Shown piece by piece: positions 1 to 64,000 of a stretch of DNA of 64,000 bases. This DNA is from Omphalotus guepiniiformis (Eukaryota; Basidiomycota; Agaricomycetes; Agaricales; Omphalotaceae), in contig JAQOOI010000056.1 of assembly GCA_028554645.1 (NCBI GenBank), forward strand, positions 48,837 to 112,836. Direction: 5' to 3'. How positions within the stretch are numbered: position 1 is the first letter of the stretch; every line of letters starts with the position of its first letter. The translations under genes were made by a program, and so were the position numbers. The notes under the pieces were generated by a model. It was not told the DNA's origin and ran no database searches. It saw nothing but the letters and a program-made list of their open reading frames with translations.

Positions 1-191
1 GAGAAGGTACTTCAATTCAATTTCCTAGGCCAGACCCACCGTCACGTCGAAACTCAGTAGTCCCACCAACTATTGATAGACATTCTCATTCGGACGATGA
101 ACTATCCGAAGTCCACACACTTCTATTTGATTTACATATTTCACCGAACTCTGCACCTATTTTACCTATAATTCAAGAAAATATCATAAAA

Positions 192-1535
192 ATGCCGGCT
201 ATGGATAAGATTCCGAGGAGAAGAGAACGTGGAGCACCAGATTTGCGTCGCGATCATGATGTAGACGACGTCAGAGACTATCTGGGGGAGATTGAGGATA
301 TTATCCAAGATTTCAAAATAGAGGAAGAAGCGGATAAGAAATCAGTCGCGTTGCGTTACCTACCCGCAACTATAAGAGAACAATGGAAGGCGTTGCCTAC
401 GTACGAGAAAGAGGAAGGGACGTTTATCGAGTTCCGCGACGAGATTTTGAAGAGTTATGATGGAGGATCGGACGAGGGAACTTTCTCCTTCGCAAAATTC
501 GAAAGAGCCGCGAAGAAGTATAAGAATATAACGATGGAAGATCTCGAAGATGTATTAAGAATGAGGAATACCCTAAGGCCGTTCCTTAAGCACTACACTA
601 CGACCGCGTTGTATACTAACAGAGAAATTGTCAGAGTCCTCCGCGGAATGTTTGAAGATGAATTTTGGAGATCCATCACGTTGACTTTGAAGTTACAAAA
701 GCGTGCGAACCCACCTGCAGAGGCTAGACCGAGAGATGATGCCTATACAGCAGAAGAGATTCTGGACGAGGCAGAATTTAACGCGAGATCTCAGGTTGAG
801 GAAGTAATTAGTCTTGGGAACGTAAGGTCCGCGAAGGAAGATAGAGGAAAGAAAGTAGAAAAAGTGAAGCATGAGCAAACGGAAGGATGGGTGGCGGAAT
901 TGAAAGATCTAATCACGATTCAAACAAAGAACCTTACCCAGAGAGCCGCGAGAGAAGAAGAAATGATGGGTAAACTGCTAGAGCAATTAAAGCTCGCGGC
1001 ACCTGGAACGAGTAGCGGTACCAGGCATCCAGAACGTATACCCTATATGGCGCCGCGGGACTACGGGAGAACCGCGTTGAATGACAACCGTCCCGACTAC
1101 TTTCGAGCCGCGACGTGTTGGTTCTGTGGCTTAAACGGACATATGGCAGGGCAATGTATGGTACGCAAGCAGTACGTAGATGATGGAAAGATCATTTTGA
1201 AAGAAGGGATCACTTGTATGCCAGATGGAGAGCCAGTAGCACAGAAAGCTCCAAATGGGCCTCCTCAGAAAGACTTTGTGGACCGAAGACTGTCTGAAAA
1301 GAAAGTACAAGCTTCTCAGGTTGAGGTACTACAGATGCAACTAGAGGAGGTCGAGTCGTACAATAAACAGTACACTAGAGTTTGGCAAGAATATGAAGAG
1401 GCGAAGCGTGCTCAAGAAAGGGTGTTAGAATCCAATCTCAGCGCGGCCTATATTCGAGGGTCGGCAAGAGATTCAATAAGTAACGTGGCAGTTAGTAACA
1501 ATGAGAAAGGAAGGTTCGAGGAGGGTTTTCGGTAA
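192..1535 (+). CDS. gag: Gag-like protein, element 1
   Basis: Structural capsid/nucleocapsid protein of element 1, 447 aa from the first ATG. The frame is open without a stop back to base 3, so the true start may be upstream and outside the window; a Pro/Ser-rich stretch precedes the ATG as in the gag of element 2. The first ~230 residues are charged and helical, as expected for a Gypsy capsid region. A CCHC zinc knuckle (C-x2-C-x4-H-x4-C, CWFCGLNGHMAGQC) lies at about residues 309-322. The C-terminal ~120 residues look like coiled coil. The ORF ends four bases after a GGGTTTT slippery heptamer in the correct phase, which would fuse it to the protease frame. Confidence 0.85.
   Translation: MPAMDKIPRRRERGAPDLRRDHDVDDVRDYLGEIEDIIQDFKIEEEADKKSVALRYLPATIREQWKALPTYEKEEGTFIEFRDEILKSYDGGSDEGTFSFAKFERAAKKYKNITMEDLEDVLRMRNTLRPFLKHYTTTALYTNREIVRVLRGMFEDEFWRSITLTLKLQKRANPPAEARPRDDAYTAEEILDEAEFNARSQVEEVISLGNVRSAKEDRGKKVEKVKHEQTEGWVAELKDLITIQTKNLTQRAAREEEMMGKLLEQLKLAAPGTSSGTRHPERIPYMAPRDYGRTALNDNRPDYFRAATCWFCGLNGHMAGQCMVRKQYVDDGKIILKEGITCMPDGEPVAQKAPNGPPQKDFVDRRLSEKKVQASQVEVLQMQLEEVESYNKQYTRVWQEYEEAKRAQERVLESNLSAAYIRGSARDSISNVAVSNNEKGRFEEGFR
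1523..1529 (+). promoter_or_regulatory. -1 ribosomal frameshift site GGGTTTT (gag to pro)
   Basis: The heptamer is read in the gag frame as G GGT TTT, the canonical X XXY YYZ form. The gag stop TAA is at 1533-1535. Slipping back one base moves ribosomes into the frame of the protease ORF, which is then open to 2749. The stimulatory RNA structure was not evaluated. Confidence 0.7.
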
Positions 1536-2749
1536 GTTCGAGGATGGAAAGCCAGGCCCCTACAAAAGAGAAAAATCCTGTTAGGGCCGCGGCACCTGAG
1601 AATGATACTGAAAACAAGGGTAATGAACGACGGTTGTGGAAAGAAAAGGACGCGGAACCTGAGAAGGACGCGAGCCTAGAGAAAGATAAGTATAAGGAGT
1701 TGGTCAAGAGGGAAAAACGTTTGAGATTCGATGGTGTCGAGATGCCTCCGCTACCTACAGTAGTGAAGAAGAGCCGCGTACCAGAGGTTCCTTACGCGAA
1801 CGTACCTGATGTGTCGTATTCGCCAACTGAGCAAGAGAAACTGAAAGCTCAGAAAGAGCGGTTAGAGAACCCGAGGGGGATAATTTGGAAGACAAGGAAT
1901 GAGAAGGCCGCGGAGTCTCCTGTTATTCCGTTAACTAAACATCCTGACGCGGAAGAAACAGTAGTGGAATCAGAAATTTCACTCAGAGGAACGATCAAGT
2001 CAAGAGTCAAATTGAAGCCTGAAGAGACCGCGGGAGGTTTGAGAGAGATCCTAGCCAAAAGCCCCCTATTACCTTTTAGCGAGGAAAATGTAGGAGAGGT
2101 TCACGTAACAGCAAATACAGTCGCGTTAGCTGACCTTAATGTCACCGCGGAAGTTTTTGTTCTGAAACAGGCGGAAGGAGATCTTCCAGCAGGAGCGGTT
2201 GTGATTAGCGATCCAGTTGAACAGTACGTGGAAAGCCTGGGAAGCAAAGATAACCCAATTCAGATCTACGTGGCAAGAGATTCAGAGTCGCTTCGATGCG
2301 TGTATCCTTTGGTAAATGGTACCGCGAAGATCGAAAGTCTACTAGACTCGGGTTCACAGATTATCTCTACATCGGAGAAAAGAGCTCGCAAAGCAGGTTT
2401 ATCGTGGGACCCGGACATAGTAATCTTTATGCAATCGGCTAACAAGGGTGTTGAGAAGTCTTTGGGATTGGCGCGTAATGTACCATTCTTACTAGGCGGA
2501 ATCACCGTGTACTTACAAGTACATGTAATTCGAGACCCCGCATATGAATTGCTACTGGGACGGCCTTTTGACACGATCACGGAGAGTTTAGTGGATAATC
2601 ATGCAGATGGAACGCAGGACCTTGTTATTCAGGACCCTAACACTAAGAAGCGAGCTGTTGTACCTACCTATGAGAGAGGGAAAGGTTCTGTACCTATAAG
2701 CAAAGACAAGGAACAGACTCAGGGTTTTTCAGCAGCTTCGAGGAATTGA
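1529..2749 (+). CDS. pro: Retropepsin-type aspartic protease domain, element 1
   Basis: Reading frame in -1 relative to gag and probably made only as a gag-pro fusion by slippage at 1523-1529; an ATG at 1544 would be the alternative start (401 aa). The N-terminal half is Lys/Glu-rich linker. The catalytic motif is LLDSGS (about residue 268 from the ATG), followed by the hydrophobic flap region and LLGRPFD near residue 340, the pattern of retroviral-type aspartic proteases with DSG in place of DTG. The same arrangement, VVDSGS then LLGRPFD, occurs in element 2. The frame ends at TGA 2747-2749, just past a second GGGTTTT heptamer. Confidence 0.8.
   Translation, partial: SVSSRMESQAPTKEKNPVRAAAPENDTENKGNERRLWKEKDAEPEKDASLEKDKYKELVKREKRLRFDGVEMPPLPTVVKKSRVPEVPYANVPDVSYSPTEQEKLKAQKERLENPRGIIWKTRNEKAAESPVIPLTKHPDAEETVVESEISLRGTIKSRVKLKPEETAGGLREILAKSPLLPFSEENVGEVHVTANTVALADLNVTAEVFVLKQAEGDLPAGAVVISDPVEQYVESLGSKDNPIQIYVARDSESLRCVYPLVNGTAKIESLLDSGSQIISTSEKRARKAGLSWDPDIVIFMQSANKGVEKSLGLARNVPFLLGGITVYLQVHVIRDPAYELLLGRPFDTITESLVDNHADGTQDLVIQDPNTKKRAVVPTYERGKGSVPISKDKEQTQGFSAASRN
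2722..2728 (+). promoter_or_regulatory. -1 ribosomal frameshift site GGGTTTT (pro to pol)
   Basis: The heptamer is read in the protease frame as G GGT TTT. A one-base backward slip enters the pol frame, which has no ATG near its beginning (its first in-frame initiator-like codon is TTG 2746). It is the same heptamer as at the gag-pro border. Confidence 0.72.
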
Positions 2750-5700
2750 TCCCAGATCAAGGAGAAGCCGCGGTGGTTTTTGAATTAAATGACGAAGGTA
2801 TTCCCATTGGCATAAGTGATGTAGTATTTGCAGATATAAACGAAGAGCAAAAATCAAAGTTTGGGAAGCGAGAGTTACGCGATCTATACTTATCTGCCGC
2901 GGAAAAGTATATTGATCTAAAAAGTGATAAAGAAACGACGAGACCCATATTGAGATCCTATTTGAGTTCGGTGTATGGAGCGCAAAATCCTGCCGCGTAC
3001 TCTCAAGCAAATTTCACGGTGCAAGAAGTAGAAGACGGCGTAGAAGAGTTACAGCAAATTCCCCTGTTTGATGTAAGGAGCATCGCGATGCTTGATGTAT
3101 CCCCTGATATGAAAGATCAAGTGAGGAGGCACGCGTCGCGGCTGTGGAAGGAACGTTACGAACCAATTAGTATCTTGGCAGGGAAGAAATACAAACCTGT
3201 CGCGTTGAAAACACGCCCTGTTCTAGGAGATTTACCATCGAAGTTTAGAATCATAAGAGAGATTAAAGGAGATCCATTGGCTGATATGCCGCAGCTTTCG
3301 CCTAATCCTCCAGAATTCACGCCGACTGGTAGGTATACTCAGGAACGTAAAGAGATAATAGACGAGATACATAAGGAAGAATTCCTTTGGCCAGAAGAAC
3401 GGAAGTTGATGCATCATATGATGATGCAGCAAGAGAAAGGGTTCGCGTGGGACGACAGTGAACGCGGAAGATTCAGAACAGATTTCTTTCCTTCAGTAGA
3501 GATGCCCGTGATACCTCATACACCTTGGGTTGAGAGGAACATTCCTATTCCCCCTGGTATTTTTAATGAAGTATGCGCGGCAGTTAGACGAAAGATTGAC
3601 GCGGGAGTTTACAAACCATCGAACTCGTCTTACCGATCGAAGTGGTTCGCGGTGTTAAAGAAAGACGGAAAGAGTATTCGACTAGTACATAGTTTGGAAC
3701 CGTTGAACGCGGTAACAATAGCACATTCTGGTATACCGCCTGCTACTGAAGAGCTCGCGGAGAAATTCTGTGGTAGAGCTTGTGGAGGAATTCTAGATTT
3801 ATATGTTGGCTATGATGAAAGAGAGTTGGCAATAGCATCGCGAGACTTAACTACATTCCAGACTCCCTTTGGAGCCCTGAGGTTAGTAACACTACCGATG
3901 GGATGGACGAATTCAGTACCAATCTTCCACGATGATGTAACACACATATTACAAGAAGAGATCCCGGAGTTTACGCAACCATACATCGATGATGTTCCTG
4001 TACGCGGTCCTGAAACGACTTATCAAAGTGAAGATGGTACGTACGAGACCATTCCTGGTAATGATGGGATACGGAGGTTTATTTGGGAACATTTCACCAA
4101 TATGAATAGAGTCATTCAAAGAATGAAGTACTGTGGTGGGACTTTCTCAGGCCCCAAAGCTGTATTGTGTAAAAGCGAGATTACCGTGGTCGGACATAGG
4201 TGTACACGAGAAGGAAGAGAGATCGACCCGGAACGAGCGAAAACTATTACCAACTGGGGTGGACCTGAGAATATCCTAGAAGAGAAGGATATAAGACCAT
4301 TCTTAGGCACCGCGGGACTAGTAAGAATGTTCGTCAAAGACTATGCAAAGATCGCGGAGCCTTTAACCCGATTTACGCGTAAAGATATTCCGTTCGAATG
4401 GCGACAAGAGCAAAGTGACGCATTGGCAAAGTTGAAAGAGGCAGTAAAGAATAGCAAGGCATTACGACCACTAAAGTATGATGTGGAAGACCCTGTTATA
4501 TTGGCAGTAGATACGTCGTGGAAAGCGGTTGGGTTCTATATTTGTCAAGTGGATCCAGAGAATCCGCGACGAAGGTTCTACTCCAGATTCGGTTCGATTA
4601 CACTAAGTGATCGCGAAGCTAGGTTTTCACAGCCGAAACGGGAGTTGTTTGGTTTGTATCGCGCGTTACGAGCGTGCCAGTATTGGTTGTTTGGTATTCG
4701 CAACCTTATAATCGAAACTGACGCGAAGTACATTAAAGGCATGTTAGAGCATCCTGATCAAATGCCAAACGCCGCGATAAATAGGTGGATAGAGTCGATC
4801 ATGATGTTTCATTTTAAACTGAAGCACGTACCAGGCAAGGTTCACGGACCTGATGGACTATCACGGCGGGATAAGCAAGTAGGAGACGATGAGTATGACA
4901 ATCCTGAAGATGGTGAAGTTCAAGAACCCTATAAATTCGAGGAGTTTGTAGATAAGATTGACTCTAAGCAGGGTTACGCGCAAGTATTAGTTGATGAGAA
5001 AGAGGAATGGAAAAGTAATTATATGACTGGTTTAGCCGCGTCGGTAGACGACTTTAAGGAAGAATTGACGCGTGCTTATAAGCAAGAACGAGAGTTCCGC
5101 GACATACCAGAAGTAAAACAGTTTGTAGCCGCGAACTTGGCTAGTGAAGTACCAGAACTCGAGGAGCCACCAGAGCATATTGACGAAACAGAGTATGATG
5201 AGTCTAAGCGATCGAAGGGAGCGATAAACCAAGATAAAACAGTCGCGGAGGTTTTCAAATGGCTAACAGACACTTCTAAGAGGCCTGTAGGCTATGAGAA
5301 TAACAAACACTTCAAGAACTTTTTAAGGTTAGCGCGGAACTTCTTTATACAAGACGGAAAACTCTATCGACGTGGAATTGAGGCAAAACATAAGCTGGTA
5401 GTTGAGAAGTCGCGTCGCGTCGCCATGATCCATGCTTGTCATGATAGTCTGGGGCACCGCGGCTTCTTCGCTACTAAATCCTTACTTATGGAACGCTTTT
5501 GGTGGCCTGAAATGGAGAAAGACATCTATGAGTATGTGAAGACCTGTCATACGTGCCAAGTAAGACAAAAGACAAAGATCAGGATTCCTCCTACCGAGAC
5601 GAAGACACCGTCAATCTTTCAGAAAATTCACGCTGACACCATGTATATGCCGGCGTCGAATGGCTACAAGCTGATTGTACATGGTAGGTGCGCGTTAACC

Positions 5701-6687
5701 GGCTGGATGGAAGGAAGACCGTTGAAAGCAGAGTCCGCAAGAGCGATTGGACAGTGGTTATGGGAAGAAATTATCTGCCGCTGGGGCTGTCTTATGGAGA
5801 TAGTTACAGATAATGGCGGACCTTTTCTAAAGGCGTTGGAATGGTTAGAGAAGAAATATGGCGTACGCGGTATTCGCATATCACCTTATAACTCCCAAGC
5901 CAACGGTATCGTGGAACACGCGCATTATGATGTGCGACACAGTCTCATAAAGGCCGCGGGAGGTGACGATTCAAAATGGTTTTACTATTTCTACTTAGTA
6001 ATGTGGGCTGATAGGTGTACCATAAGAAAGAGATTTGGGTGCTCCCCATTCTTCGCAGTAACTGGTGCGCACCCCTCGCTACCTTTTGATATCGTTGAGG
6101 CAACATGGCTTGTAGAATATCCTGATCATTTCATAAGTGACGCGGAACTAATTGGACTACGGGCGAAAGCATTAGCTAAGCACGCGAAGCACATAGTTGA
6201 ATTGCGGGAACGCGTAACACGTGAGAAAAGGTCACGGTTGTTGAGGTTTGAAAAAGAGTATAAGTATGTTATTAAAGACTACGTGTTTAAGCCAGGTAGT
6301 TTGGTCTTAGTTAGGAATACTCAGATTGAAAAATCTTTGAACTCTAAAACAAAGCCGCGCTATTTAGGACCTATGGTAGTACTCAGGCGTACCACAGGTG
6401 GCAGTTACATTGTGGCAGACCTAAATGGTGCGGTGTTCCAGAATAAAATTGGAGCCTTCCGCGTAATTCCATATTGGCCACGGTCGCACATTGAACTCCC
6501 CGAGAACCTAAGTGAGCTGATTGGTTTGTCAGAAGATGGCTTGTTGAGAATTGAACAAGGTCTAGAAGAAGAAGAAGAAGATTTATCCGTAGAACACGAT
6601 CAAGCGGACCTAGATGGTGAAATTCACGCGGACGTTTCAGTATACGACGCGAAGCACTGGATATCGAAGCCGAAGATCTTTCAGTAA
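2728..6687 (+). CDS. pol: Pol: reverse transcriptase, RNase H, integrase (element 1)
   Basis: Polyprotein of about 1320 aa entered by -1 slippage at 2722-2728. The reverse transcriptase lies around 3.5-4.3 kb, with YIDD at about 3982-3993 in an unusual YIDDVPV context and TLPMGWTNS upstream. RNase H follows at about 4.5-4.9 kb (AVDTSWKAVG, ETDAKYIKGML). The integrase has an HHCC zinc-binding region near 5430-5560 (HDSLGHRG, CHTCQ) and a DDE core near 5630-5930 (VTDNGGPF, SPYNSQANGIVEHAH). A C-terminal GPY-like region (PRYLGPMVVLRR) is present and there is no chromodomain. No stop or frameshift was seen, so the copy could be active. The C-terminus is acidic. Confidence 0.92.
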   Translation, partial: FSSFEELIPDQGEAAVVFELNDEGIPIGISDVVFADINEEQKSKFGKRELRDLYLSAAEKYIDLKSDKETTRPILRSYLSSVYGAQNPAAYSQANFTVQEVEDGVEELQQIPLFDVRSIAMLDVSPDMKDQVRRHASRLWKERYEPISILAGKKYKPVALKTRPVLGDLPSKFRIIREIKGDPLADMPQLSPNPPEFTPTGRYTQERKEIIDEIHKEEFLWPEERKLMHHMMMQQEKGFAWDDSERGRFRTDFFPSVEMPVIPHTPWVERNIPIPPGIFNEVCAAVRRKIDAGVYKPSNSSYRSKWFAVLKKDGKSIRLVHSLEPLNAVTIAHSGIPPATEELAEKFCGRACGGILDLYVGYDERELAIASRDLTTFQTPFGALRLVTLPMGWTNSVPIFHDDVTHILQEEIPEFTQPYIDDVPVRGPETTYQSEDGTYETIPGNDGIRRFIWEHFTNMNRVIQRMKYCGGTFSGPKAVLCKSEITVVGHRCTREGREIDPERAKTITNWGGPENILEEKDIRPFLGTAGLVRMFVKDYAKIAEPLTRFTRKDIPFEWRQEQSDALAKLKEAVKNSKALRPLKYDVEDPVILAVDTSWKAVGFYICQVDPENPRRRFYSRFGSITLSDREARFSQPKRELFGLYRALRACQYWLFGIRNLIIETDAKYIKGMLEHPDQMPNAAINRWIESIMMFHFKLKHVPGKVHGPDGLSRRDKQVGDDEYDNPEDGEVQEPYKFEEFVDKIDSKQGYAQVLVDEKEEWKSNYMTGLAASVDDFKEELTRAYKQEREFRDIPEVKQFVAANLASEVPELEEPPEHIDETEYDESKRSKGAINQDKTVAEVFKWLTDTSKRPVGYENNKHFKNFLRLARNFFIQDGKLYRRGIEAKHKLVVEKSRRVAMIHACHDSLGHRGFFATKSLLMERFWWPEMEKDIYEYVKTCHTCQVRQKTKIRIPPTETKTPSIFQKIHADTMYMPASNGYKLIVHGRCALTGWMEGRPLKAESARAIGQWLWEEIICRWGCLMEIVTDNGGPFLKALEWLEKKYGVRGIRISPYNSQANGIVEHAHYDVRHSLIKAAGGDDSKWFYYFYLVMWADRCTIRKRFGCSPFFAVTGAHPSLPFDIVEATWLVEYPDHFISDAELIGLRAKALAKHAKHIVELRERVTREKRSRLLRFEKEYKYVIKDYVFKPGSLVLVRNTQIEKSLNSKTKPRYLGPMVVLRRTTGGSYIVADLNGAVFQNKIGAFRVIPYWPRSHIELPENLSELIGLSEDGLLRIEQGLEEEEEDLSVEHDQADLDGEIHADVSVYDAKHWISKPKIFQ

Positions 6688-6907
6688 ATCACTCAAGAGA
6701 TAGGGCCACATGGCAGTTTTATTATAAAAACGAGTGTATGATCTGTACGTGTTATGTTGAAATATACGCGACAAATTGGAAATAAATAAGTTTACGCGAT
6801 AGTTGAATACAAGTGCGGAAGGGAAACGGAAAGTTACGCGGTACCTCTATTCACGACAAGAAGATTAAAAAGTGTCGCGGAAGCACAAGAAAAGTTCCAG
6901 AAGCAGT

Positions 6908-8346
6908 TCAAGTATCAGTCACGGAGGGCATATCTTCGTCGCCAGTCATATCGATAAGGGGAACGTTAGTTTTATTAACCAGCTCCTTCTGCTGCGACGC
7001 GATGCTCTGGTAGCTCTTCATCAGCAAATCCCGCATTTGGAGCTGGAGACTGATCTGATGGTTGACCGCGATAAGTTTAGAGCGAGTCTCGAACTCCAGC
7101 ATGGTGAGGCTACGATCAGTAGGCCCACTAACGGGTTCGAGCACCGCGAGATTGGCACGATCAACGAGTGACTGCACAACCGAGTTAGAGAAAGTGGAGA
7201 CAGGGTCTACCAAAAGATAGGTTAGTTGAAAAGTCGCTAGCGGCAGTATGAAAACGTGACACGTACTAGGGGGTGCCAGAGGTGGATCGAGCATAGAGAA
7301 GTTGTGCGCCCAAGTAGGAGGAGCTGCCGCGACACTAACCACCTCCATCTTAGCTTTCTTGGCAGGAGGATTGATGGTACTCTTATCCACCGCGGCAACT
7401 GCCTTAAGGTATTGCCGTGAAGTAATAAGCATGCGTGGTATCTCAGAAAAGTGGAGATATCTTACGGGGTGATTAGTCGACGCGTGAGGCTATGAAAGGA
7501 ACGTTAAGTCAGAATAACATTGGGAGAAGGAATGGTGGTCGTACCCTTTTAACTGCCGCGACGCTAGGCTCAACCTTTGGAGTAAAGGGGGCAACGCGGG
7601 TAACTTCTTCAACTGCTGCGAGGTCGAGAGTCTGAAGCGAGGTACATAGTTTTAGCAACAGAGCAAGCTGGCTCGGGGTAGGGTGGCGACCTACCGTGGT
7701 ATTAGTAGTGGAATCTGCAATAGAGGGGGATTCATCGTCACCCATAGCAATATCGCTACCCGCCGCGTCGTCGTCAACCTCCTCGTCACTACTATCAATA
7801 CGAGCTTGGGATGCAATACGCTTGCGAATCTAGGAAAAAGTTTTAGTACCAGTGGTTATTCAAGAAAAAGAACTGATTACTTACGCGGCGGCTAGTACGA
7901 ACGCGACCTTTGCCTTTGACGGGCACTGGGGTTACAGCAGTTGGAACAGGAGCAGCCGCGGCGACTTTGGGAACCTCCTTGGGTTTACCAAACTGAACAC
8001 ATTTACCGTGGTACGGACCAAGTAAATGATGAGTTGGTGTATACTTCGCGGTAACTGGGTCCCGCGGCAGTTGTTCAAAGAAGAACAGAGTGAAAGTACG
8101 AATGTCAGCGTTAGCCAGCGCGGCATCAGGGTGAGCTTTCCAGAGCTCGAGCTAAAAAGAGCGAAGTAAGGCACGGGAAGGGAGTCAGCGCAGTAGGAAA
8201 CCTACGAGTTTTTGTGCACAAGACATCGCGATGCGATTAGCATCGTCAGCACCACGTTTGGCTCGACGCTCGCTAAACGACTTATAAAGAGGTGCTACCT
8301 CTTCCACGAGAAACTGGACGTCAACAGAAGAAGTATCAGTAGACAT
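6908..8346 (-). CDS. Antisense accessory gene B of element 1 (spliced)
   Basis: Convergent with pol, whose stop is 220 bp away. My model has five exons: 8346-8206, 8151-7885, 7829-7545, 7489-7267, 7206-6908, giving 404 aa; phases agree and introns are 50-60 nt with GTAGGT, GTAAGT or GTACG donors and CTAAC-like branch sites. The middle exons are less certain: a further 63-nt in-frame intron inside exon 3 and a GTAAGA donor in exon 4 are possible. The product is unrecognised. It has a KGKGRVRTSRR basic stretch, an acidic Asp/Glu patch and a helical C-terminus rich in Gln/Leu, ending TGDEDMPSVTDT. Gene B of element 2 has the same position, strand, phase-0 first introns and phase-1 last intron. 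Confidence 0.6.
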
Positions 8347-8823
8347 AAGTGAATCCGATCGGAAGAACTTAGGGTTTGGAGGGCCTTTTATACCAGGCCA
8401 GGGCAGTCATGACTACGAGGAAACTTGTCAGTGTAGAATTCTAAGTCCGCGATACTTACTTTCAAAGTGGACGCGGCGGACCATATGGTACTTTACCAAA
8501 GGACACGAGTGTTCAAGACAACTGGGGACAGTTGCAATTTCAAAGATGGGGAAGGGTCACAGGAGTAGAAAAGTACCGCGTAAGGATCGCTCGAATGTAC
8601 CGCGTAGAGTTAAGTGCCGCGTAGGATCGCTTGAATTCTGAAAAATCTTATATAACAAAGAAAGTGTCATACAGCTTAAAGATTCAATCTCCATGAAACA
8701 AAAGCAGTGATGATTTTCATGTAACAAAGAATATACAGGATCCGCGATATGACAATACTACGATACTAAAAGCTTTTATTACCGCGGGGCCTGGACAAGA
8801 ACGATGAACGCATGCAGTGATCA
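8347..8823. other. Intergenic stretch between accessory genes A and B of element 1
   Basis: No convincing ORF. It holds the presumed promoter of gene B and several CGCG-containing repeats of the form TACCGCGTA or TGCCGCGTAGGATCGCT near 8570-8640. Confidence 0.5.
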
Positions 8824-11133
8824 CTAGTTCTGATATGCATGGTGAAGAGAATCCGGGTTTATGGAGGAAAGCTCCCCCGCGTCGATTTTGGGTTGAATTT
8901 GTTCATCAATAATCACCTTGGCCAAGTCCCCGCTAAGTCGAAGCTGGGCCAGGTAATCTTTGCCAAAATTAAAATACCCCGCAGCAATAATGTCGACGAG
9001 CTCCGCGACCTTGCCTTCCGCCTTACGCTGAACCCCATGCATCGCTTTGGCAATATGTTCCAGGTCTTCAAAAAGCGTCGCGGCCTCGTGTTGAAGAGAT
9101 AGAGCATCTGAAAACTAGAAGTTAGGAGGAGAAAAGCAAGCAAAAGAAAGAAATACATACGGCGAACAGAGAAGAGGCCGCGGTTGTGCATTGCATCATC
9201 TTCGAGCGCGATCTTCCGTATACCGTAGCGAAATGTACAAGCCGAGTCCTTCTTACTCAAGCACTCGTTACAGGACTCGCCAGGTGCCACGAAGACACAA
9301 GGTTTGCCATGAACGACACAAGAGCTGCACCGAAGAGAAGGCTAGCAACGAAAAGTAGAAAGTCAGAATAAAGTGCCGCGGTACAGGAAGCTAGATCACG
9401 TACCAGATTGACGCTCTTGGCCACGGATTGAAACATTTTGATATGAGAAGTCATCAGGGGCGGCAATAGACCAGGGAAATCGAAATTGATTGCTTGCGCA
9501 GAAGGAGCCTCGTTAGGCTGAAACCACCGCACACCTGCCTCGAAGTTGCCGTGAGAAGAGGAAGGAGCCGCGGAGGCTTTACTTCCCTTGGTGATAGGCA
9601 AGGAGTCGCGAGGAATTGCAGCGCCCATCTTCGCTGCCGCGGGGAAAACATGGTCGTACCAGTATTGAGGATACCCCTCCACTTCGCGTAGAAATCGACG
9701 ATTGTCCGCGGGATCACCCATTTGAGGAGGAGGAGTGAGGAATCGGCCCTCCTCTTGAATAGTAGTAGCCGCGGGTTTGGTATTGGCCCGCTTCTTACCT
9801 TTGCCTTTGCCTTTCACCTGAAAGGGAGAAGACCTTTAGAAAGAGTGTTGGACAACGGGCAAACCAGCAAGACTTACAGGAGGAGCTGGGTCCTCAGGTA
9901 GAGATGAAGTCGCGGGCAGCGCCGCGGAAGCTCCCGGTTGACTAACAGCAACAGCAGAAGGGGGAACGACTGTCGTGGAGGTTAATGGCGAAAAGGAAGC
10001 CGGTACCCCAGAGGAAAGAAGAGCAGGAGGGATCGCGCCGTCTCGCAGAGAAGGTGGTAAACGAGGGGTAACGGGCAGCGGCACCTCTATCATGTCCTGA
10101 CCAAAGCCAGCGGATAAGTCAACCGGCGGAGGCGATCGAGAATGAGCCTAAGTAAGCCAGAGTTTTGAACAAAGAGTCGCGGAGAATTTGTAAAAGAAAC
10201 TTACGAAGGGAGAGCCAGCAGAGGGAGTAGGAGCGGTAGCGGGCAAAGAAGTAGAGTCCGCGGGGACACTAGGAACAACCTCAGCTGTGGGCTCCGCGTC
10301 AGATTCACTGTCCACGCGTCGTCGAGAAAGAACGCGACGACGTTCCTTAGAAAACGAAGTCTCTATATCGGACTCGACAGCTTCATCATCGAACTAAGAA
10401 AAGACGAAGTCAGAAAATAAGCATTAGGGAGGAACAGAGAAATAGTACCAAGTTCAACGGTGGAGGACGTTTCCCCGAACCAACGCGACGATGTCCATGT
10501 TTGCGGTGAGAACGCGCAACGGGAGTAGCTGACGCGGGGCTAAGATCGTAGGTCTCATCCTTAAAGGCCAAAAAGTCAGCGTCGTATTGCGCCCGATCTT
10601 CCGCGGTGACAGGGCGAAGCTGCAAGAGACAAGTAAAAGTATAAGGTAAAAGAAGGGACAAGAAACTGTTGTACCAAATGAGAAGTCTGACCGCGAGAAC
10701 GAGCACGCTTGGACGCGAGTTTTCTCAGCGTCTCACGGCGAACGTGTGAACGAGACTCCGCAGGAGGAGGCGATGGAGTACGACGCGAAGACGAAGCGAG
10801 TGAAGGCAAAGCCGCCGCGGAAGTAGGAATCACAGTCGGTTGGACAGCCAGTTGCCCGCTACGGATGTATTGAAGCAGAGCGAACTCCGCAGCAGATATA
10901 GACTGCTGTGAGTTAGGCTCCGACATTCCAGGAAGAGGTGCTGGGGCTGCCTCGCGGCGTTGTCGTTTGTGAGGGCGAGAGTTTGAAGGTCGAGGAGAGG
11001 GCATGATAGATTTAGTCTCCGAAGGTGTGGGTGAAAAAGCCTGTCCAAGGAAGTTAAGAAAGGGATCACCAAGAGCGGCCGCGACACTTACTATTAAAGA
11101 ATTATAGTCAAGGGGTTCAGCTTTGATGGGCAT
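8824..11133 (-). CDS. Antisense accessory gene A of element 1, Zn2Cys6-like
   Basis: Eight exons by my model: 11133-11092, 11040-10675, 10619-10449, 10393-10205, 10147-9878, 9817-9404, 9341-9161, 9107-8824, summing to 1917 nt (638 aa) with all phases consistent. The first ~350 residues are Pro/Ser/Ala-rich and low complexity, followed by a KGKGKGKKR basic stretch. Exon 7 encodes a Cys cluster spaced C-x2-C-x6-C-x8-C-x2-C-x7-C (CSSC ... CNEC ... ACTFRYG), the spacing of fungal Zn(II)2Cys6 DNA-binding domains. The last exon is a probable coiled coil (HEAATLFEDLEHIAKAM). Unlike most Zn2Cys6 factors the cluster is near the C-terminus. Function is unknown; DNA or RNA binding is an inference. Homologous to gene A of element 2. 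Confidence 0.7.
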
Positions 11134-11570
11134 AAACCAGTGATGAAAGAGGGAGCAAAAAGTTGAAGTTCGACACCCGGGCACTGAAGGTTATATACAC
11201 CTCGCGGCGATGGGGTCCTCAGATTGGTGCCAGTATCAAGTTCCATTCCTAGAAGACGCGAGAGCAAGAGTTTGATGTATTACACACTTATTCAGGGTAC
11301 GACATACAGCTTTGACAAAGAAGCGATGGCAATTCATTAACTGAATAACCGGTATGTCCGGGAACTAACGTAACCGGACGATGAGGAATGAAGAGACGCG
11401 GCGATTTACCAATAAGGCAACGTGATGGAATGTGATGTGACAAGAAGGAGGGAGAGCGCTACATGGGTCAGAAAGAAGTTTGTGATATCCAGAAAAGGGA
11501 GGTTGATGCGCCTTTCCAGGATAGACCCTGAGTAGGACCCCAGCGACTGGGACAGTCGATATTTTAGTCA
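11134..11570. other. Region upstream of antisense gene A, element 1
   Basis: About 440 bp between the start of gene A and the polypurine tract. No supported ORF. It must contain the antisense promoter unless that lies in the 3' LTR. CGCG motifs continue through it. Confidence 0.4.
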
Positions 11571-11578
11571 GGGGGAGA
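11571..11578 (+). other. Polypurine tract of element 1
   Basis: GGGGGAGA directly precedes the TG that opens the 3' LTR, and a TATTTTA stretch lies just upstream. Element 2 has the same GGGGGAGA|TG junction at 33146-33155, with TATTTTA at the same distance. Plus-strand priming site of reverse transcription. Confidence 0.75.
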
Positions 11579-12697
11579 TGATACGACCGCAGGAATACCA
11601 CTACCATTTTTTGGCCTCGCGGGATTGATCACTCCAGTACAAACCTACTAAGTACACTGTATAGTCCTAAGTTACGCGGTGTATTACGCACATTCAACCA
11701 CTAGTATATGTGTACAAAGGTGTACAAGACTGTAGAACGGCACTAAATGGGTCTTCTCAGTGTAGGTATTACCTAAGTATACACTCAAGTAAAGCGTCGC
11801 GGCACTTGTTCTAAGGTCCGACGTGTATAACTTGATGGCCCCAATACTGTATAAACCAACGCGTAGGTAACAAAGTACCGCGGCACTACTCAGAAGGCCA
11901 GACTTAGAAACCAGGTAGCAGTAGCTCCGTGCACTAGTCATATCTAATGACCACTGTTGAGCCACAGAAGGGTCTAGACGTACGATGTAACACGAAGTAC
12001 TTCCGACGACGCGGAAGTAGAACACGTAAGGAGACACAGTGTTAGCGAACTACCGCGGTACTTTCTAAAAGCGGCAAGATTATAAACCGATATAGGATAC
12101 CCTGTTTACCGCGTACTATACTTCATCCCTACCCTACGCGGTGCACCATATGCACCATATATCTCATAACTGTCAAGTATCGCGACATTTGTTTGTACTA
12201 TGTAAATAGAAATACTGTATATAAGAAATAGAACCTGGGCAAGGAAGGACAGGTTCCCGAGCCCCCCCCCCATAGAGCTAATAGCATTTGTGTGTGGAAA
12301 AGCTTAAGTCCCTCTGAGTGATTAGAAGTTTTAAAAGTGTTAACCGTCGCGTTAGTTCATAAGTCAGTGTGCCTGAGTGTTTACAAGCGGGATCGTCTGG
12401 TACCGCGGAGCCTGTGTGTGTAGTGCGAAGAAGAGTGGATCGTCTGGTCACTCGTTGAACTCGTCGTCTGGCAGTTCTGAAATCCTCCTATACCCAACTC
12501 CACTAAGTGAGAAGTCGTCTGGCATCTCCCAACAATCGTCTGGTTGTTGTATCGTTTGTAGTCACTGGTCGCGGTGATTTGTTAAAGTTACGCGTTAGTT
12601 CATTTGAGTGGTGTGTAGCATAGAGTTATCTGTGCCGCGTCGGTTTTGACTGTGTCTCCGCGTTCCTCTTACAACAACCTTATTCACTTCACAGAGT
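11579..12697 (+). repeat. 3' LTR of element 1 (right end approximate)
   Basis: Begins TGATACGACC after the polypurine tract. A TATATAAG box at 12218-12225 is the likely U3 promoter, followed by a run of ten C at 12262-12271. CGCG occurs about every 65 bp. The right border is set where the CGCG enrichment ends; the matching 5' LTR needed to fix it is outside the window. Confidence 0.55.
12393..12543 (+). repeat. Five copies of TCGTCTGG
   Basis: Exact octamers start at 12393, 12440, 12464, 12515 and 12536, all on the same strand, inside the presumed transcribed part (R/U5) of the element 1 LTR. Candidate binding or packaging motif; no known function assigned. Confidence 0.6.
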
Positions 12698-13193
12698 TTG
12701 TTAGTCCCCCAAACCCCACGAACTTAAAAGTCTTTGTGTGTTGTGTGTGTGTTTTGAGTGCTTGATAGATTCATTCGAGTTAGTTAGCACTTCTTCTCAT
12801 TCATACCCCATACCAAGCACATCAACGTCGCCTATAGTACAAAACAGTAATGTTGAGTCCGACTGTGTACTGGCAGACATAAGACATCGATTCCTGATCT
12901 TCGGAGACGGGTCTTTGTGCTGGGGACGTCGCTCCAATCCTAGAAAGGAGGGCCCAGTTGAACTATCAAGAAGAGTGTGGTTTTGGAACCAAACATCATC
13001 ATTCCTATTCAAACAAGTACCCGAAATCTCTTCGTGAGGTTACTGACGGTACAACTTTGAACAAATCATCACGTCTTGGTTTTCAAACGACCTTGACGAC
13101 CTTTTCAATTCGAATCCCGCATCACCTACCACTCCTCCATACAGATCCCTTACATCATCCCCATATTCCACCCGACCTCCATCACCGATCAGA
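12698..13193 (+). other. Untranslated leader of the chromovirus (partial)
   Basis: About 500 bp ahead of gag with no supported ORF and no sequence shared with its 3' LTR. CGCG frequency drops abruptly here compared with element 1. A TGGGGACGTCGCTCC stretch near 12920 resembles the TGG start of a primer binding site, but no tRNA match could be verified. Confidence 0.4.
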
Positions 13194-14084
13194 ATGTCTG
13201 ACGAATCACAAAAAGGAAGATCCCTTTTGAACAAGCCTGAGAATTTCACCGGAGCTAAAGGAGAATTCAAGATATGGCGAAGAAGGTTGTTCATGTTCAT
13301 TCGTGATAAGAAAAACAACATCAACTCTGATGACGAGAGAATAGATGTTGCTATTTCTTACATGAATGGCAAGAACACAGACGGATGGGTTCAAAATTAT
13401 TACGAGACCCATTACAACGAAGAAGAAGAGAAATGGAAAAAGACGTGGGCTGAGTTCAAACAAGATTTGAACACCGCGTTCTTGGATTCGGGTTTGCAGC
13501 GAGCAGCCCAAGAGAAGATCGAAGTGCTCAGACAGGGCACTGGAACGGCTGAAGAGTATTTCCAGCAATTGGAAATACTGTTGACCGAGGCCGAGTACAA
13601 GAAGGATGATCCCTATGTAGTCAGGATTATCGAGAAGGGCATCAGTGACAAGATCATTGACGCAATCTATTCACAAGATGCGTTGCCGGTGGATTATGCA
13701 ACATGGAAAGACAAAGTGATCAAAATTGATCACTTATGGCGCAGGCGCCAAGAGATGCGAAAGCATCTCGGACAGAATCGATCGGCCTTTGTGCCAAGAG
13801 AAACAAGCCCGCAGAACGCGGCACGTGGTGGCGACCGTAAAGACGCCACAGGAACAACCTTTGGGGGCATAGGTAAACCCATGGATCTGGATGTAGCCCG
13901 AAAGACCGGGTTATGTTTCAATTGCGGAGTCAAGGGACACATGTCCCGAGATTGCCCATTGAAGAAGGAACAGAGAGTGCGGCAGATAAATGTGACAGAG
14001 GAAGAGAAGAAGGAAGAACAGCCACCGAGCTGGTTCCTAAACTGGTTGAAGTCGGACACGGGTTTTGTCAAGACTCAGAAGTGA
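13194..14084 (+). CDS. gag: Gag, chromovirus
   Basis: 296-aa capsid/nucleocapsid protein starting at ATG 13194. The first 190 residues match the Gypsy/Ty3 retrotransposon Gag layout (LLNKPENFTG opening, WxxF/FxxL helices, AAQEKIEVLRQGTGTAEEYFQQ). A CCHC zinc knuckle, CFNCGVKGHMSRDC, lies at about residues 242-255. The ORF overlaps the pol frame and ends at TGA 14082-14084, 16 bases after a GGGTTTT slippery heptamer in the right phase. Confidence 0.9.
   Translation: MSDESQKGRSLLNKPENFTGAKGEFKIWRRRLFMFIRDKKNNINSDDERIDVAISYMNGKNTDGWVQNYYETHYNEEEEKWKKTWAEFKQDLNTAFLDSGLQRAAQEKIEVLRQGTGTAEEYFQQLEILLTEAEYKKDDPYVVRIIEKGISDKIIDAIYSQDALPVDYATWKDKVIKIDHLWRRRQEMRKHLGQNRSAFVPRETSPQNAARGGDRKDATGTTFGGIGKPMDLDVARKTGLCFNCGVKGHMSRDCPLKKEQRVRQINVTEEEKKEEQPPSWFLNWLKSDTGFVKTQK
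14060..14066 (+). promoter_or_regulatory. -1 ribosomal frameshift site GGGTTTT (gag to pol)
   Basis: Read in the gag frame as G GGT TTT inside the gag-pol overlap. A one-base backward slip bypasses the gag stop and enters pol. Same heptamer as both sites of element 1. Confidence 0.7.
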
Positions 14085-17000
14085 TTACAGGTCCTTCTGA
14101 GTCAGAATCGGAACAATCTAGTGTAGATCACATAGATAGCAAATTTCATTTTGTATTTACGCACCCTGAGAATAAATTTGCATCAGCATCTACAAAGACC
14201 GATTCAAAACCTGTGAGAGAGAGATATCCGCCGAATTCACCAGAATGGATAGCGCAGAGAGTAAGAGAGGATGAGTCAGAACGAGCGGTGGGAATCTTGA
14301 GAACGTGGATGCCAACCTGTCGGGCCAGGGAAGCATCGGAAGCAACGGTTGCCCAAATTAGGTCATTGGATATTAGCGAAGCCGTATCAGCCGTAAAGAC
14401 GCTCAAAAAGTCTTTACGCTTTGTAAAAGGTACTAAGGGACGAGATCTCAAATTGTCGATCACAATCGAAGACATAGAAAGTGGCAAACAAATTGAGACG
14501 TCGGCATTACTTGATAGTGGAGCCACGGGTTCTTGCGTAAACAAAGAATTCGTAGAAAAGCACGGCTTAACTGTCAAGAAACTACCAATCAGAATGCCAG
14601 TATATAATGCAGATGGTACCTTAAACGAAGATGGTTCAATCGAAGGATTTGTGGAAGTCAGATTGGCAATAGGAGATCATGCGGAACGCATTGAACTTGC
14701 TGTCACCAATTTAGGAAAAACGGACATTTTCTTAGGACTAGACTGGTTAAGACGTCATAATCCAAATATAGATTGGAATGATTCAATTTTAAACTTTGAC
14801 CGGTGTCCAAAAAAGTGTGGCTATATCCCGTTTTACCTAAAACCCGAATCTGAGGCTGAGATCCAAGAACTTGAAGAAGGTGACAGGTTGTTTTACCTGA
14901 ATTGGGACGGATATCTCCGGAGTATGACTTTTGGAAAAGGAAAAAAGACGGAGTCAAAGGCAGACAAGTATGTCAATGAGTATAAAGATGTCTTTGACGA
15001 AGCCGATTTCCAAAATCTACCGGAACGTAGACCCTGGGACCATGCAATCGAATTGAAGCCGGACTTCACACCGGTTGATTGCAAAGTATATCCATTAAAC
15101 CCTGCGGAACAAGTAGTATTGGATGAGTTTATCAAGGAAAACCTGAAATCTGGACGAATCAGAATGTCGAAGTCACCTATGGCGTCACCATTCTTCTTCG
15201 TAAAAAAGAAGGACGGGAAGCTTCGACCAGTCCAGGATTATCGGAAACTGAATGAAGCAACGATAAAGAACAAATATCCGTTGCCACTCATTCAGGAACT
15301 CATCGATAAACTGAAAGATTCCAAGGTTTTTTCTAAAATGGATGTTCGATGGGGATATAACAATATCCGAATCAAGGACGGTGATGAGTGGAAGGCGGCC
15401 TTTAGAACTAACCGGGGACTCTTTGAGCCAACGGTTATGTTCTTTGGACTCACAAATTCTCCCGCGACCTTTCAAGCTTTCATGAACCACATATTGAGGG
15501 ACTTGATTAACGAAGGTCACGTCATGGTATACTTGGACGACATTTTAATATTCACGGATACAATCGAAGAACATCAATCAATTGTAAAAAGGGTATTAGA
15601 CATATTACGAGAACATAAGTTATATCTGAGACCCGAAAAATGTGAATTCGAAACAGACGTCGTTGAGTATCTGGGAGTTTTTGTGGGGAACGGACAAGTA
15701 CGCATGGACCCAAAGAAAGTTAAGGCGGTAAAAGATTGGAAAGTGCCGGGAAACAAGAAAGAAGTACAATCTTTCTTGGGTTTCTGCAACTTTTACCGAC
15801 GATTCATTCGAGGGTTTAGTCAAATAGCCAAACCATTGTCTTCACTTACCGGGAACACGAAATGGGAATGGACAGAGCTACAACTGCAGGCATTCGAAGA
15901 ACTCAAGAGTAGAATTGCCGAGGAAGTAGTTTTGACCATACCCAGGGATCAGGGACAATTCCGTGTAGAAGCGGATTCATCGGACTATGCAAATGGAGCC
16001 GTGCTATCACAAAAAATAGACGGTAAATGGTGGCCAATCGCCTTTAGGTCGAGATCTCTTAATGAAACAGAACGTAATTATGAGATCTACGATAAGGAAA
16101 TGATGGCTATCATGGATTCCCTTGCAGACTGGCGGCAATACCTAATGGGAGCAGCAGAATCCTTCGAGATTTACACAGATCATCAAAATCTGCAGTATTT
16201 CAAGAAGCCCCAGAAGTTGAACCGCCGACAAGCCCGATGGATAACGGAATTATCCGAGTATGATTTTACCTTGATCCATAAACCTGGAAAGTCAATGGGG
16301 AAGCCTGATGCATTGTCCAGGATGGCCAATCATGAGACGGGGGAAAATGACAATGCGAACTTAGTACTTCTGAAGCCGGAACTTTTTTCGATCAACAAAC
16401 TGGAAATGCCCGAAGATGAGATCTTAGATCTTATCAAAAAGAAGTCAAAAGTACGGGATAATCTAGTCAATAAGGCTTTAGAAGGAAAAGATCAGGGTTG
16501 GGTTGAGTCATCAGAAGGAATAGTCACATGGCAAGATCGAATCTACGTACCTATTGACAATAGGTTACGAGGAAAGATCATTGGCATTCATCATGACTCG
16601 GTTCTTGCGGGACATCCGGGACAATTTAAAACCATGGAGTTGGTAACAAGGAACTATTGGTGGCCAGGAATCACTCAAGATGTACGGAAGTATGTCAAGG
16701 GTTGCGAAAAATGTCAGGCTACTAAAAGTCATCGAACCAAACCAACTGGAACTCTGGTACCGAATGAGATTCCGGACGGACCATGGCAGACAATCGGAAC
16801 GGACTTAATTGGCGAACTACCGGAAGCTGGCGGATTTAATGCAATAAGCGTAACCGTGGATCATTTCACAAAGCGGGCACGCTTAATTCCCACGCATATG
16901 TCATTAACGTCGGAAGGAATGGCCCGGATCTATAGAGATAGGATCTTCCCAATACACGGATTACCACGGAAAATCATTCATGATAGAGGTCCACAATATC

Positions 17001-18004
17001 ACGCTAAATTCATGAAGGAACTTTACCGACTATTGGGAATTCAGGGTAGTTTCACAACGGCGTACCACCCACAGAGTAACGGTCAAACTGAACGAATAAA
17101 CCAAGAGATAGAACACTATCTCAGGATTTTCATTAATCAGCATCAGAATGACTGGCACGAGTGGCTGCCAACAGCGGAATTCGTATTGAATGATAGAGTA
17201 CACTCGGCTACAAAAGTGTCTCCATTCTTTGCGGATATGGGAAGACATCCGTATAAAGGGACAGCTCCGGTTAAGACGTCATCAAACCCAACAGCACAGG
17301 AATTTGCGGACTCAATGAAGAAGATCAGAGAAGAAGTAGGATCGGCATTGACGAAGGCAAAAGCGGACATGGCACGACACTACGACAAGAAGCGGACAGC
17401 TTCAATAGAATACAAGCCGAAAGACAAAGTTTGGCTTGAAGCAACAAATCTAACTTCTGATCGTCCAATGAAAAAACTGGATGATAAAAGATTTGGTCCA
17501 TTCGAAGTCGTAGAAAAAGTAGGTGCCACATCCTATCGCCTTAAGATGCCAAAGACCTGGAAACGGATCCATCCCGTGTTTAATGAAGTACTGCTTACTC
17601 CGTATCACGAACCGCAATTTCCGGAACAACCTAAGAACGATCGACCCCCACCTGTGATAGAAGGAAAAGAACCGGAGTTTGAAGTAGAAAAGATCGTAGA
17701 CTCAGGGAAATACAGGGGAGGAAAATTTGGATACAAAGTGCACTGGAAAGGATATTCACGACACGAGCAGACATGGGAGCCGTTAGCGAATCTAACAAAT
17801 GCGAAGGAGGCAATTGAGGATTTCCACAAGAAATTCCCCGATAAACCCCGACTTCGTAAACTCGAAATACCCACTTCCTTATTTCCGACATCATTATTTC
17901 GACCAATGCCTAAACACGACACCTATACCGGAGTAGTAGATCAAAAGAAAATGCCAACTGAGGCCTTAGCAGTGAAGTTAGGACGATGGGGACATCGTGC
18001 CTAA
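14066..18004 (+). CDS. pol: Pol: protease, RT, RNase H, integrase, chromodomain
   Basis: Polyprotein of about 1310 aa entered by slippage at 14060-14066; the same frame is open back to 13913. In order: protease ALLDSGATGSC near 14510; reverse transcriptase about 15.1-15.7 kb with FSKMDVRWGYNNIR and YLDDILIF near 15530; RNase H about 15.95-16.35 kb; integrase with an HHCC region near 16590-16730 (HDSVLAGHPG, CEKCQ) and a DDE core 16.8-17.1 kb (HDRGPQYHAKF, YHPQSNGQTERINQE); GPF module near 17490; chromodomain at about 17680-17850 (EVEKIVDSGKYRGGKFGYKV, WKGYSRHEQTWEPL). Chromodomains direct integration toward modified histones in this family. No stop or frameshift was seen in pol. Confidence 0.95.
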   Translation, partial: CQDSEVITGPSESESEQSSVDHIDSKFHFVFTHPENKFASASTKTDSKPVRERYPPNSPEWIAQRVREDESERAVGILRTWMPTCRAREASEATVAQIRSLDISEAVSAVKTLKKSLRFVKGTKGRDLKLSITIEDIESGKQIETSALLDSGATGSCVNKEFVEKHGLTVKKLPIRMPVYNADGTLNEDGSIEGFVEVRLAIGDHAERIELAVTNLGKTDIFLGLDWLRRHNPNIDWNDSILNFDRCPKKCGYIPFYLKPESEAEIQELEEGDRLFYLNWDGYLRSMTFGKGKKTESKADKYVNEYKDVFDEADFQNLPERRPWDHAIELKPDFTPVDCKVYPLNPAEQVVLDEFIKENLKSGRIRMSKSPMASPFFFVKKKDGKLRPVQDYRKLNEATIKNKYPLPLIQELIDKLKDSKVFSKMDVRWGYNNIRIKDGDEWKAAFRTNRGLFEPTVMFFGLTNSPATFQAFMNHILRDLINEGHVMVYLDDILIFTDTIEEHQSIVKRVLDILREHKLYLRPEKCEFETDVVEYLGVFVGNGQVRMDPKKVKAVKDWKVPGNKKEVQSFLGFCNFYRRFIRGFSQIAKPLSSLTGNTKWEWTELQLQAFEELKSRIAEEVVLTIPRDQGQFRVEADSSDYANGAVLSQKIDGKWWPIAFRSRSLNETERNYEIYDKEMMAIMDSLADWRQYLMGAAESFEIYTDHQNLQYFKKPQKLNRRQARWITELSEYDFTLIHKPGKSMGKPDALSRMANHETGENDNANLVLLKPELFSINKLEMPEDEILDLIKKKSKVRDNLVNKALEGKDQGWVESSEGIVTWQDRIYVPIDNRLRGKIIGIHHDSVLAGHPGQFKTMELVTRNYWWPGITQDVRKYVKGCEKCQATKSHRTKPTGTLVPNEIPDGPWQTIGTDLIGELPEAGGFNAISVTVDHFTKRARLIPTHMSLTSEGMARIYRDRIFPIHGLPRKIIHDRGPQYHAKFMKELYRLLGIQGSFTTAYHPQSNGQTERINQEIEHYLRIFINQHQNDWHEWLPTAEFVLNDRVHSATKVSPFFADMGRHPYKGTAPVKTSSNPTAQEFADSMKKIREEVGSALTKAKADMARHYDKKRTASIEYKPKDKVWLEATNLTSDRPMKKLDDKRFGPFEVVEKVGATSYRLKMPKTWKRIHPVFNEVLLTPYHEPQFPEQPKNDRPPPVIEGKEPEFEVEKIVDSGKYRGGKFGYKVHWKGYSRHEQTWEPLANLTNAKEAIEDFHKKFPDKPRLRKLEIPTSLFPTSLFRPMPKHDTYTGVVDQKKMPTEALAVKLGRWGHRA

Positions 18005-18015
18005 GGAGGGGGTAA
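18005..18015 (+). other. Polypurine tract of the chromovirus
   Basis: Purine-rich GGAGGGGGTAA directly between the pol stop and the TGTTACGAAC start of the 3' LTR. Confidence 0.6.
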
Positions 18016-18470
18016 TGTTACGAACAATGTATTCTTTTTCTTTTCATCTTATCTTATCAACTGTTTGTACATGTAGACACTTTTATTATCAGTAGATAGT
18101 ATCGTATTACTTAGATCTAGGGTTATATTAATTACGCATGTAGACAGCATGATGATCTTAGACACACACAGAACACAAGGCGATCGAGATCACAATACGT
18201 ATATCCTGAGGCGATCGTAACTCATGGATAAATCATGGTAGACACACGTTAATTAGTCAAGGGTTACAACCCAGGGTTTAGGGTATTATTTACGTATATA
18301 AGAACACTTCTTTTGTAGAATATTTCTTTAGCTTCGATCTAGTTTAATCTCCTCGAGATAAGCTTGTACTTAGCCCTATCCTTTTCTCAATCTATTTCTC
18401 TTGATTTCTTATCTTCTTTGTGAGAAGTTAAGGTTTTGTGTAAAGTCACTTGAGTAAAATCTCGAGTCGC
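18016..18470 (+). repeat. 3' LTR of the chromovirus (main part)
   Basis: Starts TGTTACGAAC and continues, after the element 2 insertion, at 35003-35007 (TAACA), for about 460 bp in total. A TATATAAG box lies at 18295-18302. The interruption is only 5 bp before the end of the LTR. Confidence 0.8.
18467..18470. repeat. Target site duplication of element 2, left copy (TCGC)
   Basis: TCGC directly precedes the 5' LTR of element 2 and is repeated directly after its 3' LTR at 34999-35002. A 4-6 bp duplication is usual for Gypsy integrases. Confidence 0.8.
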
Positions 18471-20315
18471 TGTTGCGTCAAAAAGCCTTTCAGTACTGAA
18501 ATCTATCAGATTGAAGTAAATATGGAATGTTCAAGCATTGGAAACTGAACATAAAGGACTAGAGTCACCCCAGACTGCTAGTTAAGACATGAAACATACT
18601 TGTACTCACAATACCTAAGTGTAGTGTTTGCTACAGTACTGAATCTGGTACTAAGCAACTGTGACCAATGGGTTATACAAAGAGATACTAGTTATGCCTC
18701 TCCAGATGTGTTGGAATTCCAATGTTCCATACCAGATTGAGTTGGTCAGACCCACCCTCTAATGACTAGAGACTCTACCAAGTGTTGTTGACTGTAATCC
18801 AAGGGGTTGATGGATTTTCACTTCAATTGAACAACTATCTAAGTCCTTTGGACTGATCAAAAGTTCCAGCTGGTCTTGCTAACTAAGTTGGCACTATAAG
18901 ATTGAATGCTGAGAATATGGGCAATCTTGAAGATTGTATTACCAGAGAAATATTGTACATTGAGTACTATGTGGATATAATGTCACTGAGATGAAATGCC
19001 AATCTGTGTAATAAGGGAAGTAGATTCAAAAGTTACATCTGCACAAATGAGTTAGATACTCAATACTCATGCTGGAAGGAGTTAGATACTGAAAATGAGT
19101 ATCTCTCTGGATCTGAGTATCTCTCTGAAATTCAGTAACCCTCTGAACTTGATGAAAGACAAAGGCACTCTAATTGGAGGTCTTAGACGAAACTATGGGA
19201 TAGAATACTGTCCTAGGAGAAGCTGAGAGCTATCCTAAACAAGAAATATAACCTGAGTACAAATCTGACCAAAAAGAGATGTATAGGGGTAAAACTTGAA
19301 ATAAACAGTTACTGTACCTTACTGTGGCTGATAGAAACGATGAAGCATGGTCTAGATAAGCTCTAGAGCTTCTACACAACTCCTAATGCTGCCCTAGTAG
19401 AGGAGGATGTGCCAATTTTGGAGAAACTTATAGGGGACCAGATTTGCAATGCACTAAGGAGAATGTCACCTGTCAGGATACTGGTTGCTATTTACAGGAT
19501 CTGGACCTTTATTTAGATACCCTGGGTACGCCCTAACACACCTAGAACGCGGACAAAGCGATATATTTCTGTTTTTATACCAATCTATACCCAAAGTTCC
19601 TACATTTTGACTATCTAACTGGAAAATTACCTAGAAAACTACCTAAAAAGAATCCAATCTCTGCTCAATTGATACTTACTTACTTTTGACTCATTTACTG
19701 TTCAGATTACTCTTTTAATTTCGAGATATATGTTTGATTTTATGATTTAGTATATATAGTTTACAGAGTATCTATTTAGATTTTCTTAAGCAAAGTACTG
19801 CCCAAAGCTACAAGCCAAAGCAGGAAAACCTTCTTAGACGAAATATAGCCTGGCTCTTTAGAGTTCAGTTCGAGAAATATCCAGTTGTGAAAACTTCTGT
19901 AAAGTCCCTTGTGGCAGATAAATTGAAAGAGATACTGAATCTTTGCTGAAACTGCTGTTCTGTCTGTGCTGAATCTGCCTGCTGAAACTGTCTGTGCTGC
20001 ATCTGAAACTGTTCCCTGCATTGTCTGACCATTGGATCGAGTTTAAACATCGAGATTGATTGTCCTGAATCCCTCCTGAACCCTGAAAACCACCCTTACC
20101 TTCTGTCTGAATCTTGTATTTTGAGATACCCTCTGCCATTTTTCACCCAGATTGAGATAAAGACATCTGTAACCCTGCAGATTCAAAGTTCAATTGTTGC
20201 GTCTAACTGTGCGGAATCTCTGACAACGCCAGTCACACCTCACCCTACATCATTTTGATTTGAGTTGGATTGTGCTCATTTGAGTATCTCTCTCGTTCAT
20301 TTCATAGTCACTACA
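18471..20315 (+). repeat. 5' LTR of element 2
   Basis: TGTTGCGTCA...ACTACA, 1845 bp, long for a fungal Gypsy LTR. A TATATATAG box at 19751-19759 probably marks the promoter. It contains the palindrome GAGTTAGATACTC at 19049-19061, a near copy at 19079-19091, and repeated GAGTATCTCTCT. Minus-strand ORFs in it are short and unconvincing. Confidence 0.95.
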
Positions 20316-20317
20316 TC

Positions 20318-20335
20318 TGGAGCCCACCGCGAGGG
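20318..20335 (+). other. Primer binding site of element 2
   Basis: TGGAGCCCACCGCGAGGG begins two bases after the 5' LTR with the expected TGG (complement of tRNA CCA). It would pair with a tRNA whose acceptor stem begins GCCCACC; the tRNA identity was not established. Confidence 0.6.
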
Positions 20336-20824
20336 GTGGCTTTAGACTTGATAATTGAACTATCTGTGTATTTACACGTGTCTGGAAATAAATCTGGACT
20401 TTTTCTGTGTTGAACTTTGCCCTGTTCCTCACTTAGCAACAATTTCCTTGAAGTTGTTGAACCATCTATAAGTTTTATAACTTAGAGTTTGCTTGTCAAA
20501 ATTAGCAGCTCACAGAGAAACACACGTCCTAGAAAGACTAAGAATTCTGAGAGAGCTGGAACAGAAGAATTGTCACTGAACCAGTCATCCAGAAGGAAAA
20601 GTTCCAAAGGAAAAGAGAAAGAAGTCATACCTGAACCAGATTCAAGTTCCCTTTCGTCTCTTTTGTCCCTAAGTACGATTCCTGAACGGAATACACCTCC
20701 AGATTTATCTGAACTCTCAGCTAGATACAAGAAAAATAAGAGGAACTTTGTTAACAGTCCTCAATATTTTGCCTTGACACATAAAAGAATCCCTGTTAAA
20801 ATAATAAGGAACCCGAGAAACAAT

Positions 20825-22399
20825 ATGTCTACTCATGACAATGCTACTGGGAATGAAGCTCCCCAACAACAAGGACCTACCCAAGGACCTGTTGAGATGG
20901 AAGAGATCTTCATTTTTGGAAATGCAACAGGAATGCAGATTCCTGTTCCTGCAGCTAAAGAGTTGCAGAATGAGAAACTACCTAAAGTCTCTAAGCAGGC
21001 TCCCATCTTCGATAAGAAACATCCATCTGAACTAGTTGCGTGGTTGGCAGAGCTGGAAGGCATCTTTGTGTCAACCGGAACTAAAACAGATGCGGCTAAA
21101 GTGATGTTGGCACTCAGATACATGGAGTTCCATACCCGTGAAGAGTTTCAACGGCTTCAAGCTGTTAAAGATTTGGATTGGGATGCTTTCAAAGAGGCAT
21201 TAATGAAAAATTTCCCTGAATCTGCAGATAGAGGACTGGGATCTAGACAAAGATTGTATGCTATCATTGATGCATATAAGCTCATAGTGCTTGGTGCTAT
21301 TCAGAAACTGATGGCATTTAAAAGAGAGTATGAGATTGAGTATGAGAAACTATCTTCTGGTACTACACCTGTAGTATCAAACTCAGAAGCTGTAGCTGGT
21401 TTCTTGAGTGCACTAGATGAACCCTTCAGAAGAAAACTTCTGGACCGCCTAGAAAACAAAGTGATCAATGGCCACTTACAAGTTCAGAGAGAGGATGACC
21501 CTTTTACTCTGAAAGATGTAATGTCTGAGGCTGAAAAACTCTGTTCTGTAAAAAGAGCAGGGGGATACAACTTTGGTTTATTCTTGAATGGTCCGAATCT
21601 GGCAGAAGGATACTCTAGGATACTCCCAACAACTGAGCAGAGTGCTACAAGGAAGCTATATGATCCTTACCAAGTAGCATCTACTGTGAAGTCAGAACCA
21701 GATCAGTGGGCAATGAAATTGTCTGCAACAGTGGATAGTCACCAGAACCAGTTTAACCAGATTAGACAAGCCCAGGAGACGAATCTGGCAGCACTTGCAA
21801 AGCTATCTGAGACAGTTGCTAACTTGGCAAAAATGACCCAAGCAACTTCTAGCTCAGTTAGGATGAACATGAATGCTCCAAATTCCCAATCGGGACCTGG
21901 AATGAACTCTAATGGACACAATAGTGTACAAAGATCGTCCCAGATGTCATCTGTGAATAACAATACTCATGCTGACTCCAATTGCTATATGTGTGATGAG
22001 CCTGGACATAGATCTATGGACTGTCCACATCAACTTAGATTTATCAGGTTGGGGTGGATGGTCAAGAATAGTGCTGGTAAATGGGCATTGAAAGATGGAG
22101 TATATTGGCCAAGAGCTGATCCGTCTGATACTCGGTCTAAGAAAGAGAAGATTGAGGAAATTGCCAAAAGACATGGATGGGAACAACCTTCCTCTCATGT
22201 TGACCAGAACTTGTATGCTTTTGAAGATGAGGATTCGGCTATAGCAGGTCCCTCTCAAAGTAGTTCATTAGATGCTATCAACAGCCTTGTTGCTCAATTC
22301 AGTCAGGTTTGCAATACTTTGCAGAATCTGGCACCAGCAGCTAAATCTGAAACTAAGCAGATTTTGAAACGAGAAAACAACTCTGAGTCGAAAAACTAG
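20825..22399 (+). CDS. gag: Gag-like protein, element 2
   Basis: 525 aa from the first ATG; the frame is open upstream to 20486 without an ATG, encoding a Ser/Lys-rich segment that may be translated from a non-AUG codon or belong to the leader. The capsid-like region covers about 20.99-21.55 kb (FDKKHPSELVAWLAELEGIF and following helices). A CCHC zinc knuckle, CYMCDEPGHRSMDC, lies near 21983. The C-terminus is helical. The ORF ends at TAG 22397-22399 immediately after GAAAAAC, a near-canonical -1 slippery heptamer. Confidence 0.85.
   Translation: MSTHDNATGNEAPQQQGPTQGPVEMEEIFIFGNATGMQIPVPAAKELQNEKLPKVSKQAPIFDKKHPSELVAWLAELEGIFVSTGTKTDAAKVMLALRYMEFHTREEFQRLQAVKDLDWDAFKEALMKNFPESADRGLGSRQRLYAIIDAYKLIVLGAIQKLMAFKREYEIEYEKLSSGTTPVVSNSEAVAGFLSALDEPFRRKLLDRLENKVINGHLQVQREDDPFTLKDVMSEAEKLCSVKRAGGYNFGLFLNGPNLAEGYSRILPTTEQSATRKLYDPYQVASTVKSEPDQWAMKLSATVDSHQNQFNQIRQAQETNLAALAKLSETVANLAKMTQATSSSVRMNMNAPNSQSGPGMNSNGHNSVQRSSQMSSVNNNTHADSNCYMCDEPGHRSMDCPHQLRFIRLGWMVKNSAGKWALKDGVYWPRADPSDTRSKKEKIEEIAKRHGWEQPSSHVDQNLYAFEDEDSAIAGPSQSSSLDAINSLVAQFSQVCNTLQNLAPAAKSETKQILKRENNSESKN
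22390..22396 (+). promoter_or_regulatory. Near-canonical -1 slippery site GAAAAAC (gag to pro)
   Basis: Read in gag phase as G AAA AAC with the gag TAG stop next. It differs from the canonical A AAA AAC in its first base. The -1 frame it leads to is open to TGA 22507-22509. Confidence 0.45.
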
Positions 22400-22492
22400 A
22401 GTTTCCAATGAAGGAGATTGGTGAAGAAGCTGTATATACTCAGAATCCTTCTCACAAAACAGGTCAATCTCCTGAGGAAAGTAAACTTGTAA

Positions 22493-23806
22493 AGAAAAAG
22501 AGAGTTTGAAGTGTTACTACCTACACTAAGACCATCTGAAAGGGAGAAATACAGACCCCCTGCTATGAGAAAAGAGCCCGTTCGTTTTGAACTACCCGTT
22601 GATTCTGACACTGAGGAGATTGAATCTCCCTCTGAAAATAACAACGATGTTGCACGGAGAGTATCTAACCGTCCGTTTGATCATGTAAAGGCAATAGATA
22701 GGCCACCTATACCAAAGGGAATGCCTGTAGGAAGCCAGAACAAGTCAAATGGGACTGAAGGAGCTCAATCTGGAACTAAAGATGGAATGAATATTGACAC
22801 AAGGAATGCTATTGTATACACAAAGCCTCCACGTAAATCTGAGCCTGATTTCAAGCTTAGAAACTCATTATTCAAACCGGGTCTAGCAGAAGAAATTGCA
22901 GACAAAATCTTTAGATCTGAGATAGATATAAGTAGTGGGGACCTCATTGCTATATCTCCGGCACTTCAGAAGATTATGCAGAGAAAATTGAAGAACAACA
23001 GGGTGTATAAGCGTCCTGTAAAAGCTTTTGTTCATGAAGTAAGGGATGAAGATGATCCTGATGGTATTCTACCAGAAGAAGATGTCAATCTGGTACAGGC
23101 AAATTATATGGTCTTTATTGAAGATATGGCCTATGGAAGGGAAGATGTGTTTATTGTCCTAGATGAAGACACAGATGACCTTAAGAAAGGCTCAGTGGTA
23201 CACAAGGATGTTGTGGACCAGTATCAGAAAGATGTACCTCCAGATGAGAGGAACAAGATCATTATAGTAGCCAGCCAGACTGACAGTCTAAAGGCAATCT
23301 ACCCAAAGATTAATCACTCGGATCAACAAGTTGAGACAGTAGTTGATAGTGGTTCTCAAATCGTGTCCATGGATACAAGAGTAGCTATTGGACTTGGTTT
23401 AAGATGGGACCCAGAGACTGTGATCCATATGCAAAGTGCAAATGGTCAATTACAGGCTACTAGGGGACTAGCAAGAAATGTACCATTTACCTTTGGAGAA
23501 ATAACTATCTATATGCAGATTCACATAATAGATAAAGTGCCTTATGATGTTCTTTTGGGAAGACCATTTGATGTGTTAACAAGCAGTGTAGTCAGAAACT
23601 TTGAAACTGGAGAACAAGAGATCACCATTACAGATCCAAACAGTGGAATGAAGTGTACAATGGGAACATATGACAGAGGTAGAGGAATTAAGGTTAAACC
23701 TATTCCTGGTGAACCAAAGCTTGTCCCTGAAACACAGAAATCTGAGAGTGTCCCTGTGAAAAATGAGGGAGACTCTCAAAATTTTCATCGGACCTCAATG
23801 AACTGA
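22493..23806 (+). CDS. pro: Retropepsin-type protease domain, element 2
   Basis: Open frame without an early ATG; normally reached from gag by frameshifting. The catalytic motif VVDSGSQIVS is near 23340 and LLGRPFD near 23555, as in element 1. The upstream -1 extension of gag runs in a different frame until 22507, so joining it to this ORF needs a further +1 change within 22493-22507, next to an A-rich run. This looks like a one-base insertion in this copy (or a sequencing error). The ORF ends at TGA 23804-23806 after AAATTTT. Confidence 0.75.
   Translation, partial: RKREFEVLLPTLRPSEREKYRPPAMRKEPVRFELPVDSDTEEIESPSENNNDVARRVSNRPFDHVKAIDRPPIPKGMPVGSQNKSNGTEGAQSGTKDGMNIDTRNAIVYTKPPRKSEPDFKLRNSLFKPGLAEEIADKIFRSEIDISSGDLIAISPALQKIMQRKLKNNRVYKRPVKAFVHEVRDEDDPDGILPEEDVNLVQANYMVFIEDMAYGREDVFIVLDEDTDDLKKGSVVHKDVVDQYQKDVPPDERNKIIIVASQTDSLKAIYPKINHSDQQVETVVDSGSQIVSMDTRVAIGLGLRWDPETVIHMQSANGQLQATRGLARNVPFTFGEITIYMQIHIIDKVPYDVLLGRPFDVLTSSVVRNFETGEQEITITDPNSGMKCTMGTYDRGRGIKVKPIPGEPKLVPETQKSESVPVKNEGDSQNFHRTSMN
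23779..23785 (+). promoter_or_regulatory. -1 ribosomal frameshift site AAATTTT (pro to pol)
   Basis: Read in the protease frame as A AAT TTT, a canonical X XXY YYZ heptamer. The -1 product continues as LIRDQGEVAV, matching LIPDQGEAAV at the same point in element 1, which supports the position. Confidence 0.7.
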
Positions 23807-26800
23807 TAAGAGATCAGGGAGAGGTAGCTGTTTGTATTGAAATGGATGAAGATGGCAATGCCACAATTGCTGGATATAAGCTGCCAGACAATGAATTGTT
23901 TTCAGAACCTGAAAAGGCTGAGGCATTTGTGTTTGCAGCTGAATCCATCATAAGAGAAAACGATATAGCGGCTGCAGATTCGGTTAGATCGTATTTAAAT
24001 CGGTCTGTAGACTCAGAAAAGAAACAAGTGTTCTGTACCTGGCGAGAAAATTTAAATTTGAATTCAAAAGAGCACTTAGATACTCAGAATTCAGACTTAG
24101 ATACTTGCACGGTACTTAATCACACTTTGGAACCCGCATCTGGAACTGAAAAGAGGATGAATAAGGGTAAAACGGTCAAAAGAGAACCGAAACCAGTCCA
24201 ATCTTCAAGACCCAGATGGAGTAGAGATAAGAATGGCAACAAAATGGCCAGATTGGTGACTGTTTTGGCTTCTAGAAAGTACAAACCAGTTGCTATTAAG
24301 GTCAAACCTGTTAAAGCTACCTTACCTGCAGAGTTCCGGATTGAAAGAAAAATAATTGGAGATCCGTTAAAAGATATGCCTGAGTTACCTACTCATCCTC
24401 CAGATTTCACTCCTGGTGAGAGGTACTCTCAAGAAAGAAAAGAAATTGTAGACAAGAATCATAATGAAGGTTTCTTATGGCCTGAAGAAATGAAACTTGT
24501 ACACCATCTTATGAAAGTCCAAGAAAAAGCATTTGCATGGGAAGCATCTGAAGGAGGAACCTTTAATACAGAGTTCTTTCCTCCAGTAAAGTTTCCAGTG
24601 TTACCACACACTCCTTGGGTAGAAAGGAATATTCCTATACCTCCAGGGATCTATGATCAAGTGTGTAAAATGATTAAGGACAAAATAGATGCTGGTGTAT
24701 ATGAGCCGTCCAGTTCATCCTATAGATCCAGATGGTTCTGTGTCTTAAAGAAAGATGGGAAAAGCTTAAGATTGGTCCATAGTTTAGAACCACTCAATAA
24801 AGTGACTATTCAACATTCAGGAATTCCTCCTGCAACTGCAGATATAGCTAGAAGCTTCTCTGGAAGAGCATGTTTGGGTTTACTGGATATCTTTGTTGGG
24901 TATGATGAGAGGCTGGTTGATGAAAGTTCAAGAGATCTTACAACCTTCCAAACACCTTTTGGCCCACATAGATTAGTGAAGTTACCTATGGGTTGGACAA
25001 ACTCTGTCCCTATCTATCATGATGATGTTACATATATCTTCAGAGATGAAATTCCACATGTAACTAAACCTTACATTGATGATGTACCAGTAAAAGGGCC
25101 TGTCAGCAGATATGAAACTGCAGATGGAGGTTATGAAACTATCCCTGAAAATTCTGGCATCAGAAGATTTGTGTGGGAGCATCTGCAAAATATGAACAGA
25201 ATTGTGCAAAGAATGAAGCATGCTGGTGGTACCTTTGCAGGTACTAAAGCTTTTATCTGTGTAGCTGAAGGAGATGTTGTTGGACATCATGTCAGTTATG
25301 AAGGAGAAAAGCCAGTTGAAAAGTTAGCTGAAGTTGTTCTGACTTGTGATGCATCAAAATGGTCTGAGAAGAAAGATATCCGGTCATTTTTGGGCACTGC
25401 TGGTCAGATGAGGATGTTCATAAAGGATTATGCCAAGAAAGCAAAACCTTTGACAATCTTAACTGGAGATGTGCCTTTTCAAATGGGTCCTGCAGAACTG
25501 GAAGCTGTAGAAATGATTAAAGATGGGATTAGGAATGCTCCAGCACTCCGTCCTATTGACTATGATTTAAGTACTGGAATCACCCTTTCAGTAGATACTT
25601 CCTGGATGGCAGTAGGTTTCCAACTATATCAGAGAGACCCTGCAGATTCAAAGAAAAAGTTCTACAATTGGATGGGTTCTATTACCTTAAATGAGAGAGA
25701 AGCAAGGTTTTCTCAACCCAAGAGAGAACTATATGGCTTGATGTTGGCCTTACAACAAACATACTACCAGACATATGGATGTAGGGATCTTACTGTGGAA
25801 ACAGATGCAAGCTATATTAAAGGAATGCTTGACAAACCCAGTAGTGGTCCCAATGCAACTATAAACAGATGGATTGAAGAAATAAGGAAGTTCCACTTCA
25901 CCTTGGTACACATCAAGGGCACTGAACATAAGGGACCAGATGGACTATCTAGACCACCTAGAGGAACCATACCAACTGAAAGAGCGGCATCTAGAGATCC
26001 GGATTCATTTGTTGATGAAGATGATGGTCTGCCGGTGAAATTCAGAATGGGAGATGGTGAGTCTGAGGTACCCTTTGATTTTGAAGCCTTTAAAGATGAA
26101 ATAGATACTCGAGGTGGTTACTTGCAGGAAGTTGCAAAGTCAATAGACGACTTTGAGGACGATTTGCAAGAAGCTCTTGAAGAAGAACGTCACTTGAATT
26201 CCATTAGAGAGCTGTTAGCAACTCAACATCCAGTATCTAACTCGATGTTGCAGTTTGCACAGACCTTGGTTATACCTGAAGGAGGTACTGAATGGAGACA
26301 TGAACACCCATATAGAGAGGATCACAGATCTGCATCTACAAAGGAACTGGATGAACAACTAGACCTAATCAAAGATTGGTACCTGCAGGGCAATCAGCCT
26401 CTAGCTCACCTAGGTGAGACTGCTATGAAAAAGTTCATTTCCAGGGCTGTAAAGTTCTTTGTAGACAGAGATGGGAGACTCTATAGAAGGAATGATGATA
26501 CAGGAGGCCAGCATAGACTGGTTGTGCCTAAAGAGAAAAGGATGTACATGATGTATGCTGCTCATGACCATCTGGGACATAAAGGAATGTTTGCAACAAA
26601 AGCTCTCATAGAGAAGCGTTTTTGGTGGCCAGATTTGAATGGAGATGTCAATTGGTTTGTCAAATCCTGCCAAATCTGCCAGAACCGAAAATTAGAATTG
26701 TTGAAGATTCCTCCCACTCTTACACACACTCCCTCCCTGTTTCAGAAGATTCATGTGGATGTATTTAAAGTATCACCTCCAAGTAATGGTTGCAAGGATG

Positions 26801-27885
26801 TTGTACATGGCAGATGTGCACTCTCATCCTGGTCTGAAGGAAGAGCCTTAAGATCTGACAATGCTAGATCATTGGGGGAATGGTTCTTTGATGATATTAT
26901 ATGCAGATGGGGATGTCCGGATGAAGTAGTAACTGATAATGCACCCCAGATGCGAGCTATGCTTAAATGGCTAAAAGATAAATATGGAATTAAAGGAATT
27001 ACTATATCTCCTTACAATTCCCAAGCAAATGGCAAGATTGAGAGAGCCCACTTTGACATTAGAACTGCCTTGGCAAAAGCTACAGGCGGAGATCTAAAGA
27101 GATGGTGGTGGTTTCTCAAACATGTCTTCTGGGCAGATAGAATTACAGCTAGAAAAGGACTTGGATGTTCACCATACTTCCTTGTTACTGGAGCTGAACC
27201 TATCCTACCCTTGGATATTGTTGAATCTACATGGTTAGTAAAACTTCCAGATAGAATCTTGACATATGAGGAACTTATTGGCTACAGAGCTCAAGCTCTA
27301 GCTAAGCATAGAACCCATGTGCAGGAAATGATATCTAGAATTGATACAACCAAGAAAGAGACTCTTAGACAATATGAAGAAGAATACAGAAATGTTATCA
27401 GAGATTTTGATTTCAAACCTGGTACACTTATACAAGTCAGAAATACACAAGTTGAGAAGAACTTGGACAGAAAAATGTATCCTAGATACCTGGGACCCAT
27501 GATTGTAATAAGGAGAACCAAAGGGGGATCCTACATTGTGGCCCAGATGGATGGCACAGTACTCAGAGAAAAGGTTGCTGCCTTCAGAGTACTACCCCAT
27601 GTAGCTAGATATGAACCAATTCAACTGCCTGAGAACATTCATGAACTTATAGACTTGACTAGTGAACAACTAGAAGAGATGGTCAATGATAACAATGAGC
27701 TAGACCCTGAACTTGAGAGAGATTACATCTTTGACAGTATTCCTCAACTGAGAATTCCTGCTGAAGATGAAGATCTTGATGAGTCCAGTGATGAAGAACT
27801 ACAATCTGCAAACGATGCAGATGAAGAAGAACCAAATTGGGATGCTCCAGTCCTGACTAGGTCTCAATCTTCACAAAATAAATGA
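23785..27885 (+). CDS. pol: Pol: reverse transcriptase, RNase H, integrase (element 2)
   Basis: About 1366 aa, entered by slippage at 23779-23785 (first ATG 23842). Reverse transcriptase at about 24.6-25.1 kb has KLPMGWTNS and YIDDVPVKGP (YIDD at about 25072); RNase H at 25.58-25.95 kb (SVDTSWMAVG, ETDASYIKGML); integrase with zinc-binding HDHLGHKG and CQICQ near 26565-26690 and DDE core 26.75-27.06 kb (VTDNAPQM, SPYNSQANGKIERAH). The C-terminal module PRYLGPMIVIRRTKGGSYIV is like element 1; the tail is very acidic. No chromodomain. No stop or frameshift in the ORF. Confidence 0.93.
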   Translation, partial: SSDLNELIRDQGEVAVCIEMDEDGNATIAGYKLPDNELFSEPEKAEAFVFAAESIIRENDIAAADSVRSYLNRSVDSEKKQVFCTWRENLNLNSKEHLDTQNSDLDTCTVLNHTLEPASGTEKRMNKGKTVKREPKPVQSSRPRWSRDKNGNKMARLVTVLASRKYKPVAIKVKPVKATLPAEFRIERKIIGDPLKDMPELPTHPPDFTPGERYSQERKEIVDKNHNEGFLWPEEMKLVHHLMKVQEKAFAWEASEGGTFNTEFFPPVKFPVLPHTPWVERNIPIPPGIYDQVCKMIKDKIDAGVYEPSSSSYRSRWFCVLKKDGKSLRLVHSLEPLNKVTIQHSGIPPATADIARSFSGRACLGLLDIFVGYDERLVDESSRDLTTFQTPFGPHRLVKLPMGWTNSVPIYHDDVTYIFRDEIPHVTKPYIDDVPVKGPVSRYETADGGYETIPENSGIRRFVWEHLQNMNRIVQRMKHAGGTFAGTKAFICVAEGDVVGHHVSYEGEKPVEKLAEVVLTCDASKWSEKKDIRSFLGTAGQMRMFIKDYAKKAKPLTILTGDVPFQMGPAELEAVEMIKDGIRNAPALRPIDYDLSTGITLSVDTSWMAVGFQLYQRDPADSKKKFYNWMGSITLNEREARFSQPKRELYGLMLALQQTYYQTYGCRDLTVETDASYIKGMLDKPSSGPNATINRWIEEIRKFHFTLVHIKGTEHKGPDGLSRPPRGTIPTERAASRDPDSFVDEDDGLPVKFRMGDGESEVPFDFEAFKDEIDTRGGYLQEVAKSIDDFEDDLQEALEEERHLNSIRELLATQHPVSNSMLQFAQTLVIPEGGTEWRHEHPYREDHRSASTKELDEQLDLIKDWYLQGNQPLAHLGETAMKKFISRAVKFFVDRDGRLYRRNDDTGGQHRLVVPKEKRMYMMYAAHDHLGHKGMFATKALIEKRFWWPDLNGDVNWFVKSCQICQNRKLELLKIPPTLTHTPSLFQKIHVDVFKVSPPSNGCKDVVHGRCALSSWSEGRALRSDNARSLGEWFFDDIICRWGCPDEVVTDNAPQMRAMLKWLKDKYGIKGITISPYNSQANGKIERAHFDIRTALAKATGGDLKRWWWFLKHVFWADRITARKGLGCSPYFLVTGAEPILPLDIVESTWLVKLPDRILTYEELIGYRAQALAKHRTHVQEMISRIDTTKKETLRQYEEEYRNVIRDFDFKPGTLIQVRNTQVEKNLDRKMYPRYLGPMIVIRRTKGGSYIVAQMDGTVLREKVAAFRVLPHVARYEPIQLPENIHELIDLTSEQLEEMVNDNNELDPELERDYIFDSIPQLRIPAEDEDLDESSDEELQSANDADEEEPNWDAPVLTRSQSSQNK

Positions 27886-28087
27886 TAAACACACTATATT
27901 TGAACAAAGTACGAGATAGACACTGAAAAAGTGACTATCTAGTTGCAGATGAAAGTAAAAAGTGGGTAACAGTAGTTTGCACTACTAAGATAAACATAAA
28001 GGGTGTTTGAGGATGTCCTATACGATGTACCAATACCGTGTAAACTGCCCATAAATGATACTGAGATGTCCAGATGTAACATTAAAG

Positions 28088-29481
28088 TCAGAGAATGTCT
28101 GCAGATGGAAATGCATGGAAAGGAGCTGGATCATCAGCAGTACCTGGACCAGACTCCAAGGGACTCTGGTTGGCCCTGTAAGCCTTCTCCTTCTGTCTTC
28201 GGAGCAATTCCAGACGGGAAAACTCCTTGTAGGCAAATCTGTACTGAGAATGATGATACTGAATGGCATGTTGATGAACACTGAGTTCTGTCTTCAAGAA
28301 GTTGGAAATTGATTGAAGAACCTCAGGAGAGAAGTGGTCCAAGTCCATGAAAGGGAACAGAGCAGTGATACGAGTCACAATCTCTTCTCCACTCTCCCGG
28401 AGTTTGCGCTCATCTGCAGGATAATTGAGTTAGATACTCGAAAAAGCCGCAGATTGGGTGACTACTCACGGTCTGTCTCCTCTCTAAGGTTGACGATTGG
28501 GTTCTCAATCCGAGGCTTCTTCATGACAATCACCTTGTGGGGCTCAGGAATAGGTTCATTCTACATGAACATTTATAGTCAGTACATAAAACTGCATGAA
28601 TATCTCCAGATGGAACTAAAAACTTACATCTTTGGGTCCAACTGAGGTAGCCTGCAAAGTTACCAAGGTACATCAGTCTAGAGAAACGAATGAACAGTTC
28701 TGAACATAAATCTGCTTACCCTTGGAGAAGTAATTACTACTTTTTCCTTGGAAGACTTATGAACTGTGGTAGTAGTGGGAGAACCTTTGGTTTTGTCCTT
28801 GCTAGAGTCCTTGTTATCCTTATTGGGAGCGTGGATCGACGCAGAAAGCCCAAGGGAAGGTCCATCTGCCATCTAAGAAAAGAAAGACCATGTTGAGATT
28901 TGAGTTAGGTACTCAGGAGTTAGATACTTACAGTAACGTCTCCGTCACCAGTAATGACCTCAATCTCTTCATCGTCATCATCATCATCCTCAATAAGTTC
29001 GGGAGTTTTAGCTGGCTACACACCGATAGGCAGTTAGATACTCAAAATGAGAGGGATGGTCAATAAAAACGTACTTTGCGCTTCTTAGATCCGCTGAGAG
29101 TCTCTCTGCGCTTTGCCAAGTCGTCCCGGAAAGCTTTAATGGCGGAGAAAGTGTCAGGTTCACCTACAGATGGGAACTTCTTGACTGCATCTGCGACCAG
29201 ATTGACACCTTTGTCGAACAAAGTAAACGCTTCCTCGGACTTAGCAACTGCATATGCAGGCAGAGACTTCTTCTGTAATAAGAAATCAAGTTAGATATTG
29301 GACCTGGATTCAAAGATTGAACATTTACAAGATGGCTTGCAAGGGCTGTAATAAGCATCCCAAGCAGTTCAGTATCCGCATCTTTGGCCTCCATGGCTCC
29401 AGTAGCTCGAGAAAGATATCGCTGCGTTGTGGCAACCCACTCAGGACGCTCAGGCCAAGTCTTGGGACCTTTAGGGGCCAT
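28088..29481 (-). CDS. Antisense accessory gene B of element 2 (spliced)
   Basis: Convergent with pol, 200 bp from its stop. Seven exons: 29481-29329, 29272-29075, 29015-28932, 28872-28720, 28651-28628 (24 nt), 28560-28470, 28413-28088, summing to 1029 nt (342 aa) with all phases consistent. Introns are short, with GTAAGT/GTACGT/GTGAGT donors and CTAAC branch sites, several inside the motif GAGTATCTAACTC. The protein opens MAPKGPKTWPERPEWV, has a KKRK basic stretch, a run of six Asp, a Lys/Ser/Thr-rich middle and a helical C-terminus (YRFAYKEFSRLELLRRQKEK). Function unknown; counterpart of gene B in element 1. Confidence 0.7.
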
Positions 29482-30321
29482 AACTGTAAAATATAGAGAT
29501 AGAGAAATGATAAAAGTGGAAGGGTTGTAGAACCAAGTGATAGATGGTGCTGAGTCGTTCTGAATCTGCGCTGCACCTTTTATATCTGGACTACCCCGTC
29601 TAAATCTGCAAGTTGGTCATTACTCCTATGCTGTTCAAACAGGCACAATGAGGCCTAGCCAGCGTAGCAGATTGATCAACGGGGACGTTGAAGTTACTTT
29701 TACTTGGGGGGAGAGAGCACACAAAGTTGACAAGGCCAAAATTATGAATTTTTGAAATTTCAAATATCTCAAATCTGGAAATCTAGACAGCTTTGACTGC
29801 AGAGGACTTAGCCGAATAGCATTGCCGAGTAACCGAGAGCTCTCAACCTTGACAGAAAGGACTTATTAAATTCAATGTATCCTCAAAAAGAAACGATACT
29901 TATTGAAAATTGTGGGCTTAAGTCATTTAAAGAATTGTTTCCCTCTAGAATCGAGTTAGATACTCAATTTGAAGGAGACTCTCAATATGATTTCTTATGT
30001 TTCACACCAGATTCATGCCAAGAAAAATGAAATATGTATTTTTGAGCATAGAAGCTCAGGACTATAATAAGAGATACTTCGACCTATACTACTATAAAGT
30101 AAGTACAGGGAGTATCTACAGAAAAAGCGATGTATAAAATTTTTATATATTTGGGCAACCTGGTGTGTTGAACACCAGAGTTACCCGCGACGAAATGCGA
30201 ACGGATACGGCAGGTCCCAGCCAAGCGAAGAAAGCGACAGATCTGTGAGATTGGGACTGAGAGATGGAGAAAGTAAAGGGAAAAAGGGGTACGAACTATG
30301 CGTGCACCCGAGCCTTGAAAG
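29482..30321. other. Intergenic stretch between accessory genes B and A, element 2
   Basis: No supported ORF. Likely promoter of gene B. Contains GAGTTAGATACTC at 29953-29965 and a further GAGACTCTCAATATGA-like stretch; otherwise nothing recognised. Confidence 0.5.
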
Positions 30322-32849
30322 TCACTCTGAGAGGGGATCGTCCCTCCCAGCTAGTGGACTGCTTTCTGGCACCAGTACCTTGCCGGCTGTCTCCTCCTCC
30401 AGCTCGTCTTCCTTGTCTTCGTCCTCTTCGACCGTGACTTGCGAAGCACCGACCGCCTGAGGCGATTCGTCGATGTCAGCTGTAGCAACGGGAGTGGAAC
30501 GGATATTGGAAGGACCGGGCTGCGGCTCGACCTCTGGATCCACCACGATGAAATGACCTGCTTCGTTCCTAGCGATGTAGCTGGCCCGAGACACCAGGTT
30601 GATGTCCCATCCAAGCGCGGTAGCCAGTAGTTTGAGCTGTTCGTCCGAATAGTCGAACGTCGGGTCGCCAGTCTGAACCTGATGTAAAACGAGACGAGGA
30701 TCGCGACACGAAGCTTTGATATGATCTTGACGCTGCAAAATCGTTCGGTGTACCCGTTCCATCGCCCGCATCTGCGCGGAGACGCTGTTCTGCATGTCCT
30801 CGTAGGTGTCGATGAGAATCTGCAACTGCTCAGCTTCCTGAGAGACAACTAAGAAACGAAGAACCTTTAATAAAAGATGTCTAAAGAAATGAAAGGAATA
30901 CTTACCTGTACTGCCGCTGCGAGCCAATGTGTATGAAAGGCATCGCAACTGATCGCTGCCTTCCAAACCGTACGACCAGCTACAGGTATGATTGTCCTTC
31001 GCGCAAGTCGCGCAGCGCCATTCGAAAGTCTTGCTGTTGAACTGAGGACGGCATTCTCTACCTTCAGTGTGAGTACCGCCGACGCAGGCAGCACAAATGG
31101 AGTCGCCGAAGAACTAAAAGAGTGACGAAAAGAAAATTTAGCGGGTATTAATCTCGAGTCAGAAAGATACTCACCCTATCGAATGTGCGGTTGACTGAAA
31201 CGAGTTGCTGTAAAGTAACAGGACGGCCATAAGGCCATCCAAAGACAACACGGCCTGTAAAAGAACCGTTAAACAAACACTAGAAAAATGAAATAAAAGA
31301 GATACTTACCGGGTATCGCTTCAAAGTCCTCCTTCGCACGATTTTGAGGTGTTCGTCCATCCGATCGCTAAGGAAAGACATTGTCAGTAAAAGGAAATGA
31401 AATAAAAAGAAATGACAAGACTTACTTGAAGATTTGGGGCCTCGTAACGAGTGCCCGGAGCAAGAGAAACAGAAGAAGTAGAGAAATCAGCGCGAGAAGC
31501 CCATAGAGGTGCCTCGAAGTCGACGTTAAGATTGACTGGGGCTTTAGTACCCTCAGTCTTGACTGCTTTCTCATCTTCCTTCTTCTCCTCTTCCTCGTCG
31601 CTGGATGCAGGAACAGTAATTGAAGTCGCCTTGGAGCGAGTCTTTCGAGACGCTGGTTCATCGGCAGGCTCTTCTACCCGCATCTTCCGGATCTTTGGTC
31701 GTGGCTTGACCACCTGTTTACCCTTGCCCTGTGTAAGAAAACATGAGAAAAGAATAAATAAATCTATAAGGAAACGTACCTTTGAAGCTGCAGCTGCAGG
31801 CTTCTTACCCTCAGAAACGCGAGACTTCTTGACCGGAGGCTCAGAGTTCTCGGACTCGAAGTCAGTATCATCGTCGTCGTCGTCGGTCAGCTCAGTAGAT
31901 TCGGCCGTGGCTTCAACGTCGGAGATCTTGCGTTTCATCTAAAAATGATAAAATAAGAAGGACCTCTTCAAACAAAAAGAAAAGACATACTGAACGACCC
32001 GGTAAGGGCGTTACACTAGTCTTGGCCTTTGGCTTTGGCTGAGGCTTTGGTTTTGAAACCGGTGCCGAAACCTTCGAAGATTCAGCGCGAGCAACCTTGG
32101 CGGACGAAGCAAGTGTGGCGAGAGGCGGGAGTAAGATCTCATCGTCGTCGTTGTCTTCCTCGAGCTGCGGAGTTTGCTTAAGCTTAGGAAATGGAGGTAG
32201 TGGTTCCCACAAATTGCGAAGCTGTAAAGAGTTAGCAAAAGAAATGAAACCAGTCTGAGAGATACTTACTGTATACTTGAGGCAGAAAGAATCAAGTTTA
32301 GCGCGATTTAGCCCCCAGGGCGGCACAATAAATGAAGTCGGTTTGGCCTGATGAAGCCATAAAGCGAGATTGCATACAGAAAGAAAAGAACCGGTAAAAT
32401 AGTCGGGGAGATGTGTATGTGCTCGCTGGGAGCGATTGAAAGTCAAAGCAACGCGAGTCTGTCAAGATGAGGTTAGCTATAACGAAGATGAAAAGAAATG
32501 ATGCCTACCAAGGCGAGATTCAAATCGTCGAAAGCGGATGTAATGGTCCTCAACCTAAGACCCTTTCCAAACTCCTTGAACGATTGGTCCCGTAGACGTC
32601 GGTCCAAGTCGCCTAGCCTTGAAACGATGGCGGAAAGAGCCTTGTAATCCTCTTCGTTCATGTCTGAGAGCTGTGAGAGGGAAAAGAAAAGAAAGAGGCC
32701 GTCAATTGAGAGCGGTTCTCGAATATATATGTGACACACTGTGAAAAGCAGCGCGTGAGAGAAAGGAATTAAAAAGGACTTACCGGTACCTCGGAAGGCT
32801 CCCTACTGAGAGTGATAGAGGAAGCCAATTGCCTTGAAAAGTCATCCAT
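30322..32849 (-). CDS. Antisense accessory gene A of element 2, Zn2Cys6-like
   Basis: Ten exons: 32849-32784, 32670-32509, 32458-32270, 32221-31991, 31938-31780, 31728-31426, 31367-31310, 31254-31175, 31113-30906, 30848-30322, summing to 1983 nt (660 aa), phases consistent. Donors are mostly GTAAGT, many continuing as GTAAGTATCTCT. Residues ~140-380 are Lys/Pro/Glu-rich with KPKPQPKPKAK and acidic runs. Exon 9 holds six Cys spaced C-x2-C-x10-C-x12-C-x2-C-x6-C (CAAC, GREC, CATC, HTCSWSYG), comparable to the Zn(II)2Cys6-like cluster of gene A in element 1; this exon has the same in/out phases (0 and 1). A coiled coil follows (EAEQLQILIDTYEDM), then an acidic C-terminus. Role unknown; transcription or integration control is inference. 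Confidence 0.75.
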
Positions 32850-33145
32850 CGGGGGACGAAGTGAGATGTGAAGAGAAAACGAGAATCACTGTCTGTTTAA
32901 GTCGAAACTTCGACAGAAGTAGATTGCGGGTTTCGCCGAAGTCTGACATTGCCGTCACATGCCGATGTAAATATATTGACTGGCGATCAATCGAGAAAAG
33001 TTTTGCCTGAAGGCAGTCCGTGAGACGTGATATTGTGATATTGAACAGTACGAAATGTGCTTCTATGACAAATCTGCTAGTAATAATTGTATCTAACTCG
33101 ATTTTGGCCAATCTGGTACGATTGGGGACGATCTTATTTTACTTT
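32850..33145. other. Region upstream of antisense gene A, element 2
   Basis: About 300 bp between the gene A start and the polypurine tract; presumed antisense promoter. An upstream minus-strand ORF overlaps it but does not connect in a supported splice model. Confidence 0.4.
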
Positions 33146-33153
33146 GGGGGAGA
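33146..33153 (+). other. Polypurine tract of element 2
   Basis: GGGGGAGA immediately before TGTTGCGTCA of the 3' LTR; identical to the tract of element 1. Confidence 0.8.
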
Positions 33154-34998
33154 TGTTGCGTCAAAAAGCCTTTCAGTACTGAAATCTATCAGATTGAAGT
33201 AAATATGGAATGTTCAAGCATTGGAAACTGAACATAAAGGACTAGAGTCACCCCAGACTGCTAGTTAAGACATGAAACATACTTGTACTCACAATACCTA
33301 AGTGTAGTGTTTGCTACAGTACTGAATCTGGTACTAAGCAACTGTGACCAATGGGTTATACAAAGAGATACTAGTTATGCCTCTCCAGATGTGTTGGAAT
33401 TCCAATGTTCCATACCAGATTGAGTTGGTCAGACCCACCCTCTAATGACTAGAGACTCTACCAAGTGTTGTTGACTGTAATCCAAGGGGTTGATGGATTT
33501 TCACTTCAATTGAACAACTATCTAAGTCCTTTGGACTGATCAAAAGTTCCAGCTGGTCTTGCTAACTAAGTTGGCACTATAAGATTGAATGCTGAGAATA
33601 TGGGCAATCTTGAAGATTGTATTACCAGAGAAATATTGTACATTGAGTACTATGTGGATATAATGTCACTGAGATGAAATGCCAATCTGTGTAATAAGGG
33701 AAGTAGATTCAAAAGTTACATCTGCACAAATGAGTTAGATACTCAATACTCATGCTGGAAGGAGTTAGATACTGAAAATGAGTATCTCTCTGGATCTGAG
33801 TATCTCTCTGAAATTCAGTAACCCTCTGAACTTGATGAAAGACAAAGGCACTCTAATTGGAGGTCTTAGACGAAACTATGGGATAGAATACTGTCCTAGG
33901 AGAAGCTGAGAGCTATCCTAAACAAGAAATATAACCTGAGTACAAATCTGACCAAAAAGAGATGTATAGGGGTAAAACTTGAAATAAACAGTTACTGTAC
34001 CTTACTGTGGCTGATAGAAACGATGAAGCATGGTCTAGATAAGCTCTAGAGCTTCTACACAACTCCTAATGCTGCCCTAGTAGAGGAGGATGTGCCAATT
34101 TTGGAGAAACTTATAGGGGACCAGATTTGCAATGCACTAAGGAGAATGTCACCTGTCAGGATACTGGTTGCTATTTACAGGATCTGGACCTTTATTTAGA
34201 TACCCTGGGTACGCCCTAACACACCTAGAACGCGGACAAAGCGATATATTTCTGTTTTTATACCAATCTATACCCAAAGTTCCTACATTTTGACTATCTA
34301 ACTGGAAAATTACCTAGAAAACTACCTAAAAAGAATCCAATCTCTGCTCAATTGATACTTACTTACTTTTGACTCATTTACTGTTCAGATTACTCTTTTA
34401 ATTTCGAGATATATGTTTGATTTTATGATTTAGTATATATAGTTTACAGAGTATCTATTTAGATTTTCTTAAGCAAAGTACTGCCCAAAGCTACAAGCCA
34501 AAGCAGGAAAACCTTCTTAGACGAAATATAGCCTGGCTCTTTAGAGTTCAGTTCGAGAAATATCCAGTTGTGAAAACTTCTGTAAAGTCCCTTGTGGCAG
34601 ATAAATTGAAAGAGATACTGAATCTTTGCTGAAACTGCTGTTCTGTCTGTGCTGAATCTGCCTGCTGAAACTGTCTGTGCTGCATCTGAAACTGTTCCCT
34701 GCATTGTCTGACCATTGGATTGAGTTTAAACATCGAGATTGATTGTCCTGAATCCCTCCTGAACCCTGAAAACCACCCTTACCTTCTGTCTGAATCTTGT
34801 GTTTTGAGATACCCTCTGCCATTTTTCACCCAGATTGAGATAAAGACATCTGTAACCCTGCAGATTCAAAGTTCAATTGTTGCGTCTAACTGTGCGGAAT
34901 CTCTGACAACGCCAGTCACACCTCACCCTACATCATTTTGATTTGAGTTGGATTGTGCTCATTTGAGTATCTCTCTCGTTCATTTCATAGTCACTACA
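33154..34998 (+). repeat. 3' LTR of element 2
   Basis: 1845 bp, same length as the 5' LTR. TATATATAG box at 34434-34442; palindrome GAGTTAGATACTC at 33732-33744. Two substitutions against the 5' LTR were seen by eye (C/T near 34721 and A/G near 34801). Confidence 0.95.
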
Positions 34999-35002
34999 TC
35001 GC
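34999..35002. repeat. Target site duplication of element 2, right copy (TCGC)
   Basis: Matches 18467-18470. The next five bases, TAACA, complete the chromovirus LTR. Confidence 0.8.
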
Positions 35003-35007
35003 TAACA

Positions 35008-35423
35008 ATATCCTTCAAATACAAAGTTCATTATCTCTGCTCTGGTTCAAATGCATAGCTCATAAGTTATGTGTGCTGATCTATCAAGTTGCAATAATAT
35101 GTGATCCTTACAAATGGTTATTTGGTGCAGTGATTTACCTGGTCATAGAATTATTGCACCCCACAATCCCAGGGTTCAATTCCCACTGTGAACAAATAGT
35201 GATTTTGTATTTCATTATATAATCTGGTTCAATTACAGTTCATATTTCGGGCTTCACCGAAATTGATTAATCAAAACTAGTTGTCTTACAGGGATGTATG
35301 GTTCATCTTTTGGACCTCACGGTGATTCGAATCATGTGAGGGTGAGTGGGTTTAATTTATCCCCGGTGTCAAGCAGGTTGATGCTCAGGCTAATGGGCTA
35401 TGGTCTCTGTCAAATGACACATA
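35008..35423. other. Flank of the transposon nest
   Basis: No ORF supported. A GGTTCAATTCC sequence at 35173-35183 resembles an RNA polymerase III box B, with a weak box A-like TGGTGCAGTGA 50 bp upstream, but the pieces do not fold into a tRNA by eye. Confidence 0.3.
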
Positions 35424-35935
35424 GGCTTTAGACAGGGCACGGTTCAACCCTGTGTTTAAGCTGTTTCCTCAATATTCCACCCAACTTCCACTTCATTCAC
35501 GAGATATCGATGTTTTCGAAATACAAAGTGAGGCCTTGAGCTTGAGGGTTAGTTAATATGTAGGTTGGACGAAAGAAGGGAGCGTGTTACTATGAATTGC
35601 CTTTGTTAACTTTGACGTTACAGCTATGTATTTCTCTACTCTAGATCTATGTTCTGTGCCGCTTTGTCTCAAAATCATACTAAAAATGAAACACACGCAA
35701 TCGTCATCATCGACACAGGTTAACTTCTCGGTCTTGATGTCTGTAACTACCACTGCTCCCTCGTACTCCTCGTCCACCAGCACCAGCACTGGCACCAGCA
35801 CATCCATTTCCAAATAGCTCTCATCCTACTATTCTGCAGAGAACGTTGCCGGGTACACAGTCCACACAGTAACCCTTGTGGATGTGTTTCTAAACCAGTT
35901 GAAATACAGTCCCGCTATGTCCCTCAAACCGCCAT
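35424..35935 (+). pseudogene. Degenerate copy of the THEM6-like thioesterase gene (plus strand)
   Basis: Fragments match, in order, exons 2-4 of the intact gene at 57164-58578: GCTTTAGACAGGGCACGG with a preceding AG acceptor, TTCCACTTCATTCACGAGAT then AAATACAAAGTGAGG, and after a CTCTAG acceptor the stretch encoding LCRFVSK-like residues (near 35641-35670). A later part encodes AGYTVHTVTL, matching DGYTLHTVTL. A TAG stop near 35814 and internal deletions break it; exon 1 was not found. It lies next to the chromovirus insertion. Confidence 0.6.
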
Positions 35936-36256
35936 CGTATTCACGCACTTATTGCAATAAAGACAGATGTCACAGTACATGAATGCAACTAGTAGCTTAT
36001 CAGTTGATGTCAATATTGAATACTGATGATATTCAGGATATCATGGATTTTGGGGATGAAGAAAATGATATCATCAAATGACTGGAGGCACAGCCCAAGG
36101 TTTCACATCCAGATACTACATCATACAATCTACAATGCCCTATTCAACAACCACATCTAGATATGGGAAGCAGTATCACAAAGTTGCTACCTCACAACCA
36201 TGACTTCAACTGTGAGATACAGGCTGAACAAGCAGCAGGCTGTAGAGGACACAAAT
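35936..36256. other. Non-coding stretch
   Basis: AT-rich, with CATCTAGATA/CATCCAGATA repeats near 36105-36160; no gene seen. Confidence 0.4.
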
Positions 36257-36941
36257 TTAAATTACATATAAAGGAGTGGAAGTGAGTTGGAAGTGTTGTG
36301 TATTTTTAATGTGAGAACTCACAATATTGGTTCCAAGCTTGATAAGTTGATCTACACATTCACCATCATCTATAATATCTGTTGTAACAGCCATAATTAG
36401 CATATTATTGTTGCTAGACTATCAAGTTTGGTGTAGACTCACTCAGTCCCCTGGATGTTGCAGCTCCAAGACAATCTTGAGCTATAAGAACATTCAGATT
36501 TGTGAACAATGAACAAGATCATTCATAGATGATTCTTACCAGCAGGGCCCATTGCCTCAGCACATGCTACAACAAACAACGAAATTGTTTAGTTACCTCA
36601 TGCATCTAGAATTATCAAGTGTGCTCACCCATAAGATCACAAGTTGTAACAGTCCCATTACTGCTGCTACTACTAGTACTTCCACTAAATCCAGAGAATA
36701 CAGTGCCTATCTTTGGTATCGAGATTTTCGGAAGTTTGAGTGCAAGTGCATTATTGGTGATGAGCTTTCCATCCTGAGTCTGTGGGATAGAACCAATTGG
36801 ATTGGCACTGGCACTGGCACTAGTGACTGCTGCAGAAGCAGTAAAAGGTTTAGGAGTGTCTTGTATGGGTGTGGCTTGAACTAGCCCGGTGAGCATCATA
36901 GCAGTAGAGGCAAGGAAGATGGTGAAAGACGTGAAGTGCAT
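36257..36941 (-). CDS. Small secreted Cys-containing protein, possibly CBP-like
   Basis: Four exons by my model: 36941-36629, 36566-36540 (27 nt), 36481-36443 (39 nt), 36378-36257, giving 166 aa with consistent phases. A signal peptide is clear (MHFTSFTIFLASTAMMLTGL, cleavage after VQA). A Ser/Ala-rich linker follows, then a mini-domain with Cys spaced roughly CDLMGAC, DCLGAA, GECVDQL. That pattern recalls the fungal calcium-binding protein (CBP1-type) domain known from basidiomycete secretomes, but the match is by memory and weak. The last exon end is uncertain because a GTGAGT donor occurs inside it. A secreted role is inferred from the signal peptide only. Confidence 0.55.
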
Positions 36942-37965
36942 GTTTGGGTGTAGTGAGATAGATAGAATAGATAGGTAGATAGATAGTAAGCAAGTAAGTG
37001 ATTTGGAATTGGGAAGTAGAAAGTGAGAATCAACTAATGGCCAGCACAGTTGAGTGAGGAACCTCAGTCGGAGGAGTGCAATACTTATATACATTGGCTC
37101 TTGATGTTTGTGGGTGGCAATTTGACCCACTACATCACCGCCCATGGCGTTCTCGCTGTATCACCCTCCTTGGTATCAATTGCAAGGTTAGAGAATGAGC
37201 CATGATATGGACATGCGCCCCCGCGCGCTCTGTCGTCACGTTGGCGAGAACTTGTTGGAATAGGAACATAACCATCGAATACCGGGGAAGTAGGGATGCT
37301 CGGATATCTTTGATTTCGTCCCAGGATACGAGGTACAGAACACACCCGCGCATACATATAGACAGATTTACAGCCAGATCGAAATTGCGGTGACAACCTA
37401 GGTACTCTGAATTAATAAACCCAGCACTTGCATATGTGAATACGTACACCGCCCTACGGGTCCTGAGGACCCACCCATACCAATCATCCATTACTTCTCT
37501 TCTCCCCCCACACACCCCATAGCTACCAGCGCGCGCGTATGCCGCTCAACACGAAATTCTCCAAGTTGTACGTTGAACCCTGCACCCAAAGGCCAATTCT
37601 ACCGAATTCCCTCCTACTTCCACCTCTACCTCACTATCTCATACGGACTTCACGGCCTCTCCAACACAGCGAATCGAACGCAACCGGCTCCCATTGTTCG
37701 CGCCCTCCAAACGAAGTCGGAAATACACTCGAAAAACTGAGCTGTCAAGGTAGAATCCACACGTTGCGTCGCTGCATGGAGCAGGTATGGGTATATGCGT
37801 TTAGATTAGACGAGGGGTGAGTTGGTGAGCGAAGTTTCGTGGAATGAATGAGTGGAAATAGCTTGATGAATGAAAACACGAATAGATGCAGCATATAAGC
37901 ACCCAATTACAAAAACAACAAACCAAAACGCATACACCCTCCCCGAAACAATCCTCGAACTGCGA
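36942..37965. other. Intergenic region
   Basis: About 1 kb. The first ~150 bp contain GATAGATAG-type repeats and are probably the promoter of the secreted protein gene. No supported gene in the remainder. Confidence 0.4.
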
Positions 37966-38460
37966 TCAGGACGACGCCGAAGTAGCAACGGAGGACGTGG
38001 AGGAAGCAGCGGCGGCGAAGGAAGGTGCAGAAGTGGAGGAGGCGTGATGGTGGGAGGGTGCCATGACCGGCGGATTCTCGCCCTTGTCGTAAAGCGTGTA
38101 GAGTGATATACTATGCTGGTCGATGTACGTGGGAAATGGGAGAGCGCAGGAGACACGTGCAGAGCTGGAGTTTGGAACATTTGAATGACCGACGTCGTCG
38201 CAAATAATGATAATAGTAGTAGTGATATTGTGGTTGAGCGAGGTAGGGGGGAAGGGAGAACTAAATGCCAATTGGAACGGATTATCAACCATACGATACA
38301 CACCCATTTTGAACACGTGTGGGTGCGAACGGTGCCGGTGACTGAGGGTGGATTAACATCGAAGTGGAGGTGGAGTGGGGTATTGAGAATGTTGGGATGT
38401 GACGGATTGTTTGGGGTGCTGGAAGAGAGCGACATTGTCGAGTGTGGAATGCTCGTATGT
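37966..38460 (-). pseudogene. Broken gene of unknown family (minus strand)
   Basis: Two consecutive minus-strand frames look coding: LHLHFDVNPPSVTGTVRTHT (about 38365-38310) and, in another frame, VYRMVDNPFQLAF followed further on by FPTYIDQHSISLYTLYDKGE and an Ala/Ser tail to a stop at 37966. They join only by a frame change near 38315 with no splice sites, so this is probably a decayed gene or a 3' gene fragment. The family was not recognised. Confidence 0.35.
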
Positions 38461-38855
38461 ATGTGTATGGGGAGGATGATCTCGATGTTGCATCGAAACT
38501 ACTGGTGGCTCCAACGCATGTGGAAGTGGCGGTGTTCATGGTGCTGGGTGATGCAAGTACATATTCGTTCCAGCGCACCATTCTCCGACGATACGATTCT
38601 CAGCCCTATTCCCCATCTCCAACATTTCGAAAGCAGGCCTGAATGTCAACGTACAACCCTTGACGCTGACGCTTGACGACCTCGGAATAGATATGGCACC
38701 CACGGCGTCTGATCGTGAGGGGTGCAGGAGATCGAATGGGTGTATCTGAATATGTCGATTTGGGAGAGGATGAGCTGGACTGAGATACGGGTTATTTCAT
38801 CTAGGTTTGCGAGCTGTGAGAGAAAGGGGAAAGATAGGGAACGAAGAACTGCAAG
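38461..38855. other. Non-coding stretch
   Basis: No supported gene; short ORFs only. Confidence 0.35.
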
Positions 38856-38998
38856 ACTCGGATATCGTGACCCTTCTCGATCGAATACGGCCCAGCTCAG
38901 TTTGGTCAGAGGTTACTGGCACTCCTACCCTACTGGCAGAGATACGGGCCTCGAGTTAGCAGATCTAGATATCAAACATTGTACATTTTACTAGGGTT
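38856..38998 (+). pseudogene. 3' fragment of an F-box gene paralogue
   Basis: ATATCGTGACCCTTCTCGAT, then AATACGGCCCAGCTCAGTTTGG, and finally GATATCAAACATTGTA plus TAGGGTTTGC match the last ~100 bp and stop region of the intact F-box gene ending at 41149. The rest of the gene is absent. Confidence 0.6.
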
Positions 38999-39523
38999 TG
39001 CAAGACTAAGACAGAGACGTACCTTTCGAAAATTATGAATGCTATGATCAAGAGCCTTCCACGAGAGATTTTCTGTTTCAAACCTGAAAAAGCGGGGATG
39101 AAAGATCGATATGTGAGCAAATCAACATCCAATATTCTATACACATCGATCCGAGTTCATTCTACCCACCTTTACAATCGAATTCGTAGAGTAACCACTA
39201 CCACTATCATCAGGCTGTGAGTTCGTGCTTGGATCTGGGAAAAAACGGTGTCGTATCCAAAGCAGCTAGATCTGTTGTTAAAACATCCAACACCGTAGTC
39301 GTTCCAGAAGCAGAATTAGCAGACACTGTGATGGAAACAGCCGAAGATATGAAGGATGGTGAAAGCTGCTGCACCACTTCTCCGTAACACGAAAATTCCA
39401 ATTCCAGGCAAGCCTGATGGAGGATCATGTGACAGGTCCCGTCCGGTCACGATCCAGGGCCACTGAGACTCAGATAAGCACGTCGCCTGTGGCCTTGCTC
39501 TTTTGTCTCCCACTTCCACTGCC
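38999..39523. other. Upstream region of the F-box gene
   Basis: About 520 bp without a supported ORF; presumed promoter and 5' UTR. Confidence 0.4.
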
Positions 39524-41149
39524 ATGATGCGAAACTCATCTCTCCATGTATCTTCGGACTCTCGCGACTTCAGTCATGGCTCTGTGACTGTCATGGATCT
39601 GCTACAAGCTGGTCATATCCCTGATGAACCATATGCCTCCCAACTCTCCAACTTCATAGATGAAAAAGCGTTCGAAATCCATTCTCTCGATGCTGAAATC
39701 GGTTCTCTCAATGATAAGATCGTTTCTCTTCGTGCAACTATCGCAAAGCACGAAGCGACTCGAAAGTGTCTTCAGAGCATCCATGATACAGCGAAGGCGT
39801 GTTTTTCACCCATACGCCGGCTGCCTGTGGAAATACTCGAAACTATACTCTCCCTGGTCTGTGTCGGAGCTGATATCTCGCACCGATACCGTGGCACAGA
39901 GTCTCAAGTTCTTCGACTCTCACAAGTGTGTCATCGATGGAGGGAGATCGCTGAAAGGACACCGCGGCTATGGGCTAGCGCTACATGGCACTTTGAGATC
40001 CCTCACTTCACCCAGTTACCTAGCCTATGCTTGGTTTCTCACCACCTTCTGAAATCTCAAAGCGCTTCTTTGAATTTGAAACTTGAATGCAGTCTCTCTG
40101 AAGAGCAAGAGAACTTGGGGCCATGCTTGGAGATTCTTCGCCTTCTGCTGCGTCACTCTGATAGATGGCAATGCGTGACGCTGGAACTCAATGCTTACGC
40201 ATGGCAAGTAGTAGAGGAGGAATTGCGAGTCCGACCATGTCCTGTGGAAGGTTACTTTCCCAAGTTGCAGTCGCTCGAGGTTGGCAAGGACTCCCCGAAA
40301 CGTCCAGTCACCATATTTCAGGTTGCACCTAACTTAGCTTCCTTGAAAATTGATGCACATACAGAATCCTTCATTAAGTTACCCTATTCCCAGCTCAAAA
40401 CGCTCCGACTCAAATCCGATTATAAAGAACTACCGATAGCTGCTGCATTGGGCATTGTGCACCAGTGTTATGGTTTGAAGAACCTCGAATGGAACCTTAA
40501 GGGATTTCGACTACCTAAACACCCCCTACCTTTACCCACCTTCGCCGTACTCTCGACGCTGGAAGTTTGTGTTTATGACCAAAAGCTGTTTCGCTGGCTT
40601 TGTCAGACACTCACTTTTCCGTCCTTAAAGGAGCTTACTATCGAGACTGGTGGATGGTCGTCGTCAGAATTTCAATCCCTGATATCACGTTCGGGGTGTG
40701 ATTTGGAGTCACTTCGCATTAATGGATCCTTCCTCTTGTCAGAGGATTTACTACACGAAACGTTTCGTGTTGTTCCCTCTCTTACCCGATTCGCGGTGGT
40801 CAATCACAGCCCATATGCTTTCACCTATATCACCTCCCTACTCGAAGTACTTACGATCGAGCATGTTCAGCATAAAGACCAAGTTTTCTTACCGTGCTTG
40901 TCGTCTCTGTATGTGGATCTTCGGGCGGCACGCAAACAGCCGCAGGATGCAATTGTCCGTATGGTAAATTCGAGGAAGAGGTCAGGAATCCCTGAAGTTG
41001 CACGTTTAGAAAGTCTAGATATCGTGACAAGCGCAGATGAAAACGTGCGAGTGCATACTGTGACCCTTCTCGATCGAATACAGCCCAGATCAGTTTGGTT
41101 AGAGAAAATGAATGTTCGAGTAGATATCAAACACTGTATGTTTTGCTAG
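39524..41149 (+). CDS. F-box protein with leucine-rich C-terminus
   Basis: Single uninterrupted exon, 541 aa from ATG 39524; the frame is open 21 bp further upstream but has no earlier ATG. Residues ~45-85 form a coiled coil (IHSLDAEIGSLNDKIVSLRA). The F-box follows (IRRLPVEILETILSLVC, then VCHRWREIAERTPRLWASAT), the typical Agaricomycete F-box opening. The remaining ~400 residues contain leucine-rich stretches (LKTLRLKSDY, LKELTIETGG, LESLRI). Such proteins link substrates to Skp1-cullin ubiquitin ligases; the substrate is unknown. Large lineage-specific families of this type are known in mushrooms, and a truncated paralogue lies 600 bp upstream. Confidence 0.88.
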   Translation: MMRNSSLHVSSDSRDFSHGSVTVMDLLQAGHIPDEPYASQLSNFIDEKAFEIHSLDAEIGSLNDKIVSLRATIAKHEATRKCLQSIHDTAKACFSPIRRLPVEILETILSLVCVGADISHRYRGTESQVLRLSQVCHRWREIAERTPRLWASATWHFEIPHFTQLPSLCLVSHHLLKSQSASLNLKLECSLSEEQENLGPCLEILRLLLRHSDRWQCVTLELNAYAWQVVEEELRVRPCPVEGYFPKLQSLEVGKDSPKRPVTIFQVAPNLASLKIDAHTESFIKLPYSQLKTLRLKSDYKELPIAAALGIVHQCYGLKNLEWNLKGFRLPKHPLPLPTFAVLSTLEVCVYDQKLFRWLCQTLTFPSLKELTIETGGWSSSEFQSLISRSGCDLESLRINGSFLLSEDLLHETFRVVPSLTRFAVVNHSPYAFTYITSLLEVLTIEHVQHKDQVFLPCLSSLYVDLRAARKQPQDAIVRMVNSRKRSGIPEVARLESLDIVTSADENVRVHTVTLLDRIQPRSVWLEKMNVRVDIKHCMFC

Positions 41150-41439
41150 GGTTTGCCTTTCTACTGTTGCTGTGTGTACAATCACAACATATTACATTAT
41201 GTATGAAATTCATTCGACATTTGCGCAGTTTGATTTTCGTTTTACCTGGTCTCAGCCTGGTCTCATGCATGATGCTAGTTTAGAGTTCTGCTTCGTACGA
41301 GTATCTCTAGTACTTGTTTTTCCCAAGCTACATCTCTTCACTTCTTGACTGCAGCGCACAAGCTCTTCCTCATTCCCTTCTTTCAGTCCAATTCTACCAT
41401 TGATAATTCCTCCCAATTTATATCAATATCACATCTCCC
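41150..41439. other. 3' flank of the F-box gene
   Basis: No gene seen; leads into the duplicated thioesterase segment. Confidence 0.35.
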
Positions 41440-42420
41440 GAAACTCATCCATCCCGTCCTAATCGCATCGACAACCCTTAGCCTCTCGCTCCTCATGACT
41501 CCCACCTTTCATGCTTCGGAAAATAGCGCTATCCTCCCTTCATGAACTCTCGTGCGGCTTTGACTGCGTACCTCGTCGGCCTCATACTCCCGTAGGCTCC
41601 AACGTGGGCTAGTGCTCGAACCGAGAGAACAATGCCGTCGTATCCCAATGACCGCCGGGCCGGTTTCACGTGTTTGAATACGACGACGACGACGCGGAAA
41701 GACCGTTGAGGGCCATGGCGGGATTAACCCTCACTTTGTATCTCGAGATCTAGGTTGGGATTACTATGATAAGCTCAGCGTTGAACGGCACACTAAAGCG
41801 GCTTACCAGCCAACGGCATAATGAACCCACCCAGAAAATGAGGAAACAGCTCAAATGCAAAGGTTGAACCGTGCCACGTCTATGGCAGCCTACGTGCTGT
41901 TCAACCGCAAGTTTAGCCTATTAGTATTAATCCGCTCGACAAAACCAACAAAACCAGCCGGCCTACTCACCTTCGCAGACGAGATTACTCAAAAGTGAAT
42001 AGATTATGATCACACCAATGTCAGCCAGCCCAACATCCGTGACCCTTCGAGTGCTCGTGTCAGTGCTTCGAAGAACTTATCCGGGGCCTTTGCTTCGTAT
42101 TGAAGGTGGAAATGGGCAGAGCTACTTGATCCAGATGCAGATGATAGGTCTGATATGCGTGAGGCAGTATGAGGTGTAAAAAGAATCTATGAATATGACT
42201 ATGAATAATTAAGATGGGCGTCGAGAGGAAAGTATACTATGGTACGCCAGACCAGCCTTGGAAATGCGCGTACATTCATCAGTAGAGCGCGCACGAAAGG
42301 CCAGTTCGTAGTTAGTGTAATGGAGGGAGAAATTCAAAGAAGTCCACTGTAAGGAAGCCTGGTGAACTGGTACGAGCAAGATACGAGGCCAAGATCAAAA
42401 AAATTGGCGCACGTAAACGG
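41440..42420 (-). pseudogene. Degenerate copy of the THEM6-like thioesterase gene (minus strand)
   Basis: Nearly collinear with 57164-58578. Shared blocks include the 3' end (ATCGCATCGACAACCCTTAG near 41465 against ATGGCATCGACAACCCTCAG near 57198), exon 2 (GGCTTACCAGCCAACGGCATA near 41799), exon 1 near 42000-42060, and the start region (GCGTACATTCATCAGTAGAG near 42267). Deletions and frame changes destroy the coding frame. Confidence 0.7.
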
Positions 42421-42890
42421 TTGTGAGAGTTACCGAGAACCGTATGTGGTCCGTGCGCATCTCCTGTCACTACACTCCTGTTACACCGTCACTTTTACAT
42501 CGGCTATCTCGACGAAACGCTGCGCTGAAATACTTGACTTTTTGGAACCGATGCATGGGCTCGGTTTTCTCACAGTATATCTGGTAAATGTCTCACAAAT
42601 TGAAAGAGTTACGGTATGTATGTCAATGAATGGTGTTACTCTTTTCTGTGCTGATTAGGGCTTGTCTAAGGCATAGATGATTCTAGGAGAAAAGGACGAC
42701 ATTCTCGTCAAGTAGTACTGACTGTATGGTGATAGGCACTATCAATGGTATATGTACGTTCAAATTGCTATTCGTCCTTTTTATAACAGACCAACTTACG
42801 CAAAAAGTCAGGATGACCCTTTCTTCGACCCTCACTCAGCAGACCTTACAAACCAGGCGATTAATCTGCAGTGCCCTGCACGAGCTAATA
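42421..42890. repeat. Duplicated promoter segment of the thioesterase/GH78 pair
   Basis: Blocks such as TTGGCGCACGTAAACGGTTG, TGTATGTCAATGAATGGTGT and TCTGCAGTGCCCTGCACGAG match 58670-59265, the spacer between the intact thioesterase and GH78 genes. The similarity stops about 110 bp before the GH78 start codon. Confidence 0.6.
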
Positions 42891-45052
42891 ATGGGATTGT
42901 AGGTGGGCCTGAAGGAGAGCGTTGACGAGGGTGAGGGAAGAGTTATTAGTAGGAACTTGTAAGGTGTTGAGGATCAGGGTGGGATCATTTCATGGGAGAA
43001 ATTGGCGATGCTAGTAAGGTATGCGCCTGTTTTCCTTCCCTTCATTTCATCTTTGTTTCTGCGTTGTGCTGACGAACGTTGTGGCGGTAGATCTCACCCA
43101 GAATTAGATATGTATTTCATCTTACACGCAAGTTAACGCTATCACTCACTGCGTTGACGACGCAATTTCGATACCTACTCTTGCGTTCATGAACCTTGAG
43201 TAGAAGGAGAGAAGGGACTCTTAAGGTTTCAAATATCGAGCTTGCAGATGTGGTGAGTGTTTTCGTACCATTGACAAGTCATTCATTCTACTTACTTCTT
43301 CCTTCTCCTTGACCTCTCGACATTAAGAACAACAATTACGACCACCGCCATCGAGCGTTCAAAAGTTCAAGTTAATGGCAGCGCTCAGGCGCAGGGGGCG
43401 ACATGCGCAGTTGACCTCTTCGACCATGATCACCTCCGACCAACCGAGATAAATGGAGTTTTTGAAGCACAAAGGGATCTGTGTCGTGATTTGGAGTATC
43501 TATTCTAGGTTATCATCTTCGACTCTCTGAACAACCGTACGTGTGCGTGTTTCGTGCTTCACGCTCAGCGCTGGGTGTTCTAACGATGCGGCTTTCTTTT
43601 TAGATTGAATTGATCTGGTATTAAGCTTGCGGCCTTGAGGCTACGGTTGTCAAATCCTATTGGACCTGGTACTTGTATGTTTTTTTTTGATGTGAAGATG
43701 TGAAGACAATATTGATATGTAGGTCTTGAGTATAGTTAAATGAAACTGAAGAACATTAGTGTGCCTCTTCGCTGGGTACGTTCGAGCGTTTGTGATAGGC
43801 TGGACGAAACGAGATGACATGTCGTCTTTTCTCCTTGTCGAATATTAATCTAACATACCTTCCTTCTACTACATACTTAGTTGAAATTGATTGAACGTTG
43901 TATGTCGAAATGAACTCAACTCATTCCCACCTCTAATCCCAGTCCCGGCACTCCTCACGAAAAATTACCATCAATAGTGAGAACGAAGAAGACCTTACTG
44001 ATAAATTCGCAACACTATTCTCTCCGAGCATCACCAACTCCTACCGCTACACGCTTGCGTCGTTTAGGTGTTTCGCTGGCGACCAATCTCGAGTCTCGAA
44101 TTCACTTGGAGAGTAAGATATCCGATACAGTAGAGACCCAAGATGACTCACTATAATCACCCGTACTTGTGCAGAGGCATGAGCCATGGCAAAGTTAGCC
44201 CAGATATTCAGATCGTAGATATGTCTATTATGCATCGCCGCCGGCAGTATACAAAGGAGAACCTTGATCGACCATTGTTCCTTTGTTCTCCTTAGTAACC
44301 GCAGCGGGTCCCAGAAGGTCCCGGCAGGTCCCAGCGTCGAGCGTTGATGCCGATCGTTCGATTGTAGTAAAATAATTACTGTATGTGGATCCTTGTTGAC
44401 AGGGCTGCGAAATTGATTCCGCGGGTTCATATCATTGTCACATCATATCACAGGCAAAGCGTTGGCTTGCTTTGACATAGGGGTCTTTATGGAAAATGAG
44501 AAATGGTAAATGTATATGGGTTGTTTTTGAAGGGATGGGTATCACCTATGTCGAATTTCTCAGAAGCTCAGAAGCTCAGTGCTTGCGAGTCCTGAAAGTC
44601 GACTTGGTGAAAGGTACACGATTTCCTAGAAACGTCGGTTTTGAATAAAATAGATTTAACCTCAAAGTCCTCTAATCAAGATTCAACGCACGGCGCACTC
44701 ACCCATATTCCTCAAGAACAATGGTACCAACAATGAGCCCAACCCATCAATCCCAAAGGAGTAATCCCAACGCTTCAACCACCGTCCGCCACAGAAAAAA
44801 ATCAACGAAATCAACAGAGAAAAATAAAGAGAAAAATATTCGTTGTGTCCCAGAATGTAGGTGTTTGAAGAGCCGGGGCTTCCGGCAATTTGGCCACCAA
44901 CCCTCCGTCCTCCTGTTAAAAACCCAGGTCGAGGAGGGTACCTTTTCATCACCTCGTCCTTTTGCTTTCAAGGCTCTACTTCTCAGTATACACACAGTAT
45001 ACCACACTCTACACTCACCAGCTCATTCTAGACGCTTTAACTTCACGATACG
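42891..45052. other. Long intergenic region with gene fragments
   Basis: About 2.1 kb without a supported gene. Around 43200-43265 the sequence GGAGAGAAGGGACTCTTAAG with GAGCTTGCAGATGTGGTGAG resembles the 3' part of the broken XRN1 region at 50250-50300. A minus-strand ORF at 44047-44430 has no recognisable features. The last few hundred bases are probably the promoter of the C2H2 gene. Confidence 0.45.
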
Positions 45053-46417
45053 ATGCCTAAATCACAATCGTAAGTTCATCTCTTTCCTCAACGACGCGTT
45101 CAGCATAGACTCACGATCTTCTTCGAACGACGCGACAGTTCTTCTTTCAAACACTCCCACTCTCAGACCCAACGTCGGTCTCAACCTAATTCGCTCACAC
45201 CTTACGCTCGCCCAGCCACCGAACATGATTTGCGTCAATACCACATCCCATTTACTCAGAACACTACTAGTGACGCTCACCACTCCGATCTGAACGTGCA
45301 AAGGGAGTTAGCCTTCCTCGAATCCTTGTTTTCGGCTTCTGAATACTACCCAACCTCCGCGGAGGTTGAGTGGATGAATTCAACGCAGGAGGATGGGGAT
45401 AACGCAGTGGCAGGGCCTGGCCCATCGACACAGGCAAATTATGACGCGGGTATTGCCCGTCAACACTGTGATGAGGAGGATGAGAGGCCGATGTACCACG
45501 GAAATGGCATGTACATGCCAATGCCCTTCAACCCCATCGACGTAGGATGTTCATCGACATCCTCGTCAAAGGGGAAAGGCAAGCAAGTCGCCTTCGGCGA
45601 CATCGACGAAATCCCCTATCCAACCCCAGAACACACTCAAAGTTCTGGCACCTCGGGCAATGTGAGCCCAGTCTCCCCCAGCAGCGTACATTTCCGATGT
45701 TGCATATCTTCCCCGTTCAATTCGAACAACATTTGCGGTTTCCCAATAACCTCAAAAGAAGAAGCAGCCAACCACATCAGAAACTACCACCTCGGGATAG
45801 GAGGCGATAGCGAAACGCTCGTGTGTAGATGGAATAATGCCTTCTCCAACTCTTGGTATTCGGATAGCATGACGACGAGGAGGAACGGGAAAGGCACAGG
45901 GGTGTGTCATGCTCAGTTGATGACCAAAGGGTCCTTCACTAAGCATTACCACACGCATTTTCCTTCGCGGCAGAACTGCCCGCATTGCGAGGCAGTACTC
46001 GCGAGGGGAGATTCGTTAAAACGGCACATAAATGCTCAGCACATATGTCGATTCTGTGGGGTAATAGTGAAGGGTAGATCGTTGGATGCGCATATCAAGG
46101 CTCATCATCCGGAAAAGGCCAGGGAGGATAGTGCTTCGAGGAAGAAGAGGAAGGATAGGAAGGGGAAGGAGAAGGCTAGGGAGGCTGAAGCTGATGTGAG
46201 GGATGATAATGCTCAGGGGGCGGGTTCATCACAGAGCGTTGCTTCGAATGCGGATGGGGGTGCGCTGGGTGTAGGGTTGACTGAGGCTAGTACTGCTGAT
46301 GCGACATTGGAATTTCAGGTTGACAATGTTGACCCGGAGCTCTGGGACTTAATAAACTGGCCCAGTGCCCCGAGTCCGGAATTGAAGGATTTGTTGGGTG
46401 ATTATGATAAAGGGTAG
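45053..46417 (+). CDS. C2H2 zinc-finger protein
   Basis: Two exons: 45053-45069 (MPKSQ plus two bases) and 45139-46417, joined by a 69-nt intron with GTAAGT and a CAG acceptor; 431 aa. The intron is supported because the second exon's frame is open back to the acceptor without an ATG. The N-terminal ~160 residues are acidic and Ser-rich. From about residue 185 come Cys/His motifs: a degenerate CGFP...H...H unit, CHAQLMTKGSFTKHYHTH, then CPHCEAVLARGDSLKRHINAQH, then CRFCGVIVKGRSLDAHIKAHH. A strongly basic RKKRKDRKGKEK stretch follows and the C-terminus is acidic (VDPELWDLINW). Probably a nuclear DNA-binding regulator; targets unknown. Confidence 0.85.
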
Positions 46418-46479
46418 ATTTAGAGAATTTTGTATTTAATTTGTATTTTTAGTGTTTATTGGGATTGGATTATGTGTTC

Positions 46480-46670
46480 GTCGATCTATTTCGAATCAGG
46501 CTCAGATATCGTTTATATTAGCGTGACTTACTAAGTTACTGGTGTTGTATGGCTAAATAGAAAAACAGCTTTGAGCTTCGAGTCCCAACTAACGACGGCG
46601 CCTATGGTGATCCTTCTCACATCAATACACTCCGTGGTACAACTGCGAAATTCATACATCATTCAAAGGA
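46480..46670 (+). repeat. Direct repeat, copy 1 (about 190 bp)
   Basis: Shares AGATATCGTTTA, TAGCGTGA, GCTTCGAGTCC, ACGACGGCGCC and AATTCATACAT in the same order with 47290-47490. It lies in the 3' flank of the C2H2 gene. Confidence 0.55.
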
Positions 46671-47289
46671 AGACCATGACGCAGAATGATGAGAAAGATG
46701 ATCCTTCGAGGCTCACCTTGTTTAGCCTTCTCCGCCTCCAACGCGTCCGCTGCTGCTCCTGCAGTGATAGATTCTTCAATCTCCGCTACGTCCAGTCCTA
46801 CATCCATCAGAAAACTTCTCCACTACATTGATCTAGTCTCCTAGTAGCTGCTAAAGGAATTTTTCCTTCAGGACTGACGTCTTCTCCGTTGACGAGGCAA
46901 ATAAGCTCACAGGCAAACCGGCGCAGGGCCAAAAGGCGGATATCTTGCTTTGACAATAAGTCTGTCCTTGGTAATCCCGAATGCGACTGCGTATGTTGAT
47001 TTTGCTTTTTGTTGGAGGGATGGATGAGTATTGACTGTACCGCGTCGGGTGCGCGGGCGAGCGAATATGAGCGGCTTAGTTTAGCTATTCATGAAGGTGT
47101 ACGATTTCATAGCATGTCCTCTAAGCGAATAAATTCAATCTCAAGATGGAACGAACACACCGCACGCATACACGTCCCCACCTCTCCTCAAGAACAATAT
47201 TAACGAACTGAGGCCCAGTTCTTTTGACCTTCAACTTCAACCATCGTCCGGCCGGGAAAAGCAACAACATCAACGTACTGTTCATCTAC
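46671..47289. other. Spacer between the direct repeats
   Basis: No supported gene. On the minus strand near 46700-46800 there is a short coding-like stretch (GLDVAEIEESITAGAAADAL) that could be a gene remnant. Confidence 0.35.
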
Positions 47290-47490
47290 ATAGAATCAGA
47301 TATCGTTTACAACAATAGCGTGATGCGTGAACAACTTGAAGTCGACTCACTGGTTTGTATTGAGAGCGCATTCAATGTCAGACTTTCGTGCTTCGAGTCC
47401 TCACCAGCGACGGCGCCTCCAGTGTTCTTCTGACCGCATACATTCGCTTCACCTTTCCGTAAAACTGCGGAATTCATACATTTTTGTCAA
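47290..47490 (+). repeat. Direct repeat, copy 2 (about 200 bp)
   Basis: Second copy of the 46480-46670 segment, just upstream of the XRN1 pseudogene. A shorter related piece (AAGTCCCAGCAACGACGGCG) is at 59339-59358 in the GH78 5' flank. Confidence 0.55.
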
Positions 47491-47629
47491 AGCGAGACGA
47501 GAAGAAGGAAGCATACCGGCGTTCTCCGGCAATTTCAAAGCACACGCACAGCACATCACGTGTCAACCTCCCTGTCTGCGACGACGACGACTCCTCTGCT
47601 GGCTTCTTCTCTAATCACAACGACGAGCA

Positions 47630-50320
47630 ATGGGTATCATCGTCCCCTAGGTTATGTTAAAGGTACGCGCTGAAGAAACGCGCTGATGGAGCTCACTGAC
47701 TCTCATACTGTGTAGTTCTTCCGATACATTTCGTACGCATTGGTCGTTCTCTCGAATATTTTCTTTCTAAACTTGGAACAGAGAGCAATACCCTCTGACG
47801 CCCAGCTAAATCAAGAGAACAAGATTCCTGTATTTGGTGCGCCTCGATTGCATTTTTCACCTTCTCATTCCCTCATTCCCAAAACCCTTCATATACAACC
47901 TCTATCTCGAATTCAACGGCATCATACATAACTTTTTTCACCCAAACGAAGATGCTCATCTTCGACTATCAGAAGAACAGATATTCAGCTCAATATTCGC
48001 TTACGTCGACCACGAATAAAACCCAAGAGGCTTTTCTTTATCGCCGTTGATGGTGTCGCCCCACGAACGAAGATGAATCGACAGCGGTGTAGGCGGTTTA
48101 GGACAGCGAAAGAGGCTCGGAGGTTCGAGAGAAGGCAGAGGCTAAAGGAGAGAAGCTTTCGGATGAGGAGGCCTTTAACAGTGATTTCATTACACCGGAT
48201 ACACCTCTTATGGCGAGACTATCCGACCGTACTTCATCAACAAGACACCACAGAAGACTCGTATTGGCGGAACGCCGAGGTCGTGTTATTAGGACACGAG
48301 GTACTAGGAGAGGGAGGACACAAAGATCAGATGGAGTACATTCGTCTCTCGCGTTCACAACCGAGTTATAACCCCAATATCCGGGCATTGTGTCTTTTAG
48401 GCCTCGATGCAGATCTCATTATGCTGGGTCTCATCAGCCACGACCACTCATTTTTGTCTACTTCAAAAAGAAGTCAAATTCGGCCTATCTCGTACGAATA
48501 AATCCAACAACTCCTTTGAATCAATCAAATTTCACCTCCTCCTCCGCCACTTGCCTCTCCTCTGCGAAACCCTCGATGTTGAGTTCCACTCTATCGCAGA
48601 GGCTTTACATTGCCCTTATTCCCTCAAGCGCATCATAGACGACTTCATCCCCCTCGCTGTTTTCGTTGGGAACGACATCCTCCTGAATCTCCCTGATTTC
48701 TGATCTACATATGCGCATGGGCTGGAGAGGTTATTCGATGTGTACAAAAAGGGTGTTACCTTCTCTTGAAGGATACATCAACGACGCTGGGACGATCGCT
48801 CTTCCTAGGCTTCAAGTCGTGTTGGGTGAGATGGCGCAATGGGAAGTCGAGGTGTTTGAGAAAGAGTATGGGGATTTAAAGGCAAACAAGCCAAGTACCT
48901 GGATGAGCCGAAGGACGCGAATGGGAATAAGATGGTGTTGAGCAGGGTGTTGAGCAGGACTCAGAAAAAGCTATTCGATGCTGTGAAGGAATGGGTCGAG
49001 AAAAATTTGCCTGCCCAGGATAAAAAGTTTCGCGGAAGATTTACGATTTTCGTTTGCGTGGGATGAGTACGATGAGGATGGGAATAATCCCGTGTCCTTT
49101 ACACTCTCGTGGCCGCTGAACGGCGACGCAGCAGACGACGTCTCTCTTCGTTCCGCGTCGCGGAAATGCTAGGAATGTCAGGTCTAGTCTGTTCAAGGAT
49201 TACCTCGAGCTTTAGGGGTGCAGCTTCGTCTCCTGGTGCAGCTGCGACTGCGCATCGTGCGCTGAGGGGAAGGAAGGCTGGTGAGGGTGGACGATGCGGC
49301 GATATCGGTGTCTTAGACAGATTAGACAGAGTGGAGATTTCTTATTGACCTCGACCTCGCTATCTTCACACGGAAACAAATAGAGCGTGATTCATATTTC
49401 TATCCCTCGCATCATCGTCATCACGCAACGCGTTTCACGAATCTCTCCTTACCATCTTCTCTAACCCAATCACCTACTCGGAAGTCAACATTTCATTTTC
49501 ACTTGTGCTAGCACCGCCAATAGCTTCTACCCCATCCGTCGTCTACGGAGTCTACGCCGACGAATCCTGCTGTCGAGACCTCGGACCCTATAGATAGGTT
49601 TCGGGGAGGAGAAGAGACTATGACAATGAGATCACCTTACCATGGCCAGAGTCTTTCAACGATCTCGAAACCTTCAAAGTTGATCGTGACATTTTTACCT
49701 TCGTATCAACACACTTCATCCCACCATCTCCACCTCCCCGTTTACATGGGCATACAAAGCCACATCCTAGAACCACGTACATCCACACGCTACTGTTACT
49801 GCGACCTTCTCCTCGTCTTCAGCACCCCAAACTCTCCGCCACACGCCGACATTCCCAGTCCCATTCTCCACCCCCATCCTCACCATTCGCACCACACTTT
49901 ATCTTTCCCCACCGGAGTTTTGAGGCAAGGTGTATGCGTGGTACAAAGGGTACTCGAAGGAGCTTGAGAGGAAGCTTTTGAGGGGGAGGAGAAGGGTGGA
50001 GTGATTTTTGAGTATGCAGGGGAATGAGGATGCGGATGAGAGTCGGAGGAGGCACCATGATGAGTCGAGAGGTGTGGGTGAAGAGCTGGTTCTGAGGTCG
50101 GAGGATACGAACTCGACGCCGATACTGGGGTTTGGATTGGCATTTCGTGCGAGGAGGCCCGTTGGTGGCGCTCCGGTGCAAGCAGGCACAGTTGGTGGTA
50201 TTGGGGGTTAATTGAGAGGAAAGATGGGAGCGTCGAGTCGAGTGGGAGGAGAGAAGGAACTCTTGAGGTTTTGGATTCGGGACTTGCTGATGTAGTGGGT
50301 TGTTTTTTTTTTCATGCATA
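47630..50320 (+). pseudogene. Broken XRN1-type 5'-3' exoribonuclease gene
   Basis: Starts like XRN1 (ATG GGT ATC ATC GTC CCC) but meets a TAG at once; after a GTGTAG acceptor comes FFRYIS. Successive frames then encode XRN1 signatures in order: LEFNGIIHNFFHPNEDAHLR, EEQIFSSIFAYVDH, FIAVDGVAP, RFRTAKEARRFERR, LLGLDADLIMLGLISHDHSF, YSLKRIIDDFIPLAVFVGND, GYINDAGTIALPRLQVVLGE. Frames switch at least seven times between 47.7 and 49.1 kb. Beyond 49.1 kb similarity is vaguer but includes a coding-like GYSKELERKL region near 49960 and a possible C-terminal LEVLDSGLADVVG near 50270. XRN1 is the main cytoplasmic mRNA-degrading exonuclease, so an intact copy should exist elsewhere. Confidence 0.8.
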
Positions 50321-51367
50321 TAAGTCGTTCTAATTTGTCTTAACTTCGTCGTCTCCCCGGCCTCACCTCACTTCAGCTCCGCACGTACCTCCCAGCTCTC
50401 TCCCGTCTCCCATGTATATGGACACTCCTCTACTCACTCGACGAACCCACATGTTGCACGACAACAACAAATGCGAGCATCCTCCGGTTTCCAAACCTAA
50501 ACCTTATCACGCTCTTACCACCTCTGCCTCTGCCTCCTCCTCCTCTTCTGCTCTTCATCTGCTGCTCCTACTTCGCGGTTCGTTTCAACGTTCGGATCGG
50601 CGTACACATTTGGCGCAGGATCAGAAGGAGTCGAAGGAAGGGGTAGTTTGGGAGTGGGGAGTCGTGAGTTTCGTTTTCTGTTTCTTTCTCTCTCTCTCTC
50701 CTCTTGTTTCTTTTTGTTCTCAAGCCATGCGTTTAGCACTTCTTCTACTCTCTATACAATCAAATTTGTCGCAGCAAGAGTATATCTCGTTTGGTGCAGG
50801 GTGAGTGTATCTTTTCTTTGTTTTGGGGTACGTTGATGCTTACTATGTTGTTTCTACACCACGTTGTCCATTCCGCAGACCCCCCTCTACTCATCAGTGA
50901 GGGAGATACGGCGTGTACCTCGACGCCTCACTCTTCGACACATTCGACAACAAGCGTCTTTATATCTGAGGAAGGCGAGGTCGGTTGAGTTCAAGTTATT
51001 TGGGTTGGAGGCTTGGGGTGTTCGGCCATAGGATTAGGTCGAGAGGCTCATGCTTGGACTCACTTCTAGTACTTGTATACTTACATAGTCCTGTTGTGTG
51101 GGTATTCTTGTACGTTGCCGAGACAAATAATATAACACTTTCTTTATGTAGACTTTGCTAATTCACTCATGGTTATTACTTAGCTGTGTGAATTCAACAC
51201 TCACTTGTAGACTCGGAGTACATGTTGCAGACCTTACGCCATGATCAGAATACAACGAAAGTTCATTGGCTATTCTAGACATACATCATACATAAGTATG
51301 AGATCAGAAGCCGTCACATGATAATACACAGGTTTGGGAAATAGACAGAAGAACAAGATTATTGATG
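50321..51367. other. Low-complexity and intergenic stretch
   Basis: CT-rich and Ser-codon-rich at 50400-50780, possibly the tail of the XRN1 remnant; the rest is AT-rich with no supported gene and serves as the 3' flank of the NACHT-WD40 gene. Confidence 0.4.
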
Positions 51368-54300
51368 CTAGGATGTCTTGCACTGTGTCCAGTGTTCTCC
51401 ATGGACAAAGTTATCAAGAGAAATATGCACTGGGTACTGGCAGATAACAAAAAGTTGGCGGCTGTTCTCGTATACAATGGGTTTCTGTAGTGGGGGAGGT
51501 AGCCAAAACAAATGGGAGATGTCTGGACTTGAGACCCATCCAGAAGAATTGGGAACTTGAATCTGATCAACATTGATTGTAGATGTATTGCTCTGTGAGG
51601 CTTTCTTGCTGCTGGCATCCCACACTCTGATGGTGTTGTCATCAGACCCAGAGACAATCTTAAGACCATCATGAGAAAGTGCAACTGAATTCACTGCATA
51701 CTCATGTCCCTGAAGTGGATCCATGAGCTGCTGCCCCGTGATAGCATCCCATACTCTGATAGTGTTGTCAACAGACCCAGAGACAATCTTGAGGCCGTCA
51801 GAAGAGAATGCAACTGTTGTCACCCAATCCTCATGGCCTTGAAGTGGATTCATGAGCAGCTGCCCTGTGATAGCATCCCATACTCTGATGGTCATGTTAT
51901 ATCCAGAGACAATCTTGAGGCCATCATGGGATAATGCAACTGATCTCACCACAGCAGTATGTCCCTGAAGTAGATTCATGAGCTGCTGCCCTGTGCTGGC
52001 ATTCCATACTCTGATGGTGTTATCCAAAGACCCAGAAACAATCTTCAGGCCATCAACAGAAAAGGCAACTGATGTCACTGAACTCTTATGTCCCTTGAGT
52101 GGGCCCATGAGCTGCTGTCCTGTGCTAACATCCCATACTCTGATGGTCTTGTCATCAGCACCAGAGACAATGTTAAGGCCATCAGCAGAGAAGGCAACTG
52201 AAGTCACCCCAGTATAATGTCCCTCAAGTGGCTTTACAAGCTGCTGCCCTGTGCTAGCATCCCATACTCTGATGGTGTTGTCTTCAGACCCAGATACAAT
52301 CTTGAGGCCATCAGAAGAAAATGCAACTGAGTTGACCCAACTCCAATGCCCCCGGAGTGGACTCATGAGCTGCTGACCTGTGCTAGCATCCCATAATCCA
52401 ATGGTTTTCCCATAAGACCCAGACACAATCCTGAGGCCATCAGGAGAGAATGCAACTGAGACCACTGAACTCTGATGTCCCTGAAATGGGCCCATAAGCT
52501 GCTGCCCTATGTTAGAATCCCATACTACAATGGTTTTATCACATCCAGAGACAATCTTCAGGCCATCAGGAGAGACTGCAACTGAATTCACCCAATTCTC
52601 AGGTCCCTTAAGTGGGTCCATAAGCTGCTGCCCTGTGTTAGCATTCCATACTCTAATGGTATTGTCTTGAGATCCAGAAAAAATCTTCAAGCCATTAACA
52701 GAAAATGCAACTGAGTTGACCCAACTCTCATGTCCATAAAGTGGTTTCATGAGCTGCTGCCCTGTGCTAGCATCCCATATTCTGATGGTTCTGTCATAAG
52801 AGCCAGAGACAATCCTGTGGCCATCAGGAGAGAATGCAACTGATTTTACTCCAGCCCTATGTCCCTGAAGTGCCATTAGCTGCAGTCCTGTGCTAGCCTC
52901 CCATACTCTGATCATATTGTCTTCAGACCCAGAGACAATCTTGAGGCCATCAGGAGAGAAGGCAACTGAATTGATCCAATTCTTGTGTCCTGCCCATGGA
53001 ATCATGAGCTGCTGTGTGCTAGCATCCCATACTCTGAGCTGCTGCCCTGTGCTAGCATCCCATACTCTGATAGTATTGTCACTAGATCCAGAGACAATCT
53101 TGTGGCCATCAGGAGAGAATGCAACTGATCTCACCCAATCTTCATGTCCCTTCAGTGGATTCATGAGCTGTTGCCCTGTGCTAGCATCCCATACTCTGAT
53201 GGTCTTGTCATCAGATCCAGAGACAATCTTGTGGCCATCAGGAGAGAATGCAACTGATCTCACCCAATCTGTATGACCCTGAAGTCGTTCCATGACCTGC
53301 TGACCTATGCTAGCATCCCATACTCTGATAGTCCTATCATCAGACCCAGAAACAATCCTCAGGCCATCAGGAGAGAATGCAACTGAATTCACCCTTGCAT
53401 TGTGATTTCGAAGTACATGGATCTCTGCTGACCATCTTGATATCTTTCCTCTACCAATATGGAGTGTATTCTGATAGCCTGGCTGGTAATGCTTGCTGAC
53501 AAGTGACTCACTTGGTGCACAGGGTAATGCAGATATATAGATATGTGGTGCACTATCTGATATGGGAGCAGCAAAGGAAGTCGCAAACTGTAATGCATCT
53601 TCTGCAAATTCATACAGATTATCTTCTTGAGACTATTCCTGTAGTTAGTATCAATTTTTCTTTGTTGTGAATTAAACATACCTTTAGTAGAAGTATTGCA
53701 CCCTGTAATATTGATGTAGCCAGTGAAACTCTTCCACATACACTCAGCACCTCCAGCCAATACAGAAAGTTGTCATGAAAGAATGTGGTCAGATCCTTCT
53801 TTACAACTTTGTAGAATGCTTCCACTTTGACTAGTTCAGCAATGTGAAACATCCAATAAGAACATGAGTACACCAAATGTTGTGGAACTGTATCCTGAAT
53901 CTGTTCTTTGATATCTCTATTACAGATATGTGAAGAAGGAAAATTGGCAATATTGAACTTCAGTTCAGTATGCATAATGTCAAGGCATCTCTGAGACAGA
54001 AATTCTTGAGCCTTCTGCTGATTTATGAACCAGGGCTGTTCACCACATGCTTTTTCATCAAGCAGATAGTCTGCAAATGATGCATGTAGCAGCTGAATTG
54101 GCCTGTTATCATTATAGGTCAAGACACATCTAAAGTGTTGCAGAATGCTTTGCACATTCCGGTTCAGTGAAAGAAATCTGTTCATGGATCCAGGAGTAAA
54201 TGGCTCTTTTGCCAGAACTATCAGTGATAGTATCCCATGGAACCCTTCTATAAACTTCTTATCCCTCCAGTCTGCTCCACCTGAGGAGTTTAGAGCAACT

Positions 54301-56608
54301 GCATACAATTGATGCAGTGTTCCATAGGCATCTTCTTTTATAACACCATTCCGTACACTCTCCAGATTCTCCAATAAGGAATATCCTTCAATGAATTTGA
54401 TCACTGTGGTACACCAGATAAATAGCCCTTGAGATAAAGCAGCTAACTGATTGATGACAGGTGTCCCTGGCCAGGTATTCTCTAGCTTCAGATCTTGATA
54501 TTGAGGTGCAAGTTGAATTCTTCTGAATTCATAAGACAAGTATAAGATGATGTCTTTTGGATCAGATAAAGTATCAAGATCTGGTTGATGCACATGCTTT
54601 TTGTTCTCCAGATGCTCCTTGATAGCAAGCTCTGGCCGGCTAGTGACCACAATTTTGATAAAGGATGGCAACATCTGGAACTTGGTACCTAGAAGCTCTG
54701 CAAGCTCACTTGGTGACTCAAATTCATCTAATCCATCTATCACTATAAGCACAGGTCCTCTCCCTGCTATATCTTCTTTAGCTGCATGAAGTGGTTTCAC
54801 CAAGAGATCCAGAAAATATTGTGCAGATGATGTCCCAAAAGGATAATTCTGCATAAGAATATAGTTTCCAACTTCTGGATAGAATATGCCTAAAGAATAG
54901 GCAAGTGTCTTTATCACTGATGTTGTGTCAGAGCTCTTTCCACGCTCAAAGCTAATACATGCTACTGTGCGCTTTAGAGATTGAAAATGATTGGCAATAG
55001 TTCGAGCCAGTGTACTCTTGCCAAATCCAGCATGTGCAGACAGCCAGAAGATATTCTGCCTATTAGGAGATACAATCCACTCCTGGATGAGCTGCAAGAT
55101 TGCTGTTCTTGTTCCAGCAAGACATTTTTTATGCTTTGGTTGAATATTATCCTTTATTGGAGTTAGTTTCAAGCTCAAAGCTACAGTATTACTATTATGA
55201 GATCTTCAACAATAGAACTATATTTGCGAAACCCACCCAGCTCATCTATCCTCTCAGAGATATGGATGGTTGTCACTGCTATATGAGTTATAGCACCAGT
55301 TTGAATGCTTTGTTGAAGATCTTTGAATTTGGTCTTGAATTCTTGAATCTTGATATCACAGCCAGTGAATGTTTGCTTCAATACCCTGCCTGTGCAAAAT
55401 CTGTTAATATCAACACACAAATTAACCTATTTGGAACTTACCTCCAAATCCATCTCCACAATATCCCCTGATAAAAAGAAAACACTCCACAATCTGGTCC
55501 ATACTAGTCTTGATGATATCCTTCAATCCGGCCACCTTCTTGGAGTTGAGTGTATCAACAAAGGCAAAGAATACCTCAATTGTATAGACTAGTTCCACAA
55601 TATCTTTATCTCTCTGCACCTGAGCAGAGAAAGCCTATATATAATCAACATTAAGAAGAAGTTGTGAATAGTTAGTATATTCACCAACCTTATACACTGA
55701 GGACACCATTGTCCATGCTATAGCAACACAGGGATGTATCTGATAGAACAAATTTAGTGCTCAATGTATACTACCACTATAAAGCCAAATGTGTACTCAC
55801 AGAAGCAAGCTCATCAACCACTTTCACAATACCTTGCAAGTCACCCAACTTTTTAAGGATGACTGCAATACTATCTGCCAAAGCAGCTCCACCTACAGCA
55901 GAACCCACTCTCCCAGCTGTATCCACAGCTTGGACTATGCTGGATTCAGAAAGAGTTCTTCCTTGCATTCCCTCAAGAGCAGAAGTGGCTGCAGCAATAG
56001 CATGTACAGCTGCCTCATGATCAGATTCTCTTGTCAAGGAAACAAAGAGAGATCCTGCAGGGGAGTTCTTCTTCAGAAGTTGAAGACAGATCTCACCACT
56101 GCTAGTAGTAGCAGAGGCTTGAGAAAGGTAAAGTCAGAACTACGTAAATAGACAAATATGAGAATTACACACTGTCTTGAGAATTAGCACCATCTGTGGT
56201 GAATCTTTTGAGAAGATCTTCAAAGGGTATGTTGGTTTCTCCAATGTTCCTCTTAAGAACTTTATGCTTGACAACTGTGAATTCAAGCAAGATTGAGGGT
56301 GAACTTAATTCATCCAAAACACTATGCAAATTGTTTAATTTAACTTTTTACATCATGAAATTAAACACATACACTGTAAATTCAGCATTCCAGACTGGAT
56401 TCTGATTTTTCTTGACAATCGGAGTCTCATAGGATTTGCCATCAATAGTGATCTTGACGGATGTGTCTGGAGCTTTCTTGCAGAACTTTGACACACTCAG
56501 ATTGTCTGCACGAGAAACTATTTACAAGTAGATAGTGAATTTATTATTCGAAGTCACCTGGATGATGTTCCTAGACATACCTTTCAAATTGTATTTCAAG
56601 TTGGTCAT
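51368..56608 (-). CDS. C2-NACHT-WD40 NLR-like receptor
   Basis: Nine exons: 56608-56581, 56505-56373, 56321-56173, 56117-55801, 55739-55689, 55634-55442, 55389-55237, 55180-53682, 53632-51368, exactly 1596 codons (1595 aa) with no stop or frameshift. Residues ~1-105 form a C2 domain (VKITIDGKSYETPIVKKNQN, PVWNAEFT). Residues ~110-370 are helical, as in other fungal STAND proteins. The NACHT domain has Walker A GFGKSTLA near residue 392 and Walker B VLIVIDGLDEFE near 487, then SRPE. From ~920 to ~1520 there are 14 WD40 repeats of about 43 residues, enough for two seven-bladed propellers. Such proteins act in fungal non-self recognition and programmed cell death (HET-D/E type); the ligand is unknown. 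C2 suggests membrane association. Confidence 0.9.
51595..53392 (-). repeat. Fourteen tandem WD40-coding repeats (about 129 bp each)
   Basis: Repeat units of about 43 codons with near-identical cores (VAFSPDGLKIVSGS, TIRVWDASTGQQLM). Differences concentrate after the GH dipeptide (TDW, EDW, KNW, RAG, ESW, QSS, YTG, TAV). The third unit contains an internal duplication of RVWDASTGQQL-like sequence. Confidence 0.9.
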
Positions 56609-57163
56609 TGGAAAATTGACAAGTAGAAATTTGTTCTTGAGTTTGCGTGAGCTTCAGTAGACTCGAAGATGAGGGAAGGAGGCAAGGTCAAATGGAAAGC
56701 CCGCGTCAGTATATCGAGATTAAAACATGAGGCATCGGTCAGAATTCCGAATCTGCGCCCACAGTGTTACTGTACAAAACTCCCGAGTTCATGTGACTGC
56801 GGTATAATACTCCGTCACACAAAATGTCGAGAATTAATTCTTCCAGCCATGAACAGGGTAATTCGTAGTGGGTCCAGTCTCACACGCAGCATCCATTCAG
56901 CCACATGGCTTCACACCGCTGGGAAAGCCATACTTATACTTTTCAACATATTGACCCTTGGTGAAGATATGGTTCGATTAGGTGTCGCGCCGTTAGCACC
57001 AGTTGTGTCGCTCGACATAGATGTAACTTCATAAGATGAGAATTCTATTGGTTTTCCCCCAGATCAGGTAGGAGACCTTCTGCATCGTTCTGGTATCAAG
57101 CGAGTCGTTGTCTATGGCAGCTTTCTTCCTACCTATGTTGCTTCGCCCCAATTTCTATCACTA
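56609..57163. other. Intergenic region upstream of the NLR gene
   Basis: About 555 bp between the NLR start and the 3' end of the thioesterase gene. Presumed NLR promoter. A plus-strand ORF at 56669-57034 has no recognisable features. Confidence 0.45.
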
Positions 57164-58578
57164 TCACATCTCCCGAACCCCATCCATTCCCGTCCTAATG
57201 GCATCGACAACCCTCAGCCTCTCGCTCCTCATAACTTCCACCTCCGCACCCAACACATCATTACCCTCCCACCACCTTTCATCCTTCGGAACATCTCGCC
57301 ATCCTCCCTTCATGAACTCTCGTGCGGCTTTAACTGGATACCTCCTGTGCTTGTCTCCGCCTCCCACTCCCGTATTCGAGCTCGAACCGAGAGATTTAAC
57401 CATCGTATCCCAATAAACCGGCGGATTCGCGCGCGAATACGACGATGACGCGGAGAGACCGTTGAGAGCCATGACTACAGCCGGAGGGACTGTGATTCGA
57501 CCGATTTTGAAACACATTTGGGAGAGGGTGACGGTGTGGAGTGTGTACCCGTCTTTCTGTTCTTCGGATGACAGAGAAAGGAGTTTTTCGGAGAGGGAAG
57601 GGATGGAGGTTGATGCGGTGGCTGTGGAGGAGAACGATGGAGTGGTAGTTCCGGATACGGAGACGGAGGAGGAGTAGCCTGTGTCGGTTGGGGGGTGGAA
57701 GATGGTTGATCGCGTTGAAGGCGAGGATTGGTTTTTGTTGTGTTTGGGTTTGGATTTGGAGACGAAGCGACATATAATGTGGATCTAGAGACGTCGGCGC
57801 AGTGTTGAAGTTAGCAAATGCGATGAATATTAACTTTGAACTATGACACACCCATTTCTCATCCCACGATGCTAAACTAATCCTCACTTCGTATTTTGAT
57901 AACATTGGTATCTCGCGTATGAAGTGGAAGTGTGTTGCTATAAGCATCGAAAGCACAGGGTACACTCAGTTCTGAACGACACGCGAAAGCTTAGTGTATA
58001 TGCTTACCAGCTAACGGCATAATTCCCCCCGCGCGAAAGAACTGAGGGAATAACTCGAACGCAAGTTTGAACCGTGCCCCATCTAAAGCCTACATCAGTT
58101 AAGCCTGCGCGTTAGCATGCGAAACTGCAGTGTCCACAAGTAGATTACTCACCTTGGCATAACTAGAATTACTCAAATGTAAATTATAATCACACTCATC
58201 CCAGCTAGCCCAAGACCTCCACACTGTCGAATGCTCGAAAGGATTCACACCAATAGGTGTCAACGCCTCAAAAAACTCGTCCTGGGATCTCGCCTTTGTG
58301 GATTTGGAGTATGGAAGGGTTCGGAGCGAAAGGAATAGTTGTTTGACCCAGATGTAGATGAGAGGTCTAAATACGCGTACTTGAGGTAGTATATCAGTCT
58401 TTCGATATGAATGATGAAGATGGACGTCGAGAAGGAAATGTACATGCCAGACTAGTGGAAAAGCGCGTATATTCATCAGTAAAACGAGGACGAGAAGCCA
58501 TTTCGTGGTTTGTCCGATAGAAGGAAGGTATGAGGTGATATTCGACGTGAGAGCAAAGCCAGTGGTTGTAGTTTCCAT
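57164..58578 (-). CDS. THEM6-like hot-dog thioesterase
   Basis: Four exons: 58578-58153, 58089-58008, 57964-57852, 57784-57164, 413 aa, phases consistent. An N-terminal hydrophobic segment (KWLLVLVLLMNIRAFPLVWH, about residues 26-45) suggests a membrane anchor. The hot-dog core follows: SWASWDECDYNLHLSNSSYAK, then ALDGARFKLAFELF, FIREIPMLSKYEVRISL and SWDEKW, the layout of the thioesterase-like (4HBT_2, THEM6-type) family with its conserved Asp and N-x-x-Y/HLxN-like motif. The C-terminal ~200 residues carry a Ser/Thr-rich insert. Substrate unknown, probably an acyl-CoA. Two decayed copies lie at 35.4 and 41.4 kb. Divergent from the GH78 gene. Confidence 0.8.
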
Positions 58579-59378
58579 GCCGCCAGTTCACTCTAAGGGA
58601 ACTTCGACGACACTCGTTAGTCGGTAGTAAGTTGACGGTAGCAGTCGAGAAAAAAGAAAGAAAAAGTTGGTGTGGCGCACGTAACCGGCTGTAAGAGTTA
58701 CCGAAAGCCGGAGGTGGCCCGTGGGCATTCCAGGCGGACGCATACATCCAGACGCATACATCCAGCCCTGCTCTACCGAGTTTACGAGAACGTTGGTGAG
58801 CTTGTTTAGCACACCGTAATCCTGCACTCCTTGGTCAATGGTGAAGCTTGAAGGTCTACAAGTAAAAGGAGAAACGGTGTGTATATCAATGCAGGTGTTA
58901 CTGTTCTTTTTGGTGCACTGCTGACGCTGCTGACCTTAAGATGGGTGTTTCGACGATGAACGCTGGAGCGTGCCAGTGAGGCTGGATTTCTGATATCAAA
59001 TGAAGGACGGTGAATCCTAGGAGAAAAGAACGACGTTTTCCTCAATTGGTGCCGTCCATACGGTGATAGGCGCTATCGAAGCAACGTGCAACGGCTCTGG
59101 TTTTTTCAGTATGTTCAAAAAGCATTCTTTGTACCTGTCCACCATACTCAACTGACCAATTTACGCAAGAAGATTCAAGTTCAAACCGAACTACCCCTTC
59201 CCCGGCCCTCGCTCAGCAGACCTAATCAACCGGCCCGATTGGTCTGCAGTGCCCTGCACGAGACTTTCGAGAATGACTTAACGAGAACGATATAAAGCTA
59301 TCTTTTCTCTCCAATAAAAGGACGCCGCATCAAGCTTTCAAGTCCCAGCAACGACGGCGACAAACCGACTTCGCAGGA
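58579..59378. promoter_or_regulatory. Shared promoter region of thioesterase (-) and GH78 (+) genes
   Basis: 800 bp between divergent start codons. Most of it is duplicated at 42421-42890. No ORF supported. TATAAA-like sequence is near 59291. Confidence 0.5.
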
Positions 59379-62004
59379 ATGTTCTCTGGAATCATTTGCT
59401 TGGCCCTACTCTTTATCCCTACCCTCGCCTGGGCACTCGCACCCGCAGGTCCATGGGACGCGTTCAACTACGCGCCTGAAACACGAACGGTATATCCAAC
59501 AGCAACTCGAGTGATAGATGGTTCGGTCGAAGGGACGGAGAACCTGTTGTCGCGAAATGGAAGCGTGGTGTTGACTGGGGAGGAGTCGTGGTTAACGCTG
59601 GATTTTGGGAAGGAGGTAAGGACGAGTGTCTCGCGCCTTGTGTTGTTGTTTTTGTTTCTGATGATAATGCTTAAGGTTGGCGGTCTCATTTCGATGAACT
59701 TTGCATCCCCAAACCCCGCCTCATCCATCTCCCTCTCCTTCACTGAATCACCCTCCTTCATACGCCCATTATACTCCGACGACTCTTCCTTTCCCGCTGC
59801 GAATACCACGTATGACGGTGTGCTCACCGTCCCTGCTCCGCTCCCTACTGGATATTGGACTCAACCCGCTTACTCCCTTCGGGGTGGATTTCGTTTTCTT
59901 ACTATACGACTCGCGGTGGGGCCGTCTGTGGAATTATCGAATGTTTCGTGTGAGATATCGTTCATGCCGCATGTGGATAATATGAAGGCGTATACGGGGT
60001 ATTTCTATACGGAGGACCTTGGATTCAGTGATTCAGACTTTTTGACAAAATGTGAGTGTGCTCGCTCACTCTCTGCTTGGTATGGCGAAAACTAATCTCG
60101 CAACTTTTTCTTTTCTTTCGCTTTTTTGGGTAGTGTGGTATGCTGGAGCGTATACAGTACAGACAAACACTGTGCCTTTGGATACCGGTCGTCAAGTTCC
60201 TTTTGCTCATGCAGGAAGTGAGTTGTTTGTTTGTGAAGTGAAGATGATTTGGGATACTCATAAACGGCACCTTGGTGTAACAGCCTGGGCGAATAACGCT
60301 ACGCTTGGAGTTGCAGGTCCTATCATTGTCGATGGTGAGAAAGATGTCGTGTTTCTCCCGGCGTTCCTTTCATTCACGCTTGTTTCAATTTGTAGGTGCA
60401 AAACGAGATCGGTGAGTTGGTTTTGCTTCAAGAAGGCGGATTCAGTGTACCAAGTCATCGTTGTGTCGGCAATTTAAACAGCGCGGTTTGGCCAGGTGAA
60501 CAAAATTTCACTGCTCCCATTGTCGAGGTGACGATTGACCGCATTCCAAAGGTGATATGGGAATAGCCGTCCCGACGCAGTTCGTATCAACGTTCGACCT
60601 CATACCTACGCGGAACGCTCTATCCACCATGTTTGCCAATATCAATCCCGTTACAGGCGCTCTTCCTGAATCAGGACCTCCGCTGAGTCAATTGGGGTCT
60701 GACACGTATCATGCTTGGACGTTGATTGGAACTTGTGCGTCAAAGCCACCACTTTGGTCTACACTCCCCTTGCGATCGCTGAACCACACTGCGCAGATAA
60801 CTATTACCTGTACTCGGGTGATACAGAGTGGTTATCCACTGTCTGGGCTAACTACACTAAAGCTGTCGCGTTTCTCGAGGGGAAGGTGGATAGTTCAGGA
60901 TTATTGAATGTTACGGGTTTGAGAGATTGGGCGAGGCTTGGTGGGGGAGGGCATAATGCTGAGGGGAACGCGATTTTCTACAAGGTACGGTGCCCTTTTT
61001 TCATGATCTCAGGTCCTACTCAACACGTCGTTCGTGCAGGTACTAACAACCGCAACATCCCTCGCGACCTACATGAACATCACGACACTCGCCGACGCAT
61101 GGTTCACCAATGCCACCGCGCTCAAAACGACGTTCAACGATGTGTTTTGGCTTGAAGATGCCGGAATGTACAGGGACAATGCTACGACGACGCTTACACC
61201 TCAAGATGCTAATTCGTTCGCGATTTTGTTTAATTTGACGACGTCGACAGAGATGAAGAAGTCGGTTAGTGAAGGGTTGCAGAAGAATTGGAATGAGTTT
61301 GGGCCTGTGGCGCCTGAGTTGCCGGATACGATATCGCCGTTCATAAGTGGGTTTGAGGTGAGCTTATGGATCTTGGGTGAATGAAAACAGTTGAGCTGAT
61401 GGATGCGCGGCCCAGCTGCAAGCACATTTCGAAGCAGGGAATGACGATAAGGCGTTTGAGCTTATGCATAGAGAGTGGGGGTATATGCTTTACACAAATT
61501 TGTCGGTGGAGAGTACCTTGCTAGAGGGCTTCACGGCAAATGGGTCTCTTTACTACGTATCCGCTTTGAAAAAAAAACCTACCTTGAATCAACTAACAGC
61601 TTGTCTCTCTCTTACACAGCTACCGTTCATACGACGGCTACAACTACGACCCAGCCTACACCTCCCACTCCCACGGCTGGTCAACTGGTCCCACCTCCGC
61701 ACTCACATTCTACGTTCTCGGGCTAACAATCACGTCCCCGCAAGGTCGGACATGGTCCCTTGAGCCGCATATTGGTGGAACACTGAAGGAAGCGCAGGGA
61801 GGGTTTGAAACTGCGCTTGGGTGGTATGGTGTGAGTTGGTCGTTGGAGGGATCGACGTTGAGTGTGAATGTTACGGCGCCGGAGGGGACAAAGGGGGCGT
61901 TCACTGTCCCGGAGGGATTCGGAGGGAAGGTGGTTGTTAATGGTAAAAGAGTGGTAGTGAGTGAGCGGGGAAGGAGTGTAGAGATTGTCGGAGGGAGAGT
62001 GTAA
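59379..62004 (+). CDS. Secreted alpha-L-rhamnosidase, GH78
   Basis: Eleven exons: 59379-59615, 59676-60051, 60134-60217, 60284-60334, 60396-60411 (16 nt), 60482-60495 (14 nt), 60552-60734, 60797-60984, 61040-61357, 61416-61556, 61600-62004; 670 aa, all phases consistent. A signal peptide (MFSGIICLALLFIPTLAWAL) predicts secretion. Conserved GH78 (six-hairpin alpha-L-rhamnosidase) segments are GAKRDRAVWPGDMG, formed across the two micro-exons, then SGPPLSQLGSDTYHAWTLIG, GLRDWARLGGGG and SHSHGWSTGPTSALTFYVLG. Many N-glycosylation sites. The last acceptor is uncertain: the stronger CTTACACAG at 61619 puts the end out of frame, so I used the upstream AACTAACAG. The enzyme would release rhamnose from plant glycosides or pectin. 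Confidence 0.85.
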
Positions 62005-62197
62005 GATTTTCAGTGTACGTGTAGGTGGTAGGTTGAATGAAGATCATTACGGTTTGTCGGGAGGTGCTGAGACAAGTGTCAAGCTGAGTAAACCGGAGCT
62101 CGGACTGATGTACTTATCTAGCGCCATACCGGCGCCGAGATCGCTCTGGTGGTCATTTGCTCCTTGGCCACCACCATCATCGTTTTGAGTTGAAACT

Positions 62198-62885
62198 TGA
62201 CATGGTGCGCTGTCCGCCTGGCTCTGGTTTGACATTCACTTATGGCACTTGGTAGTCTTCAGCGTGGGATAGTGTTCCGGCTGACTATCAAAAAGTCTTC
62301 ACAGAGACGTGGCTCAAGGACAGCAGGAACGGTAACACAGAATTATCACTGGCCGAATACCAAGCAAAAATTGCTTCATCGTTGAGTAATCTCTATGGTG
62401 GTACCAACGAGATGTATCGTGCTTTGACGGAAATTCCAGACCTCCCTATCTTGGGCGAGGTATCCCTATTGCAAAGTGGCACTGTTGTATCCGGTTCTGA
62501 CGCTGATCGCTACGTGTAGGGCCGCGACTTCCCCCCTGATATTCCTTGCTCCGTTTTTGCTAAAGGCGACCTTCGAATCTTCTTCTGTGAAGAACGCTCA
62601 CCGGTTCGAGGCCTGATCAGCCTCTGGTTCGGCAGGACGACGGATATTCATCATAAGGGAGATAGACGAGATTGTATCCACTGGTTGCCTACCGACTTTG
62701 ACTTGAAAGTCAGCGATCCGATGGGTGGATGGGTCGAGATGCACAGACCACATAGGTTCTTTGGCGGTACTCGAATCCGAGTGACTTATGATTCTGATGG
62801 TGGACGTAGAACTCAAGAAGTGATAGTACCGTTTCTACTAGAACCGAATGTCGATGATGTTGCGTATCTTGTGAATAATGCTTGA
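62198..62885 (+). CDS. Hypothetical protein, gene start unclear
   Basis: Two exons are supported by frame: one ending at 62459 (VPADYQKVFTETWLKDSRNG, IPDLPILGE) and 62520-62885 (GRDFPPDIPCSVFAKGDLRI to FLLEPNVDDVAYLVNNA), with a GTATCC donor and GTGTAG acceptor, phase 0. An ATG at 62198 is in frame but a TAG at about 62247 intervenes, so either a very short intron is removed there, the gene starts further upstream by another exon, or it is broken. The family was not recognised; the second exon is Arg/Asp-rich with no signal peptide or membrane segment. Confidence 0.45.
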
Positions 62886-63324
62886 TCAATCTCTTTAATA
62901 TCTTAAATTATTCTGTATTTCTATCCCCATTGTCAATATCTGCATTAATATTCAAGCCCAGTGTGTCCAATATGCTGCTGGAGCAGGGCTAGAGCAGGCT
63001 AGAGCGAGCAGACTGGTGCGAGGATGACTGCAGAGGCTAGGGTCAATTTCATGAGTAACGATAGATACAGCAACTCGACCACAAATGCAATACGTTCAGC
63101 GAAACTTTGGTACCGCGGATTAAACATATCCATTTCCCAACCGTCCGTAACTAGGGTGACACAGACCCTCTAGTGGTAAAACCACAAATTGACTCTTAAT
63201 CGAGCAGATGCAATCACTAAGGTACGAAGGCACGGCAGCTTGCAATCAATCACCTTGCTGTCTTTGTGCAGAATTCACACCCGATCAATACAAAATGAAG
63301 AAAGCGAGTGACGTCTCATACCGT
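62886..63324. other. Intergenic region
   Basis: Between convergent genes; no ORF supported. Contains CAGGGCTAGAGCAGGCTAGA direct repeats near 62985. Confidence 0.4.
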
Positions 63325-63846
63325 TCACTTGGAGTTCTTGGCTTGCACAAGTTTTACCATCTTAAAGTTGTCATTTTCAATATCCTTAGCAGCTGCCCTC
63401 CCATAGTCCCACATCTCGTCCTCCAACGCATCGACATCAGAGCATTGGATATATCCCGCTCTGTTTAAACGCCTGACAGCTTCGCGTATCCAAACACGAC
63501 AGGTCAGCTTCGGCTCCTTTTGTGAATCCACAGCTGGAACTTCCATAGGAATACCACGGAGGAGAACGTCGAATTCATCGAGAGTGTGGCCTTCAAGCTT
63601 GCCAATAATAGATGCCGCAGCAACAGAGATAGAGTTCTGTAAAATCTCAGTGGTGCGTTCGTATTCCCATATAGGCGATCCAAGAGGTGATACGGCATGA
63701 AATTTGGTTCCGCTATTAGAGTCGGGGTTTGGAACGAAGAGGGCCCAATGAAAACGCGGCGGGGAGGTTTCAAGGAGATGAAGACTCATGATGATCTCTG
63801 GATATGCAGGAGCTGGGTTTATGGTGAGAGTACTTTCACGAGCCAT
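63325..63846 (-). CDS. DUF6540-like protein
   Basis: Single exon of 173 aa from the first ATG (63846); the frame is open about 48 bp further upstream without an ATG. The motif FHWALFVPNPDSNSGTKFHA with later WEYER, then GIPMEVPAVDSQKEP and CRVWIREAVRRL near residues 35-145 recalls a family of small fungal proteins (DUF6540) abundant in Agaricomycetes; this is from memory, not a search. No signal peptide, no membrane segment. Function unknown. Confidence 0.65.
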   Translation of the reverse strand: MARESTLTINPAPAYPEIIMSLHLLETSPPRFHWALFVPNPDSNSGTKFHAVSPLGSPIWEYERTTEILQNSISVAAASIIGKLEGHTLDEFDVLLRGIPMEVPAVDSQKEPKLTCRVWIREAVRRLNRAGYIQCSDVDALEDEMWDYGRAAAKDIENDNFKMVKLVQAKNSK

Positions 63847-64000
63847 TGTAAGATGAACTCTTGGCTCTCTAACTCCGTTCAACTGGTCTCGCAATGATAT
63901 TCAAGTTTGAACGATATGCGAGTCCTAAAATAAAAAAGGGAAGGAACCTCGTTTACGCCACAGTTGCGCCACAGTACTTAATTCGCAATTTCCAGCTACA
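63847..64000. other. Upstream region at the window edge
   Basis: Presumed promoter of the DUF6540-like gene; nothing else seen. Confidence 0.3.

Follow-up and report, generated by a model that had tools for sequence, protein, structure and literature searches.

What are the genes that run against gag-pol in two retrotransposons of the basidiomycete Omphalotus guepiniiformis, and what might they do for the elements that carry them? The stretch of DNA analysed, referred to here as the window, spans 64,000 nucleotides of one contig. A first-pass annotation had pointed to a pair of spliced antisense genes between pol and the 3′ LTR of each element.

Elements and antisense genes

Element 1 (E1; 1..12900, + strand) is a Ty3/Gypsy element defined from open reading frames (ORFs), Pfam matches and sequence. 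It is truncated by the left edge of the window, and its 5′ LTR lies outside. The gag region runs from position 1, followed by pro (1505-2749) and pol (2674-6687). The 3′ LTR starts at about 11580, preceded by a purine tract, and the right end at 12900 is approximate. Element 2 (E2; 18471..34998, + strand) is complete at 16.5 kb, as defined by an LTR pair and a target-site duplication. The 5′ LTR (18471..20315, +) and 3′ LTR (33154..34998, +) differ by two mismatches, have the TG..CA ends of Ty3/Gypsy LTRs, and are bounded by a 4-bp duplication, TCGC, at 18467-18470 and 34999-35002. The coding region of E2 (20486..27885, +; ORFs, Pfam) comprises gag (20486-22399), pro (22493-23806) and pol (23767-27885). 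In both elements Pfam places RNase H ahead of the integrase zinc-binding domain, the order of Ty3/Gypsy pol. The reverse transcriptase (RT) domain itself gave no Pfam match in E1 or E2; the RT-RNase H region of E2 has 1472 related proteins in the protein database. Element 3 (E3; 13047..18004, +; ORFs, Pfam) is a chromodomain Gypsy element without antisense genes, and served as the control for word and CpG comparisons. Rfam and tRNA scans of the window gave no match.

On the strand opposite to gag-pol, E1 and E2 each have a pair of genes rich in introns, with B next to pol and A next to the 3′ LTR. Gene B of E1 (6908..8346, − strand), modelled by dynamic programming, encodes 404 aa in exons 8346-8206, 8151-7885, 7829-7545, 7489-7267 and 7206-6908, separated by 4 introns. 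Gene A of E1 (8824..11133, −) encodes 638 aa, has 7 introns and varies between copies. Introns 2 and 3 were chosen by eye; the dynamic programming model has 613 aa and uses two weak donors. In E2, gene B (28088..29481, −; 342 aa, 6 introns) and gene A (30322..32849, −; 660 aa, 9 introns) were modelled by dynamic programming. The arrangement described in the first-pass annotation, two spliced genes per element in the same order, is present in both, and its protein lengths were reproduced, that of E1 A with the eye-chosen introns. The similar protein architecture that it reported extends to position, order, intron richness and a linker rich in lysine, and within A to a cluster of six cysteines. 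It does not extend to detectable sequence similarity: single BLASTP comparisons of E1 and E2 proteins gave E values of 0.028 (B) and 0.22 (A), and hhalign a probability below 1%, comparable to a reversed control.

Evidence for function at the protein level comes from copies, by which splicing was judged through splice-site conservation and exon indels. Across 18 other copies of E2, pooled dN/dS is 0.124 for A and 0.118 for B, substitutions are dominated by the third codon position, and no splice site is disrupted. In 17 of the 18 copies every exon indel has a length divisible by three; the remaining copy is decayed. For each gene, the real splicing score was reached by none of 60 dinucleotide shuffles. 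In three relatives of E1 B every intron is GT-AG and exon indels are absent; dN/dS for E1 B against the copy L031 is 0.97, a value resting on just 4 changes. Judged from these comparisons, A and B are real genes under selection, and the earlier argument for selection over chance stands, the E2 values of about 0.12 lying far from 1. Some long antisense ORFs also occur in other coding regions of the window, but a chance or artefactual origin for A and B is as good as eliminated by purifying selection, intact splice sites, in-frame exon indels, the shuffled splicing scores and homologues in further elements.

These homologues belong to a third RT lineage (E4) and to a sister family of E2 (E2b), where the module occupies the same place in the same order, in agreement with retention by a Gypsy lineage. 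Of 36 matches to E2-type B, 32 have the RT motif of this clade, oppositely oriented, no more than 6 kb away on their pol side, as do 28 of 36 E1-type A/B matches. By these counts the homologues are not mainly free host genes. Capture of host genes on a single occasion is likewise unsupported, because the module occurs in three RT lineages and most of the matches checked have the RT of this clade as a neighbour. Calling the module conserved was half right: gene order and place are constant, whereas A varies strongly and protein homology between E1 and E2 is unsupported. None of the four A/B proteins matched a Pfam family, a protein database search with A and its last exon returned no relatives, and viral and genome contig searches gave no related loci. 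The proposed search of A and B against other fungi turned up no homologues. Since A is unmatched while E2 pol has so many relatives, introns or fast evolution may hide homologues.

A variable gene and lineage-specific words

E1-type copies that scarcely differ in gene B (dS 0.003) or LTR can be separated by a dS of 1.8 in A. By this measure the backbone is constant and gene A is a cassette that varies on it. Its six-cysteine cluster is kept better than most of A. The cluster lies in exon 7 of E1 A (9161..9341, −; C-x2-C-x6-C-x8-C-x2-C-x7-C) and exon 9 of E2 A (30906..31113, −; C-x2-C-x10-C-x12-C-x2-C-x6-C). Between E1 and copies L030/L031 the cluster exon is 85% conserved, against 32-57% for exons 2-6 and 8. 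Between E2 and E2b it reaches 74%, with 88% in the preceding exon and 47-60% in the remainder. In the comparison of E1 with L029, its 93% is not above exon 3 (95%) or exon 8 (97%). The first two of these pairs share a DNA word, described below; E4 differs in both cluster and word.

The layout of A resembles that of Gal4, with a variable N-terminal part, the cluster and a stretch that looks helical by eye. In fungal transcription factors of the Gal4 type, Zn2Cys6 clusters follow the pattern C-x2-C-x6-C-x5..12-C-x2-C-x6..8-C. This spacing fits E1, the word of which also contains CGG; E2 and E4 are wider, their first loop being x10 or x8. Scanned in full, the E1 A and E2 A proteins gave no match to a zinc-cluster Pfam family at E values up to 1, and a PDB search with the E1 cluster exon returned two chance-level matches (E 0.87 and 1.1), neither a zinc cluster. 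A single-sequence structure model of the cluster was poor and uninformative (pLDDT 55). In the last exon of E2 B, a helix is predicted at residues 29-82, with 25 residues at pLDDT of at least 90.

Each lineage is marked by a short word. In E1 (1..12900) this is CGCG, present at 149 sites with AAGT..ACTT-like flanks. E2 (18471..34998) carries AGTATCTAAC and AATCTG, both scarce in gene A; ATCT falls to 10.3 per kb there, its lowest value, compared with 18-30 elsewhere. AGTATCTAAC is common to E2 and E2b and weaker than the E1 word. The E4 word is GGTCTAG. Words discovered outside gag-pol reappear in gag-pro-pol of E1, E2 and E2b. The same test failed in E4 because a CAGA repeat dominates, and the reverse direction alone recovered the word.

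In E1 the word is upheld within coding DNA beyond the demands of protein and codon usage. CGCG was counted against 1000 synonymous codon shuffles per gene, with GCGC, CCGG and TCGA as controls. Observed and shuffled counts were 47 and 16 in pol, 12 and 4.4 in pro, 27 and 12.8 in A, and 15 and 7.1 in B; no shuffle reached the observed count in any gene. GCGC was not enriched, and these controls rule out codon usage or CpG bias as the source of the word. TCGA was raised in pro (8 versus 4.3). Diverged A types hold CGCG at 9.6-13 per kb, although just 13-14% of the other CG-containing tetramers are conserved (L030/L031). By the same shuffling, the E2 words show no enrichment in the coding sequence of A or B. 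A general property of repeats was rejected as an explanation, since E3 and host DNA have no comparable word, although for E2 and E2b the margin in 5.5-kb pieces is small: their best z is 5.9-7.3 (k=7), and host controls reach 6.2 across k and 6.4 in a short flank. A dense lineage-specific word is strong in E1 and weaker in E2/E2b in length-matched pieces.

Known systems

VANDALs are DNA transposons of the Mutator-like group. Their VANC proteins in Arabidopsis recognize family-specific words, YAGTATTAY for VANC21 and AGTTGTCC for VANC6, which in the excerpted account lie mainly in non-coding DNA and tandem repeats (PMC5735166). Partial accounts describe element-encoded proteins with conserved and highly variable regions, as in A, and dense short words that differ between related elements, as here (PMC5735166, PMC10398659). 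The likeness is drawn from descriptions of VANC. Differences are that the fungal carrier is an LTR retrotransposon, that words also occupy coding sequence, and that the genes are spliced and antisense to gag-pol. A cysteine cluster, present in A, goes unmentioned for VANC in the excerpts of PMC5735166.

The first-pass annotation knew of no spliced two-gene module like this in fungi. The position itself is not new: plant elements have antisense genes between pol and the 3′ LTR, and Botrytis has a single such gene. Zhao et al. reportedly described the antisense gene brtn in Boty-like elements of Botrytis cinerea in 2011. The Boty-like element is filed under BcGypsy1 with this additional gene (PMC8365987, in part). 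It shares with E1 and E2 an extra antisense gene in a fungal LTR element, and is set apart, by description and not by sequence, in having one gene as cited and an ascomycete host. The plant Gypsy elements Retand (TRP28) and Grande (gene23) have, as a constant trait of the lineage, a coding region that lies downstream of pol, before the 3′ LTR, on the antisense strand; TRP28 is predicted to bind DNA and gene23 to be nuclear (PMC11963269, PMC7264820, in part). In E1 and E2 the corresponding place likewise holds antisense coding sequence under selection, in the form of two multi-intron genes. Cassette variation like that of A and element-wide words are unmentioned in the excerpts of the plant accounts. 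A Pfam search that admitted E values as high as 1 gave no TRP28 (PF04195) match for any of the four A/B proteins, the 613-aa model being used for E1 A.

What the antisense genes may do

The reading preferred here, held tentatively, is that the antisense genes encode self-recognition, a VANC-like anti-silencing with DNA binding by A, with or without B. (i) A and B would be element-specific nuclear proteins. (ii) A, alone or with B, would bind the short word scattered through its own lineage; gene B, conserved in E1 types, could also be the reader. (iii) Coating copies of its own kind would keep them open or active against host silencing. (iv) The variable part of A would stay diverse because host defence or rival elements select against common types. 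We infer the DNA binding, the choice of reader, the anti-silencing outcome and the diversifying agent. In its favour stand the selected genes, the E1 word upheld in coding DNA, the recurrence of words in gag-pro-pol, the CGCG density of diverged A types, a cluster exon kept well between copies that share a word, and a different cluster and word in E4. The failure of the cluster to match a Pfam family or relevant solved structure counts against this reading. So do its poor structure model, the comparison of E1 with L029, the lack of word enrichment in E2 A and B and the scarcity of ATCT in E2 A, the CpG depletion of the word-rich part of E2 and the raised CpG transitions in A, the small margin of the E2/E2b words over host controls, the absence of the full E4 palindrome from the genome, and the mainly non-coding place of VANC words.

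The proteins might instead silence their own lineage through the words that they bind, giving copy-number control or superinfection immunity with A types as immunity types. This is unlikely, although a variable gene on a constant backbone would suit it, as does the CpG content of E2, which is depleted except in the CpG-rich gene A. The word-rich part is the depleted part, a pattern more in keeping with past methylation than with protection, and CpG transitions are raised in A too among recent copies (ratio 2.1). However, A types share the E1 backbone, so words cannot differ by A type and every type meets identical ones. E1 is also word-rich yet not CpG-depleted. As evidence for anti-silencing, the normal CpG content of E1 proves little, since E3 (0.99), which has no module, is not depleted either.

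Rather less probable is that a host factor reads the words, or that they act in RNA through self-complementary dimerization, with A and B as unrelated cargo. The E1 core CCGCGG is indeed self-complementary with symmetric flanks, and genomic RNA carries all the words. Against this, words differ by lineage inside one host where E3 has none comparable, the E2 word is an imperfect palindrome, and the full E4 palindrome, GGGTCTAGACCC, has zero occurrences in the genome.

Steering of new insertions by A/B to words on resident copies, as a safe haven, is improbable. Two E1 copies, E3 and E2 lie within about 50 kb of C48, and an E1-type copy on C53 is split inside gene B with its pieces 11.6 kb apart, as by nested insertion, but such clustering is also expected if insertions survive in gene-poor regions only.

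Cassette variation in A and words peculiar to each lineage go beyond the earlier observation. Under the anti-silencing reading, an LTR retrotransposon clade may, more speculatively, have independently evolved a VANC-like system, with a lineage word throughout the element's own genome, coding sequence included, an antisense cysteine-cluster reader, and other domains swapped between copies like an arms-race allele series. Sequence-specific anti-silencing is known from plant VANDAL transposons. If the reading is true, an element that copies itself by RNA would carry a recognition word in its own coding sequence, and self-recognition would be a wider strategy of genomic parasites. In plant Gypsy elements, antisense genes that lack an explanation could then be tested by looking for their word. 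With several lineages in one genome, each with another word, binding specificity can be mapped directly, and several old versions of A on one young backbone offer a natural experiment on what diversifies such proteins.

Elements and their antisense genes

Three LTR elements lie in the window. E1 (1 to about 12900) is cut at its left end by the window edge, E2 (18471–34998) is complete, and E3 (13047–18004), a chromodomain Gypsy element without antisense genes, lies between them. The E2 LTRs (1845 bp each) show two differing positions, a 4-bp duplication flanks the element, and protein comparison finds its pol product similar to Lentinula, Moniliophthora and Armillaria proteins, pointing to an agaric-type basidiomycete as the host. 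Left of the window, a second, near-identical E1 A/B region in the same orientation (G000 C48:42599-46828) places two E1 copies close together. Minus-strand reading frames with WD40 repeats and a NACHT-like part (51368–55205) presumably represent a STAND-type receptor, and host sequence occurs in two diverged copies (41394–42884 and 57129–59262; pieces about 71–84% identical).

E1 and E2 carry two spliced genes antisense to gag-pol, in the order pol-B-A-3' LTR. Antisense genes A and B are real. The lengths given in the first-pass annotation are matched by independent gene models, and E2 gene B has at least 40 scored matches (95–100% identity, one partial) in the 42.5 Mb genome searched. Twenty regions with the E2-type module were taken; exclusion of the window itself (L009) and of a locus with only half of the A-B region (L014) left 18. 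Over these copies, whose shared ancestry makes all counts non-independent, pooled distinct changes in A comprise 91 non-synonymous and 228 synonymous ones, giving a dN/dS of 0.124; the figures for B are 15, 38 and 0.118. Both ratios contradict the near-neutral evolution that the annotation had named as its refutation. Third codon positions hold 981/1328 changes in A and 176/200 in B. Splice sites are unbroken in 18/18 copies, and one copy of A (L019) contains a stop codon. With the decayed copy L026 excluded, which has single-base exon insertions, indel length is a multiple of three in 11/11 exon cases and 1/71 intron cases.

Distribution of the module and exchange of gene A

The reverse transcriptase (RT) motif pattern PYIDDVPV occurs at 126 genome places, and codon signatures divide these into three or more lineages; the first 100 of the 126 matches are listed. 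Among the listed matches, an RT motif in opposite orientation lies no more than 6 kb away on the side of pol for 32 of 36 E2-type B matches; four further matches are on contigs outside the RT matches listed. The same placement holds for 28/36 E1-type A/B matches (22/29 by script and 6/7 on later contigs by hand; a sample of 36/45 rows, with small pieces excluded and pieces of one split element counted separately), and some of the remaining eight look nested or split. Most matches checked do, as anticipated, sit antisense beside the RT of this clade, and on this placement the module is lineage-wide.

E4, a third RT lineage, and E2b, a sister family of E2, both located elsewhere in the genome, carry A and B in the position and order of E2. 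Identity between E2b and E2 is 35–56% in A, 45–75% in B and about 90% in pol; E4 and E2 share 26% in A (E 3e-16) and 27–41% in three pieces of B (best E 6e-12). Gene A of E2b, under its own splice model, encodes 658 aa with 9 introns, and that of E4 copy L038 encodes 547 aa. In another E4 copy, L034, the frame breaks within the cysteine-cluster exon (about 3640–3900), where L038 is open; pol of an E2b copy (L037/L035) is spread over two open frames. The similar protein architecture claimed for E1 and E2 stands as regards the position, order and intron richness of the genes, the lysine-rich linker and the six-cysteine cluster, and does not extend to sequence: protein and profile comparisons detected no similarity between their A or B proteins.

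Conservation of the module likewise concerns position and order, gene A being strongly variable. E1 and its relative L031 are 99–100% identical over most of B and 98% in the LTR, against 56–71% over most of A; dS rises from 0.003 in B to 1.78 in A. Corresponding values are 0.053 and 1.52 for L030, and 0.067 and 0.49 for L029. Gene A dN/dS is 0.16–0.27 across these comparisons, in which the L030 and L031 alignments are imperfect: they show exon gaps that change the frame and one column with a stop in each, and 1/7 and 3/7 donor columns, respectively, are not GT. Spliced separately, A stays open in L029 (657 aa), L030 (646 aa) and L031 (620 aa). E2 copies L019 and L023 show 84–92% identity through most of A and 96–100% in the flanks, with one 250-bp step at 97%. 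Because synonymous divergence differs too, such variation needs recombination or cassette exchange, not relaxed selection alone; judged by these divergences, gene A is a swapped cassette.

Exons differ in how well they are kept. Between E1 and L030/L031 the cluster exon is 85% identical and the 14-residue exon 1 93–100%, against 32–57% for exons 2–6 and 8. Between E2 and E2b, cluster exon 9 is at 74% and the 26-residue exon 8 at 88%, the remaining exons at 47–60%. In L029 the cluster exon (93%) is no better kept than others, exon 8 being at 97%.

Lineage-specific DNA words

Motif counts give every lineage a DNA word of its own, a short motif dense in that lineage. In E1 the word is CGCG (149 sites vs 40 expected; CCGCGG 28 vs 2.2), with AAGT..ACTT-like flanks, at 11.6 per kb vs 0.6–2.2 elsewhere. 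E2 has AGTATCTAAC and AATCTG, E2b has AGTATCTAAC plus CTAACTC, and E4 has GGTCTAGA- and CTCGAGC-type words next to a CAGA repeat. AATCTG stands at 3.1 per kb in E2 and 0.8 in E2b, though AGTATCTAAC is common to both; given this difference, there is possibly one word per protein.

Synonymous-codon shuffling upholds the E1 density in coding DNA (0/1000 shuffles each): CGCG counts are 47 in pol (16.0 after shuffling), 12 in pro (4.4), 27 in A (12.8) and 15 in B (7.1). Among E2 words, AATCTG exceeds its shuffled count in gag (10 vs 3.0) and AGTATCT in pol (5 vs 1.1), with no excess of E2 words in A or B coding sequence. When words found outside gag-pol were counted anew inside it, E1 CCGCGG (9 vs 1.0), E2 AATCTG (22 vs 8.0) and E2b AGTATCTA (10 vs 0.9) recurred, and some k-mers tried did not; E4 passes in the reverse direction only, where GGGTCTA counts 9 vs 0.7 in coding and 4 vs 0.6 in non-coding DNA.

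L029 keeps 44/52 E1 CGCG sites vs 515/755 other CG-containing tetramers (P 0.013). Within gene A, sites kept are 22/30 in L029 (P 0.036), 9/28 in L030 (P 0.009) and 7/27 in L031 (P 0.09), and the four A types counted, those of E1, L030, L031 and L033, have a density of 9.6–13 per kb. A 16-base E1 form has 45 genome sites, of which 42 fall in the 2.2% of the genome that lies no more than 10 kb from an E1-type match. This palindrome is paired about 13.1 kb apart on contigs C15, C16, C20, C65, C68 and C74 of G000, the spacing that a complete E1 with one copy in each LTR would give. GAGTATCTAACTC has 327 genome sites vs 0 for the reversed pattern, and of the first 100 listed, 74 are no more than 12 kb from one of the E2-type matches used. 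The full E4 palindrome, GGGTCTAGACCC, has zero sites in the genome.

CpG pattern and possible function

CpG o/e in E2 is lowest in LTR, gag, pro and pol (0.18–0.27) and climbs through B (0.49) and A (1.09) to the gap before the LTR (1.38). Within the depleted element, A plus the gap upstream of it (30322–33153) form a CpG-rich island. The gradient is alike in E2b and milder in E4; E1 stands at 0.9–1.2 throughout. L032, a decayed and diverged E1 relative, is down to a CpG o/e of 0.52 and 11 CGCG, apparently a silenced copy that lost its CpGs by decay. The E2 pattern suggests long-term methylation of the element, with A as the part that remained open. The island is not clean evidence of openness, since A, too, has an excess of recent CpG transitions (ratio 2.1 vs 2.8–3.7).

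Gal4 has a cysteine cluster followed by a helical stretch. A cluster with a helical-looking stretch, a word shared in cluster-sharing groups and the E1 density upheld in coding DNA make A a putative DNA-binding reader, predicted to bind the word of its own lineage; B, not A, could be that reader. Integration tethering by A/B is a quite improbable account of the module. Silencing by A/B of their own lineage is somewhat favoured by the E2 CpG pattern and seems unlikely overall. Our tentative proposal is element-encoded self-recognition, in which A, with or without B, would bind its lineage's word in VANC-like anti-silencing; the CpG o/e of E3 (0.99, without a module) and the L029 exon comparison weigh against it.

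Plant Gypsy elements have antisense genes in the stretch from pol to the 3' LTR, with predicted DNA binding (PMC11963269, PMC7264820), and a Botrytis element has one antisense gene in such a position (PMC8365987). Within the accessible portions of the open-licence literature searched, we found no basidiomycete element with two spliced antisense genes as a module, and no A-like cassette or element-wide word in a retrotransposon, an absence that is weak evidence. VANC proteins in plants read words of their own lineage and remove silencing (PMC5735166); the A and B proteins of these fungal elements may do likewise.
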